Of a DNA stretch of 51,786 nucleotides, positions 1 through 51,786 are shown piece by piece. Position 1 is the first letter of the stretch; the number at the start of each line of letters is the position of its first letter. Position numbers and translations under genes: made by a program. The DNA lies in NCBI GenBank assembly GCA_012728835.1, contig JAAYEJ010000052.1:1-51786 (forward strand). Reading direction: 5' to 3'. This DNA comes from Candidatus Brocadiaceae bacterium (GTDB lineage Bacteria; Planctomycetota; Brocadiia; SM23-32). The notes under the pieces were generated by a model that was not told the DNA's origin, ran no database searches, and saw nothing but the letters and a program-made list of their open reading frames with translations.

Positions 1-249
1 CCCTTCGGGGCGGAGGTCATCCAGGGCGACGATGCCGTCGCGGGCGGCCTTCAGGTCCGCCAGCGCGTGTTCCACCCCGGCCCGCGCGAGCATCAAGGCG
101 CTGACCCCTTCGCCGACGTTCCGCGAGAGCTGCAGGCGCAGGCGGCAGAACAGGCCGACCTGCAGCGCCACGGCGCTCAGGACGGTCATCAGCCAGAGCA
201 CCGTCACCAGTGCCACGCCGCTGCGCGTCTTCTCTGCCGTTGCTCGCAT
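1..249 (-). CDS. gspK: Type II secretion minor pseudopilin GspK (N-terminal part)
   Basis: This is the first 83 codons of a protein that continues beyond the left edge. The N-terminus has a short basic leader (MRATAEKTRSG) followed by a hydrophobic stretch beginning VALVTVLWL. That is the form expected of GspK: prepilin peptidase would cut after Gly11, and residue +5 is Thr rather than the Glu found in other pseudopilins, a known GspK feature. GspK caps the pseudopilus tip together with GspI and GspJ in the periplasm. The ATG lies 3 bases after the gspJ stop codon, in the same operon. The identification rests on the N-terminus plus operon position, because the globular domain is outside the window. 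Confidence 0.8.
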   Translation of the reverse strand, partial: MRATAEKTRSGVALVTVLWLMTVLSAVALQVGLFCRLRLQLSRNVGEGVSALMLARAGVEHALADLKAARDGIVALDDLRPEG

Positions 250-252
250 GCG

Positions 253-861
253 TCACCCTGCCGGAACGGCGACTGTGGTCTGGAAACGGCGCGGGACCTC
301 CACTTCGTCCGGGTCCGCGACCACGATCACGATCCGAACCGCCCGCGGGAACCGCTCCGAATCGCTCCACCCGTCCACCCACTCCACCCCGTCGAAGAAG
401 TCCAGGTTCATCTCCGACACAAGCGGCGTCACGAGCCGCAGGACTCCGCCGGCCAGCGGGTCGTCGCCGATCGTCCCATCCTCGCGCCGGACAAGCCCCT
501 GGGACTCGGTTGCCGGGTCGTTGTCGATGAAGTAGCCGACCTCGCAACGCCCGCCGATGCCCATGAAAAAGTCGGCCGTGCAAGGCGCCATGAAGTCGAT
601 CGTGTCGGCGTCGCGGCCCTCGTACTGCACGTCCAGTGAGGTCAGCCGCACCTTGTCGCGGTGGGCCACGGCGGACCGCACGTCGGACGTCATCTGCTGC
701 AGCGCCGCCTGCGCCGCAGCCACCATGCGGCCGACACGCCGCGCCTTCTGCGCCGACGCCGTGCCGGCGGCCAGGGCCAGGTAGCCTCCCAACGCCAGCA
801 TGGCGAGCATGGCGGTGGCCACCAGCATCTCGACCAGCGTGAATGCGCGCCTGCCTCTCAT
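253..861 (-). CDS. gspJ: Type II secretion minor pseudopilin GspJ
   Basis: A 202-residue protein with a class III prepilin signal: leader MRGRRA, then FTLVEMLVA and a hydrophobic helix to about residue 30. Glu at +5 is present. The residue before the cleavage site is Ala instead of the usual Gly. The remainder is a soluble domain of the size expected for GspJ, a tip component of the pseudopilus that pushes folded substrates through the outer-membrane secretin. It lies 4 bases after gspI and 3 bases before gspK, the conserved H-I-J-K order, and is surely co-transcribed. The call rests on order and size as much as on sequence. Confidence 0.8.
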   Translation of the reverse strand: MRGRRAFTLVEMLVATAMLAMLALGGYLALAAGTASAQKARRVGRMVAAAQAALQQMTSDVRSAVAHRDKVRLTSLDVQYEGRDADTIDFMAPCTADFFMGIGGRCEVGYFIDNDPATESQGLVRREDGTIGDDPLAGGVLRLVTPLVSEMNLDFFDGVEWVDGWSDSERFPRAVRIVIVVADPDEVEVPRRFQTTVAVPAG

Positions 862-865
862 GGCC

Positions 866-1228
866 CTACCGCCCCGCCACCAGCGTCACGAGTTCGACCG
901 TCCGCTCCGTTCCGTGCTCCGGCCAGCTCACCTCCACGCGCAGCCTGTACAGGTCCGGCGTGTCCGTGCTCTCGACCATGCGCGTCCACCAGGCATCGGG
1001 GAACTCGAGCCCGAACTCCCCGTGCCACTGGCCGACCTCCACCTGGTCGGCCGCCAGGACCTCCTCCACGAGGCCCTGGGCAAGGAAGACCCCCTGCGTG
1101 TGGTTCAGCGACACGGCCGTCGATCGCAGGCCGGCCGCGAACACGCCGAGGACGGCGGTCACCGCGAGGCTGAATATGAGCACGGCCACGACCATCTCCA
1201 CGAGCGAGAATCCCCGGGCGTGCGCCAT
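866..1228 (-). CDS. gspI: Type II secretion minor pseudopilin GspI
   Basis: A 120-residue pseudopilin. The leader MAHARG is followed by FSLVEMVVAVLIFSLAVTAV, a textbook prepilin peptidase site (Gly at -1, Phe at +1, Glu at +5) and helix. The same frame stays open upstream to 1564, but that extension overlaps gspH and carries no pilin signal, so the ATG at 1228 is taken. The short length fits GspI, which nucleates the tip complex with GspJ and GspK. The ATG follows the gspH stop by 5 bases, inside a tight operon. Confidence 0.85.
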   Translation of the reverse strand: MAHARGFSLVEMVVAVLIFSLAVTAVLGVFAAGLRSTAVSLNHTQGVFLAQGLVEEVLAADQVEVGQWHGEFGLEFPDAWWTRMVESTDTPDLYRLRVEVSWPEHGTERTVELVTLVAGR

Positions 1229-1233
1229 GTCGT

Positions 1234-1794
1234 TCACTCCTCCTCGACGAAGACGACCTTCCCGCCCAGGGGGTGCACCGGCAGCACCTGCGTCCGCCCG
1301 TGTGCATCCGAGAGTTCCACCTCGGCATCGTCGGCGGAACCGTCGGGGCGGAACACCACCGTGCCGCCTCGGCCGTTCCGCTGAGCCTCCGGACGGCCCT
1401 CCACGTCGTAGAACACGTTCACCTCGATGCCGTCCGGAAGGCGCCGGCTCGCCAGGACGACGGTCCCGGCCGCGTCGTCTTCGCCGCGCCAGGGCAACTG
1501 CGTCATGCAGGTCTGCGCCCGGCAGGCGCAGCGCTCCGGATCGAAGAGGACGGCGACCGGGCAACGCCGCGCCACTGCGGCGGCCGCCGCGTAGTCGAGC
1601 ATATCGCCCACCTCGCAGGCCGCCCGGGCGATCCCTTCCCCTTCGACGGCCGTGATCAGGCTCGGCACGATGGCCCCGGCCAGCATGCCCATGAGGGCCA
1701 CGACGACGAGCAGTTCGATGAGTGTCAGCGCGTTGCGTGGGCCGGGCCGGCGCGGGCTATTCCAGTTCCACCCAGCTATGGACGTCCGCCGCAT
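1234..1794 (-). CDS. gspH: Type II secretion minor pseudopilin GspH (FimT-like)
   Basis: A 186-residue protein whose pilin segment starts after residue 22: LTLIELLVVVALMGMLAGAI, with Glu at +5. The cleavage site has Ala at -1 and Leu at +1 rather than Gly/Phe. The gene lies between gspG and gspI, so it should be GspH, which links the main pseudopilus to its tip. The first 13 codons overlap the end of gspG. No better start was found closer to the pilin signal, so the start is less certain than the identity. Confidence 0.78.
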   Translation of the reverse strand: MRRTSIAGWNWNSPRRPGPRNALTLIELLVVVALMGMLAGAIVPSLITAVEGEGIARAACEVGDMLDYAAAAAVARRCPVAVLFDPERCACRAQTCMTQLPWRGEDDAAGTVVLASRRLPDGIEVNVFYDVEGRPEAQRNGRGGTVVFRPDGSADDAEVELSDAHGRTQVLPVHPLGGKVVFVEEE

Positions 1795-2260
1795 CGTCTT
1801 CGCCGCCTTCCTGGCCGTCCTTGCCGTAAGAGAGTATCTCGTAGGGCTGCCCGCTGATGACGCCCGGAGAGCAGTAGACGTACTCGTTCCCCCAGGGGTC
1901 CTTGAACAGCGGCTTGCGCAGGTACGGGCCGCGCCACACGCCCTTGTCGACGTCGGGGTCGAAGAACAGCGCCCTCAGTCCTTCCTCCGTCGTCGGATAG
2001 CGCCCGACGTCGAGGTAGAAGCGCTCCAGCGTGTCTTCGAGCACGGCGACGTCGGACTCGGCGCGGGCGCGCTGCGCCGGGGCGAGACCGCCGACGACCG
2101 ACGGCAGGATGGCGGCCGCCAGGACCGCCAGCACGACGGCAACGACCATCAGCTCGATCAGCGTGAAGCCGGCGGCCGCCGAACGTCCCGAGCGCTCAAG
2201 GGCCCGCCGGACGGCGGCCGCGCCTCGCAGCCGGCCCTCTGCATCGTCTCGCATCATCAT
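1757..2260 (-). CDS. gspG: Type II secretion major pseudopilin GspG
   Basis: A 167-residue protein. The leader of 31 residues ends AAAG and is followed by FTLIELMVVAVVLAVLAAAI. The mature region has the hallmarks of GspG: DTLERFYLDVGRYPTTEEGL, then a GPYLRKPLFKDPWGNEYVY segment and an acidic C-terminal loop (GQEGGEDDAADV) in the position of the calcium site of this family. GspG polymerises into the periplasmic pseudopilus. The ATG is preceded by GGAGG with a 7-base gap, which supports this start despite the long leader. It follows gspF by 16 bases. Confidence 0.93.
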   Translation of the reverse strand: MMMRDDAEGRLRGAAAVRRALERSGRSAAAGFTLIELMVVAVVLAVLAAAILPSVVGGLAPAQRARAESDVAVLEDTLERFYLDVGRYPTTEEGLRALFFDPDVDKGVWRGPYLRKPLFKDPWGNEYVYCSPGVISGQPYEILSYGKDGQEGGEDDAADVHSWVELE

Positions 2261-2276
2261 GTCGCGTCCTCCACGG

Positions 2277-3485
2277 TTAACGGAGCGCTGCGCTCATCTT
2301 GAAGATCGGCAGCACCAGGGCCACGATGAGGAAGGCAACAATCGCCGCCACGACCAGGATGAGGGCCGGTGCCAGCAACGAGGTCATCACCCTGGTCAGC
2401 GCGGTGGCCTCGCGGTCGTGCGTCTCGGCCACCCGCATGAGCATCTGGTCCAGCCGGCCCGTCTCCTCGCCGACGGCCACCATCTGAACGGACAGCGGCG
2501 GGAAGACGCCCGTCGACTTCATCAGGCCGGCCAGGGAGTCGCCCTCCTGCACCTGCTGTGCCACCTTCCCCACGGCCTCGGCCATGACGGCGTTCCCCAC
2601 CGCCTGCCGCACAACCCGCAGCGACTCGACCATGGGGACGTCCGCATGGACCAGCACGCCCAGGAACCGCGCGAACCGGCCGATCGCCACGTGGCGCGTC
2701 AGGCGTCCGAGCACTGGGAGCCGCAGCTTCATCCCGTCCCACGCACGCCGGAACCCGGGTCGTCTGCGGATCACGCGCACCGCGAAGGCGCCGGCCGCCA
2801 GCCCGGCCAGGATTGCCCACCAGAGGCGGGCCACGAAGTCGGACAGCCAGCAGAGGATCCGCGTCGGCACGGGAAGCCGCGTCCCGATGCCCTCGAACAT
2901 AACCTCGAGTCGGGGGACGACGAAGACGATCAGGACGACGGCCGAAGCCACCCCCAGCAGCAGCACCAGCGCCGGGTACGCCATGGCGGCCGTCACCTCG
3001 CCTCGGATCTCGTCCTGCCGCTCAAAGAGGTCGGCCAGCCGCGCGAGCACCTCGTCCAGCGCGCCCCCCGCCTCGCCCACCCGCACCATGCTGACCATGA
3101 CGTCGGGGAACAGCTCCGGGTAGTCCGACAGGGCATCGCTGAGGCTGCGCCCGGCCTTGACCGAGTCGAGGATGGCGCACAGCACCCGCCGTGAGCGGTC
3201 GTCGTCCGCCTGCTCGATCAGGACCTCCATGCTGCGGATCAGGGGCACGCCGGACGCGCAGAGCGTCGCCAACTGGCGGCAGAGCGGCGCCAGACGCAGC
3301 ACGCCGCGCCGCAGGCGGACGCCGCCCGTGACGCGGGCCTCTTTGCGGCCCTCCTCGCGCAGTTCCACCACGTGCCAGCCGCCGGCCAGAAGCCGCTCGA
3401 TCGCCTCCCGCCGGCCCGGCGAGGACACCGTGCCGGAACGGCGCTCCCCGGTGCGGTTCACGGCTGTATACACATACGCCGGCAT
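2277..3485 (-). CDS. gspF: Type II secretion inner-membrane platform protein GspF
   Basis: A 402-residue polytopic membrane protein with two repeated GspF domains (about residues 70-190 and 270-395), each ending in hydrophobic segments (for example LLLGVASAVVLIVFVVP and LILVVAAIVAFLIVALVL). The N-terminus MPAYVYTAVNRTGERRSG is the standard soluble lead-in. GspF anchors the GspE ATPase in the inner membrane and transmits assembly force to the pseudopilus. A GTG three codons upstream (3494) is possible, but GGTGAT, complementary to the 16S tail, sits 4 bases before the ATG at 3485, so the ATG is preferred. It lies 38 bases after gspE. Confidence 0.93.
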   Translation of the reverse strand: MPAYVYTAVNRTGERRSGTVSSPGRREAIERLLAGGWHVVELREEGRKEARVTGGVRLRRGVLRLAPLCRQLATLCASGVPLIRSMEVLIEQADDDRSRRVLCAILDSVKAGRSLSDALSDYPELFPDVMVSMVRVGEAGGALDEVLARLADLFERQDEIRGEVTAAMAYPALVLLLGVASAVVLIVFVVPRLEVMFEGIGTRLPVPTRILCWLSDFVARLWWAILAGLAAGAFAVRVIRRRPGFRRAWDGMKLRLPVLGRLTRHVAIGRFARFLGVLVHADVPMVESLRVVRQAVGNAVMAEAVGKVAQQVQEGDSLAGLMKSTGVFPPLSVQMVAVGEETGRLDQMLMRVAETHDREATALTRVMTSLLAPALILVVAAIVAFLIVALVLPIFKMSAALR

Positions 3486-3523
3486 CTGGATCACCCGTTG
3501 CAGTGCGCCAACCGGCAGCGCCG

Positions 3524-5251
3524 TCAGACGGCCGCCGGCCCGTTCGCCGACCGCCCATTGGAGTACTCATCCGCTTGCGTGACGCGAAGCACTTCCTCGG
3601 CGGTGGTCAAGCCGCGCACGACCCTGCGGCAGCCCGCCTGGCGCATCGTCAGCATGCCCGGGCCCGCCGCCCGCCGGATCTCGGCGGCCGAGGCGTGCCG
3701 CAGCATCGCGTCGCGGAGGTCGTCGTCAATCACCAGAAGTTCCGCAATCGCCGAGCGGCCGCGAAAGCCCGTCTCCTTGCACTCGCGACAGCCCACGGCC
3801 TGGTGGAGAACCGGCTGCTCCACCTCCTGGCCCAGCTCGCGGCGCAGCCGCTCCAGCTCCTCGGACCCGGCCGCCCTGCGTTCCTTGCACGCCGGGCACA
3901 GCGTTCGCACGAGACGCTGCGCCACGATGCCGCGCAGCGCGGAGGCCGCGAGGTAGGGCTCCACACCCATGTCGAGCAGGCGGGGAATGGCCTCGCAGGC
4001 GTCGTTCGTGTGCAGCGTGCTGAAGACGAGGTGCCCGGTGAGCGCGGCGCGCACGGCGATGTCGGCCGTCTCGCCGTCGCGAATCTCGCCCACCATGATA
4101 ATGTCGGGGTCCTGACGCACGATCGATCGCAGCCCGTTGGCGAAGGTCAGCCCGCGCTTGGGGCGCACGGCGATCTGGTTCACGCCCGGCAGCTCGTATT
4201 CCACCGGATCCTCGATCGTGATGAACTTCCTCTCGGGCGTGTAAATGGACGCGAGCGAGGCGTACAGCGTCGTCGTCTTCCCGGAGCCGGTGGGCCCGCA
4301 GACCAGGATGATCCCGTGCGGGTGGTTGAGCAACCGGCGGTAGGGCGTCACAGTCTCCGGCTCGAACCCCAGGTCGTCAAGTCCGAGCAGGAACGACGAC
4401 TTGTCGAGCAGCCGCAGGACGATGCACTCGCCATGGATGGTCGGGATCGTGGCCACCCGCACGTCCACCTCGTGCCCCGCCACGTTCAGCTCGATGTGCC
4501 CGTCCTGCGGGACGAAACGTTCGGCGATGTTCATGTCGGCCATGATCTTCACGCGCGAGACGATGGCCGGGTGCAGGTGCTTGGGCGGCGACGGCATCTC
4601 GTGCAGAACGCCGTCGATCCGGTAACGAACCTTCAGTTCGGCCTCGAAGGGCTCCACGTGGATGTCGCTGGCGCGGTCGCGGACGGCACGGACGATCAGC
4701 AGGTTGACCAGGTTGACCACGGTCGGCTCGCTGGCCATCTCTCGGAGCTGGCCCACCTCCAGGTGGTTCTGGTCCGGGCGCTCGGCGTCGACGGCGAAGT
4801 GCTCGAGCATGCGCTCGACGGCCTGCCCGTGGAACACCTGCATCGCCGCGTCCATGTCCGCCGCCGTGCAGACGGCCCGGTCCACCGTCTTCCCGGTCAG
4901 CGTCCGGATGCAGTCGACCGTGTCGAAGTCCAGGGGGTCCTCCATGGCCAGCAGCAAACGCCCGTCGGTGACGGCCAGGGGCATGGCGCGCGCACGCTGC
5001 AGCAGGTCGGCGGGCAGTCGCTTGCCGGCCTCGGGGTCGATCTGCGTCTCGCCCAGATCGACGAACCGCACCCCGAGAGCGGCGGCAAGCGCCCGAAGGC
5101 CCTCCGCCTCGTCGCGCCACCCGTGGGCCGCCATGCAGCGTCCGAGGCTCTCGCCCGTGGCACGCCGCCGCGCCAGGACGTCGGCCAGCACCTGCCTGTC
5201 GAGCGCCCTTGCAGGGGTCTCGTTGCCCTCCGAAATGCCCTCCGACCTCAT
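3524..5251 (-). CDS. gspE: Type II secretion ATPase GspE
   Basis: A 575-residue secretion ATPase. The N-terminal 150 residues form a T2SSE_N/MshEN-like domain. The catalytic domain has Walker A GPTGSGKTTTLYA at about residue 319, the Asp box and Walker B region (RQDPDIIMVGEIRDGETADI) and the His-box FSTLHTNDA. A CPxC ... CxxC zinc module follows (CPACKERR and CRECKETG), as in true GspE/PilB ATPases. It powers pseudopilus assembly at the cytoplasmic face. The frame is open to an ATG at 5341, but the ATG at 5251 has GGAGG about 10 bases upstream and gives a normal length. It is the first gene of the secretion operon seen here; no secretin or GspC/L/M gene is in the window. Confidence 0.94.
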   Translation of the reverse strand: MRSEGISEGNETPARALDRQVLADVLARRRATGESLGRCMAAHGWRDEAEGLRALAAALGVRFVDLGETQIDPEAGKRLPADLLQRARAMPLAVTDGRLLLAMEDPLDFDTVDCIRTLTGKTVDRAVCTAADMDAAMQVFHGQAVERMLEHFAVDAERPDQNHLEVGQLREMASEPTVVNLVNLLIVRAVRDRASDIHVEPFEAELKVRYRIDGVLHEMPSPPKHLHPAIVSRVKIMADMNIAERFVPQDGHIELNVAGHEVDVRVATIPTIHGECIVLRLLDKSSFLLGLDDLGFEPETVTPYRRLLNHPHGIILVCGPTGSGKTTTLYASLASIYTPERKFITIEDPVEYELPGVNQIAVRPKRGLTFANGLRSIVRQDPDIIMVGEIRDGETADIAVRAALTGHLVFSTLHTNDACEAIPRLLDMGVEPYLAASALRGIVAQRLVRTLCPACKERRAAGSEELERLRRELGQEVEQPVLHQAVGCRECKETGFRGRSAIAELLVIDDDLRDAMLRHASAAEIRRAAGPGMLTMRQAGCRRVVRGLTTAEEVLRVTQADEYSNGRSANGPAAV

Positions 5252-5553
5252 GCGCCCGATCCCTCCGCCCCCCGAAACGCGGCACTGCCCATGAAGACGT
5301 TCAGGAACCCGCGTCGGTTCCCGGAAATCGGCGAGCTTCACGAAATCTGCCCGGCTACATCATAACCGCATTGACGCCCGTAGTCCGAGAACGTGCCGCC
5401 ATAGTGTGATCCGCAGGAGACGCCCCGACCATAAGCGCCGATCACGCTCCCGCATCGGGCCCTCCGGTCCGGCCCGCAGGAGTATGCGGCGGCAATGTCA
5501 CCGTTTTGTTACGGACCGGGCGTCTGGGAGCATATACCCCGGGATGGCAGAGG

Positions 5554-6402
5554 CTATTCGGAAGGGCGCCAGAAATGGGCCTCCGTCAGGTCCAGGCGGT
5601 CCAGTTCGGCCGCGATCCGGTGCAGGCGATCGTCGTAGCCCGGGTGATGGGAGTCCGAGGCCAGGGAGAAGGTGACGCCCAGCTCCTTCATGCAGGCAAG
5701 GTACTCCAGATACTGCTCCTTGAAGCGTTCGGGGTAGGCGGGGTTGGTGAAGATGGCGCCGGCATTGATCTCGATCGCCGTTCCGTTCTCCCTGGCGGCG
5801 GCGGCCAGTTCCTCGTGCATCGACGGCGGGATCACGGAGAAATCATCGAACCACGGGAGCGTGCGGTACATGCCGTCGGCGTCCCGCCATGCGCCCTGCC
5901 ACCACCAGGGATGCGCCACGATGTCGACTTCGGGATGGCGGGCCAGGTGGACGCTCTGCCGGTGGTATTCGCGGATGACGGACTCGCGGTCCAGCGGCAC
6001 GCCGAGCGTCCAGTGAGCGCCGCCGATGACGTACGCGGGCCGCACTTCGGCCAGAAGCGCCTCCGGCAGGTAGACTGTGAGTTCGCCCCCCGCCGGCCCG
6101 CCCTTCTGCTGCCCCCAGATGCCGGCCGCCGCACCGAGCCGCCGCGCCTCCTCGACGTCGTACCGGCGCAGGCAGGTCGCCTCGATGCCGAACAGGAAGC
6201 CGTCCTTCTCCGGCAGTGCGTCGTACTCGGCCCGTGCAGCGCGCACGGCGGCCTCCGTGGGCGGCCCGTTCAGATGGTCGGTCACGCCCAGGCAGGTGAT
6301 ACCGGCCGCCCTCGCCTCGCACAGGATCCTCGCCAGCGTGGCCTCCGGATTCCCGCAGGGCGAATGCCGCGAGTGAATGTGCCAGTCCATGTCGATCTGC
6401 AT
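5554..6402 (-). CDS. PHP-domain phosphoesterase, histidinol-phosphatase-like
   Basis: A 282-residue protein with the complete PHP metal-binding set in order: DWHIHSRHSPCG near the N-terminus, GVTDHLN, a Glu in GIEATCL, GAHWTLG, VDIVAHPWWW, EINAGAIFTNP and SLASDSHHPGYDD. These supply the His/Asp ligands of a trinuclear metal centre used to hydrolyse phosphate esters. No his genes are nearby, so a role in histidine synthesis is not shown. The frame extends to 6471, but the ATG at 6402 has GGAGGG 6 bases upstream and places the first metal motif directly after the start. A TTGACC-N17-TATGTT promoter lies upstream at 6483-6511. Confidence 0.85.
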   Translation of the reverse strand: MQIDMDWHIHSRHSPCGNPEATLARILCEARAAGITCLGVTDHLNGPPTEAAVRAARAEYDALPEKDGFLFGIEATCLRRYDVEEARRLGAAAGIWGQQKGGPAGGELTVYLPEALLAEVRPAYVIGGAHWTLGVPLDRESVIREYHRQSVHLARHPEVDIVAHPWWWQGAWRDADGMYRTLPWFDDFSVIPPSMHEELAAAARENGTAIEINAGAIFTNPAYPERFKEQYLEYLACMKELGVTFSLASDSHHPGYDDRLHRIAAELDRLDLTEAHFWRPSE

Positions 6403-6482
6403 CGCGCCTCCCTCCGCCTCCGCGTCGACGCCCTCCTCGCCCGCGGCAGGCCATTCCGGCCCGCTCCGCAACGGCCCCGGCG

Positions 6483-6511
6483 AACATACCGAGGTGGCAC
6501 CGCCGGGTCAA
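6483..6511 (-). promoter_or_regulatory. Sigma70-like promoter of the PHP gene
   Basis: Reading the minus strand, TTGACC (6511-6506) and TATGTT (6488-6483) are separated by 17 bases. The predicted start is near 6476, giving a leader of about 75 bases before the ATG at 6402. It is arranged divergently with the promoter at 6552-6580. Confidence 0.55.
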
Positions 6512-6551
6512 GCGTCTACCCCCAATGGGTAGGCACGGCCCCGCCGAAATC

Positions 6552-6580
6552 TTGCCAATCCCGCCTGCCCACGGTATCAT
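6552..6580 (+). promoter_or_regulatory. Sigma70-like promoter of the GNAT gene
   Basis: TTGCCA (6552-6557) and TATCAT (6575-6580) are separated by 17 bases. Transcription should begin near 6587, about 39 bases before the ATG at 6626. It shares the intergenic region with the PHP-gene promoter on the other strand. Confidence 0.55.
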
Positions 6581-6625
6581 CCGGTCGCGCGGGGCGTCCG
6601 GACGAACGACAGCAGCCGAGACGGC

Positions 6626-7474
6626 ATGGTCTACACCGAACACAAGGATGCAGGCGGCTTCCTGGCCGTCGCGCATGAGGCGCTGGAGGAGCAGGAGAGC
6701 GCCAACGGGCTGATGCTCGGCGTCTGCAAACGGCTGGCGGAGGCGCCCGACGCGCACGACACTCCCCCCTACCTCGCGACGGTCGAGGCGGCCGGCCGGC
6801 TCTGCGTCGCCGCCGTCATGACGCCGCCGTACAATGTGCAGGTGTTCCAGCCTGACGGCGCCGATGCGGGCGGCCTCGGGCCGGTTGCCGACGCACTGCA
6901 GCGCGGCGGGTGGTCCGTGCCGGGCGTGATCGGCACGACGAACACGGCGGAGGCGTTCGCCGCCCTCTGGGCGGGGCGGACCGGCGCCGCGCTCCGCACC
7001 ACGATGCGCCAGGGCATCTACGAACTGCGGCAGGTGAGGCCCCCGCCCTGTCCGCCCGGGCGCTTCGAGCGGGCCACGGAAGAGCACTCCTCACTCGTGC
7101 GGGAATGGGCGAGCCGCTTCCATGAGGACTGCTTCCACAACGACGAGTGCGGTCGATCGCTCCGGATTGCCGAGGCGAAGCTGCAAAGTGGGGACGTCTT
7201 CCTGTGGGTCGATGGCGGCGAGGCACGGGCGATGGCCGCACGAACGCGCCCCACGGCCAACGGCCAGGCCATCAGCTTCGTCTACACCCCGCCACAGCAC
7301 CGGCGGAAGGGCTACGCGAGCGCCGTCGTCGCCCGCCTGTCGCAGCTCATCCTGGACAGCGGGAAGCAGTTCTGCACGCTCTACACGGACCTCGACAACC
7401 CCACGTCGAACAGCATCTACCGCAGGATCGGCTACCGCCGGGTGGCCGAGTCGATCGAGATCGGCTTCACATAG
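6626..7474 (+). CDS. GNAT-family N-acetyltransferase
   Basis: A 282-residue cytoplasmic protein. The C-terminal half is a GNAT fold with the acetyl-CoA pyrophosphate-binding loop HRRKGYASAVV preceded by the strand AISFVYTPP, and the later segment LYTDLDNPTSNSIYRRIGYR, all classical for the superfamily. The N-terminal 140 residues look like a second, degenerate GNAT-like half (VAAVMTPPYNVQVF), as in other proteins of this length. The acceptor substrate cannot be read from sequence. The ATG has no clear Shine-Dalgarno site. It is a single-gene unit between a divergent PHP gene and a convergent hypothetical gene. Confidence 0.83.
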   Translation: MVYTEHKDAGGFLAVAHEALEEQESANGLMLGVCKRLAEAPDAHDTPPYLATVEAAGRLCVAAVMTPPYNVQVFQPDGADAGGLGPVADALQRGGWSVPGVIGTTNTAEAFAALWAGRTGAALRTTMRQGIYELRQVRPPPCPPGRFERATEEHSSLVREWASRFHEDCFHNDECGRSLRIAEAKLQSGDVFLWVDGGEARAMAARTRPTANGQAISFVYTPPQHRRKGYASAVVARLSQLILDSGKQFCTLYTDLDNPTSNSIYRRIGYRRVAESIEIGFT

Positions 7475-7526
7475 CGCCCGTGCCACACAAAAGGACTTCT
7501 TCAGCGAGTTCAGAGGCCGGCTGCCT

Positions 7527-8327
7527 TCACACGTCCAGGTCCCCGACCTCGCGAATCCAACCGCGAAGCCACTCGACGGACTCCAGGCCGATGTCCGTCA
7601 GCGTGCTGGCGCAGAAGACGATGCCGTCCAGGTCGCCGCTCCGGATCCCGTCCAGATAGCGCGCGCACTGGTACTCCATCTGCCCGGCCGTCATCGGCCG
7701 GCTTTCGCCGTAGTTCCACAGGTAGCAGCCGGCCAGGCGGCGTTTGCCCGGCGTGATGCGGCAGAGCTTCGCGACGTTCTCGTCGATCTTCGGCAGGTCG
7801 GAGCCGCGCCAGGTCCAGAGCGTGATCACGTCGCAGACGTCGAGGTAGGCGCGGTAGTCCTGCGCCAGTTGCCGCTGGTAGTAGACGACCCAGAGGTCGA
7901 GCGGCCGCACCTCGTTGTCGGCCAGGCGCCGCTTGGTCTCCTTCAGTTGGTCCAGGGAGACGCGGGGCTGCGCGTTGTCGACGAAGAAGTCGTCGAAGAT
8001 GCCGCCGCAGACGTTCGGGAACAGGCGCGCCTGCCGGATCACCTCCTCCAGGTCGGTCGCCCCGGCATTGTTGCGCACGGAACTGCCGTCGCCGACGATC
8101 GACCACACCACCCGGTGCAGGTCCTTGAGCTTCTCCGACTCCGCGTCGAACGGCGGCAGCGGCCTGTTGCTCATCACGACGCGGCAGCAGTTGACAAGAC
8201 CGAGATCACGCGCGCTCTCAGCCGGCCCCATGCGATTGACGCCGGGGAGCTTCCATTCGTTGCCGTGATAGGCGTGGTGCGTGCCGGCGTCCTGTCCCCA
8301 GAGCCAGAGCTTCTCCCGCAGTCTCAT
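7527..8327 (-). CDS. Uncharacterised protein, possible TIM-barrel
   Basis: A 266-residue protein that I do not recognise by family. It has no signal peptide. Alternating hydrophobic strands and charged or aromatic ends (GGIFDDFFVD, LDLWVVYYQR, VCDVITLWTWRG, CYLWNYGESRPM, LDGIVFCASTLTDIG) are suggestive of a TIM-barrel such as a glycoside-hydrolase-like fold, but no catalytic pair is claimed. The same frame stays open to 9467, but that part is antisense-type shadow over the next gene. The ATG at 8327 has GGGAGG upstream and overlaps the stop of the beta-helix gene (ATGA), so the two are translationally coupled. Function is probably linked to the secreted carbohydrate-related proteins upstream in the unit. 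Confidence 0.7.
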   Translation of the reverse strand: MRLREKLWLWGQDAGTHHAYHGNEWKLPGVNRMGPAESARDLGLVNCCRVVMSNRPLPPFDAESEKLKDLHRVVWSIVGDGSSVRNNAGATDLEEVIRQARLFPNVCGGIFDDFFVDNAQPRVSLDQLKETKRRLADNEVRPLDLWVVYYQRQLAQDYRAYLDVCDVITLWTWRGSDLPKIDENVAKLCRITPGKRRLAGCYLWNYGESRPMTAGQMEYQCARYLDGIRSGDLDGIVFCASTLTDIGLESVEWLRGWIREVGDLDV

Positions 8328-10045
8328 CGATCGCCTCCCGCCGGCGGCCGGTTCCGGCGCTGCCACTCGAAGATGGACGGCACGTCCGGCCGGGGCCGCG
8401 GGGGCATGCCGTCGGCGGCCTCCAGGATCACGCTCCCCTCGACCACGGCGGCGGACGGACTGCCGGCGAAGACCGCGCCGTTGCCCCCGTAGACGGTGTT
8501 CCCGACCATCGTCAGACCGCTCGTGCGCGCGGCGTCTTCGGCGACCACCGCGGCGAAGTCGTCGGCGACCGAGAACACGTTGCCCTTGATGACGTGATCG
8601 AACTGCGCACCGCGCATGAGGATGGCGGGGCCGCGCGAGAGGATGCGGTTGTGGAAGAAGAGCCAGTTCTCGTTCATCCCGCCCAGCACGATGCCGCAGG
8701 GGCCGTAGTGCATCATGCCCGGCTCGAAGACCACGTGCTCGGTGGTGTTCCGGAAGTCGCAGTTGTAGAAGCAGTTGCGCGGGCCGTTCGGGCCGTGGCT
8801 GCTGTCCGACGGCGGCGTCGCCCAGAAGGCGTGCCCATACGAGCCGCCGCCCGTGGGCCGGCCGCGCGGCTCGAGGATCACGCAGTTCTCCCACAGGTTC
8901 TCGTGACACCAGCCGGAATGCATCTGCCCGTCGCTGTAGTAAAACGTGGAGTTGCGGAACACGCAGCCGCTGCACGCCCAGTCGAGGTTGGGGGCGTGCC
9001 GCATGTTGCGCGTGGTGACGTTCTCCATCAGGCAGTCCGAGCTGTACTGCCATCCCACGTACGCGGTGCCGGCCCCGCCCATGTCGTGCGCGTGGTTGAA
9101 CTCGCAGTCGCGGATCTCCATCCACTTCACGTGGGACCCGTAGAGGGGCATGCGGCCGGTCCAGTCCACGGTCACCCGGCGGCCCCAGCAGTTGACGGCC
9201 CGCAGGAAGAGCACGGTGCAGATCTTCGGCTCGCGGCGGGCCTGCGTGATGAAAAGGTCCTCGATGCCGCAGCGCTCGATGGGGGCGGCGCTCGTCACGT
9301 ACGACGCGTCCGCCAGCGGGAAGTCGATGCGCAGCGGCTGGTTGATCGTGACGGTGCGGCCCTGTACGCGCTCGATGCGCACCATGGTTCGGCGCGGATT
9401 GTGCCGGCACAGGCTCTCGATCAGCAGCTGCCAGCGGTCCGTATTGTGGGCCTCGAGGGCCAGCCACTGGCCGGGCGCCAGACCGTCGGCGTCCTGCAGT
9501 TCCAGATGCGTGTCGCCGCGCCGCCCGTCGGCCGCCAGCAGGCGCTCATCCTCTTCGCCGCCGCCGGCGAAGGTGATGACGCCGTCCGTGATGCGCCCGC
9601 CGCTCTCGTTGTAGCGGATGACGATCCTGGTCTTGTCCCGACCGGCGCCGCGGATGACGACCCCGTTCTGCCGGATCAGCACCTTGCGGTCGAGGTGGTA
9701 GGTCCCCTCGCCCAGCAGCACGGCCCCGCCGCCCGCCCGGCCGGCCGCGCTGCAGGCCGTCTGGAGCGCATCCGAGTCGTCCCGGTCGTCGTCGGCGCGG
9801 CCGCCGAAGTCCTCGATCCGGCAGAAGGCCCGCACGTCCGGAATCCCCCCCTGCACGCCCGCACCCGTCCAGTCGGGAAACCAGGTCTCGCCGTCGGGGC
9901 CGAGCACGTCAGCAGCCGTGCCGCCCTGCCTGTACTGCGGAGGCCACGGCGTCGAGGCGGCCTCCGCGCCCTGCAGGCCCGATTCCACGGCCATCAGCAC
10001 GCCGCACGCGGTCAGAACGACAACCAGCATCTCCACTGTACCCAT
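8324..10045 (-). CDS. Secreted right-handed beta-helix protein (pectate-lyase-3-like)
   Basis: A 573-residue protein with an N-terminal hydrophobic export segment (MLVVVLTACGVLMAVESG). From about residue 75 it has the signature of pectate lyase 3/end-sialidase-type beta-helices: DFGGRADDDRDDSDALQTA, then GGGAVLLGEGTYHLDRKVLI and VVIRGAGRDKT. The remainder is rich in short Asn- and Gly-ending coils (NVTTRNMRHAPN, VFRNSTFYYSDG, NCDFRNTTEHVVF) typical of parallel beta-helix rungs. Such proteins bind or cleave acidic polysaccharides outside the cytoplasm; catalytic residues cannot be assigned here. It is followed by an overlapping gene and preceded by the FGE-fold gene 69 bases upstream. A perfect 7-bp hairpin lies at 10056-10071 in that gap. 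Confidence 0.82.
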   Translation of the reverse strand: MGTVEMLVVVLTACGVLMAVESGLQGAEAASTPWPPQYRQGGTAADVLGPDGETWFPDWTGAGVQGGIPDVRAFCRIEDFGGRADDDRDDSDALQTACSAAGRAGGGAVLLGEGTYHLDRKVLIRQNGVVIRGAGRDKTRIVIRYNESGGRITDGVITFAGGGEEDERLLAADGRRGDTHLELQDADGLAPGQWLALEAHNTDRWQLLIESLCRHNPRRTMVRIERVQGRTVTINQPLRIDFPLADASYVTSAAPIERCGIEDLFITQARREPKICTVLFLRAVNCWGRRVTVDWTGRMPLYGSHVKWMEIRDCEFNHAHDMGGAGTAYVGWQYSSDCLMENVTTRNMRHAPNLDWACSGCVFRNSTFYYSDGQMHSGWCHENLWENCVILEPRGRPTGGGSYGHAFWATPPSDSSHGPNGPRNCFYNCDFRNTTEHVVFEPGMMHYGPCGIVLGGMNENWLFFHNRILSRGPAILMRGAQFDHVIKGNVFSVADDFAAVVAEDAARTSGLTMVGNTVYGGNGAVFAGSPSAAVVEGSVILEAADGMPPRPRPDVPSIFEWQRRNRPPAGGDR

Positions 10046-10114
10046 TGCACTTCCCCCGGGAGGTCTCCCGGCTCCTCGGAACAGACGTGGTCGGCTGACG
10101 ACGGCAGGGCTCGC

Positions 10115-11218
10115 TTACGGCATGAGTTCGCAGACGACGCGGAAGCCGTGGTCGGCCACCCGGTTGGACGCACGATCGCGCCCGCGCGCGGCGGACCGAA
10201 GCGGCACAGGGTAGTCGAACCAGGAGCCACCGCGCACGACGCGGTAGGCTCCCCGGGCAGGCCCCGTCGGATCCTCGGCGGAGACCACGGATCGATAGGC
10301 CCCCGAGTCATACCAGTCCAGACACCACTCCCAGACATTCCCGTGCATGTCGTACAGCCCCCAGGCGTTGGGCAACCGGCCGCCGACGTCCTGAGATCGC
10401 CCGCCGGAGTTGCGCGAGTACCAGCCTGCAGTGTCCAGCCGCTGCGGGTCGGCCCCGAAGCTGTACGACTCGGTCGAACCCGCACGGCAGGCGTATTCCC
10501 ATTCGGCTTCAGTGGGCAGGCGGTACGTGCAGTCCTCCGCCTCCGAGAGCCGCCGGCAGAACTCCACGGCGTCATGCCACGACACGCTGTCCACGGGACG
10601 GCGAGCGCCCGGGAACTGCGACGGGTTCCCGCCCATCACCGCCTCATACTGCTCCTGCGTCACCTCGAAGGCGCCGATGAGGAACGGGCGCGTGATCCTC
10701 ACCTCATGCTGAGGCCGCTCGCTGCCGTCCCGGGCCGGCTCGCCGCGCGGGCTGCCCATCGCGAAGGCGCCGGCAGGCACAGCGGCAAGCTCCATCCCGA
10801 TGGAGTTGCGGTAGTAGACGACGTCCACCACCGTCTCCCCGTCCGGAGTCGCCGCCGTGACGCGGCGCGCCTCCGCAGTCCATCCCGCCGGCACGTCCGA
10901 CGCCGCCATGGCCGGCGGCGTCGTCTCCGGTCCACCCGGTCCCGTCTTCGCCTGTAGCTCTGCCATTGTCCTGGCATCCCGGGCTGCCGTGCTGGTGTCC
11001 GCCGCCGGACGGTCCGCGTGCGCCGTCACCCCTGCAGCCCTCTGGCGGCTCCGGCTCTGTTCGGACAGCGTCGTCCCATGGGGGGGGTCCTGCATACGCA
11101 TCGTCTGCGCGTCCGCGCAACGCCCGGTCGCAGACAGGGCGCACCCGCAGATCGCGCAGGCGATGGGAAGGAAGAGCAGAGGGCGCACGATCGTATCGGC
11201 CCATTCATGTTCGGGCAT
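10115..11218 (-). CDS. Exported FGE/SUMF1-fold protein lacking the catalytic cysteines
   Basis: A 367-residue protein with an N-terminal export signal and a possible lipobox (AICGC at about residue 26). Residues 125-365 form a sulfatase-modifying-factor domain: VPAGAFAMGSPRGE, FEVTQEQYEAVMG, PVDSVSWHDAVEFC, YRLPTEAEWEYACRAG, NAWGLYDMHGNVWEW and VVRGGSWFDYPVPLRSA. In genuine formylglycine-generating enzymes the stretch after GGS carries two active-site cysteines; here Asp, Tyr and Pro occupy that place, so formylglycine synthesis is unlikely. Binding or structural roles are more probable, as for many bacterial proteins of this fold. No sulfatase gene is in the window. The start is uncertain (no good ribosome site; GTG at 11188 is an alternative). 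Confidence 0.8.
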   Translation of the reverse strand: MPEHEWADTIVRPLLFLPIACAICGCALSATGRCADAQTMRMQDPPHGTTLSEQSRSRQRAAGVTAHADRPAADTSTAARDARTMAELQAKTGPGGPETTPPAMAASDVPAGWTAEARRVTAATPDGETVVDVVYYRNSIGMELAAVPAGAFAMGSPRGEPARDGSERPQHEVRITRPFLIGAFEVTQEQYEAVMGGNPSQFPGARRPVDSVSWHDAVEFCRRLSEAEDCTYRLPTEAEWEYACRAGSTESYSFGADPQRLDTAGWYSRNSGGRSQDVGGRLPNAWGLYDMHGNVWEWCLDWYDSGAYRSVVSAEDPTGPARGAYRVVRGGSWFDYPVPLRSAARGRDRASNRVADHGFRVVCELMP

Positions 11219-11273
11219 CGCAAGGCCGGCTCCGTGCCGGCACAGCCCGCCGGATCGGGCGGTTCACTGACCT

Positions 11274-11301
11274 ATTGTACGTCCCGACCCGACAACATCA
11301 A
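11274..11301 (-). promoter_or_regulatory. Possible promoter of the FGE-fold/beta-helix operon
   Basis: On the minus strand TTGATG (11301-11296) and TACAAT (11279-11274) are separated by 16 bases. The predicted start is near 11267, about 50 bases before the ATG at 11218. It lies in the 133-base gap between rseP and the three-gene unit. Confidence 0.42.
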
Positions 11302-11351
11302 CGTCCGGCGCCCCGTCGCCGCGGAGCGGGACGGCCGCCGGGAGCCCGCCC

Positions 11352-13160
11352 CTACAGCCCGACCAGCCGAGCGATGTCGTTCCAGGTCACGTAGACGACG
11401 AGCATCAGAAGCAGCGCCAGGCCGACGGCGTTGGAGAGCAGGAGCGCGCGTTCGCCCAGACGGCGTCCGCGCAGCTTCTCCATGAGGATGAACAGCAGGT
11501 GCCCGCCGTCCAGCACGGGGATCGGCAGGATGTTCAGGAACGCCAGCGACCCGCTGATGACGGCCGTCAGGTAGAGCAACTTGCCCAGGCCCTGCTGAGC
11601 GGCGCGGTATGAGACGACGGCAATCGACACGATGCCGCCCATCTGCTCGGTGCTGACGCTGCGGGTCGCGAACCCCCGCACCATCAGGACGATCTCCGCC
11701 AGCGTCTGCCATGTGTTCACGACGCCCTTCTGCACGGCGGCCAGGACGCCATACCGCTGCAGGACGGTCTTCGGCCTCTCGCAGAGGAAACCCGGGTGAC
11801 CCACGGCAAGGGTGGGGTCCTCGACCGGCAGCATCTCGGCCGCCACGATCTGGCCGTCGCGCAGCCATCGGACCACGCGCGGGTCATCTCCCCCGCCGGC
11901 GAGCGCGCGGCCGATGTCGCTCCAGGCGCTGACCTCCTTCTTTCCGATACCCACGATCACGTCGCCGGGCCGCAGGCCGGCCTCCCAGGCCGGGCTGCCC
12001 TCCCGGACCCAGGTCATCTCGGGTCCCGTCTCGAAGAGGACGCTGCGGCGGAACCGCGCCAGCGAGACCCTGTCGGGCAGCGTCAGCGCCACGGTCACCT
12101 CGCCGCCGTCGCGTTCGACCGTCAGCGCCATCTCGCCCAGTTGCTCGCGGGCCACCAGCTCCAGGTCGATGCCGCTGCCGACGGGCACGCCGTTCAGGGC
12201 CGTGATGCGGTCGCCCGCCCGCAGGCCCGCCTGCTCGGCCTCGCCGCCGGCGGCCACCGCCTCCACGACCGCGGTCAGGCCGGAGATGCCCAGGCCCTTC
12301 TGGGGCGATGCGACCATGCGCGGCCGCACGGTGAGCGGCTGCCCTTCCCGCTCGATCAGCAGCTCGACTTCGTCGCCCGGCTCGAAATCGGCCAGCTCGG
12401 TGTCCAGCTCGAACGCCGTGGCGACCGGCCGGCCCGCGATGGCCAGCACCACGTCGCCCGGCCGCATCCCGGCCTCGACCGCCGGCCCGGCGTCCTCCTG
12501 ACCGTCGACGTCCGTCAGTTTCGTCACGACGGGCTCGACCGGCGGCTCCACGCCGATCATCCGCATCCCGGCCCCGGAATGGTAGCGCGGGGCGACCGCG
12601 AAGTCCATCAAGCTGCCGTCGCGCTCGACGTGCAGGTACAACTGGTCCTTGCCGCCCAGGGCGACCCTGCGGATCAGGTCCTCGAAGGTCGGGTTCTGCA
12701 TCCCGTCGACGGCCACGATGCGGTCGCCCGCCTGCAGCCCGGCCTGCCAGGCCGGCTCGCCCGGCAGCACGCGGCCGACCTCGCCGACCGTGAACGGCAC
12801 GCCGATGGCGAAGGCCACGATGAACAGGCCGACGGCCAGCACCAGGTTCATCGTCACCCCGCCAAGCACGAAGAGCGCGCGCTGGCCGGGCGTCTTGGAC
12901 CAGAACTCATGCGGCTCGGCCTTGCCCGGGGCGGAGTCATCGCCGCTCACCTTCACGTAGCCGCCGAGGGGGATCAGGCAGATGCGGTACTCCGTCTCGC
13001 CCACCCGGACGCCGATCAGCTTCTTCCAGAAGCCGATGGCGAACACCTCGACCCGCATCCCGACCGCTTTGGCGGCGATCAGGTGCCCGAATTCATGGAC
13101 GACGATCAGCAGGCTTACGGCGATCACAGCCATAACGCCGTTCAGGGCCGATGCAAACAA
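11352..13160 (-). CDS. rseP: Site-2 zinc metalloprotease RseP with four PDZ-like repeats
   Basis: A 602-residue M50-family membrane protease. The zinc motif HEFGH sits in the first transmembrane helix (about residue 23), and NILPIPVLDGGH in the last third supplies the third ligand. Between them are four PDZ-like units, each with an AG(L/M)xxGD core: AGLQAGDRI, AGMRPGDVV, AGLRAGDRI and AGLRPGDVI. Typical RseP has two and about 450 residues. The enzyme cleaves anti-sigma factors or remnant signal peptides within the inner membrane. The start is chosen as TTG at 13160 because AGGAGG lies exactly 7 bases upstream and the resulting N-terminus matches the family. A GTG at 13184 in the same frame has no such site. 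It overlaps the end of dxr by 19 bases. Confidence 0.92.
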   Translation of the reverse strand: MFASALNGVMAVIAVSLLIVVHEFGHLIAAKAVGMRVEVFAIGFWKKLIGVRVGETEYRICLIPLGGYVKVSGDDSAPGKAEPHEFWSKTPGQRALFVLGGVTMNLVLAVGLFIVAFAIGVPFTVGEVGRVLPGEPAWQAGLQAGDRIVAVDGMQNPTFEDLIRRVALGGKDQLYLHVERDGSLMDFAVAPRYHSGAGMRMIGVEPPVEPVVTKLTDVDGQEDAGPAVEAGMRPGDVVLAIAGRPVATAFELDTELADFEPGDEVELLIEREGQPLTVRPRMVASPQKGLGISGLTAVVEAVAAGGEAEQAGLRAGDRITALNGVPVGSGIDLELVAREQLGEMALTVERDGGEVTVALTLPDRVSLARFRRSVLFETGPEMTWVREGSPAWEAGLRPGDVIVGIGKKEVSAWSDIGRALAGGGDDPRVVRWLRDGQIVAAEMLPVEDPTLAVGHPGFLCERPKTVLQRYGVLAAVQKGVVNTWQTLAEIVLMVRGFATRSVSTEQMGGIVSIAVVSYRAAQQGLGKLLYLTAVISGSLAFLNILPIPVLDGGHLLFILMEKLRGRRLGERALLLSNAVGLALLLMLVVYVTWNDIARLVGL

Positions 13161-14314
13161 CTCTGTGCCTCCTCTCGAGCCCACCGGTCGGCCGCCATCA
13201 CGGCCGCCAGTCCGGCCGCCGGTTCCACGGAGTGCCGGTCCATCACGTCCTCCACAACGTCGACGACGCCGGGCAGGCTGACCTCGCCGTTGAGAAACGC
13301 AGCGACGGCCACCTCGTTGGCGGCGCTCAGGACCGCCCCGCTCGTCCCGCCCTCACGCGCCACCCTGTAGCCGAGCGCCAGCGCGGGGAAGGTCGCGAAG
13401 TCCGGCTCGCAGAACTCCAAACCGCCGAGCCGCGCCAGGTCCAGCCGTTCCACCGGGCCGGCCGTGCGCTCGGGGTAGCTCAACGCATACTGGATGGGCA
13501 GGCGCATGTCCGGCGCCCCCATGTGCGCCAGCACCGACCCGTCCACCAACTCCACCAGGCAGTGCACGACCGACTGTGGATGGATGACCACCCCGATGCG
13601 GTCGGCCGGCAGCCCGAACAGCCAGCGCGCCTCGATGATCTCCAGCGCCTTGTTCATCAGCGTGGCGCTGTCCACCGTGATCTTCCGCCCCATCTGCCAG
13701 GTGGGATGCCGCAGCGCGTCTTCGGCGGTCACCCGGGTCAGCTCGGACCGCGTCATGCCGCGGAACGGCCCGCCGCTGGCGGTCAGCACGATTCGGGCCA
13801 CCTCCTCCGGCGGAACGGACCGCAGGAGCTGGAAGAGCGCGCTATGCTCGCTGTCGACGGGCAGGATCGCCCCGCCGCCCTCCCGCGCCAACGCCATCAG
13901 CGCGGGGCCGAACATGACCATGGCCTCCTTGTTCGCCAGCGCCAGCGTCTTGCCCGCCTCCAGGGCCGCCACGGCCGCCGGCAGGCCCACCCCACCGCTC
14001 ACGGCGCTCAGCACCACGTCGGCCCCGCCCCAGCCGGCCAGCCGTCGCAGCCCCTCGGCGCCCCACAACACCTCGGTGCCGCAGCCGTCCAGCGCGTCCC
14101 TCAGGCGAAGGGCGTCCTCGCGGTCCGCCACCGAGACGGCCTCGACGCCGAACTCCCGCGCCTGCGCCGCCAGGTCGCGCCAGCGCGAACCGCCGGAGAG
14201 CCCGACGACGCGCACGCGGCCGCCCATGCTGCGCACCACCGAGAGCGCCTGGGAGCCCACCGAGCCGGTGCTGCCCAGAACGACCACGTTCCTGGCCGCA
14301 GCCGCCCCCGTCAT
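13142..14314 (-). CDS. dxr: 1-deoxy-D-xylulose 5-phosphate reductoisomerase
   Basis: A 390-residue enzyme of the MEP isoprenoid pathway, converting DXP to 2-C-methylerythritol 4-phosphate with NADPH. The N-terminal nucleotide motif VVVLGSTGSVGSQAL, ALANKEAMVMFG, the metal-binding DSEHSALFQLL, LTASGGPFRG, PTWQMGRKITVDSATLMNKALE and HPQSVVHCLVE are all present. The ATG at 14314 overlaps the ispG stop as ATGA, so the longer open frame upstream (to 15493) is not used. It sits between ispG, another MEP gene, and rseP, a common bacterial neighbour. Confidence 0.96.
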   Translation of the reverse strand: MTGAAAARNVVVLGSTGSVGSQALSVVRSMGGRVRVVGLSGGSRWRDLAAQAREFGVEAVSVADREDALRLRDALDGCGTEVLWGAEGLRRLAGWGGADVVLSAVSGGVGLPAAVAALEAGKTLALANKEAMVMFGPALMALAREGGGAILPVDSEHSALFQLLRSVPPEEVARIVLTASGGPFRGMTRSELTRVTAEDALRHPTWQMGRKITVDSATLMNKALEIIEARWLFGLPADRIGVVIHPQSVVHCLVELVDGSVLAHMGAPDMRLPIQYALSYPERTAGPVERLDLARLGGLEFCEPDFATFPALALGYRVAREGGTSGAVLSAANEVAVAAFLNGEVSLPGVVDVVEDVMDRHSVEPAAGLAAVMAADRWAREEAQSCLHRP

Positions 14315-15429
14315 GGCCGCCCCTCCGCGCGCGCCGCGCGCAGGCGCTCCAGCTCCTCCAGCAGGGCACGCGCCAGCTCGCCGGCCGGCGCCTTCCGCAC
14401 CCGGCGCCCGTCCCGAAACACGTAGCCGAAGTCCCTGCCGCCGGCCACGCCCACGTCGGCCTCCGCCGCCTCGCCCGGTCCGTTGACCACGCAGCCCATC
14501 ACCGCGATGCGCAGCCCGCCCGGCAGCCCGCGCACGGCGTCGCTGATCTCGTCCACCAGCGCCGGCAGGTCGATCTCGCAGCGCGCGCAGGTCGGGCAGG
14601 AGATAACCTCCGGCCCCTCCGGCCGGCGCAGCTCCAGGGCCTCCAGGATGGCGATGCCCGTCCGTACCTCCTCGTGCGGAGGGCCGGTCATCGACACGCG
14701 GATGGTGTCGCCGATGCCTTCGGCCAGGAGCGTCCCAATCCCGACAGCGCTTTTGACGGTGCTCGTGCGCGGCGGCCCGGCCGCCGTGACCCCCACGTGC
14801 AGGGGGTAATCGCAGCAGCCGGCCGCGCGCCGGTAGGCGGCGACCGTCGTGGGCACGTCGCTCGCCTTCAGGCTCAGCACGATGTTGGCGAGCCCCTCCG
14901 CCTCGGCCGCGCGGCAGTAATCGAGCACCGTCTCGACCATCAGCCCCGCCATGTCGTCGGCGGGTGCCCCGGGGTCGACCTCCAGGCCCCGGCGCGGCCG
15001 GATGGACCCCGAGTTGACGCCGATGCGCACCTTCGCCCCGGCCCGCGCGGCCGCCCGGTAGAACGCCCGTAGGCCCTCCTGATCGCGCATGTTGCCCGGG
15101 TTGATGCGCACGCCGTGCGCACCGGCCTCCAGCGCGGCCAGGGCCAGGTGGTGGTCGAAGTGGATGTCCGCAACCACCGGCAGCGGCGAGGCTTGCGTGA
15201 TGCGCCGGAGGCCGTCGACGGCCCGCCGGTTGGGCACCGCGCACCGGATGATCTCGCAGCCGAGCGCGGCCAGTTCCTCGATCTGCCCCAGCGTGAGGTC
15301 GGCCCGCTCTGTCGGCGTCGTCGTCATCGACTGCACGCTGACCGGCGCCCCGGCGCCGATCAGCACACCACCGCACTTCGCAGGGCGTGTCGGACGGCGT
15401 CCGGCACTCGTGACTCGCAGCTCGATCAC
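14311..15429 (-). CDS. ispG: 4-hydroxy-3-methylbut-2-enyl diphosphate synthase (flavodoxin/ferredoxin)
   Basis: A 372-residue iron-sulfur enzyme of the MEP pathway that converts MEcPP to HMBPP. The TIM-barrel half contains VSVQSMTTTPT, VRINPGNM, RIGVNSGS and HVGVTAAGP. The C-terminal half carries the [4Fe-4S] cysteines in SCPTCARCEIDL and in MGCVVNGPGEAAEADVG, the family signature. The frame is open to 15576, but the GTG at 15429 begins exactly where family proteins start (VIELRVTSAGRRPTR), and GAGGG lies 9 bases before it. It is the first gene of the ispG-dxr-rseP operon, with a TTGATT-N17-TATAAT promoter at 15502-15530. Confidence 0.95.
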   Translation of the reverse strand: MIELRVTSAGRRPTRPAKCGGVLIGAGAPVSVQSMTTTPTERADLTLGQIEELAALGCEIIRCAVPNRRAVDGLRRITQASPLPVVADIHFDHHLALAALEAGAHGVRINPGNMRDQEGLRAFYRAAARAGAKVRIGVNSGSIRPRRGLEVDPGAPADDMAGLMVETVLDYCRAAEAEGLANIVLSLKASDVPTTVAAYRRAAGCCDYPLHVGVTAAGPPRTSTVKSAVGIGTLLAEGIGDTIRVSMTGPPHEEVRTGIAILEALELRRPEGPEVISCPTCARCEIDLPALVDEISDAVRGLPGGLRIAVMGCVVNGPGEAAEADVGVAGGRDFGYVFRDGRRVRKAPAGELARALLEELERLRAARAEGRP

Positions 15430-15501
15430 TCGGCGATACCCTCGGGGATGGGAAGACGGACCGACCACCGACCTGCGGCCGCGCACACGCCACCTGCGTC
15501 G

Positions 15502-15530
15502 ATTATACGCCGTCTCACCGCCGAAATCAA
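15502..15530 (-). promoter_or_regulatory. Promoter of the ispG-dxr-rseP operon
   Basis: On the minus strand TTGATT (15530-15525) and a consensus TATAAT (15507-15502) are spaced by 17 bases. The predicted start is near 15495, giving a leader of about 66 bases. The 390-base region from 15430 to 15819 holds this promoter and the phoU promoter; nothing else was recognised in it. Confidence 0.68.
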
Positions 15531-15783
15531 AACCGCCCGCCGTGCCGCCCCGGCCTCCGGCGCCGCACGTTCGCATGAGCCGGCGGGCTCGAAGGGCTCC
15601 ACCAAACCCCTGCAGCGGCTCTCAGTCGCTATCATACACAATCACCCCTGCCGCGTCAACCTCCCCCCCCCCTGCACGCGCACGGCGCGCGGGCGAGACG
15701 CCCGGCGCTACGCACTGAGGGCGCCCGGGGGCCATCCCTTCAAGTGCCGGCCTTCGCTTGACATTGCCATCCATGCGCACATC

Positions 15784-15812
15784 TTGAATGCACACCCTGC
15801 ACACATTAGAAT
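15784..15812 (+). promoter_or_regulatory. Promoter of the phoU-like gene, probably leaderless
   Basis: TTGAAT (15784-15789) and TAGAAT (15807-15812) are separated by 17 bases. The ATG begins at 15820, only 7 bases after the -10 element, where transcription itself should start. No Shine-Dalgarno site is present. Confidence 0.6.
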
Positions 15813-15819
15813 CGAACAC

Positions 15820-16494
15820 ATGAGCCCGGCCCGCAACAGCACGGCGCACCCCGGCGAGGTGCCGGCCGTCAAGCAGCAGGTGGTGGCGCTCGGCAACATG
15901 GCCGAGTCGCTGCTGGCTGCCACGCTGGTGGCGCTCCTGGACGGGGACGCCTCCGCCGTGGACAGACTGCGGGAGGAGGACTACCGGACGCACGAGCAGT
16001 GGATCGAGGTCGACAAGCTCTGCACGAAACTCCTCATGGCCGGGCCGCAGGACGGCGGGCAGGTGCGCTTCCTGTCGGCGGCCGTGAAGATCGCCGGGAC
16101 CTTCAAGCGCATCGGCGACCAGGCCCTGCGGATCGCCGACGCCGTGCGCTCCGGCGACCCCGCCCGCATGAGCGCCGCCCGGGCGGCCTCCTCGGTGCCG
16201 CGCCTGGCGGAACTCGCCCAGGGCCTGCTGGGCGGCTGCATCGCGGCGCTGGTGGAGGGCGACCCCGACCGCGCAACGGAACTGCACGGGACGTTCCGAT
16301 CGCTGTCCGCCCTGCATTCCCGGGCCGTGCACTCGCTCATGGACGGCGTGGGCAGCGGGCAGGTCGAGGCGGCGGCCGGCGCCGGACTGGCCGCCATCGC
16401 GCTGCGCCTCGAACACATCGGCCGGGAGTCCCTGGAGGGCGCCACACAGGTGCGGCACTTCTACCTGCGCAACCACGTCGCCGAGGGTTGTTGA
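15820..16494 (+). CDS. PhoU-domain protein
   Basis: A 224-residue, all-helical cytoplasmic protein made of two PhoU-like three-helix repeats. The first is clear: LGNMAESLLAATLVALLDGD, REEDYRTHEQWIEVD and AAVKIAGTFKRIGDQALRIAD, where KxxxxxxRIGDxAxxIA is the PhoU signature. The second, about residues 125-215, ends LAAIALRLEHIGRESLEGA. PhoU proteins regulate phosphate transport or bind metal clusters. No pst or phoBR genes are adjacent, so the partner is unknown; the gene faces purQ convergently. The frame is open far upstream (to 15115), but the ATG at 15820 starts the conserved region and lies directly behind a promoter. Confidence 0.82.
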   Translation: MSPARNSTAHPGEVPAVKQQVVALGNMAESLLAATLVALLDGDASAVDRLREEDYRTHEQWIEVDKLCTKLLMAGPQDGGQVRFLSAAVKIAGTFKRIGDQALRIADAVRSGDPARMSAARAASSVPRLAELAQGLLGGCIAALVEGDPDRATELHGTFRSLSALHSRAVHSLMDGVGSGQVEAAAGAGLAAIALRLEHIGRESLEGATQVRHFYLRNHVAEGC

Positions 16495-16503
16495 CGGCGC
16501 CGC

Positions 16504-16529
16504 TGGAGGCGCACGCCCCGTCGTGCCCG
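16504..16529. repeat. Degenerate copy of the dispersed palindromic repeat
   Basis: This 26-base stretch, 9 bases after the phoU-like stop, resembles the reverse complement of the GGGCACGAC..CGTGCCC core repeated at the right edge (51435-51786), with a few mismatches. It lies between two convergent genes. No U-run follows the imperfect hairpin, so a terminator role is only possible. Confidence 0.45.
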
Positions 16530-16567
16530 TCCAACGCGCCCCGGGGATGCCCACTCGGGCACAGGCG

Positions 16568-17350
16568 CTATCCGCCCAGCTCGCGCCTCGCAAACTCCAC
16601 GGCCCGGCGGAAGACGCGCAGGCCCTCCCCTACCTCCTTGAGCCCCTCGCGCGGCCAGCGCGGGTCCTGCAACGGCAGGCAGTGGCGTTCCGGGTGCGGC
16701 ATCATCCCGACGATGCGCCCCGTCGGATCGCAGATGCCGGCGATGTCGTCCATCGACCCGTTGGGGTTCCAGGGATAGCCGCCGGCCGCGCCCTGCGCAT
16801 CGGTGTAGCGGCAGACGATCTGCCCGTTGCGCCGCAGTTCGTCCAGCACCTCGGGGCGTTCGACGACGAACTTCCCCTCGGCGTGGGCCACCGGCAGGTA
16901 GAGGCGCTCGCCCGCCTCGAAGAGCGCACACCGGCTCTCGGGCGCCGTCAGGTAGGTCCACCGGTCTTCGAACGTGTGGGAATCGTTGGACGTCAGCGTC
17001 GCCTGCCGCCGCCACCGCTCCAGCCCGGGCAGCAGGCCGGTCTTGACGAGCACCTGGAAGCCGTTGCAGACCCCGAGTACGAGCTTGCCGGCCTTCAGGA
17101 ACCGCTCCAGCGGCTCGCGCAGACCGGCCAGCAGCTCGTTCGCCAGCACCTGCCCGGCGCCCAGGTCGTCGCCGTAGCTGAACCCGCCGGGGATGGTCAG
17201 GACGTGATGCCGATCCAGCTCGGACGGATCGGCCCGCAGGGCGTTGACGTGCAGGGAGGTCGTGCGGGCGCCGGCCAGTTGAAACGCGAACTCCGTCTCC
17301 CGGTCGCAGTTGGTCCCGGCCGTTCGCAGAATGAGCACGTTGACGGGCAT
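16568..17350 (-). CDS. purQ: Phosphoribosylformylglycinamidine synthase, glutaminase subunit
   Basis: A 260-residue class I glutamine amidotransferase. The N-terminus VLILRTAGTNCDRETEFAF, the PGGFSYGDDLGAGQ loop, the nucleophile Cys95 in GVCNGFQVL and the His-x-Glu of MMPHPERHCLP form the complete catalytic set. It supplies ammonia from glutamine to the PurL synthetase in the fourth step of purine biosynthesis. The length and the NDSHTFEDRW and YPWNPNGSMDDIAGI regions fit the stand-alone PurQ that works with a separate small PurL and PurS. Neither of those genes is in the window. A promoter at 17410-17438 makes this a separate unit. Confidence 0.95.
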   Translation of the reverse strand: MPVNVLILRTAGTNCDRETEFAFQLAGARTTSLHVNALRADPSELDRHHVLTIPGGFSYGDDLGAGQVLANELLAGLREPLERFLKAGKLVLGVCNGFQVLVKTGLLPGLERWRRQATLTSNDSHTFEDRWTYLTAPESRCALFEAGERLYLPVAHAEGKFVVERPEVLDELRRNGQIVCRYTDAQGAAGGYPWNPNGSMDDIAGICDPTGRIVGMMPHPERHCLPLQDPRWPREGLKEVGEGLRVFRRAVEFARRELGG

Positions 17351-17409
17351 CGGATGGGCCTCGGTTGGGGTCTGGCGGCACCGCGCCGCACGTCACGGCG
17401 ACGGACGCC

Positions 17410-17438
17410 ATTCTAATGCGCCCGGGGCCGTTTGCCAA
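17410..17438 (-). promoter_or_regulatory. Promoter of purQ
   Basis: On the minus strand TTGGCA (17438-17433) and TAGAAT (17415-17410) are separated by 17 bases. The predicted start is near 17403, about 53 bases before the purQ ATG. It lies wholly within the 98-base gap after the lipoprotein gene. No PurR-type palindrome was recognised. Confidence 0.6.
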
Positions 17439-17448
17439 CCGCCGCCGG

Positions 17449-19959
17449 TCACGGCCCGCCGACGGGCCCCACCTCCCCGTCGCCGTCCGCATCCACCCAG
17501 AAGGGGTTGGTCACCGCGACGCCCGGCGGCCCATCGGCCGTCATGCAGTAGAGGGCCGGCAGGGGCCGGGAGCCGCAGACGCGCACGACGAACCAGGAGT
17601 CCCGCGGGGCGTCGAGTTCCAGCAACCGGTCGGCCCGCAGGGCGGCCCCCTCGGGCGCCTCCAGCGTCAGGGTCTCCACCACGTCGCCGTTGCGGTAGAT
17701 GAGCACCGAGCCGGCATCCATCCAGGGCGGGGCGTAGACGCGGAGGGCCAGCCGAACCGGCCGTCCGCCGCCGTCCACGACGCTGCCGATGGGCCGTTCG
17801 TTCATCATGGCTTCGATGAAGGGGCCGTTGCTCACCACGGCGTTGGGCGCGGACTTCAGTGCCCGCAGTGCCCCGGCCAGATCGCCGGCGGTGGGCTCGC
17901 CGTCGCCCGCCGGGCAGTGCAGGAACGTGCGCGCCGTCCCGCACGACGCCCCGCCCAGGTCGCGTGCGCCCGATCCGCCGGTCAGCGCCACACGACGGCC
18001 GGCGTTCAGCAGCGCGAACCAGTGGGACAGCGTTCCCTCCACACGGGCGGGGCCGCAGTCGGTCCGGAGTTCCACCGCGTCGAACGGCGCCCCGAACACC
18101 TCCGGCACACGGCGCTGCCTGAGCGGATCGTAGCCGCTCAGCGCGAAGCAGCCCGCCTCCGCATCGAGCGGATCGTCCACCTGGATCACGGCGTCGGGAA
18201 GCGCCCGGCGCAGCCGCCGCACGACCTCCACGGCGTCCGCCACCGCCGCGATGCCGTGCAGGTCGGCCGGAAGGGGCGTGCCCGGCTCGATCGGGTAGGC
18301 GCTGAAGGCCCCCACACCGTCGATGGCGACCCGCAGCCCGCGGATCAGGCGGCCGTCCCCCGCAGGGGCGCCCGGGAGAGGGACGGCCGGCCACACGGGG
18401 TCCGAGACGACGCCGGCCGCCAGGTCCTCGCCCGCGTTGGCCGCGGCGCGTTCCTCCGCCCGCAGGGGGCTGTCCGGACTGGCGTCGGTGTGCTGGCGGC
18501 AGTCGACGCTCACGTAGTCGCCCGGGTCCACGGCGCGGTCGACCGTCAGGGCCACGGGCACCGTCTCCCCGCACGCTGCCTGCACCCGCTGTGCGCCGCA
18601 TCGGAACAACGGCCCCCGCGACGACACCACCATGGCGGTCGCCGGGGCGTCGGGGCCGACCGGCAGAAGCGGCAGGACGACCGCCCCGGCGCAGAACCCG
18701 ACCGCCGGCGTCCAGGCGCCCACCGGGAACGGCGGGAGCCGCAGCAGCGGGGCCTCCGGGTCCGAAGGCGGATAGGCGGCCGTGCGCACGGCGGCCGGGA
18801 AGGCGAAGCCGTCCTCCAGCACCCGGGTCTGCACCGACACGGCGGCCGGCGGGGCCATGCAGATCGACTGCACGTGGGTGGTGCCGGCCGCGACGGTGAC
18901 CGCCACGTGGCCCTCGGGGGGCCGTCCCGGCCCCCAGAACGCCACGTCGTAGCGTCCGGCCGGCAGGTCCAGCCCGGCCCGCCCGGCGGAGTCCGCCAGC
19001 AGGATCACGGGCGAGCCCCCCCCGGCGGGGGTCACCAGCGCCTCTCCGTCGGCGACCGGCCGGCCGCTGTCGCGATCGGCGATCTGCACCACGAAGCGCG
19101 CCCGCGCCGATTCGGCAAACGGATGGGCGGCCTGCCAGATCTGTTCGGCCCCGCCGACGGCAGCCGTCAGGAGGCGCTCGCACGTGCGCACCTCGCCGGG
19201 CGCGACGTCCAGGCGGGCGTAGCGCAGCTCGGACCGGCCCGCGCGGTGAACGCCCTCGATGGGCAACGCGCCCTCCACGTGGAGCCCCCAGCAGAAGTCG
19301 TCGATCAGCCAGGCCATCCAGCGGGAGGAACTCGACCGACCGGCCGGCATCAGCCCGGCGTCGGGCAGGAACCGCAGCGTCCGCCCGTGGTAGAGCGCAT
19401 CGCCGACCGAGAGCGAACCGATCATCCTCTGGCCGGTGTTCCGGACCCTCGTGACGATCCTCAGGGCCGGGCTGTCGGGCTCCAGCACGTAGGAGGTCGA
19501 GACGGCCAGGGCCTCCCACCCCGGCACGCGGCCCTCGGCGACCACCACGGCGGCCGCGTGCAGGTCGCCGGGCTCCTCGATGTGCACCGCCTCGTAGACG
19601 GGCCGGCGCGCTGCGCCCTCGCCGATGAGGGCAACGAGCAGCCGCATCCGGTCCTCGCCGCCCTGCACGGCGGCGTCGATGACGTTCCCGGCGATCCGCC
19701 GCAGGCCGTCCCGGTCGTCGGCCGCGATCACGAAGCGCGCCAATGCGTTCTGCAGCACGAAGTCGCCCGGGCGCCCCTCGGCCCCGGGCCCGGCCGGCAG
19801 CGGCGACCAGTCCCCCGCGCGAAACGCCCGGCTCGTGCCGGCCATCTCCAGGAGGGGAGGATACCGCGTGGCCGCGTCGACCAGGCCGGGGTCGTCCAGG
19901 TACGCGCACCCCGCGCAGACGGCAACCACGGTGCAGACGAGCAGCAGCCTCCGCGACAT
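17449..19959 (-). CDS. Lipoprotein related to the CehA/McbA metallohydrolases, catalytically degenerate
   Basis: An 836-residue protein with a lipoprotein signal (MSRRLLLVCTVVAVCAGCAY; lipidated Cys18 expected). The N-terminal 300 residues are beta-rich. A short carboxypeptidase-regulatory-like beta domain follows (IADRDSGRPVADGEALV, GRAGLDLPAGRYDVAFWG). From about residue 490 the layout follows the CehA/McbA family of PHP-type hydrolases, including VSNGPFIEAMMNERPIGSVV near the C-terminus. The metal ligands are poor: the usual DLHxH entry motif reads DCRQHTDASPDS, and the expected Asp-Ser-His segment reads TGGSGARDLGG. The family assignment is inferred from motif order; activity is doubtful. 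The protein ends in an acidic calcium-loop-like tail (DADGDGEVG). A promoter lies at 20014-20042. Confidence 0.7.
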   Translation of the reverse strand: MSRRLLLVCTVVAVCAGCAYLDDPGLVDAATRYPPLLEMAGTSRAFRAGDWSPLPAGPGAEGRPGDFVLQNALARFVIAADDRDGLRRIAGNVIDAAVQGGEDRMRLLVALIGEGAARRPVYEAVHIEEPGDLHAAAVVVAEGRVPGWEALAVSTSYVLEPDSPALRIVTRVRNTGQRMIGSLSVGDALYHGRTLRFLPDAGLMPAGRSSSSRWMAWLIDDFCWGLHVEGALPIEGVHRAGRSELRYARLDVAPGEVRTCERLLTAAVGGAEQIWQAAHPFAESARARFVVQIADRDSGRPVADGEALVTPAGGGSPVILLADSAGRAGLDLPAGRYDVAFWGPGRPPEGHVAVTVAAGTTHVQSICMAPPAAVSVQTRVLEDGFAFPAAVRTAAYPPSDPEAPLLRLPPFPVGAWTPAVGFCAGAVVLPLLPVGPDAPATAMVVSSRGPLFRCGAQRVQAACGETVPVALTVDRAVDPGDYVSVDCRQHTDASPDSPLRAEERAAANAGEDLAAGVVSDPVWPAVPLPGAPAGDGRLIRGLRVAIDGVGAFSAYPIEPGTPLPADLHGIAAVADAVEVVRRLRRALPDAVIQVDDPLDAEAGCFALSGYDPLRQRRVPEVFGAPFDAVELRTDCGPARVEGTLSHWFALLNAGRRVALTGGSGARDLGGASCGTARTFLHCPAGDGEPTAGDLAGALRALKSAPNAVVSNGPFIEAMMNERPIGSVVDGGGRPVRLALRVYAPPWMDAGSVLIYRNGDVVETLTLEAPEGAALRADRLLELDAPRDSWFVVRVCGSRPLPALYCMTADGPPGVAVTNPFWVDADGDGEVGPVGGP

Positions 19960-20013
19960 GGCGCCCTCCTCGGCCCCCCCCGCAGCGGGTCCGGCGTTTC
20001 CCCCGACGCCCTG

Positions 20014-20042
20014 AGGATAGCGGCCTGGACGCCGACAGTCAA
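20014..20042 (-). promoter_or_regulatory. Promoter of the CehA-like lipoprotein gene
   Basis: On the minus strand TTGACT (20042-20037) and TATCCT (20019-20014) are separated by 17 bases, with a predicted start near 20007, about 48 bases before the ATG at 19959. The 18-bp tandem repeat begins 25 bases upstream of its -35 element. Confidence 0.55.
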
Positions 20043-20066
20043 GCCGGCAGTCCCTGCCGGTCCGCG

Positions 20067-20202
20067 CCGGTCCGTGTGTCCGTGCCGGTCCGTGTGTCCG
20101 TGCCGGTCCGTGTGTCCGTGCCGGTCCGTGTGTCCGTGCCGGTCCGTGTGTCCGTGTCAGTCCGTGTGTCCGTGTCAGTCCGTGTCAGTCCGTGTGTCCG
20201 TG
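20067..20202. repeat. 18-bp tandem repeat between two divergent promoters
   Basis: Five identical copies of CCGGTCCGTGTGTCCGTG occupy 20067-20156. They are followed by a TCAG-headed variant (20157-20174), a truncated 10-base copy (20175-20184) and another full variant (20185-20202). The array ends on the base before the TTGCAC -35 element of the phosphohexomutase promoter and begins 25 bases from the -35 element of the divergent lipoprotein promoter. A reading frame crosses it on both strands, but no gene is supported there. Confidence 0.95.
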
Positions 20203-20231
20203 TTGCACCTCCGGGGCCGCTCTGGTAAGGT
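20203..20231 (+). promoter_or_regulatory. Promoter of the phosphohexomutase-yraN unit
   Basis: TTGCAC (20203-20208) and TAAGGT (20226-20231) are separated by 17 bases. The predicted start is near 20238, leaving about 29 bases before the ATG at 20267, which has AGGAGA upstream. The tandem repeat directly abuts the -35 element. Confidence 0.5.
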
Positions 20232-20266
20232 GGCAGCCGTACCCTTCTCGATCCAGGAGACCCGAC

Positions 20267-21817
20267 ATGACACTCGCCGACGTGCTGGCCGGCGTCAAGA
20301 GGACCATCAAACGAGATGACATCCGGGGCGTGTATGGGCACACGCTCGACGCGGACTTCGCCTATGCGCTGGGCCTGGCGGTGGCGGAGACCCTGGCGGC
20401 GTCCACAGCCGTGAAGCCGGTCAACGTGGTCATCGGCCACGACATGCGCCTGAGCGGCCCTGTGCTGGCCGCCTCCCTGGGGACCGGCCTCGAGGACGGC
20501 GGCTGCCGCCCCATCCACATGGGCCGCGCCGGCACGGAGTTGGTCGGCTTCCTGCCGGCCCGGTACGGCGACCTCATCGACGGCGGCGTCATGGTGACCG
20601 CCTCTCACAATCCCAAGGAGTACAACGGCTTCAAGCTCTACGGGCGCAGCGGCCTGACGCTGGCGCTGGCGGCGGCGACTCCGCCTCCCGCCCCCGCCGA
20701 CCCGATCTCGCGCCTCGCCGCCGGCATCCGCAAGCGGCGCGTTCCGGACCGGCTGCGGTGGGACGAGTTCGCGCCGGACTACGTGCGCACCGTCCTGGAG
20801 CGGGCGGGCTGCGACCTGAACGCCGCCGGCACGCGTGCGCCGCTGCGCGTCGCCGTGGAGGCGGGCAACGGCATGGGCGGTCCCATCATGCAGGAGGTGG
20901 CCGCGGTGGCCCCGCAGTTCGAATGGACGTTCTCGAACGAGGTGCCCGACGGCAGCTTCCCCATCATCGTGCCCAACCCGCTCCAGGAGCGCTATCAGAG
21001 GATGCTCAGCGACCTGGTCGTCCGCACCGGCAGCGACGTGGGCTTCTGCCTCGACGGGGACGCCGACCGCCTGGCCGTCTGCGACGAACGCGGCCGGCCC
21101 CTGCCGCCGCCGATGGTCACGACGCTGATCGGCCGCCGGCTGCGCCGCCACCTCGGGGAGGAGGCGCGCATCGCGTTCAACCTGGCCACCAGTTGGGTCG
21201 TGCCGGACACGCTGGGCGACCGCCGCAACGTGCTCGGCGACTCCGGCACGCTGATGACGCCCGTCGGCTACGGCAAGATCAAACCGATCATGCACGCCGA
21301 CCCGCGCATCGCGTTCGGCGCCGAGCACAGCGCGCATTACGTGTTCCGCGACTTCTGGTGCTCCGACAGCGGAATGATGGCCTGCGTGCTCATGCTCGAG
21401 ACCGTCACCGACCTGCGCGCGGAAGGCACGCCGCTGTCGGCCGCGCTGGAGGGGTTCCGGAGCCGCTACCATGAGTCGGGCGAGATCAACTTCCAGCTCC
21501 CGGCGGACCGCCCCGGCGACGAGGTGATCGCACAGGCGGTGCGGCGGTTCCGCGACCGCGTGCGGCGGCTCTACGTGGTTGTGGACGACCGCGTACGCAT
21601 GGTGGACGCCTACCCGCCCGACGGCGTAGAGCTGAGCGTCTCGGACGTCCGCGCCGAGGCGGACGACTGGTGGTTCTGCCTGCGTAAGAGCGGGACCGAA
21701 GCCGGCGCGGGCGACATCCTGAGGCTCTACGTGGAGGCCGACGGCGAGCCCGCCCTCATGGAGCAGATGCGCGACGCGCTGATCGAGCTGATCGGGCCGG
21801 AACTGCGCATGGCGTAG
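20267..21817 (+). CDS. Phosphomannomutase/phosphoglucomutase family protein
   Basis: A 516-residue alpha-D-phosphohexomutase. It has the phosphoserine loop VTASHNPKEYNGFK (Ser113), the magnesium loop CLDGDADRLAV, the sugar-binding GAEHSAHYVFRDFWCSDSG and the phosphate-binding C-terminal RKSGTEAGAGDILRLYVEA. The last motif has Ala where SGTEP is usual. The enzyme interconverts hexose 1- and 6-phosphates for polysaccharide or glycan precursors; mannose versus glucose preference cannot be read here. The ATG at 20267 has AGGAGA 8 bases upstream; the open frame extends to 20192 but begins inside the repeat. A YraN-family gene follows after 43 bases. Confidence 0.9.
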   Translation: MTLADVLAGVKRTIKRDDIRGVYGHTLDADFAYALGLAVAETLAASTAVKPVNVVIGHDMRLSGPVLAASLGTGLEDGGCRPIHMGRAGTELVGFLPARYGDLIDGGVMVTASHNPKEYNGFKLYGRSGLTLALAAATPPPAPADPISRLAAGIRKRRVPDRLRWDEFAPDYVRTVLERAGCDLNAAGTRAPLRVAVEAGNGMGGPIMQEVAAVAPQFEWTFSNEVPDGSFPIIVPNPLQERYQRMLSDLVVRTGSDVGFCLDGDADRLAVCDERGRPLPPPMVTTLIGRRLRRHLGEEARIAFNLATSWVVPDTLGDRRNVLGDSGTLMTPVGYGKIKPIMHADPRIAFGAEHSAHYVFRDFWCSDSGMMACVLMLETVTDLRAEGTPLSAALEGFRSRYHESGEINFQLPADRPGDEVIAQAVRRFRDRVRRLYVVVDDRVRMVDAYPPDGVELSVSDVRAEADDWWFCLRKSGTEAGAGDILRLYVEADGEPALMEQMRDALIELIGPELRMA

Positions 21818-21860
21818 CGTCCGGCGCAGGGGCCGGCGTCCCGCATCCCGGAGAGACCCC

Positions 21861-22316
21861 ATGGCCCTCAGACACCTGCCGGGGATCCTGAAACGCCTTC
21901 TCGGCGGGCCCGACGCCCCGCCCGACCCGCGGGCCGCGCTCGGACGTCGCGGGGAGCAGGCCGCCGCGCGCCTGCTCCGGCGCACGGGCTATCGCATCCT
22001 GGAGCGCAACTTCCGCACGCCTCGCGGCGAGATCGACCTGGTCGCCTTCCGCCGCGGCACGCTCGTGTTCGTCGAGGTCCGCTCGCAGACGCAGCCGGCC
22101 CCGTTCGACCCGATCTACACGATCACGCCGCAGAAGCAGGCACGCGTCGTGCGCGCGGCGCACGCCTACCTGGCCGGGCACGCAGGGCGGCACCCGGACA
22201 CCGCCCTGCGGTTCGACGTCGTGACGGTCCTGTTCGCGCCGGACGGCGCCCGGCAGGAGATACGCCACGTCGAGGGCGCCTTCGAGGCCCGCATCCCCCG
22301 GCGCAGGTCCTCGTAG
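21861..22316 (+). CDS. YraN/UPF0102 family endonuclease-like protein
   Basis: A 151-residue protein with the family core LGRRGEQAAARLLRRTGYRI, NFRTPRGEIDLVAFRRGTLV and VFVEVRSQ. The E...EID...EVR pattern resembles the catalytic core of Holliday-junction-resolvase-type nucleases. The biological role of UPF0102 is not established. GGAGAG precedes the ATG. It is probably co-transcribed with the phosphohexomutase. Confidence 0.9.
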   Translation: MALRHLPGILKRLLGGPDAPPDPRAALGRRGEQAAARLLRRTGYRILERNFRTPRGEIDLVAFRRGTLVFVEVRSQTQPAPFDPIYTITPQKQARVVRAAHAYLAGHAGRHPDTALRFDVVTVLFAPDGARQEIRHVEGAFEARIPRRRSS

Positions 22317-22406
22317 ACGCAGGCCCGCTCGCAGCGGATGGCGCGCTGCAGCCCGTCGTCCCGGCCCTGCGCTCGCGGTCCGCAACGGGCTGCGGTGCGG
22401 TTTCGC

Positions 22407-22434
22407 TTGACGGACGAGTCTGCCGGCGTACGCT
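22407..22434 (+). promoter_or_regulatory. Possible promoter of the DUF4236-TPR gene
   Basis: TTGACG (22407-22412) and TACGCT (22429-22434) are separated by 16 bases. The predicted start is near 22441, about 75 bases before the ATG at 22517. The -10 element is weak. Confidence 0.38.
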
Positions 22435-22516
22435 ACATGGCACGCGCGCACACTGCCGCGCAACGCATTCGCAGGAGGCCCGGCAACGGCCGGAAGGGAT
22501 CGGGAGGACAGCGACG

Positions 22517-23548
22517 ATGGGATTTCGTTTCTTTCGCCGGGTGAAGATCGCCCCGGGTGTGCGGCTGAACATCGGCAAGACGGGCGTCACGCCCTCGTTC
22601 GGAGTGCGCGGCGCGCGTGTCACGCTGGGCCGCAAGGGCGCCCGGGCGACCGTGGGCCTGCCGGGCACGGGCCTGTCGTACACCCGGGTCTTCGGGACGA
22701 AACGCGCTCAGCGGTCCCGGCAGGCCCCCAAGGCGTCGCCGGCGCCGCAGCCGGAGAACAAACTCGACCTGAACTTCTTCCAGCGGCTGACCACGCCCAG
22801 GTCGGAGCGGGCGTTCGTCGACGGCTGCAAGGCGTATGTCGCCGGCGACGTCGACAAGGCCTCGGCGGAACTGCGCAGTGCGACGCACCTGGCCGACGCC
22901 TCGTTCCTGGCCGGTTTCCTGGCGATGCAGGCGGACCGCCTGGAGGAGGCCGCTGAGCACCTGCAGCGGGCGGAGACGCAGCACGCCTCGCTCGGCCGCC
23001 ACTTCGAGAAGTACGGCCTGCAGATGGAGCTGGCGCTGTCGATCACCGAGTTCCTGGTCGCACACGTCCGGCCGTGCAGGCGCGGCGTCCTGCTGGGCCT
23101 CGCCGAGGTCTACCAGGCGCAGGACCGGGTGGAGGACGCCCTGGCCTGCCTCCAGCGGCTCCGGCGGGAGGCGCCGGAGGACGTCGTGGTCAGGGCATCG
23201 GTGGTCGAACTCATGCTGGAGGGCGCGCCCGGCGACAAGCGGCGGGCCCGGCAGGTCCTGGAGATCGCCGGCACCGTGGACAACGAGTCGTCCGCCCACG
23301 CCGCGCTGATGCTCTACAAGGCCCAGGCCCTGCGCACGCTGGGTCTGCACGCGGCCGCACGCGACCAGCTCACGGCCGCCGGCCGCAGGAGGAAGGACCG
23401 GGACGACGAGCTGCTGCGCGCCATCCGCTACGAGCGGGCGTGCGTCTACGAGGACCTGGGCCAGGCGGCCCAGGCCCGCCGGGAGTTCGAGAAGCTCTAC
23501 GCCGAGGATCCGTCTCTGGAGGACGTCGCCGAACGCCTCGGCCTCTGA
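22517..23548 (+). CDS. DUF4236 domain protein with TPR-like repeats
   Basis: A 343-residue protein. Residues 1-55 match the DUF4236 pattern: MGFRFFRRVKIAPGVRLNIGK followed by GVTPSFGVRGARVTLG, GARATVGLPGTGLSYT. A basic Pro/Gln linker leads to helical repeats from about residue 95 to the end (SFLAGFLAMQADRLEEAAEHL, LGLAEVYQAQDRVEDALACL, ERACVYEDLGQAAQARREFE), which read as TPRs. DUF4236 is often found at the start of small membrane-associated or phage-like proteins; its function is unknown. No signal peptide or transmembrane helix is visible. GGGAGG lies 9 bases upstream of the ATG. Confidence 0.83.
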   Translation: MGFRFFRRVKIAPGVRLNIGKTGVTPSFGVRGARVTLGRKGARATVGLPGTGLSYTRVFGTKRAQRSRQAPKASPAPQPENKLDLNFFQRLTTPRSERAFVDGCKAYVAGDVDKASAELRSATHLADASFLAGFLAMQADRLEEAAEHLQRAETQHASLGRHFEKYGLQMELALSITEFLVAHVRPCRRGVLLGLAEVYQAQDRVEDALACLQRLRREAPEDVVVRASVVELMLEGAPGDKRRARQVLEIAGTVDNESSAHAALMLYKAQALRTLGLHAAARDQLTAAGRRRKDRDDELLRAIRYERACVYEDLGQAAQARREFEKLYAEDPSLEDVAERLGL

Positions 23549-23593
23549 CGCCCCCCCCACACACGGGTAGCCCCGCGCGTCCTCGCCCGTCGT

Positions 23594-23640
23594 GTCGTCC
23601 TGAGCGCCACTCAGGCGGCGCGAAGGACCTCGCCGCTGCC
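23594..23640. repeat. Dispersed repeat, TGTCnTCCTGAG..GCGAAGGAnCTCGC type
   Basis: This segment starts TGTCGTCCTGAGCGCC and continues to GCGAAGGACCTCGCCG. It resembles the left half of the element at 48289-48397 and the short palindromic repeats common between genes in many GC-rich genomes. The rest of the 299-base gap (23549-23847) holds further imperfect palindromes, such as CACAG..CTGTG near 23650 and GCCTGC..GCAGGC near 23675, with no U-run. Confidence 0.55.
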
Positions 23641-23847
23641 GGTGTGGCACAGCCGCTCTCGCCTGTGCATTCTTGCCTGCACGCAGGCCGTTCAGCCTCG
23701 GACCAACAGCCGAGGGCGGCCTGTCCACGCTCCCTCAGCGGGCTGAAAGGAGGCGGGAGCAGGCTCCGGGAGGATCCGCCCTGTGTCGGCTGCCTTCGTG
23801 AACTACCATGAAGCAGTGAGGGATCAAGCTACGGGGAGGTCAAAACG

Positions 23848-24015
23848 ATGCGATGCTCCGGGGCCTGGCAGTACGTGCCGCAGGATGCCCTGTCGATCCT
23901 GACCATCCGACGGCAGGACGGTCTGCGGCTGGACCTGGAGGTGCGCGGGATCGCTCCCGAGGACCTGGTGGCGCCGCTTCAGACCCTACGCGATGCGTTC
24001 CTCTTCGTTCTGTGA
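23848..24015 (+). CDS. Small uncharacterised ORF of 55 codons
   Basis: An ATG at 23848 preceded by GGGGAGGT 7 bases upstream, one of the best Shine-Dalgarno sites in the window. It opens a frame that ends TGA at 24013-24015. The product begins MRCSGAWQYVPQDALSILTI and ends LQTLRDAFLFVL; it is mixed charged and hydrophobic with no signal peptide or cysteine motif. The last 30 bases overlap the 3' end of the convergent methyltransferase gene. I recognise no family. Support is the ribosome site and start context only. Confidence 0.5.
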   Translation: MRCSGAWQYVPQDALSILTIRRQDGLRLDLEVRGIAPEDLVAPLQTLRDAFLFVL

Positions 24016-24825
24016 GAGGTCCGGTCCCAGCATCGGCAGCCCCGGCTTGCGCACGCGCACGTGCAGGAAGTAGGCCACGACCTGCGCGTCCTGCACGGCG
24101 GGGCACCGCTCGACGACCTCGTCGCTCGGACGCGGCTCCTCCACGCGCTCCGGAACGAAGCCGGCGTCGATCAGCATGTTGAGCCACTGGCTCAGCGTTC
24201 GATGAAACACCGGCGTTTCGAAGTCCGGGATCCCCTTCTTCTCCTCGGCAGGCGCGGCCTGGAAGAGCCACCGGCTCACGCTACCCTCCAGGTTTCGAAA
24301 GTAGTCCCCCACCTCGATCGCGTAGGTCCTTCCGGCCTCGTCCCTCAGGTTGCGTCGGTGCGGCGTGTCGAAACACGGGTGCGTGATCGAGAACTGGAGG
24401 AAGCCGCCGGGCTTCAGGACCCGGAACGCCTCGGCCAGCGCCTTGTCCGTCTCGGGGACGTCCATCAGGCTGACGGTGGCGGCGGCGAAGTCGAACGCCT
24501 CGGCCGGGAACGGCAGTTCAAGGGCACTGGCCAGATGGTAGTCGATGCCCAGCGGCTCGGCTTCCTCCGCCTCCCGAGCATGCTGAATGAACCTCTCGGC
24601 GATGTCGATCGCGGTCATGCGGGCGCCGCGCTTCGCCATCAGGCGCGTGTTGTGGCCCTCGCCGCATCCGATGTCCAGGCCCACCAGGCCCGTGACGTCC
24701 GGCAACATCGCCATGAACGCCGGGGTGTTGAACTGGTCCCGGTAGACGTCCCAGCCGGCGCGCGCCAGGCGGGTCCAGCCGTCCGCGTTGCGGTTCCAGT
24801 ATCGCCCGACCTCCCGATCGTCCAT
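23986..24825 (-). CDS. Class I SAM-dependent methyltransferase
   Basis: A 279-residue protein with a standard methyltransferase fold: motif I GLVGLDIGCGEGHNTRLMA at about residue 50, an acidic strand end in MTAIDIAERF, the ASALELPFPAEAFDFAAATVSLMD segment and AFRVLKPGGFLQFSITHPCF. The C-terminal part (FHRTLSQWLNMLIDAGF) forms the cap seen in small-molecule methyltransferases. The substrate is unknown. It starts 13 bases after the GH20-like gene and is probably co-transcribed with it. Confidence 0.87.
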   Translation of the reverse strand: MDDREVGRYWNRNADGWTRLARAGWDVYRDQFNTPAFMAMLPDVTGLVGLDIGCGEGHNTRLMAKRGARMTAIDIAERFIQHAREAEEAEPLGIDYHLASALELPFPAEAFDFAAATVSLMDVPETDKALAEAFRVLKPGGFLQFSITHPCFDTPHRRNLRDEAGRTYAIEVGDYFRNLEGSVSRWLFQAAPAEEKKGIPDFETPVFHRTLSQWLNMLIDAGFVPERVEEPRPSDEVVERCPAVQDAQVVAYFLHVRVRKPGLPMLGPDLSQNEEERIA

Positions 24826-24838
24826 CGCCCTCTCCCGT

Positions 24839-26413
24839 TCACTCGGTCAGGAGGGGGCGGTCCTGCTCGTCGGCGATGCGCGCGATGAAGCCCCACGTGC
24901 CCTTCAGGTTCACGCACTTGACGACCAGCTTGTTCCAGCCCTTGCGCAGGCAGATGCCGTCGATCTGGTCGTCGTCCTGGATGATGGACCGGCTGCGTTC
25001 CGCCCAGGTGTGGATGAGCTGCCCGTTCAGCCAGACCTTCAGGTAGTCGTCCCCGCCCATGTAGAGGGTGTAGCCGGCCAGGTCCAGGTCGCTGTAGACG
25101 TGCGCAATCGCGTAGCCGACGGCGTAATCGGCGCGGCCGTAGACGGAGACCAGGTCGATGGTCTGGGGGAAGCGGCAGCCGGCCGGCGGCATGAACGGGC
25201 GCCACGTCAGCCCGAAGGCATCGGTGCCCGGCTCGCCCGCCACGAGGTCCGCCTCGCCACCCTCCACGAACCCGGCGTCGTCGATCACCGCCTGATGCTC
25301 CTCTCCCGCGTACTGCTCCCGCTCGAACGGCATGGGAGCCAGCAGCATCCACGTGCGCAGGTAGACGTCCGGGGGAAGCAGGTACGGAGGCTCCTGCAGG
25401 GGCTTGCCCAGGCGGTTCGGCGCCAGGATCTGGTCCTCGACGGCGGGCCCGGGCGTCATCTGCACCCGCGAGACGTGGACGCCGCGCTTGCCGGCGCCGC
25501 GGACGGCCGGCTCCAGGCCGCTCGCCTCCGGCCGCGAGTAGACGGAGCCGACCTCGTCGATCAACTGCAGGAAGCGGCGCCGGTTCTGTTCGCTCACGGG
25601 CGACCAGGCCGTCATCACCATGCCCCGGCATCCGGTCTGCAGGGCCAGGCGCTTCCACTGGTCCACGTCCTCGGCGCGCCGGCCCGGCGCAATCCAGGTC
25701 TCCAGGCCCTTCGCACGCAGATCGCGGACGCGCTGCGCGGCGCGCGGCTTCAGCGGCGTGTAGTCCCACACCACGTGCGTGATGTCGCCGGGGCACTCGT
25801 CCTCGGCGGCCAGGGTCTTCTCGACGCAGGCGAACATGCCGGCCGACAGATGCACGGTGTCGTTCCACATCACGGTCTGCAGGCCGCGCTCGGCCAGGCC
25901 CGCGTGCAGGGCGTTGACCGCCGCCACGTACTGCTCCGGCGTGCGGAGGAAGTCCTCGTCCATGCCGATGAAGAAGCGTTTCTCAGGCTGCAGGGCCTCG
26001 CGGACCTCGTCGATGAGTTCGAAGGCCCTGGCCCGGTAGGTCGCGTCGTCCGGCGGCTCATGGTGCGGGCGGAACCAGTAGTTGTGGTCGTGCCGCGGCG
26101 CCGCACTCTTGGAGAAGTTGAGCTTCGGCACCACCTCCATGCCGGCATCGCGCGCGGCGCCGGCCAGCGTCTGCACCGCGCTCATCGGCACCGAGTAATG
26201 GCGCTTCAGCTCGGGGAAGCCGCCGTAGGCGACCCCGTCCGCAAGGTCGATGATCAGCATGTTGAAGCCCGCTTCGCCGAGCGCCTTCACCACTTCGAGC
26301 CCGACCTTCAGGTCGAAGGGCCGCTCCTGCTCCTTCCGGTCGAACCACGCGGGGTCGTAGTGCGTGATGTGAATCAGATAGGCGCGAACGTCGATGCTCC
26401 TGCGATCAGCCAT
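24839..26413 (-). CDS. GH20-like TIM-barrel protein with C-terminal beta-sandwich
   Basis: A 524-residue protein without a signal peptide. Residues 1-300 resemble glycoside hydrolase family 20: LGEAGFNMLIIDLADGVAYG, AARDAGMEVVPKLNFSKSA, and RFFIGMDEDFLRT, which holds the Asp-Glu pair typical of these hexosaminidases. VVWDYTPLKPR and WIAPGRRAEDVDQWKRLA complete the barrel-like pattern. Residues 400-524 form a ligand-binding beta-sandwich (YTLYMGGDDYLKVWLNGQLI, GWNKLVVKCVN). It may act on amino sugars inside the cell, but catalysis is not proven. The frame is open to 27715; the ATG at 26413 has AGGAGAGG upstream and is the sensible start. Confidence 0.75.
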   Translation of the reverse strand: MADRRSIDVRAYLIHITHYDPAWFDRKEQERPFDLKVGLEVVKALGEAGFNMLIIDLADGVAYGGFPELKRHYSVPMSAVQTLAGAARDAGMEVVPKLNFSKSAAPRHDHNYWFRPHHEPPDDATYRARAFELIDEVREALQPEKRFFIGMDEDFLRTPEQYVAAVNALHAGLAERGLQTVMWNDTVHLSAGMFACVEKTLAAEDECPGDITHVVWDYTPLKPRAAQRVRDLRAKGLETWIAPGRRAEDVDQWKRLALQTGCRGMVMTAWSPVSEQNRRRFLQLIDEVGSVYSRPEASGLEPAVRGAGKRGVHVSRVQMTPGPAVEDQILAPNRLGKPLQEPPYLLPPDVYLRTWMLLAPMPFEREQYAGEEHQAVIDDAGFVEGGEADLVAGEPGTDAFGLTWRPFMPPAGCRFPQTIDLVSVYGRADYAVGYAIAHVYSDLDLAGYTLYMGGDDYLKVWLNGQLIHTWAERSRSIIQDDDQIDGICLRKGWNKLVVKCVNLKGTWGFIARIADEQDRPLLTE

Positions 26414-26609
26414 CGTCCTCTCCTCTTGAGCCGCGTGGCGGCCGCCCGGCCGGCCGCCCAACTCCGGGCGCGCAACAGGCCGCCGCGGCCCCCAACATAC
26501 CATGGACGCGGCGCCTTCGCCACGTCGCAATGACATCGCCGCCGCAAATACCGCGTCCCGTGGCGCCGGGCGGGCACGGACGAGCCATGCCTGGAGGCGG
26601 GCGCGCGTG

Positions 26610-26638
26610 TTGACGGGCGCGGGGGCCGGCGGTAGACT
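26610..26638 (+). promoter_or_regulatory. Promoter of the trpF-esterase unit, probably leaderless
   Basis: TTGACG (26610-26615) and TAGACT (26633-26638) are separated by 17 bases. Transcription should begin near 26645; the first ATG is at 26648. No Shine-Dalgarno site precedes it, as expected for a leaderless mRNA. Confidence 0.62.
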
Positions 26639-26647
26639 GGCCCCATC

Positions 26648-27271
26648 ATGATGGTGAAAGTGAAGATCTGCGGCATCACCAGCGCCACCGATGCGCTCAT
26701 GGCCGCTGCGGCCGGAGCGGACGCGATCGGCTTCAACTTCTTCCCCGGCGGTCCCCGCTACATCGCCCCGCGCGACGTGGTGCCCATCCGCATGTCGCTG
26801 CCCCCGTTCCTGACGACCGTCGGCGTGTTCGTGGATGCGGAGGTCGACGCCGTGCGCCGGACCATGGAGGAGTGCGGGCTGGACTACGCCCAGCTCCACG
26901 GGCACGAGACCCCCGGCAAGGTCGGGCGTCTGCAGGACCTGCGCCTCATCAAAGCCATCCACCTGCGGAGCGAGGACGACCTGAGAATGCTGGAGAAGTA
27001 CCCGGTCGCCGCCTACCTGCTGGACGCGTTCGTCCAGGGCGTGCCCGGGGGGACGGGCCGCGTCGTCGACTGGGACCTGGCCCGCACGGCCGCCAGCCGC
27101 GCCAAGGTGGTCCTGGCCGGCGGCCTGACGCCGGCCAACGTGGCGCTGGCGGTGGAGGCGGCCCGGCCGTTCGCCGTCGACGTGGCCAGCGGCGTCGAGG
27201 AGGCGCCCGGCGTGAAGTCCCGCCGGCTGGTGTCCGAGTTCATCCTCGCTGCCAAGAGCGTGGTGCTGTGA
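26648..27271 (+). CDS. trpF: Phosphoribosylanthranilate isomerase
   Basis: A 207-residue TIM barrel catalysing the Amadori rearrangement of PRA to CdRP in tryptophan synthesis. VKICGIT with the catalytic Cys8, DAIGFNFFPGGPRYI, VGVFVDAE, YAQLHGHE, YLLDAF, VLAGGLTPANV and the phosphate-binding FAVDVASGVEEAPGVK are the standard family blocks. It is not next to other trp genes. Its TGA stop overlaps the GTG start of the following exported esterase. Two ATG codons in a row start the frame and either could serve. Confidence 0.95.
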   Translation: MMVKVKICGITSATDALMAAAAGADAIGFNFFPGGPRYIAPRDVVPIRMSLPPFLTTVGVFVDAEVDAVRRTMEECGLDYAQLHGHETPGKVGRLQDLRLIKAIHLRSEDDLRMLEKYPVAAYLLDAFVQGVPGGTGRVVDWDLARTAASRAKVVLAGGLTPANVALAVEAARPFAVDVASGVEEAPGVKSRRLVSEFILAAKSVVL

Positions 27272-29202
27272 GCCCCGTCCCTGCCGACCGGATCGCCCGC
27301 GTTCGACAGACGCTCCGTCTGGCCGCCTGCGTCCTGCTGTCGGCCGCAGCGCTGGGCGCCGCGCCGGACGACGGCCTGTTGGCAGCGGCCGAACGCCTTC
27401 AGTCCCTGGCACCCGGGATCGCCGCCCAGACCGACCGGCTCGTGCGCGAGTGCCCCGACCTCTACGCCCTGGCCATGCTGAAGATCGAGAAGGCCCGGAT
27501 CGCCATGTCCCGCCCCGGGCCATCCGCCGCCGCCCATCGCGAAGCGCACGGCTACCTGGCCGAGGCGCTGGCGCTCTGGGAGCCGCTGCTGGCCGGGGAA
27601 CGCCCCGAGCTGCCCCCGCACGGCCTGGTCGAACGCGCCTACTTCGCCGAGAACGACCTCTCGGCTCAGCCCTACGTCGTGTTCGCCCCCGAGGGCTACG
27701 ACGGCAGCGAGCCATACGGGCTGTTCGTCTTCCTTCACGGCTACTCGCCCGGCCTGGACAAGGCCAACTGGGTGGACCTGATGTACTCCCCGGCCAAGGA
27801 GACGCTGGCGCGCGAGACGCGCTGCCTGGTGATGCTGCCCTTCGCGCGCGGCAACACGGACTTCCAGGGGGCCGGCGAGGACGACGTGCTGCGGGCCATC
27901 GGCGAGGTCAAGCGCAACTACAACGTCGACGAAGACCGCGTGTTCCTCAGCGGCATCTCCATGGGCGGCATGGGAGTCTGGACGATCGGCGCGCACAATC
28001 CGCACCTGTTCGCCGCGCTGATCCCCATCGCGAGCCGCGGGGACTTCTACATGTGGAAGGGCATCGAGCGCGGCAGCCTGCCCGCCTGGAAGGCCAGGCT
28101 GGCCGACGGCGAGTTCGGCGCGGAACTGCTGCCCAACTTCACGCACCTGCCCTGCGTGATCGTGCACGGCACCGACGACTGGGTGATGCCCATGCGGCAG
28201 TCCGAGCGCATGCACGCGCTGCTGGAGGCCGCCGGCGTGCAGTCCACGCTGGTGAAGGTCGAAGGGGCCACGCACTACACCTGGGCCGACCTGCTGTTGG
28301 CCCCCGAGGTGATCGAATGCCTCAAGGGCGCCCGCCGCCGCGCCGACCCGCGCAGGGTCGCCTTTCGCACCTTCACCCTCAAGCATGCACGCGCCTACTG
28401 GGCCGAGGTGACGGCCATCGAGGACTGGAGCCGCCCCGCCGAAGTGGAGTGCGAGCTGGACGCCGCCGGCCAGGCGCTGAACGTCCGCACCGGCAACGTG
28501 GCCGGCCTGCGCCTGCAGCCGCCGGCGCCTCAGCGCGCCGCCCACGGACGCATGGACGTGACCTGGAACGGGCAGAAGGTCCAGCCGCGCCTCGCACAGG
28601 ACGGCCGCATCGAACTCGGCGCCCCGACCGGTGGGGAGCAGAAGCGCCCGGGACTGTGCGGCCCGATCCGCGAGGCCTACGCCGCGCCGTTCCGGATCGT
28701 CCTGCCCGCCGACCCGGAGGCGCCCGCGCACGCGGCGGCGCTGCAGACGGCCCGGGACTGGCTGTACTTCGCGCAGGACCCGCCGCCGCTTGTCCCTGCC
28801 GGCGCGGTCACCGACGAGATGATGGGTGAGTGCAACCTGGTCCTGTTCGGTCCGCCGGAGGAGAACGAACTGGTGGCCCGCATCGCCCCCCACCTGCCGA
28901 TCGGGCTGGGCGAGGGGCGCTACCTGATCGACGGCCGCTCCTACGACGCAGCGCACTACGGGCTGTGCGTCGTCCACCCGAACCCCCTGGCCCCGGAGCG
29001 CCTGGTGGTCATCCACGTCGGCCCGGCGTGGGGCAGCGGGCTGGCACCCAACCACAAGTACGACATGCTGCCGGACTTCGTGGTCTTCACGCCCGAGACG
29101 GACCGCGACGGCACGGACTCCAACCGCGCCGTCTGCGCCGGCTTCTTCGACCAGCACTGGCGGGTCAGCGCGTCCTCCACCTGGCACGCCCCGGAGCCGT
29201 AG
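27268..29202 (+). CDS. Exported alpha/beta-hydrolase (esterase/depolymerase-like)
   Basis: A 644-residue protein with an N-terminal export segment (LRLAACVLLSAAALGAA). Residues 130-360 form an alpha/beta-hydrolase like PHB depolymerases and feruloyl esterases: LFVFLHGYSPGLDKANW (oxyanion loop), VFLSGISMGGMGVW with the nucleophile Ser231, CVIVHGTDDWVMP with Asp303/304 and GATHYTW with His336. Residues 370-644 are a second, beta-rich region with no clear family. The start is GTG at 27268, which overlaps the trpF stop as GTGA; the frame is open upstream only as antisense-type shadow. The natural ester substrate is unknown. Confidence 0.83.
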   Translation: MSPVPADRIARVRQTLRLAACVLLSAAALGAAPDDGLLAAAERLQSLAPGIAAQTDRLVRECPDLYALAMLKIEKARIAMSRPGPSAAAHREAHGYLAEALALWEPLLAGERPELPPHGLVERAYFAENDLSAQPYVVFAPEGYDGSEPYGLFVFLHGYSPGLDKANWVDLMYSPAKETLARETRCLVMLPFARGNTDFQGAGEDDVLRAIGEVKRNYNVDEDRVFLSGISMGGMGVWTIGAHNPHLFAALIPIASRGDFYMWKGIERGSLPAWKARLADGEFGAELLPNFTHLPCVIVHGTDDWVMPMRQSERMHALLEAAGVQSTLVKVEGATHYTWADLLLAPEVIECLKGARRRADPRRVAFRTFTLKHARAYWAEVTAIEDWSRPAEVECELDAAGQALNVRTGNVAGLRLQPPAPQRAAHGRMDVTWNGQKVQPRLAQDGRIELGAPTGGEQKRPGLCGPIREAYAAPFRIVLPADPEAPAHAAALQTARDWLYFAQDPPPLVPAGAVTDEMMGECNLVLFGPPEENELVARIAPHLPIGLGEGRYLIDGRSYDAAHYGLCVVHPNPLAPERLVVIHVGPAWGSGLAPNHKYDMLPDFVVFTPETDRDGTDSNRAVCAGFFDQHWRVSASSTWHAPEP

Positions 29203-29211
29203 CCCCCCGGC

Positions 29212-30774
29212 TCAGTGCGCCACGCCCTGGAAACGCGACTCGCGGATGACGGTCACCACGATCTCGCCCGGGTACTGCAGCTCGTCCTCGATCTCGTGGG
29301 CGATGTCCTGCGAGAGGCGCGCGGCCGACTGGTCGGTGACCTTCTTGGCGTCGACCAGGATCCGCACCTCGCGCCCCGCCTGGATGGCGAACGCGCGCTG
29401 CACGCCGCCGTGCTGGGTCGCCAGGTTCTCCAGCCGCTCCAGCCGCTTGATGTAGCGTTCCAGGGTCTCGCGCCGCGCCCCCGGCCGGCTGGCACTGATG
29501 GCGTCGGCGGCCATCACCAGGCCCGCGTAGAGCGACTGCGGCGCCTCCTCCTCGTGGTGGGCGGCGATGGCGTTGACGACGACGTTCGACTCCTTGCGGC
29601 GCTTGGCCTCCTCGGCGCCCAGGGCGGCGTGCGAGCCTTCGTGGTGCTGGTCCATGGCCTTGCCGATGTCGTGCAGCAGGCCGCACCGGCGGGCAAGGGT
29701 CACGTCCAGGCTCAGTTCGGCCGCCATCAGCCCGGCCAGCTCGCAAACCTGCCGGGAATGGTCCAGCACGTTCTGGCCGAAGCTGGTGCGGAACCGCAGC
29801 CGGCCCAGCAGACGCTTGAGGGGCTCGGCGATGTTCGCCACGTCCAGTTCGTAGCAGACCTCCTCGCCGGTCTCGTTGATGATCCGCTCCACGTCCGCCT
29901 GGGCCTGGGTCACCACCTCCTCGATGCGCCCCGGATGGATGCGACCGTCGGCCACCAGCCGCTGCATGGCCAGACGCGCGGCCTCGCGCCGGACGCTGTC
30001 GAAGCTGCTCAGGACGACCACGCCCGGGGTATCGTCCACGATCACGTCCACGCCGACCGCCTTCTCGAAGGAGCGGATGTTCCGCCCCTCGCGGCCGATG
30101 ATGCGCCCCTTGATGTCGTCGCTGGGCAGTTCGACGGTGCAGACGGTGGCCTCGCCGGTCGTCTCCGCCGCGCAACGCTCGATCGCCTCGACGACGACGC
30201 GCTGCGCCTCGGCCTTGGCCTTGCGCTGGGCTCGCCCGATCAGGTCGTTGACCATGTCGGTGGCTTCGCTCTCCACCTCCTTCTGGAGGCTCTCGAGCAG
30301 GATGCGCTTGGCCTCCTCGGCCGACAGGCGGCTGATCCGGTGCAACTCCTCCCGCATCTGCTCTTCCTGGCGGCGGAGCTTCTCCTCCAGCTCGGTCAGC
30401 TCGCGGCGCTTCTCGGCCACGTTCTTCTCGCCCGTCTCCAGGAACTTCTCCTTCTTGCCCAGGAGCAGTTCCTTCTCGTCAAGCCCGTCCTCGCGCTTGT
30501 CCAGGCGCCGTTCGGTCTGGCGCAGCTCGTTGCGGGTCTGTCGGACCTCGCCCTCGAACTCCTCGCGGCGCTGCACGATCTCCTGGCGCGCCTCCAGCTC
30601 CATCTCGTGCCGGATCCGCTCGGCGTCCGCGTGGGCGTCCTCCAGGATCCGCGCACGCACCTGCAAGGCGCCCTTCTCGGCCAGCTTGCTCACGAAGTGA
30701 CAGATCAGGTAGCCGGCGACGGCTGCCCCCGCAAGACCCGCAATCATGGCCTGAATTTGGATTTCCGCAAACAC
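29212..30774 (-). CDS. rny: Ribonuclease Y
   Basis: A 520-residue membrane-anchored endoribonuclease that starts mRNA decay. One N-terminal transmembrane helix (MIAGLAGAAVAGYLICHFV), a long charged coiled coil to about residue 190, a KH RNA-binding domain with IIGREGRNIRSFEKAVG near residue 226, and an HD domain with CGLLHDIGKAMDQ near residue 368 are in the canonical order. The GTG at 30774 is chosen because GGAGG lies upstream and the length then matches the family; the frame extends to 30867. It is convergent with the esterase gene, 9 bases apart. Confidence 0.95.
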   Translation of the reverse strand: MFAEIQIQAMIAGLAGAAVAGYLICHFVSKLAEKGALQVRARILEDAHADAERIRHEMELEARQEIVQRREEFEGEVRQTRNELRQTERRLDKREDGLDEKELLLGKKEKFLETGEKNVAEKRRELTELEEKLRRQEEQMREELHRISRLSAEEAKRILLESLQKEVESEATDMVNDLIGRAQRKAKAEAQRVVVEAIERCAAETTGEATVCTVELPSDDIKGRIIGREGRNIRSFEKAVGVDVIVDDTPGVVVLSSFDSVRREAARLAMQRLVADGRIHPGRIEEVVTQAQADVERIINETGEEVCYELDVANIAEPLKRLLGRLRFRTSFGQNVLDHSRQVCELAGLMAAELSLDVTLARRCGLLHDIGKAMDQHHEGSHAALGAEEAKRRKESNVVVNAIAAHHEEEAPQSLYAGLVMAADAISASRPGARRETLERYIKRLERLENLATQHGGVQRAFAIQAGREVRILVDAKKVTDQSAARLSQDIAHEIEDELQYPGEIVVTVIRESRFQGVAH

Positions 30775-31559
30775 TGCTCCCTCCGGCTCCCGTTCGGGAG
30801 GCCCCAGATCCGATCCGACCGGAGGGACGCCGCCGGCAGACACGCGGAGGAAAACATGCTGCGACAACGGTACCGGACGGCACCCTCACCGCAGCGCGGA
30901 AAGAACCGGAAGAGACCGACCCAACAGGCAGGCGCACGCACCCACACCGGGCGCACACGCTGCCCGTCGCAACGCTGCAATCCTCTCGCCTGAACCCAAC
31001 TGCCCCACAACCGCAGGGTGGGGAAGCACCGCACACGCCAACCGCCTGTGCTCGACACGGCCTGACGCCACGTCGTGCAAGCCAGCCACGGTGCCCTCCC
31101 GCGATGACCCGGCGCGAACAGTCCACATCATCCAGGGAACGCAAGCCGCCTGACCTACGGCGGCGAAATTGCAGCAAGAGTCGGTAAGGCCCTCCGGTCC
31201 CACGACCCGTCGCCTTCCTGCCGACGGACGGCCTGACGGCTCCGCCCGCCTGCCGACTCCACGCCCATCCGAAGCAGACCAGACCTGCTCTATGCTATCG
31301 CTGCAGCCGGCGTCCCGCCTCTCCAGACGGCGGGGCCCCGAAACCGCGCCGCCGACTGAGCCAAAGCTCGCGAGACGCCCGAGCAGCGGACCATTCTGTT
31401 CCGTTCCGTCCCTGGCTCAGCCGGTCCCGGCGTACAGCGGGAACCCGCCTGAACAGCGATTATCGTGCATGGCCGGCGGCATGTCAAGACGGCAGGAGCG
31501 CTCCTTGCGCGGCAACGCCTCAGAAGGGCGGCAGAGGCCCGCCGGAGCCCCTGGCGGGG
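30775..31559. other. Intergenic region between rny and the rRNA operon
   Basis: About 785 bases without a supportable gene. Open frames here have no ribosome sites or family motifs. It must contain the rny promoter on the minus strand, but no convincing -35/-10 pair was found. The 5S-distal end leads into the operon terminator. Confidence 0.5.
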
Positions 31560-31589
31560 AAAAAGAAAAAGCCGCCCGTCGGGGCGGCG
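31560..31589 (-). terminator. Intrinsic terminator of the rRNA operon
   Basis: On the minus strand GCCGCCC-CGAC-GGGCGGC (31589-31572) is a perfect 7-bp stem with a 4-base loop, followed by TTTTTCTTTTTT (31571-31560). A further GC hairpin at about 31610-31640 lies between it and the 5S gene. Confidence 0.88.
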
Positions 31590-31656
31590 CGGGCGGCGCG
31601 GGCGGCGTGGGGGCCGGCGATCGACGCCGCCGGCCCCCGGGCCGGTACATGAAAAT

Positions 31657-31773
<117 letters not shown>

Positions 31774-31840
31774 ATGCGAAGTCGTGAACAGGATTGGTCA
31801 GTGGCTCGTCACACGAACGTCGAGAAAGGCACTGCCGAAT

Positions 31841-34797
<2,957 letters not shown>

Positions 34798-34966
34798 CTC
34801 GACAGTGCCGTTCTCGGCGTTCGTGGTGACATCCACCACTGACGCCAATCCTATTCACTTTTCAAAGAGCGCAGCAGCCCGACGATCCGACGGGCCGCTC
34901 CATTCGTGTCTCTCGAAGGCGACTGCGCCGCGCACCGGAGCCCCTCGGCCCCGCACTCGACATTGC

Positions 34967-35042
34967 TGGTGGAGATGACCGGGATCGAACCGGCAACCTC
35001 CGGCTTGCAAAGCCGGCGCTCTCCCAGTTGAGCTACATCCCC
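34967..35042 (-). tRNA. tRNA-Ala (UGC) in the 16S-23S spacer
   Basis: A complete cloverleaf on the minus strand, GGGGATGTAGCTCAACTGGG at the 5' end, anticodon TGC in a CTTTGCAAG loop, T-arm GGTTCGATCC, and an encoded CCA at 34969-34967. Confidence 0.97.
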
Positions 35043-35087
35043 GCGCGCGCACCGCACGTCCTCCAATGCGGTGCCTCTGGGTCGCCC

Positions 35088-35164
35088 TGGTGGGCCTAAG
35101 TGGACTTGAACCACTGACCTCGCCCTTATCAGGGGCGCGCTCTGGCCAACTGAGCTATAGGCCC
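35088..35164 (-). tRNA. tRNA-Ile (GAU) in the 16S-23S spacer
   Basis: A complete cloverleaf on the minus strand beginning GGGCCTATAGCTCAGTTGG, anticodon GAT in a CTGATAAG loop, T-arm GGTTCAAGTCC, and an encoded CCA at 35090-35088. Confidence 0.97.
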
Positions 35165-35337
35165 GCATGTATAGAGAGGGAGACGGAGTCGGCGGGCGAA
35201 GCCGCCGGAAAGCCTGGTGAGTTCGACGCCGCAAGCCCAAAGGCGTTCGGGCCGAGACGATGTCTTCTGTAAGGCCTTTCCCCGTTGCCCGGACGCAGGA
35301 ACGCGTCCTTTGATGGGGCAGCGGGCGGACAGTGATG

Positions 35338-36950
<1,613 letters not shown>

Positions 36951-37089
36951 GAGAGGTTTCTACTCCTTACCTCGTGCGTGCTCGCAAGCGATCACGCATA
37001 GGGTTCGTCCCGACTCTCCCGTCCGTTCGGTCTTACAACATCGAGCCGCAGGCTTCAGGCGGCTTCGCTTGCCGCCTCCGTCTCCGGTC

Positions 37090-37101
37090 TGTCAAAGAGC
37101 A
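37090..37101 (-). promoter_or_regulatory. boxA antitermination signal of the rRNA leader
   Basis: Minus-strand TGCTCTTTGACA (37101-37090) differs by one base from the E. coli rrn boxA TGCTCTTTAACA. It begins about 16 bases downstream of the predicted P2 start and about 140 bases before mature 16S. NusB/NusE binding would allow antitermination through the operon. Confidence 0.78.
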
Positions 37102-37123
37102 TACGTCTCGAATCTACTTCTGT

Positions 37124-37152
37124 ATTCTACCGCCTCGCCCGCCGTCCGTCAA
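37124..37152 (-). promoter_or_regulatory. rRNA operon promoter P2
   Basis: On the minus strand TTGACG (37152-37147) and TAGAAT (37129-37124) are spaced by 17 bases. The predicted start is near 37117, just before boxA. It lies about 174 bases downstream of P1. Confidence 0.68.
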
Positions 37153-37297
37153 GCGCGCTCGACGTCTTTCAACACGGAGTCCGCCGCGTCGAAGGAGTCG
37201 AGGGACGCCCCGCGCACGAGACGCCCGCGCCCGAAACGCCTCGGGCAAGGACCTGAAGGCACCGACGTGACATCCGTTCGGCGTCTTCATGCTGCTC

Positions 37298-37326
37298 AGT
37301 ATATGCGCGCCGCCCGGCCGTGTCAA
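37298..37326 (-). promoter_or_regulatory. rRNA operon promoter P1
   Basis: On the minus strand a perfect TTGACA (37326-37321) and TATACT (37303-37298) are spaced by 17 bases, the strongest promoter in the window. Upstream at 37337-37354 is an AT-rich inverted repeat, AGAAAAC-GGGA-GTTTTCT, at about -46 to -63, where an UP element or activator site would lie. Confidence 0.82.
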
Positions 37327-37354
37327 GCGCCCGCAAAGAAAACTCCCGTTTTCT

Positions 37355-37941
37355 CCCGAACACCCCCCCGGCGCGCCGAGTCCGGCCCCGCACAGCACCC
37401 GGATCCGGGCGCCGCCGGGCCGTCTCGCCGTCCGGGCCGGCCGTTCCGACTGCTTGTCAATGAACGGCATTGTATCCGGTCCCCCCCCCTTGCGCCAGTG
37501 AATCGGAGGAATCCCGCGGCACGCCGCGCCAACGACGCCCCGCCCCGCCCCTTCGCTGGGCAGGCACGGCCGTTTCGCCCGCCCTGGCGGGCACGCGCCC
37601 GGCCGTGCAGGTTCCCGCCGGACGGCGCGGCCCTGCGTGCACGCGTCGCCCCCTTTGATGGCGCCGGGCCGAATATCAGGGATTCCCTCATCGTATCTAC
37701 CGTGATTCCCGTCTTGTGGCGCCACGGGCGTCCCGTTACCTTATGCACGCTGCCCGGATGAAGGCCGGGCCGACCGTGAGAACGGCTGGGCGACTGAACA
37801 AACCAGCCCGGTGCCCCACTAACTGGGCAAGCTCGCAGGATGCGCCGGAGATGCGCGGGCGGAGGCATCTTCTCACGGGGGCGCGTGGCGCGGAACGTCA
37901 TTTGCGTTGCTGCGTCGTGCCACCACGGAGGGAAGTGGACA
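37355..37941. other. Intergenic region between rRNA promoters and the dksA-like gene
   Basis: About 590 bases with no supportable gene. It contains a TTGTGG-N17-TACCTT promoter candidate for the dksA-like gene at 37714-37742. The open frames that cross it lack ribosome sites and family features. Confidence 0.5.
37714..37742 (+). promoter_or_regulatory. Possible promoter of the dksA-like gene
   Basis: TTGTGG (37714-37719) and TACCTT (37737-37742) are separated by 17 bases. The predicted start is near 37749, which would give an unusually long leader of about 190 bases before the ATG at 37942. Confidence 0.4.
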
Positions 37942-38448
37942 ATGAAGAGAACGAAGAGGGACAACGTGAGCAAGAAAGCGATTGAGCGGAGCCTCCAGGA
38001 CCTCGAGAAGCGTCTGAAGGACGAACTCCACCAACACCTGGGCAAGCTCCGGAACGTCTCCGGCGGCCAACCGTCGGAGCTTCTGGACATCGTGGCCGAG
38101 GGGGAGCTGGACTTCATGTCGGCCCGCTCGGCCGAGGCCGGCTCGACCACCATCGCGGAGGTCCGGCTGGCCTTGGAGAAGCTCCGTCAGGGCACATACG
38201 GCGTCTGCGACGACTGCGGACGGCAGATCGCGCCCCGGCGCCTCAAGGCCAGGCCGTTCGCCACGCTCTGCCTGTCCTGCAAGGAACAGCAGGAGCGCAT
38301 GGGATACAGCTCTCACGCGACCGCGGTGCCCGTGCGCACGGGCGCCGTCGCCGTAAGCCTCACGGGCGAGGACCTGCACGAGAGCGAGGAAGGCGGCTCG
38401 GACCTGCTGCGCGACATCGAGGACCTCGAGGTCAACGAGATGTTCTGA
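37942..38448 (+). CDS. DksA/TraR C4-type zinc-finger protein
   Basis: A 168-residue protein with a helical N-terminal half and the DksA/TraR zinc finger VCDDCGRQIAPRRL...CLSCKEQQE (four cysteines, about residues 90-115). Residues 30-85 (LLDIVAEGELDFMSARSAEAGSTTIAEVRLALEKL) form the coiled-coil part that enters the RNA polymerase secondary channel in this family. The C-terminal 45 residues are acidic. DksA-type proteins tune rRNA transcription, which fits its place beside the rRNA promoters, though that link is inference. The ATG at 37942 has GGAGGG at some distance; the GTG at 37966 is an alternative. A strong terminator follows. Confidence 0.88.
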   Translation: MKRTKRDNVSKKAIERSLQDLEKRLKDELHQHLGKLRNVSGGQPSELLDIVAEGELDFMSARSAEAGSTTIAEVRLALEKLRQGTYGVCDDCGRQIAPRRLKARPFATLCLSCKEQQERMGYSSHATAVPVRTGAVAVSLTGEDLHESEEGGSDLLRDIEDLEVNEMF

Positions 38449-38466
38449 CCGCAGCAACGCTCACCC

Positions 38467-38498
38467 CGGGGGCGCACGTCCGTGCGCCCCCGTTTTTT
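38467..38498 (+). terminator. Intrinsic terminator of the dksA-like gene
   Basis: A 12-bp perfect inverted repeat, CGGGGGCGCACG at 38467-38478 and CGTGCGCCCCCG at 38481-38492, followed by six T at 38493-38498. It lies 18 bases after the stop codon. Confidence 0.92.
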
Positions 38499-38679
38499 CT
38501 TTCGGGGCACCCGCCGCCTGCCAGAACGGCCCGTCACCTGCCGTTCTGGCCGCCCTCCCGTCCGGCAGCGCGACATGCCTGCGGGAGAGGACGCCGGCCG
38601 AACGTAACCCATTGCGCGCCAGAGTAACCGCCCGGGTTACGCCCGGCACCCGCAATCCCGCACGGCCCGCAGAAAGCAG

Positions 38680-38715
38680 GCGGCCGGGCGGAACCACTCG
38701 GTCCCGCCCGGCCGC
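38680..38715 (-). terminator. Possible terminator downstream of tRNA-Glu
   Basis: GCGGCCGGGCGG (38680-38691) and CCGCCCGGCCGC (38704-38715) form a perfect 12-bp stem, 11 bases after the tRNA-Glu CCA end. On the minus strand it is followed by CTGCTTTCTG, a poor U-tract, so termination is likely but not certain. Confidence 0.5.
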
Positions 38716-38725
38716 TGATCGGCGA

Positions 38726-38800
38726 TGGTGACCCCACGGGGAATCGAACCCCGGTTGTCGGATCGAAAATCCGGTGTCCTCTCCGCTGGACGATGGGGCC
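38726..38800 (-). tRNA. tRNA-Glu (UUC)
   Basis: The minus strand reads GGCCCCATCGTCCAGCGGAG at the 5' end, anticodon TTC in a TTTTCGA loop, T-arm GGGGTTCGATTCCCC and an encoded CCA at 38728-38726. The first anticodon-stem pair is a C-A mismatch; all other stems pair. No other tRNA is adjacent. Confidence 0.95.
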
Positions 38801-38857
38801 ATGGGATACGGCGCGACCGCGCCGCATGAGGGCATTATACCATCCCGCCCGCCCGGT

Positions 38858-41731
38858 TCAAACGCAAAGCCCCCCCGCCGGGCACCCCTGCCGAGGGCAG
38901 GCGGCGCGCGGCACACCCGTGAGCAGCCCGCTCACCTCCACTTCCAGCAACTGCCGGCTCCCGTCCTGCAGAAGGCCCACCCGACGGCCCACCTCCACGC
39001 GCACCCGGCGCTCCGCCGTGCCGAAGCGCTCTGCGCGAGCGAGCACCAGGTCCACCACGCGGCGGCGGGCCATCCGTTCGGCCTCGTCCAGCCGCCCGAA
39101 TTCGTGCCGTCCTTCGGACTCGTGCACCACGTAGGTGCCCTCCGGACCGGGACGTACGCGCACGGTCTCGCGCACGATGACCCGGCTGACGGCCGCCCCG
39201 ACGGCGCCGGCCACCTCGGCATGCTCCGGGACACGCGGCGTCGTGCCCAGGCGCCGGCACGCGCCGGGCAGGAAGGCCCCCACCGGCGCCCCGATGCCGA
39301 TCACGGGCCGGCGCTGCTCCCAGCGGAGCCGGAACGCTTCGCTCCCCCCCGATTCGCCGAGCCCGCCCAGGACCGCCTCGGCCGCCTCGATCGCCCCGGC
39401 CTCGTGCCCGGCGTCGCTCAGTTCGCACCGCACGACGGCCAGCGCGAGCCGGCGTTCGGCCTCCCGGCGGATCCGTTCGGCCGCCTCCACCGCCGACACG
39501 CCCATGAGCGCCCCGAAGGCCTCCAGTCCCCGCCGCGCGCACTCCTCGTCATACGCCCGGTAGACGCCCAGGACGTGCAGCGCGTCGGTGGGCGTCACAC
39601 CCGCGCGGCGCACCAGGCCCGCGCGCTCCAGGCGGGCCGTCCGGAGGAGTTCCGGCGCCGTGAGCGCGCAGGCGGCGGCCAGATCCTCCCGACTGCGCGG
39701 GCGCTCGGCCAGGCGCGCAACGATCGCCTCCTCCTGCGCGTCCAGCCGATGCCCCTGCGCCGAACCGGCCAGGACGTAGAACTCGGGCAGGCCCGTCCGG
39801 CCGGCGGCATCAAGCGCGCCGGACCCGGCCAGCAACTCGGCGGCCACCTGCGGCCACTGCGCGCCCAGGCTGCACAGCGGCACGACGCGCTCGGGCCCCA
39901 GCCGCACGCGCCCGCCCGCGGCGGGCCGCACGGCGCTGTCGCCGCCCAGCCCCGCCGTCCGGATGTCGGCGGCGGCCACGCTCGTGCGCTGCCCGCCGAC
40001 GCGCGCTCCCTCGGCGCTCAGGCGCAGGATGCCGTCGGACAGCGCGGCGACGTCGGTCGTGGTGCCGCCCATGTCGAGCACCAGCGCGTCGGTGCTCCCG
40101 GTCAGGAAGCGCGCCCCGGCGGCGCTGGCCGCCGGCCCGCTCAGCACCGTTTCGATGGCGCGCTCGCGGGCGGCATCGGCGCCCATCACGCCACCGTCTC
40201 CGCGCACGACGAACAGCGGCCCGCCGATCCCCGCCTCCCTCAGCACGGCGCGGGCGGACGCGATCAGGCCGTCGATCACCGGCAGCAGGCGGGCGTTCAG
40301 GACGGCCGTACGGGCGCGCGCCGCGAAGTCCAGGCGGTCCGACAGCTCATGGCCGCACACGACGGGCAGGGGGAAGCGCGCGCGCAGGAGGCGTTTGACC
40401 TGCTGCTCGTGCAGGGGGTTGCGCACGGCCGCGTAGCCGCTGACGGCGAACGCCGCCGCGCCCCGCTCCACAAGTTCCTCGGCCGCACCGAGCACCTCGG
40501 CCTCGTCCACGGCCTGCTCGGGCTCGCCGTGGATGTTCATCCGGGCCCCCAGGCAGCGCACCAGTGGTGCGCGCACCATCTGTGGGTGCACGCGCTCGGC
40601 GTGCCCCTCGTGGTACGGCATCAGCAGCAGACCCACGGGCCACCCGCGCTCCTCGACGATGGCGTTCGTGGCCAGCGTGGTGGAGAGGCAGGTGTAGCCG
40701 ACGCGCCGGCGGTGGCCGGGGTCCAGGGCCGCCAGCGCGTTGCGTATGCCGATCGTGGGGTCATCGTGCGTCGTGGGCGCCTTCGCCGTGCCGAGGATGC
40801 GGCCGGTGGCGAACTCCATGAGCGCGACGTCCGTGAACGTGCCGCCGGCGTCGATCCCGAGCCCGACCTCCGCCTCCGGCTCCCCGGCCGGCGCATCGCC
40901 CTCCCAGAACGTGCCCGTCGCGGCCGCCGGCCCGGCCGGGTCGGCCGGCCCGGCCGGGTCGGACGCGCCCGCCTCCCGTGCAAGCGGCACGGCCGCCAGG
41001 ACGCGCTCGTCGTTCGTGGCGACGGTCAGGCTCCCCGGCGGGGCGACGAGGAAGCGTTCCTCGTCCCATTCGCCCCCCGCAAGGGCCTCCAGGAGCGCCA
41101 GACTGCCCTCCAGGCGCTCGTAATCCCAGCCGGCCGCGCTCGCCACGGCGCGCGTCGCCTGCTCCTGCTCGTCGGTCACGAATCCGTGGTCGATCAGCGC
41201 CGCCCGCCGGTAGTTGCGCCGCCAACTCTCCAGGAACTCGACGATGTACCGTGCGTTGTCCTCCCCGTGCCGCTCCCTGAACTCCGCGAAGTGCGGGTGC
41301 CGCGTCGGGTCAAACCGCCGCGCGGCCGCCATGCGCACGTGGTCCGGGTGGGCCTTGTAGCGGTGCCAGCCGGTGGTGAAGTAGAACGTGCCCGGATGCC
41401 GCGTGAACTGCTCGGCGTATGCGCGCGCGCTCCCAAGGAAGAGCGAGATGCAGTCGTGCACGCGGGGGATGACCAGCGGCACCCCGCGCGCGATCAGCCC
41501 GGCCGTCCCGCGCCCACAGAGCCCGTAGCCCAGGCAGACGGCATCGCAGCCGCCGCGCGCGGCGCGGTCGATCGCCTCCTGCGCCTGCAGCCGCAGCCGG
41601 TCGGGCGCCGCGTGCAGCCCCGCGTCGAGCAGGACCAGCTTGATGTCGTGGGGCGAACGTGCGGCGACGGCGTGCAGTTCGTCCTCGAGGACGCCGCACG
41701 CGATGACCTGCAACCGGAGGGGTTTCATCAT
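38858..41731 (-). CDS. DUF1638-hydantoinase/oxoprolinase (HyuA) fusion protein
   Basis: A 957-residue protein made of two domains normally encoded apart. Residues 1-230 are a DUF1638 domain: LQVIACGVLEDELHAVA, CDAVCLGYGLCGRGTAGL, PLVIPRVHDCISLFLGS and the GTFYFTTGWHRYK end. A low-complexity linker (about 250-290) with DPAGPADPAGPA leads to the ASKHA-type hydantoinase/oxoprolinase domain: VGLGIDAGGTFTDVALME, LSTTLATNAIVEERGW, ETVLSGPAASAAGARFL and ALVLDMGGTTTDVAAL, the two phosphate-binding motifs. DUF1638 proteins and HyuA-like ATPases both occur near corrinoid methyltransferase systems, suggesting activation of a C1-transfer protein, but no such gene is in the window. The ATG at 41731 has no Shine-Dalgarno site; a promoter lies about 47 bases upstream. 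Confidence 0.85.
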   Translation of the reverse strand: MMKPLRLQVIACGVLEDELHAVAARSPHDIKLVLLDAGLHAAPDRLRLQAQEAIDRAARGGCDAVCLGYGLCGRGTAGLIARGVPLVIPRVHDCISLFLGSARAYAEQFTRHPGTFYFTTGWHRYKAHPDHVRMAAARRFDPTRHPHFAEFRERHGEDNARYIVEFLESWRRNYRRAALIDHGFVTDEQEQATRAVASAAGWDYERLEGSLALLEALAGGEWDEERFLVAPPGSLTVATNDERVLAAVPLAREAGASDPAGPADPAGPAAATGTFWEGDAPAGEPEAEVGLGIDAGGTFTDVALMEFATGRILGTAKAPTTHDDPTIGIRNALAALDPGHRRRVGYTCLSTTLATNAIVEERGWPVGLLLMPYHEGHAERVHPQMVRAPLVRCLGARMNIHGEPEQAVDEAEVLGAAEELVERGAAAFAVSGYAAVRNPLHEQQVKRLLRARFPLPVVCGHELSDRLDFAARARTAVLNARLLPVIDGLIASARAVLREAGIGGPLFVVRGDGGVMGADAARERAIETVLSGPAASAAGARFLTGSTDALVLDMGGTTTDVAALSDGILRLSAEGARVGGQRTSVAAADIRTAGLGGDSAVRPAAGGRVRLGPERVVPLCSLGAQWPQVAAELLAGSGALDAAGRTGLPEFYVLAGSAQGHRLDAQEEAIVARLAERPRSREDLAAACALTAPELLRTARLERAGLVRRAGVTPTDALHVLGVYRAYDEECARRGLEAFGALMGVSAVEAAERIRREAERRLALAVVRCELSDAGHEAGAIEAAEAVLGGLGESGGSEAFRLRWEQRRPVIGIGAPVGAFLPGACRRLGTTPRVPEHAEVAGAVGAAVSRVIVRETVRVRPGPEGTYVVHESEGRHEFGRLDEAERMARRRVVDLVLARAERFGTAERRVRVEVGRRVGLLQDGSRQLLEVEVSGLLTGVPRAACPRQGCPAGGLCV

Positions 41732-41777
41732 TGTGGAAATGCATTCACGAAGAGTGGAAGAGCATCTGCAGAGGTCC

Positions 41778-41806
41778 ATAATATGCCCGATTCCCGCGCT
41801 CGACAA
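41778..41806 (-). promoter_or_regulatory. Promoter of the DUF1638-HyuA fusion gene
   Basis: On the minus strand TTGTCG (41806-41801) and TATTAT (41783-41778) are separated by 17 bases. The predicted start is near 41771, leaving a leader of about 40 bases. An in-frame upstream ATG at 41779 overlaps the -10 element and can therefore be excluded as the start. Confidence 0.6.
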
Positions 41807-41844
41807 GGCGAGACGCAAGATGGGAGAATCTCGTGGAACTTCCG

Positions 41845-41874
41845 TTGTCCAAACGACGTCGAATGCCGTAGATT
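41845..41874 (+). promoter_or_regulatory. Possible promoter of the alpha-2-macroglobulin gene
   Basis: TTGTCC (41845-41850) and TAGATT (41869-41874) are separated by 18 bases. The predicted start is near 41881, about 58 bases before the ATG at 41939. It is divergent from the promoter at 41778-41806. Confidence 0.4.
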
Positions 41875-41938
41875 GACCATCAGCCGTTGCGCGCCGCTGC
41901 GCGCATCCGCCGGGGAACACTCGCATGAGGAGTCGCCG

Positions 41939-44900
41939 ATGCGTCGCCGGATACCGCCGAAGGGGATCGCCGTCGCCGGACTGCTCGCCGTCGTCGCCCT
42001 GACCTGCCTGCACGCCGCCCCGGCCGCGCCGCCGTCCATGGCCGACGCCGACCGGCTGTTCGAGCAGAAGAACTACGCGGAGGCGGCCGACGCCTACGGC
42101 GCACTCGTGGCGGCCGGGGGCGCCGACTGGCATCTGGCCGCCGAGCGGGTCATCATGAGCCGGCTGCGGCTGCAGTCGTACGACGAAGCGATCACAGCCG
42201 CCGAGGACTACGTGGTGCGCACGGCGGGCATGCGCCTGGAGCCGCACGCTGAGCGCCTGGCCGGCCACCTCTACATGCTCCTCCCCCACTGGGGCACGCG
42301 CGCGGGCGGGGAGTTCTACCGCGGCGAGCACCGCCAGGGCACCTTCCTCCAGAGCCATCAGCACGACAAGCGCCTCGCCGTCGCGCACATGGAACGGGCG
42401 CGCGATCTGTATGCGCAGCATGACGACGGGACCGACCCGGCCTGGCGCGAGGAGCGGATCGAGTGCCTCTTCGATCTGGTCAGCCTGCTCTCGCAGTTCT
42501 CGATCTACGACGACCAGCCGCAGTACTGGCATCGCTGGTGGGGCGAACGCGACGGCTTCCTGGCCGTGACGGCCGGGGAAGACGATTTCGATGAGGGCTA
42601 CAGTTACGGGGACATGCACCGGAAGCGCCCGATCGGGCTCCGGATCGGGCCGGACGGCGAGCCGGTCTTCCCTTCCCTGCCCAAGGACTACACCGACCAG
42701 ACGCCGGCCGACCAGAAGATGCTCTACCTCCTGGACGAGGTGCGCAGGCTCGACCGGACGGAGGAGCGCAAGCACACGGCGCTGAGCTACTACCGGCAGG
42801 CCATGCTGGCCCGGAAGCGGTTCGGCATGGACCGTCTCAGGAGTTACGCCAGCCCTTACTACTCCGCCACCGGTTCGGCGCGCAGCTCCGGCCAGCCGCT
42901 CAACTCCGGCCAGCCGCTTCAGGAGGAACTGGATTCGTTCAATCCGTGGGAACTGGAGGACGGCGAGGCCCTGGTGCTGGCCGGCGGGCGCATCTGCAAG
43001 GTCGAGCTGCCGCCCGCGTTCGACGTGTTGGGACTGCTGCGCACGGTGGCGGGCGACTACGCCGCCGGTGGCGTCGCCCCCGAGGCGCGCTACGCGATCG
43101 GGCTCTACTGCCAGAGCCGCCAGCAGTACACGCAGGCGCTGGCCGAGTACGAGGCGCTGCGCGAGGCGTTCCCGGAGAGTCCGTGGGCCGGTCACGCGGC
43201 CGATCAGGCCGCGGAGATCCGGTCGCCGCAGGTGCAGTTGAGCGACAACGGAGTCCAGGCGCCCGGCCGGCCGGCCGAGCTGCAGATCAGCTACCGCAAC
43301 CTGGACCGCATTCACTTCATCGCGCGCCGCTTCGACCTGCCGGCGATGCTCCGGGAGATCCGCGAGGAGGCCCGCAAGGAGACGGACGATGCTCAGCGCC
43401 ACGTGTGGCTGCACTGGCAGTGGTCCCACTACCTCGTGCGTGAGCGCGGGACCGACTGGGCCAGCGGCCTGGTGGCCAGGCACCTCGGCCCGGAGGTGGC
43501 CCGATGGGCCGACACCGTGCCGAACGACGGCACGCACCGCTACGCGCAGGCGACGCTTCGGTCGCCTCTGACGGAACGCGGCGCCTATGTCGTGTACGCC
43601 TTCACCGAGGAGCCGTCGACCGCCGCGGGCGCCGGGCGCTCCACCGAGGCCCTCGGGCGGGGACAGAGCCGCGCCGTCGTCGTGCTGAACGACCTGGCCC
43701 TCGTTGAGAAGAAGACGGACAAGGGCACACTCTGCTACGCGGCCGACGCCGTCACCGGCGCACCGGTCGCGGGTGCGGCGATGAACGCACTGGAGACCTG
43801 GACCACCTACGATCCGAAGACGCGCAGGCAGACGTGGCATACGGCGACCACGGATCTGACAACCGACGAGCACGGCATGGCCGTGCTGCCGCGCCAGCCC
43901 GGCCGGGGCGGCGAGGTGTACTGGCTGGCCACGACCCCGGGCGATCGCTTCGCGTGGTCCGGCATGAGATTCTCGCGCAGCGGCATCGGTTCGATCATGC
44001 GCGAGGGGATGTTCGTCTACCTCGTCACCGATCGGCCTGTCTACCGCCCGGGGCAGACGGTGCGCTTCAAGGTCTGGGTCCGAGACGTGCGGAACGGCGT
44101 TCCTGAGAACATGCCGCAGACCGCCCTTCGCGTCGCACTGTACGACCCGCGCGGCGACGAGGTCCTTGCAGTCGACAAGCGCACCGACGACTTCGGCGGA
44201 CTGGACGGCGAGTTCACTCTGGACGCGGAGGCGACGCTGGGCGTCTACACCCTGAATGTCCCCGACACGCGGCTCTACGGGGGGCCGCACTTCCGCGTCG
44301 AAGAGTACAAGAAGCCGGAATTCGAGGTGACCGTCGAGCCGAGCGAGACGCACACAAAGCTCGGGGAGCCCCTTCAGGCGGTCGTCAAGGCCAGTTACTA
44401 CTTCGGTGCGCCCGTGACCGACGCCACTGTCAGCTACCGGGTGTTCCGCGAGGAGTACCGTCACAGCTACTACTTCCCCGGCCGCTGGGACTGGCTCTAC
44501 GGACCGGGCTACGGCCAGGCGTGGTACGCGCACGACTGGTTCCCCTGGTGGGGCGCCCTGCGCTCCTGCTGGAGCCCGCCGTCCTGGTGGTGGGGATACT
44601 CCCACTATCAGCCGGTCCGCGAACTGGTCAAGGAGGGCGAATCGCCGATCGCCGAGGACGGGCGGCTCGTCATCGACATCGACACGGCACCCGCGCTGCG
44701 CGACCACCCGGACCGCGACCACCGCTACGTCGTCCAGGCGGACGTGCGCGACGCCAGCCGGCGCGTCATCAGCGGCGAAGGCGACGTGAAGGTCACCCGC
44801 CAGGCCTACTACGCCATGATCCAGTCCGACCGCGGCTACTACCGGCCCGGTGAGGAGATGGTGATCCGCGTGCGCTGCCTGACGCCGGACGACCGGCCCG

Positions 44901-47900
44901 TGCAGGCCGAGGGCCTGCTGACCGTCTCCCGCGTCGTCTTCGGAGGCCCCGACAACGGCCACATCGCGGAGGAGGAGCTGGACCGCTGGACGGCCTCCAC
45001 CGACGGACAGGGCGAGCTGAGCTTCCGCCTTCGCCACGAGCGGAGCGACCAGCTCAAGATCGCCTTCGCGGCACCCGACGAGTGGGGCGGCACGGTGACC
45101 GGCTACGGCCTGGTGTGGGTCTGCGGCCGCGACTTCGACGGCCGCCTCTACCGCTTCAACGACCTGGAACTCATCACGGACAAGCGCACCTACGAGCCGG
45201 GCGACGTCTGCCGCCTGATGATCAACACCCGCCGGCCGGACAGCTACGTGCTGTTCGCCGACGCCGTCGACAAAGGCTCCCTGCTCAGCTACCGCCTGCT
45301 GCACCTGCCGGCCGGCCACACCGTCGTCGACGTGCCGATCAAGGAAGCCCACCGCCCCAACACCTTCGTTGAGGCGTGCCTGGTGAGCGACCTGCGCGTG
45401 CACCAGCAGGCGGAGCGTATCTGCGTGCCGCCGCAGGATGCGGTTCTGAACATCGAGGTCCACACCGACAAACCCCGCTACGCCCCCGGCGAGGACGCGC
45501 GGGTTCGCGTGCGCGCGGTCGGCCCCGACGGCGAGCCGGCGGACGTCCAGATGGTCCTGAGCGCCTTCGACCGCTCGGTGCTCGCCATCCAGCCGGAATA
45601 CGCGCCCGTCATCAGCACGTTCTTCCACGGACAGGTGCGCAGCCACACGTCTCTGATGAGGACGAACCTTCTGGAACGGTTCGGGGCCTGGGGTTACGTG
45701 CTCCGTCCGTTCGAGAGTCTGAACCCCCTGCCGCCCGCCTGGCAGGGCACATGGAGCCCGCAGGTCGAGGGCTGGGCCTGGCTGACCGACGCCGAGTTCC
45801 GGAATCTGGCCGGCGGCGGGGGTATCGCCTATTCCCGGGCCATGTTGGGAGGCGGTGGCGGCATGCCCAAGGCGCTGGCGGCGGAGGCGGCGGACATGGC
45901 CGAGGGTGCGCCCATGGCCGCGGCCCCCGCGCCCGGCGCGGCGGACGGGGGCGCGGCGGAGGACGCGGCGTTCGTCGCCCCCCAGGTGCGCGAGGCCTTC
46001 GCCGACACGGCCTTCTGGACCCCCTCCCTCCTGACCGGCCCGGATGGTGAAGCCGAGGTCACGTTCGCGATGCCTGAGAACCTTACGACCTGGAAGGTCA
46101 ACGCCTGGGCCGTGGGACGGGATCCCCGCGTCGGCCAGGCGTCCACGGAGGCCGTGACGACCAAGGACCTGATCGTACGGCTGCAGGCGCCGCGCTTCTT
46201 CCTGGAGTACGACGAGGTCGTCCTGAGCGCAAACGTCCACAACTACCTCGATTCCGCCAAGACGGCCCGTGTCAGCCTGGAGGTGCCGCCCGAGCACCTG
46301 GCGCTGATGGACGGCAGCCCGGCCACCGTGGACGTCGAGGTGGCGGCCGCCGGCGAGCGCCGCGTCGACTGGCGCGTGCGCGTCGTTGCGGAGGGCACGG
46401 CGGCCGTCACAGTCAAGGCGCTCACGGACGAGGAGTCCGACGCCATGCGCATGACCTTCCCGGTGCTTGTGCACGGCATGACGAAGCAGGAGTCCTGGTG
46501 CGGCTCGATGCGGCCGGCCGAGGACGCCGCCGAGCACGTGATCGAGTTCACGGTGCCCGAGCAGCGCCGCCCCGAGCTGACCCGGCTCGAAGTCCAGTTC
46601 GCACCCAGCCTCGTCGGCGCCATGCTGGACGCCCTCCCCTACTGCCTCGATTACCCCTACGGCTGCACCGAGCAGACGGTCAGCCGCTTCCTTCCGGCCG
46701 TGCTCACCCTCAAGACCCTCCAGAACATGGGCATCCGCCTGGAGGACGTCCGCGGGATCCGCGGCCGCATGGCCGAGGTGCGCCGGATCGAGGAAGGGGA
46801 GAACATCCGCATCTATGCCGACAGCCCCATCTTCGACTCTGAGGAACTGCAGCGCCTGATCGCCGCCGGCCTCAAGCGCATCGCCGAGATGCAGCACGCC
46901 GACGGCGGCTGGGGCTGGTGGACGCAGGGCGAATCCAGCCCGTACCTCACGAGCTACGTCCTCCAGGCGCTCGTCGGCGCGCAGGAGTGCGACGTCGCCG
47001 TCGACCAGAACATGATCGACCGCGGCATGGAGTTCCTGCGCCAGTGGGAGATCGACCAAATGCAGCGCACGGACTGGACGGCCGGCGAGGTGCATGCGTT
47101 CGCAGCCTACGTCCTGTCCCTGAAGGGGCTGAAGGCCCAGGACGAGAAGGCGGGCGACTGCGTCGAGCGCCTCTTCGAGGGCCGCGACCGGCTGAACCTG
47201 TACGGCAAGGCCCTGCTGAGCCTGACGCTCGCAAACCTGAACGACACCGAGCGGGCCCGCCTCGTCCTGCGCAACATCCTGCAGTACGTGGAGCAGAACG
47301 AGGGGACGCAGATCGCGTGGTTCCGCACGCCTACCCAGGGCTGGTGGTACTGGTGGAACTCGGACATCGAGACCAACGCCTGGTGCCTGCGCGCGCTCGT
47401 GCGGCTGGAGCCGGAGAGCGAGATCGCGCCGCGGCTGGTGAAATGGCTCCTGGAGAACCGCCGCAACGGCTACTACTGGCGCTCGACGCGCGACACGGCG
47501 CTCTGCGTGGGGGCCATGAGCGACTTCGTTGCGGCCACGGGCGAAGGCCGCCCCGACTGCACGGTGGCCCTGAGCCTGGACCAGGGCGCGGTCGTCAAGA
47601 GCGTGAAGATCGACCGGGACAACTTCTTCACCTACGACAACTCGTTCGTGGTGGAGGGCCACGCGTTGGCCGGCGGCCCCCACACCCTGCGGGTCAGCAA
47701 GGACGGCCCCGGGGCGCTCTACTACTCCGTGCGCCTGAGCTACTTCACGAAGGAGGAGCACATCACGGCCTCGGGCCTGGAACTGAAGATCGACCGCACC
47801 CACTACCTCCTGCGCCGCATGCCGTACGAGGTCGAGGTGGAGGGCGCCGAGGGCCAGCAGCTCTCCGAGCGACGCCTGCGCTACGAGCGCGTGCCGCTCC

Positions 47901-48256
47901 GAAACGGCGACCGCATCGAGAGCGGCGACCTGGTGCAGGTCGAACTCCGGGTGACCGCGGACAACGACTACACCTACCTCATGTTCGAGGACATGAAGCC
48001 GGCCGGCTGCGAACCCGTGGAACTGCGCAGCGGCGGACAGCGCCAGGAGGGTTTCCACACCTACATGGAGCTGCGGGACGAGAAGGTGGCGTTCTTCGCC
48101 GAGACGATCGGCCGCGGCGAACACCTGCTGCGCTACCGGCTGCGCGCGGAGATCCCGGGCGTCTTCCACGCCCTGCCGGCCGTCGTGCAGGGGATGTACG
48201 CACCCGAACTGCGCGGAAACAGCGACGAGGCCGTCCTCCGCGTCGAGGACCGGTGA
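41939..48256 (+). CDS. Alpha-2-macroglobulin family protein with TPR-like N-terminus
   Basis: A 2105-residue exported protein. The signal peptide (IAVAGLLAVVALTCLHAAPA) is followed by TPR-like repeats to about residue 450. An MG2 domain lies near residue 690 (VYLVTDRPVYRPGQTVRFKV) and further macroglobulin domains follow. Around 840-900 is an insert packed with Trp and Tyr. Residues about 1291-1349 are Gly/Ala/Met-rich, in the position of a bait region. The A2M domain starts near 1354 (FADTAFWTPSLL) and the thioester motif YGCTEQ has Cys1576 and Gln1579 intact, followed by the alpha-toroid (DGGWGWWTQGESSPYLTSYV). Such proteins trap attacking proteases at the cell surface. AGGAG lies 7 bases before the ATG. 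No partner penicillin-binding protein gene (pbpC) is adjacent. Confidence 0.93.
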   Translation: MRRRIPPKGIAVAGLLAVVALTCLHAAPAAPPSMADADRLFEQKNYAEAADAYGALVAAGGADWHLAAERVIMSRLRLQSYDEAITAAEDYVVRTAGMRLEPHAERLAGHLYMLLPHWGTRAGGEFYRGEHRQGTFLQSHQHDKRLAVAHMERARDLYAQHDDGTDPAWREERIECLFDLVSLLSQFSIYDDQPQYWHRWWGERDGFLAVTAGEDDFDEGYSYGDMHRKRPIGLRIGPDGEPVFPSLPKDYTDQTPADQKMLYLLDEVRRLDRTEERKHTALSYYRQAMLARKRFGMDRLRSYASPYYSATGSARSSGQPLNSGQPLQEELDSFNPWELEDGEALVLAGGRICKVELPPAFDVLGLLRTVAGDYAAGGVAPEARYAIGLYCQSRQQYTQALAEYEALREAFPESPWAGHAADQAAEIRSPQVQLSDNGVQAPGRPAELQISYRNLDRIHFIARRFDLPAMLREIREEARKETDDAQRHVWLHWQWSHYLVRERGTDWASGLVARHLGPEVARWADTVPNDGTHRYAQATLRSPLTERGAYVVYAFTEEPSTAAGAGRSTEALGRGQSRAVVVLNDLALVEKKTDKGTLCYAADAVTGAPVAGAAMNALETWTTYDPKTRRQTWHTATTDLTTDEHGMAVLPRQPGRGGEVYWLATTPGDRFAWSGMRFSRSGIGSIMREGMFVYLVTDRPVYRPGQTVRFKVWVRDVRNGVPENMPQTALRVALYDPRGDEVLAVDKRTDDFGGLDGEFTLDAEATLGVYTLNVPDTRLYGGPHFRVEEYKKPEFEVTVEPSETHTKLGEPLQAVVKASYYFGAPVTDATVSYRVFREEYRHSYYFPGRWDWLYGPGYGQAWYAHDWFPWWGALRSCWSPPSWWWGYSHYQPVRELVKEGESPIAEDGRLVIDIDTAPALRDHPDRDHRYVVQADVRDASRRVISGEGDVKVTRQAYYAMIQSDRGYYRPGEEMVIRVRCLTPDDRPVQAEGLLTVSRVVFGGPDNGHIAEEELDRWTASTDGQGELSFRLRHERSDQLKIAFAAPDEWGGTVTGYGLVWVCGRDFDGRLYRFNDLELITDKRTYEPGDVCRLMINTRRPDSYVLFADAVDKGSLLSYRLLHLPAGHTVVDVPIKEAHRPNTFVEACLVSDLRVHQQAERICVPPQDAVLNIEVHTDKPRYAPGEDARVRVRAVGPDGEPADVQMVLSAFDRSVLAIQPEYAPVISTFFHGQVRSHTSLMRTNLLERFGAWGYVLRPFESLNPLPPAWQGTWSPQVEGWAWLTDAEFRNLAGGGGIAYSRAMLGGGGGMPKALAAEAADMAEGAPMAAAPAPGAADGGAAEDAAFVAPQVREAFADTAFWTPSLLTGPDGEAEVTFAMPENLTTWKVNAWAVGRDPRVGQASTEAVTTKDLIVRLQAPRFFLEYDEVVLSANVHNYLDSAKTARVSLEVPPEHLALMDGSPATVDVEVAAAGERRVDWRVRVVAEGTAAVTVKALTDEESDAMRMTFPVLVHGMTKQESWCGSMRPAEDAAEHVIEFTVPEQRRPELTRLEVQFAPSLVGAMLDALPYCLDYPYGCTEQTVSRFLPAVLTLKTLQNMGIRLEDVRGIRGRMAEVRRIEEGENIRIYADSPIFDSEELQRLIAAGLKRIAEMQHADGGWGWWTQGESSPYLTSYVLQALVGAQECDVAVDQNMIDRGMEFLRQWEIDQMQRTDWTAGEVHAFAAYVLSLKGLKAQDEKAGDCVERLFEGRDRLNLYGKALLSLTLANLNDTERARLVLRNILQYVEQNEGTQIAWFRTPTQGWWYWWNSDIETNAWCLRALVRLEPESEIAPRLVKWLLENRRNGYYWRSTRDTALCVGAMSDFVAATGEGRPDCTVALSLDQGAVVKSVKIDRDNFFTYDNSFVVEGHALAGGPHTLRVSKDGPGALYYSVRLSYFTKEEHITASGLELKIDRTHYLLRRMPYEVEVEGAEGQQLSERRLRYERVPLRNGDRIESGDLVQVELRVTADNDYTYLMFEDMKPAGCEPVELRSGGQRQEGFHTYMELRDEKVAFFAETIGRGEHLLRYRLRAEIPGVFHALPAVVQGMYAPELRGNSDEAVLRVEDR

Positions 48257-48288
48257 GGCGCGCCGGGCGCGACGCCGCCGGGCCAGCC

Positions 48289-48397
48289 TGTCATGCTGCG
48301 GCGCCGCTCGGACGCCGAAGCATCTCGCCGTCACTGGCCGTGCCCCGCCTCGGACGTCGAGGTTCTTCGCCCGCCCTGCGGCGGGCTCAGAGTGACA
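48289..48397. repeat. Dispersed palindromic element with inverted ends
   Basis: The left end TGTCATGCTGCGGCGCCG and the right end GGCGGGCTCAGAGTGACA are imperfect inverted repeats, each next to a GAAGCATCTCG or GAGGTTCTTCG block. The whole forms a 109-base imperfect palindrome 32 bases after the alpha-2-macroglobulin stop, between convergent genes. The left half resembles the copy at 23594-23640. Confidence 0.65.
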
Positions 48398-48410
48398 ATG
48401 GGAGGCCGTC

Positions 48411-48437
48411 GGAGGGGCACGCGCCGTCGTGCCCGCC
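48411..48437. repeat. Single inverted copy of the right-edge repeat core
   Basis: GGAGGGGCACGCGCCGTCGT at 48411-48430 and the next few bases match, with one or two changes, the reverse complement of the GGGCACGACGGAGCGTGCCC core found four times at 51435-51786. It directly follows the palindromic element at 48289-48397. Confidence 0.7.
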
Positions 48438-48485
48438 CGTGTGCCCCAAGCTGGGTGGTCCGCCCGTGCCAGCGCCCGGCGGCGC

Positions 48486-51287
48486 TCATCGGCCCGCGTC
48501 GTCCGCACCCGGGGCGTGCAGCATGCGCCACAGGATGTGGGCCTCGGCCTCGGCGGCGGTAACCGGTTCGCCGCCCTCCACCAGGGGCTCCAGCAGCAGC
48601 CGGGCCCGCGCCTGGCCCATCGGCCCCTGCCCCGCGTGCCAGCGGGCCACGGCAGCGGTCCGGACGGCCGCGTAGTATCGGCGCAGGAACCGGGCGGTCG
48701 CGTCCTGGGGGTTGACTGCCAGCGCCCGGTCGAACAGCGCCATCGCCCGCGCGAAGGCGTCGTCGAAGTCCTGCAGATACTCCATCATCAGCCCCTCCGC
48801 CACGGCCTGGGTCAGCACCGTCGTGCCCTCCACCCACCGTTCGAGCGACTCGCGGGTGGCCGCCTCGCGCCCCGCCGGCACACTGTACAGGAGGTCCCAG
48901 GGCGAACGCCGCATCCCCGCGAGCAGGAACAGCGCCCGCACGTGCGAGTTCATGGGGTAGGAGCGGCTGCAGTGGAACTCCACAATCGGGATGTCGTCGG
49001 TGTTCAGGGGCCCCTGGCCGACCGCGCGGCGCAGGTCGTCGCCTTCGCCGCAGAAGGCACTCAGGAAGTCGCAGGCGTCCACGACGCCGTTGGCCGCCAG
49101 GCGCTCCTTGACGGCGGGCCGGTCGAGGCGGCGCTCCAGCTCGGCGAAGTCGATGCGCAGGGGGCCTTCGGTGCCGATCAGGATGCAGAAGTCGGCGGTG
49201 TACTTGAACCAGACGCTCGCGTGCGGGAACTCGACCAGGAAGGACCGGATCAGCATCCGGAAGTCCTCCTCCGGCATGCTGTGGAGCGGCAGCCACTGGC
49301 AGATGATGCCGCCCGGCGCCAGGATGCGCTTGCACTGGCGGTAGAAGTCCACGCCGTAGAACCCGGCGTTCCCGGCGTTGAGCCCCGGGTGGATGATGCC
49401 GGCCTGCACGACGTCGTAGCGCTCACGCGTGCCCAGCACGTAGTTGCGCCCGTCGTCGATGCGCAGGTGCACGCGGGGGTCCGAGAGCACGTCGCCGTTG
49501 TACTTCTTGAACCAACCGCTCACGCGCCGCACGCCCGGGCTCAGTTCCACCACGTCGACCTCGACCCCGTGGGCGACGGCGGCCTGCGACGTGAAGCCGA
49601 TGCCGAACCCGATCAGCAGCGCACGCTGCGGGGCCGGATGCAGCAGCAGCGGCACGTGGGCGATCATCTCGTGGCTGGGCCGGTCGTGCCGCGTGGTGCG
49701 CGCGACGCCCGTCTCGTTCACATACAGATCGAGCGCGAACCCGGCGGTCTCCAGCACGCTGACGGTCGACTCGACGTCCTCGTGATAGTCGAGCACGCGC
49801 ACCATGTCGCGGTTGCGCGTCGCCCCCGTGGCGTGGATCAGCTCCAGGCGCGGCATCAGCAGCAGCGCCGGGGCGGCCACGACCAGGGCGGCGGAGAGGA
49901 GGAACGCCGGCCGCCGCCGCGCGACGCGCTGCCCCGCCGGCCGCGCCGCCAGCATCCAGGCACCCAGCGCCAGGTTGACGACGGCCGTGACGATGATGGA
50001 GCGCTGGATACCGAGAACGGGAATCATGATGAAGCCGCCGACGAAGGCGCCGAAGATCGACCCCACCGTGTCCAGGCAGCCGATCACACCCATGCGGCGG
50101 CCCAGCCGCTTCAGTGCGGGCACGTAGATGCGCGAGACCACCGGCATCGTGGCGCCCATCAGGGTGGTCGGGATCAGGATGACGACCATCGAGATGACGA
50201 ACTGCCCGCCCGCCACCGCGCCCCATCCGTACAGGCGCAGGGCGCCCTCCATCGTGCCGTAGAACCGCATGAGCCATGGCAGCAGGGGGATCGTCACGAG
50301 CGCCGACAGGCCGATGCCGACCTCGATGGCCGCCAGCAGGCGGTAGGGGTCCGTGCGGTCCACCAGGCCGCGCACCAGGAACGCCCCCAGTGAGAGGCCC
50401 ACAAGGAAGGTCGCCGTGATGGTCGTGATGGCGTAGGTGTTGGTGGCCACGAAGAAGATGAGCAGGCGCGTCCACGCCATCTGGTAGGCCAGGGAGGTGA
50501 AGCCCTCGATGCCGAAGACCCACAGCGCCACCTTCACCGCGCGCGGCACGCCGCCCGGCGCCGAATCGGCGGCGGCCGGCGCCGCATCGGCCGCCGCCGG
50601 CGCCGCATCGGACGCCGCCGGCTCGGGGCCGCCCATGAGCCGGTCCAGCAGCATGGCCCCGGCCCCGACGGACACGTTCAGCGCGGCGGCCAGGAGGAGC
50701 GTATGCGCCTGGCCCAGGAACTCCAGGAACACGTAGCCCGCCAGGACGCAGCCGACGACCGCCCCGAGGTTGTTGACCGAGTAGAGCCCCGCCACCTCGC
50801 CGCCCAGCCGCCGGCGGTGCCGGACGTAGGCCCGGGCCAGCACCGGCAGGGTGCCGCCCATCAGGGCGGTCGGGATGAGCAGCATGGCGAAGGACAGGGC
50901 GAACCGCACGAGGCTCATCACGTAGTGGTTGGCCCCGAAGGCGCCGTAGAACGCCACGTACAGGGGCGTGGCGGCGTCGGCCAGCAGCGGGAAGCACGCG
51001 CCGAAGACGCCGATGCCCACCTCCAGCAGCGCGAAGAGCCGCAGGGGGCGGTCCCATCGGTCGGCCAGGCGCCCGATATAGAGGCTGCCGAGGGCCAGCC
51101 CCGCCATGAAGGCCGTCACCACGGCGCTGTTGGCGTAGATGGTGACGCCGAAGACGAGGGCGAGCTGCCGCGCCCAGACGATCTGGTAGATCAGCGCAGC
51201 CGCACCGGAGAGGAAGAACAGGAGGAGAAGGGCCAGCGGGGCGGCACGACGCCAGGGGCCCCCCGTCGGAACGTCAGGCACACTCAT
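48486..51287 (-). CDS. Polytopic membrane protein fused to a spermidine-synthase-like domain
   Basis: A 933-residue protein. Residues 20-480 hold about a dozen transmembrane helices in two halves with matching motifs (GLALGSLYIGRLADRWDRP and GLSLGAFLVRGLVDRTDP; ALMGGTLPVLARAYV and TLMGATMPVVSRIYV), an MFS-like duplication. The halves are joined by an Ala/Asp-rich repeat linker. Residues 560-740 are a spermine/spermidine-synthase-like Rossmann domain (ALLIGFGIGFTSQAAVAHGV, VDVVELSPGVRR, HLRIDDGRNYVLGT). The C-terminal 100 residues are helical. Polyamine synthesis is not proven; many such fusions have unknown substrates. The ATG at 51287 starts just before the first helix, and a promoter lies at 51349-51377. 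Confidence 0.87.
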   Translation of the reverse strand: MSVPDVPTGGPWRRAAPLALLLLFFLSGAAALIYQIVWARQLALVFGVTIYANSAVVTAFMAGLALGSLYIGRLADRWDRPLRLFALLEVGIGVFGACFPLLADAATPLYVAFYGAFGANHYVMSLVRFALSFAMLLIPTALMGGTLPVLARAYVRHRRRLGGEVAGLYSVNNLGAVVGCVLAGYVFLEFLGQAHTLLLAAALNVSVGAGAMLLDRLMGGPEPAASDAAPAAADAAPAAADSAPGGVPRAVKVALWVFGIEGFTSLAYQMAWTRLLIFFVATNTYAITTITATFLVGLSLGAFLVRGLVDRTDPYRLLAAIEVGIGLSALVTIPLLPWLMRFYGTMEGALRLYGWGAVAGGQFVISMVVILIPTTLMGATMPVVSRIYVPALKRLGRRMGVIGCLDTVGSIFGAFVGGFIMIPVLGIQRSIIVTAVVNLALGAWMLAARPAGQRVARRRPAFLLSAALVVAAPALLLMPRLELIHATGATRNRDMVRVLDYHEDVESTVSVLETAGFALDLYVNETGVARTTRHDRPSHEMIAHVPLLLHPAPQRALLIGFGIGFTSQAAVAHGVEVDVVELSPGVRRVSGWFKKYNGDVLSDPRVHLRIDDGRNYVLGTRERYDVVQAGIIHPGLNAGNAGFYGVDFYRQCKRILAPGGIICQWLPLHSMPEEDFRMLIRSFLVEFPHASVWFKYTADFCILIGTEGPLRIDFAELERRLDRPAVKERLAANGVVDACDFLSAFCGEGDDLRRAVGQGPLNTDDIPIVEFHCSRSYPMNSHVRALFLLAGMRRSPWDLLYSVPAGREAATRESLERWVEGTTVLTQAVAEGLMMEYLQDFDDAFARAMALFDRALAVNPQDATARFLRRYYAAVRTAAVARWHAGQGPMGQARARLLLEPLVEGGEPVTAAEAEAHILWRMLHAPGADDAGR

Positions 51288-51348
51288 CACCGGCGACTCC
51301 GTCGGTAGTGCCCGGCCCTCGGCCGGGGAAACGCGGTGCAGAGCCGGC

Positions 51349-51377
51349 ATTCTATGCGCACGTCTCCGGAGGTGCAA
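51349..51377 (-). promoter_or_regulatory. Promoter of the transporter-synthase fusion gene
   Basis: On the minus strand TTGCAC (51377-51372) and TAGAAT (51354-51349) are separated by 17 bases. The predicted start is near 51342, about 55 bases before the ATG at 51287. The repeat array begins 58 bases upstream of it. Confidence 0.6.
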
Positions 51378-51434
51378 GTACGCCGTGCGCCGCCCTCCCC
51401 CCAATGGGCAGCGCGGGCGTCGCCGCCCGGCGCC

Positions 51435-51786
51435 GGGAGCGGGCACGACGGAGCGTGCCCCTCCACGGCGGGGTCGCGTCCGTGCAAGTGGAGGGCCGCG
51501 CTCCGTCGCGGCCGGGGATGGCAGGCGCCCGGTGATTGCAGGAGCGGGCACGACGGAGCGTGCCCCTCCAACGGCGTGGCCGCGTGCGTGCCGGTGGAGG
51601 GCCGCGCTCCGTCGCGGCCGGGGATGGCAGGCGGCCGGTGATTGCAGGAACGGGCACGACGGAGCGTGCCCCTCCAACGGCGTGGCCGCGTGCGTACCAA
51701 TGGAGGGCCGCGCTCCGTCGCGGCCGGGGATGACAGGCGGCCGGTGATTGCAGGAGCGGGCACGACGGAGCGTGCCCCTCCAACGG
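51435..51786. repeat. 106-bp tandem repeat array, running off the right edge
   Basis: The core GGGCACGACGGAGCGTGCCC starts at 51441, 51546, 51652 and 51758, that is at spacings of 105, 106 and 106 bases. Each core is itself a hairpin (GGGCACG/CGTGCCC). Each unit also carries a GGAGGGCCGCGCTCCGTCGC block and a GGCCGGTGATTGCAGGA block. The first unit is the most diverged and the last is cut by the window edge. Frames that cross it on both strands give repetitive peptides and are not considered genes. Confidence 0.93.

Follow-up and report, generated by a model that had tools for sequence, protein, structure and literature searches.

A DUF1638-HyuA fusion protein and its possible part in corrinoid-protein reactivation beside RamA

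The window analysed here is the whole 51,786-nt stretch of contig JAAYEJ010000052.1, from a Candidatus Brocadiaceae bacterium (assembly GCA_012728835.1). One of its genes joins a DUF1638 domain to a HyuA-type ASKHA ATPase in a single chain (Table 1). The coordinates and the length of 957 residues given in the earlier note, which was made from the letters alone, are exact; to these we add the minus strand. The gene is flanked by a divergent alpha-2-macroglobulin gene on one side and by a tRNA-Glu gene 57 nt downstream on the other, past which lies a gene for a DksA/TraR zinc-finger protein. It was also thought to have its own promoter. A promoter-like site (TTGTCG-17-TATTAT) does end 46 nt upstream of the start codon, and about zero such sites occur in shuffles of the region, although a consensus match alone is no proof of function. 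No corrinoid methyltransferase gene was seen anywhere in the window, in agreement with the description of the fusion gene as standing away from any methyltransferase gene there, and a search with PADLOC gave no match that would indicate a defence role for the fusion.

Table 1. Position of the fusion gene, its parts and the upstream promoter-like site within the window.
Feature	Position	Strand	Details and basis
DUF1638-HyuA fusion gene	38858..41731	minus	957 aa, stop codon included (ATG at 41731, stop ending at 38858); open frame, Pfam, fused homologues
DUF1638 domain	41024..41731	minus	residues 1-236; Pfam 35-217, alignment, structure model
Linker	40868..41023	minus	residues 237-288; partly disordered, Ala/Pro/Gly-rich
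HyuA-type ASKHA ATPase half	38897..40867	minus	residues 289-945; Pfam and Foldseek
ATP phosphate-1 motif DAGGTFTD	40829..40852	minus	residues 294-301
ATP phosphate-2 motif DMGGTTTD	40052..40075	minus	residues 553-560
Promoter-like site TTGTCG-17-TATTAT	41778..41806	minus	consensus scan, 9/12 matches

Two frames of more than 3100 codons each run over one 9.5 kb on opposite strands (38774-48256, plus; 38858-48508, minus). Each is a real gene in one part and an antisense shadow in the other, presumably as a result of GC-rich codon usage. The plus-strand frame is the shadow over the fusion gene, and its real gene is that of alpha-2-macroglobulin, from about 41939. Plus-strand coding across 38858-41731 was rejected because every homologue is read on the minus strand. 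The DksA/TraR zinc-finger gene (37840-38448, plus) has similar-looking counterparts near the fusion at two other loci (L035 and L038), where no methyltransferase gene was found near the fusion. At its end, the window holds a tandem array (51436-51786) of units of about 106 nt that are about 91% alike.

The N-terminal half matches the Pfam family DUF1638 (PF07796) at residues 35-217, inside the stretch of 1-230 where the domain had been expected, with an E-value of 4.4e-37 and 127.9 bits against a cut-off of 27. The match covers nearly the whole profile (positions 2-160 of 161). In an alignment of 61 fused and stand-alone DUF1638 sequences, H40, C72, D93 and C94 are invariant and C12 is conserved in at least 90%. 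The structure model of this half is an alpha/beta domain (pLDDT 92.7, pTM 0.88), for which no solved relative was found in the PDB by sequence, nor by fold at E 0.001. The conserved Cys, His and Asp residues come after predicted strands of the model, a placement suggestive of a ligand or metal site. The linker that follows has a pLDDT below 50 at residues 253-267 and is variable in the alignment of relatives from the same class.

Residues 291-451 and 472-793 of the second half match Hydant_A_N (109 bits) and Hydantoinase_A (102.7 bits), respectively. Both ATP phosphate motifs are kept without exception in 67 sequences, with D294, G296, G297, T298, T300 and D301 invariant in the first and D553, G555, G556, T557, T558 and D560 in the second. 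Foldseek finds the best likeness to acetone carboxylase beta, N-methylhydantoinase and caprolactamase, and a weak one to RACo. These two Pfam domains and the fold are common to HyuA/ApcA hydantoinase, oxoprolinase and acetone carboxylase subunits, from which the window protein differs in its N-terminal DUF1638, in having no Pfam match to Hydant_A_C and in carrying GLGGDS where hydantoinases have GAGGGS. It also stands without a nearby HyuB or carboxylase partner; neither a gene nor a domain for the HyuB half was matched within the window or in the flanks of the fused loci. RamA/RACo (DUF4445, PF14574) is likewise an ASKHA ATPase linked to corrinoid proteins, but the window protein has no match to Fer2, RACo-linker, Raco_middle or RACo_C_ter.

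The joining of the two domains in one 957-residue chain is confirmed, as both score far above their Pfam cut-offs in a single frame. The fusion is retained by five relatives from the class, of which four belong to the same family, with identities of 61, 62, 59, 41 and 38%; the search counted one in-frame TGA in the 59% relative, but its aligned part can be translated without a break. The assembly is fragmented (82 contigs), and the earlier note had raised the danger that an error merged two adjacent genes. We found no support for such an assembly or sequencing artefact, and its probability is close to nil because independent genomes carry the identical architecture: beyond the conservation at 38-62% identity in the five relatives, the same single frame recurs across many independent assemblies, including those of four cultured sulfate reducers.

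A search for other fusions, which the earlier note proposed, also shows that the fusion is not exceptional but widespread. In a scan of GTDB genomes, both domains lie in one frame in 73 of the 80 loci listed, giving at least 73 single-frame fusions in about ten phyla. Among these, the DUF1638 match is only partial in L112, L117 and L121, the HyuA part of L104 is interrupted and several end at contig edges. Judged by record titles, the phyla are Planctomycetota, Armatimonadota with WS1 and Zipacnadia, Desulfobacterota, Spirochaetota, Omnitrophota, Lentisphaerota, Kiritimatiellota, Latescibacterota and others. The cultured sulfate reducers are Desulfosarcina widdelii (a complete chromosome), Desulforhopalus singaporensis, Desulfocicer vacuolatum and Desulfofustis glycolicus. 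The linker in fused loci is usually about 40-50 aa long.

A single branch separates the HyuA-fused sequences from the rest of a tree of 113 DUF1638 domains (support 97/49; recovered in 98% of bootstrap trees), a pattern consistent with a single origin. Sampling is uneven, since a fused query retrieved the fused sequences and the stand-alone ones come from one phylum. A quick tree of the HyuA half places several forms without an intact DUF1638 among the fused ones, a nesting that suggests later loss. L112, L117 and L121 are nested among fused forms by their HyuA halves; their partial DUF1638 matches may reflect decay, divergence or frame errors. In the literature searched that names DUF1638, we came across no account of the fusion, though such proteins are very likely deposited in sequence databases with generic names. 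What is already known is the involvement of DUF1638 in B12 reactivation; the fused form itself we found undescribed in that literature.

RamA-like activators of the [2Fe-2S]/ASKHA type return Co(II) cobalamin to Co(I). In Phaeobacter inhibens, fitness data link both DUF1638 and a RamA-like protein to the B12 reactivation that serves a methionine synthase made in three parts (Price 2018, PMC5764234). Mutants of the DUF1638 gene are rescued by methionine, like mutants of the RamA-like gene, and the authors made no specific proposal for DUF1638 (PMC5764234). In Ruegeria pomeroyi, DUF1638 and RamA-like proteins are more abundant on N-osmolytes (PMC12478193). Given these two studies, both of which tie DUF1638 to cobalamin reactivation, the statement in the earlier note that it has no assigned function is out of date. 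The P. inhibens pair (PGA1_c13340, DUF1638; PGA1_c15200, RamA-like; PMC5764234) resembles the case described here in the DUF1638 domain, the three-part methionine synthase, the RamA-like protein and the lack of a MetH reactivation domain. However, PGA1_c13340 stands as its own protein and lacks a HyuA half.

Genome content points the same way. Across 392 genomes of the window's phylum, RamA is encoded in all 45 that have DUF1638 and in 87 of the 347 others, while the MetH reactivation domain is rarer with DUF1638 (19/45 vs 251/347); these cross-genome counts share ancestry and are not phylogenetically independent. DUF1638 and RamA lie no more than 8 kb apart in 14 of the 45 genomes, and around stand-alone DUF1638 genes the order corrinoid protein-DUF1638-RamA is repeated. 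A further link is an 803-aa single frame at L132 (G382:C1, 8489-10900), which combines DUF1638 with a 2Fe-2S motif and with the middle and C-terminal domains of RACo. We discarded the idea that DUF1638 substitutes for the 2Fe-2S domain of RamA in this protein because the CX5CX2C motif is still present. Nor does the HyuA half replace RamA within the phylum in which the genome-wide co-occurrence of the fused form was measured, because the fused genomes encode RamA as well.

The surroundings of the fused genes contain further corrinoid-related genes. Of the 50 fused loci with a searched genome, 12 carry MttB in their flanks against an expectation of about one, an approximate Poisson figure given that MttB genes cluster and some genome counts are lower bounds. 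The flanking MttB is the only one found in the respective genome at L065 and L095. At L065 the fusion and MttB are followed by a corrinoid protein, a pterin methyltransferase and RamA; at L113 both RamA and a corrinoid protein adjoin the fusion, and at L128 RamA does. HyuA proteins of the same clade without DUF1638 also occur in clusters with UROD, a corrinoid protein and a pterin methyltransferase, with RamA at L115 and without it at L122. A spirochaetal locus (L107, Spirochaetales; 2980-8400) has a corrinoid protein, UROD, a CobW-family GTPase and the fusion in a row. Most fused loci, including the one in the window, have no neighbouring corrinoid gene, a point against a corrinoid role that would nevertheless suit a trans-acting factor.

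The earlier note also called for a check of the same genome for corrinoid proteins and MtgB/MttB-type methyltransferases. The fusion is the only DUF1638 protein of this genome. There is one RamA, with Fer2 (2Fe-2S), RACo_linker, Raco_middle and RACo_C_ter domains, and one methyltransferase-type corrinoid protein of 225 aa with both B12-binding domains (B12-binding_2). The other PF02310 matches are longer proteins that look like radical-SAM types. The genome also encodes one stand-alone homocysteine methyltransferase (S-methyl_trans) and a stand-alone pterin methyltransferase, plus a second Pterin_bind match. To judge by their domains, these corrinoid, S-methyl_trans and Pterin_bind proteins are a split methionine synthase with RamA-type reactivation, its pieces at separate loci. 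The MetH reactivation domain (Met_synt_B12, PF02965) is absent from the genome, as is MttB (MTTB, PF06253). A corrinoid protein was thus present as anticipated, but MtgB/MttB is discarded as a partner here because PF06253 is absent, and the available partner is the split methionine synthase.

We favour, with a probability of roughly 0.6, a role of the fusion as an accessory ATPase for corrinoid-protein reactivation, acting beside RamA. The earlier guess at corrinoid activation fits the co-occurrence with RamA, the neighbourhoods, the DUF1638-RamA fusion and the published genetics; MtgB/MttB as the partner does not hold in this genome. The combination of one RamA, one corrinoid protein and separate methyltransferases with no MttB and no MetH reactivation domain makes it likeliest that the fusion helps, driven by ATP, to reactivate a split methionine synthase. 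The fusion would work alongside, not in place of, the RamA-like activator. The conserved Cys, His and Asp residues of DUF1638 may serve to dock it on RamA or the corrinoid protein, and a conformational change that permits reduction of the cobalt could then be powered by ATP turnover in the HyuA half. The client in the window's genome would most likely be the 225-aa corrinoid protein of the split methionine synthase; in the relatives from Desulfobacterota it may often be an MttB-type system. The sequence alone would be compatible with an aid to reduction, an opening of the corrinoid protein or an exchange of damaged cofactor as the step, and does not tell these apart. Stand-alone DUF1638 occurs in P. 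inhibens and in many Planctomycetota and works there without a HyuA half, which leaves linkage as the basis for assigning a role to that half.

A more elaborate version makes DUF1638 a metal- or cluster-binding module, with C12, H40, C72 and C94 placed at strand ends of its fold, that serves as a third reactivation component between RamA and the corrinoid protein. The HyuA half would then be a second ATP-driven gate, and reactivation would involve two different ASKHA ATPases. We regard this as speculative and rather doubtful.

The strongest rival is that the fusion is a repair or loading chaperone, which swaps damaged cobalamin or inserts cobalamin into the corrinoid apoprotein in the style of GlmL/MutL or diol dehydratase reactivase, without aiding reduction. 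This seems unlikely. The protein does match Pfam MutL weakly (39.5 bits vs a cut-off of 27), but the best stretch is only residues 292-340, confined to the common ATP motifs, and the NCBIfam GlmL equivalog scores 29.4 bits against a cut-off of 475. There is also a weak fold likeness to diol dehydratase-reactivating factor (rank 22), and the CobW-type GTPase gene that adjoins one fused gene (at L107) would suit such a chaperone. However, the constant company of DUF1638 with the redox activator RamA in all 45 phylum genomes, and its fusion to RamA itself, points to the reduction step.

Alternatively, the HyuA half may be a small-molecule enzyme, an ATP-dependent amidohydrolase or carboxylase that readies a methylated substrate (e.g. 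N-methylhydantoin) for demethylation. Such an activity would account for the position beside MttB genes, and the nearest solved relatives of this half are indeed hydantoinases, caprolactamase and acetone/acetophenone carboxylases. We nevertheless consider it improbable, more so than the chaperone, given the lack of a HyuB partner in the window and in the flanks of fused loci, the undetected Hydant_A_C, the altered GAGGGS motif, the lack of MttB in the window's genome and the fusion to a domain that genetics places in B12 reactivation.

For the role as accessory ATPase beside RamA, the fusion adds something to the genetics. Mutants have placed DUF1638 in B12 reactivation since 2018, without a mechanism. 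Its retention of a HyuA half in about ten phyla, together with the second fusion to RamA, indicates which ATPases it acts with. The question becomes testable with one polypeptide, a corrinoid protein and RamA, including versions from the cultured sulfate reducers.

Two other systems invite comparison. One is the pair MecG and MecH of the dichloromethane mec cassette, one of which we take to be a DUF1638 protein. They are encoded by separate genes, unlike the single-chain fusion of the window, and no domain names are given for them in the mec-cassette papers searched. The pair has been proposed to reactivate the corrinoid cofactor of the cassette (PMC9768040). The other, likened to the window fusion by annotation and gene placement, is a gene labelled 'HydA, hydantoinase'. 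A figure legend of the same paper (PMC9768040) shows it in clusters for glycine-betaine methyltransferases, next to genes for MTI, a corrinoid protein, MTII and RACE, and gives no function for it. A more distant, stand-alone HyuA is encoded at L036 (G001:C111, 4967-10051) in one run, after MttB and a corrinoid protein and ahead of UROD. The start of this HyuA gene overlaps the corrinoid gene, and the run is likely a methyltransferase operon with its own HyuA ATPase.
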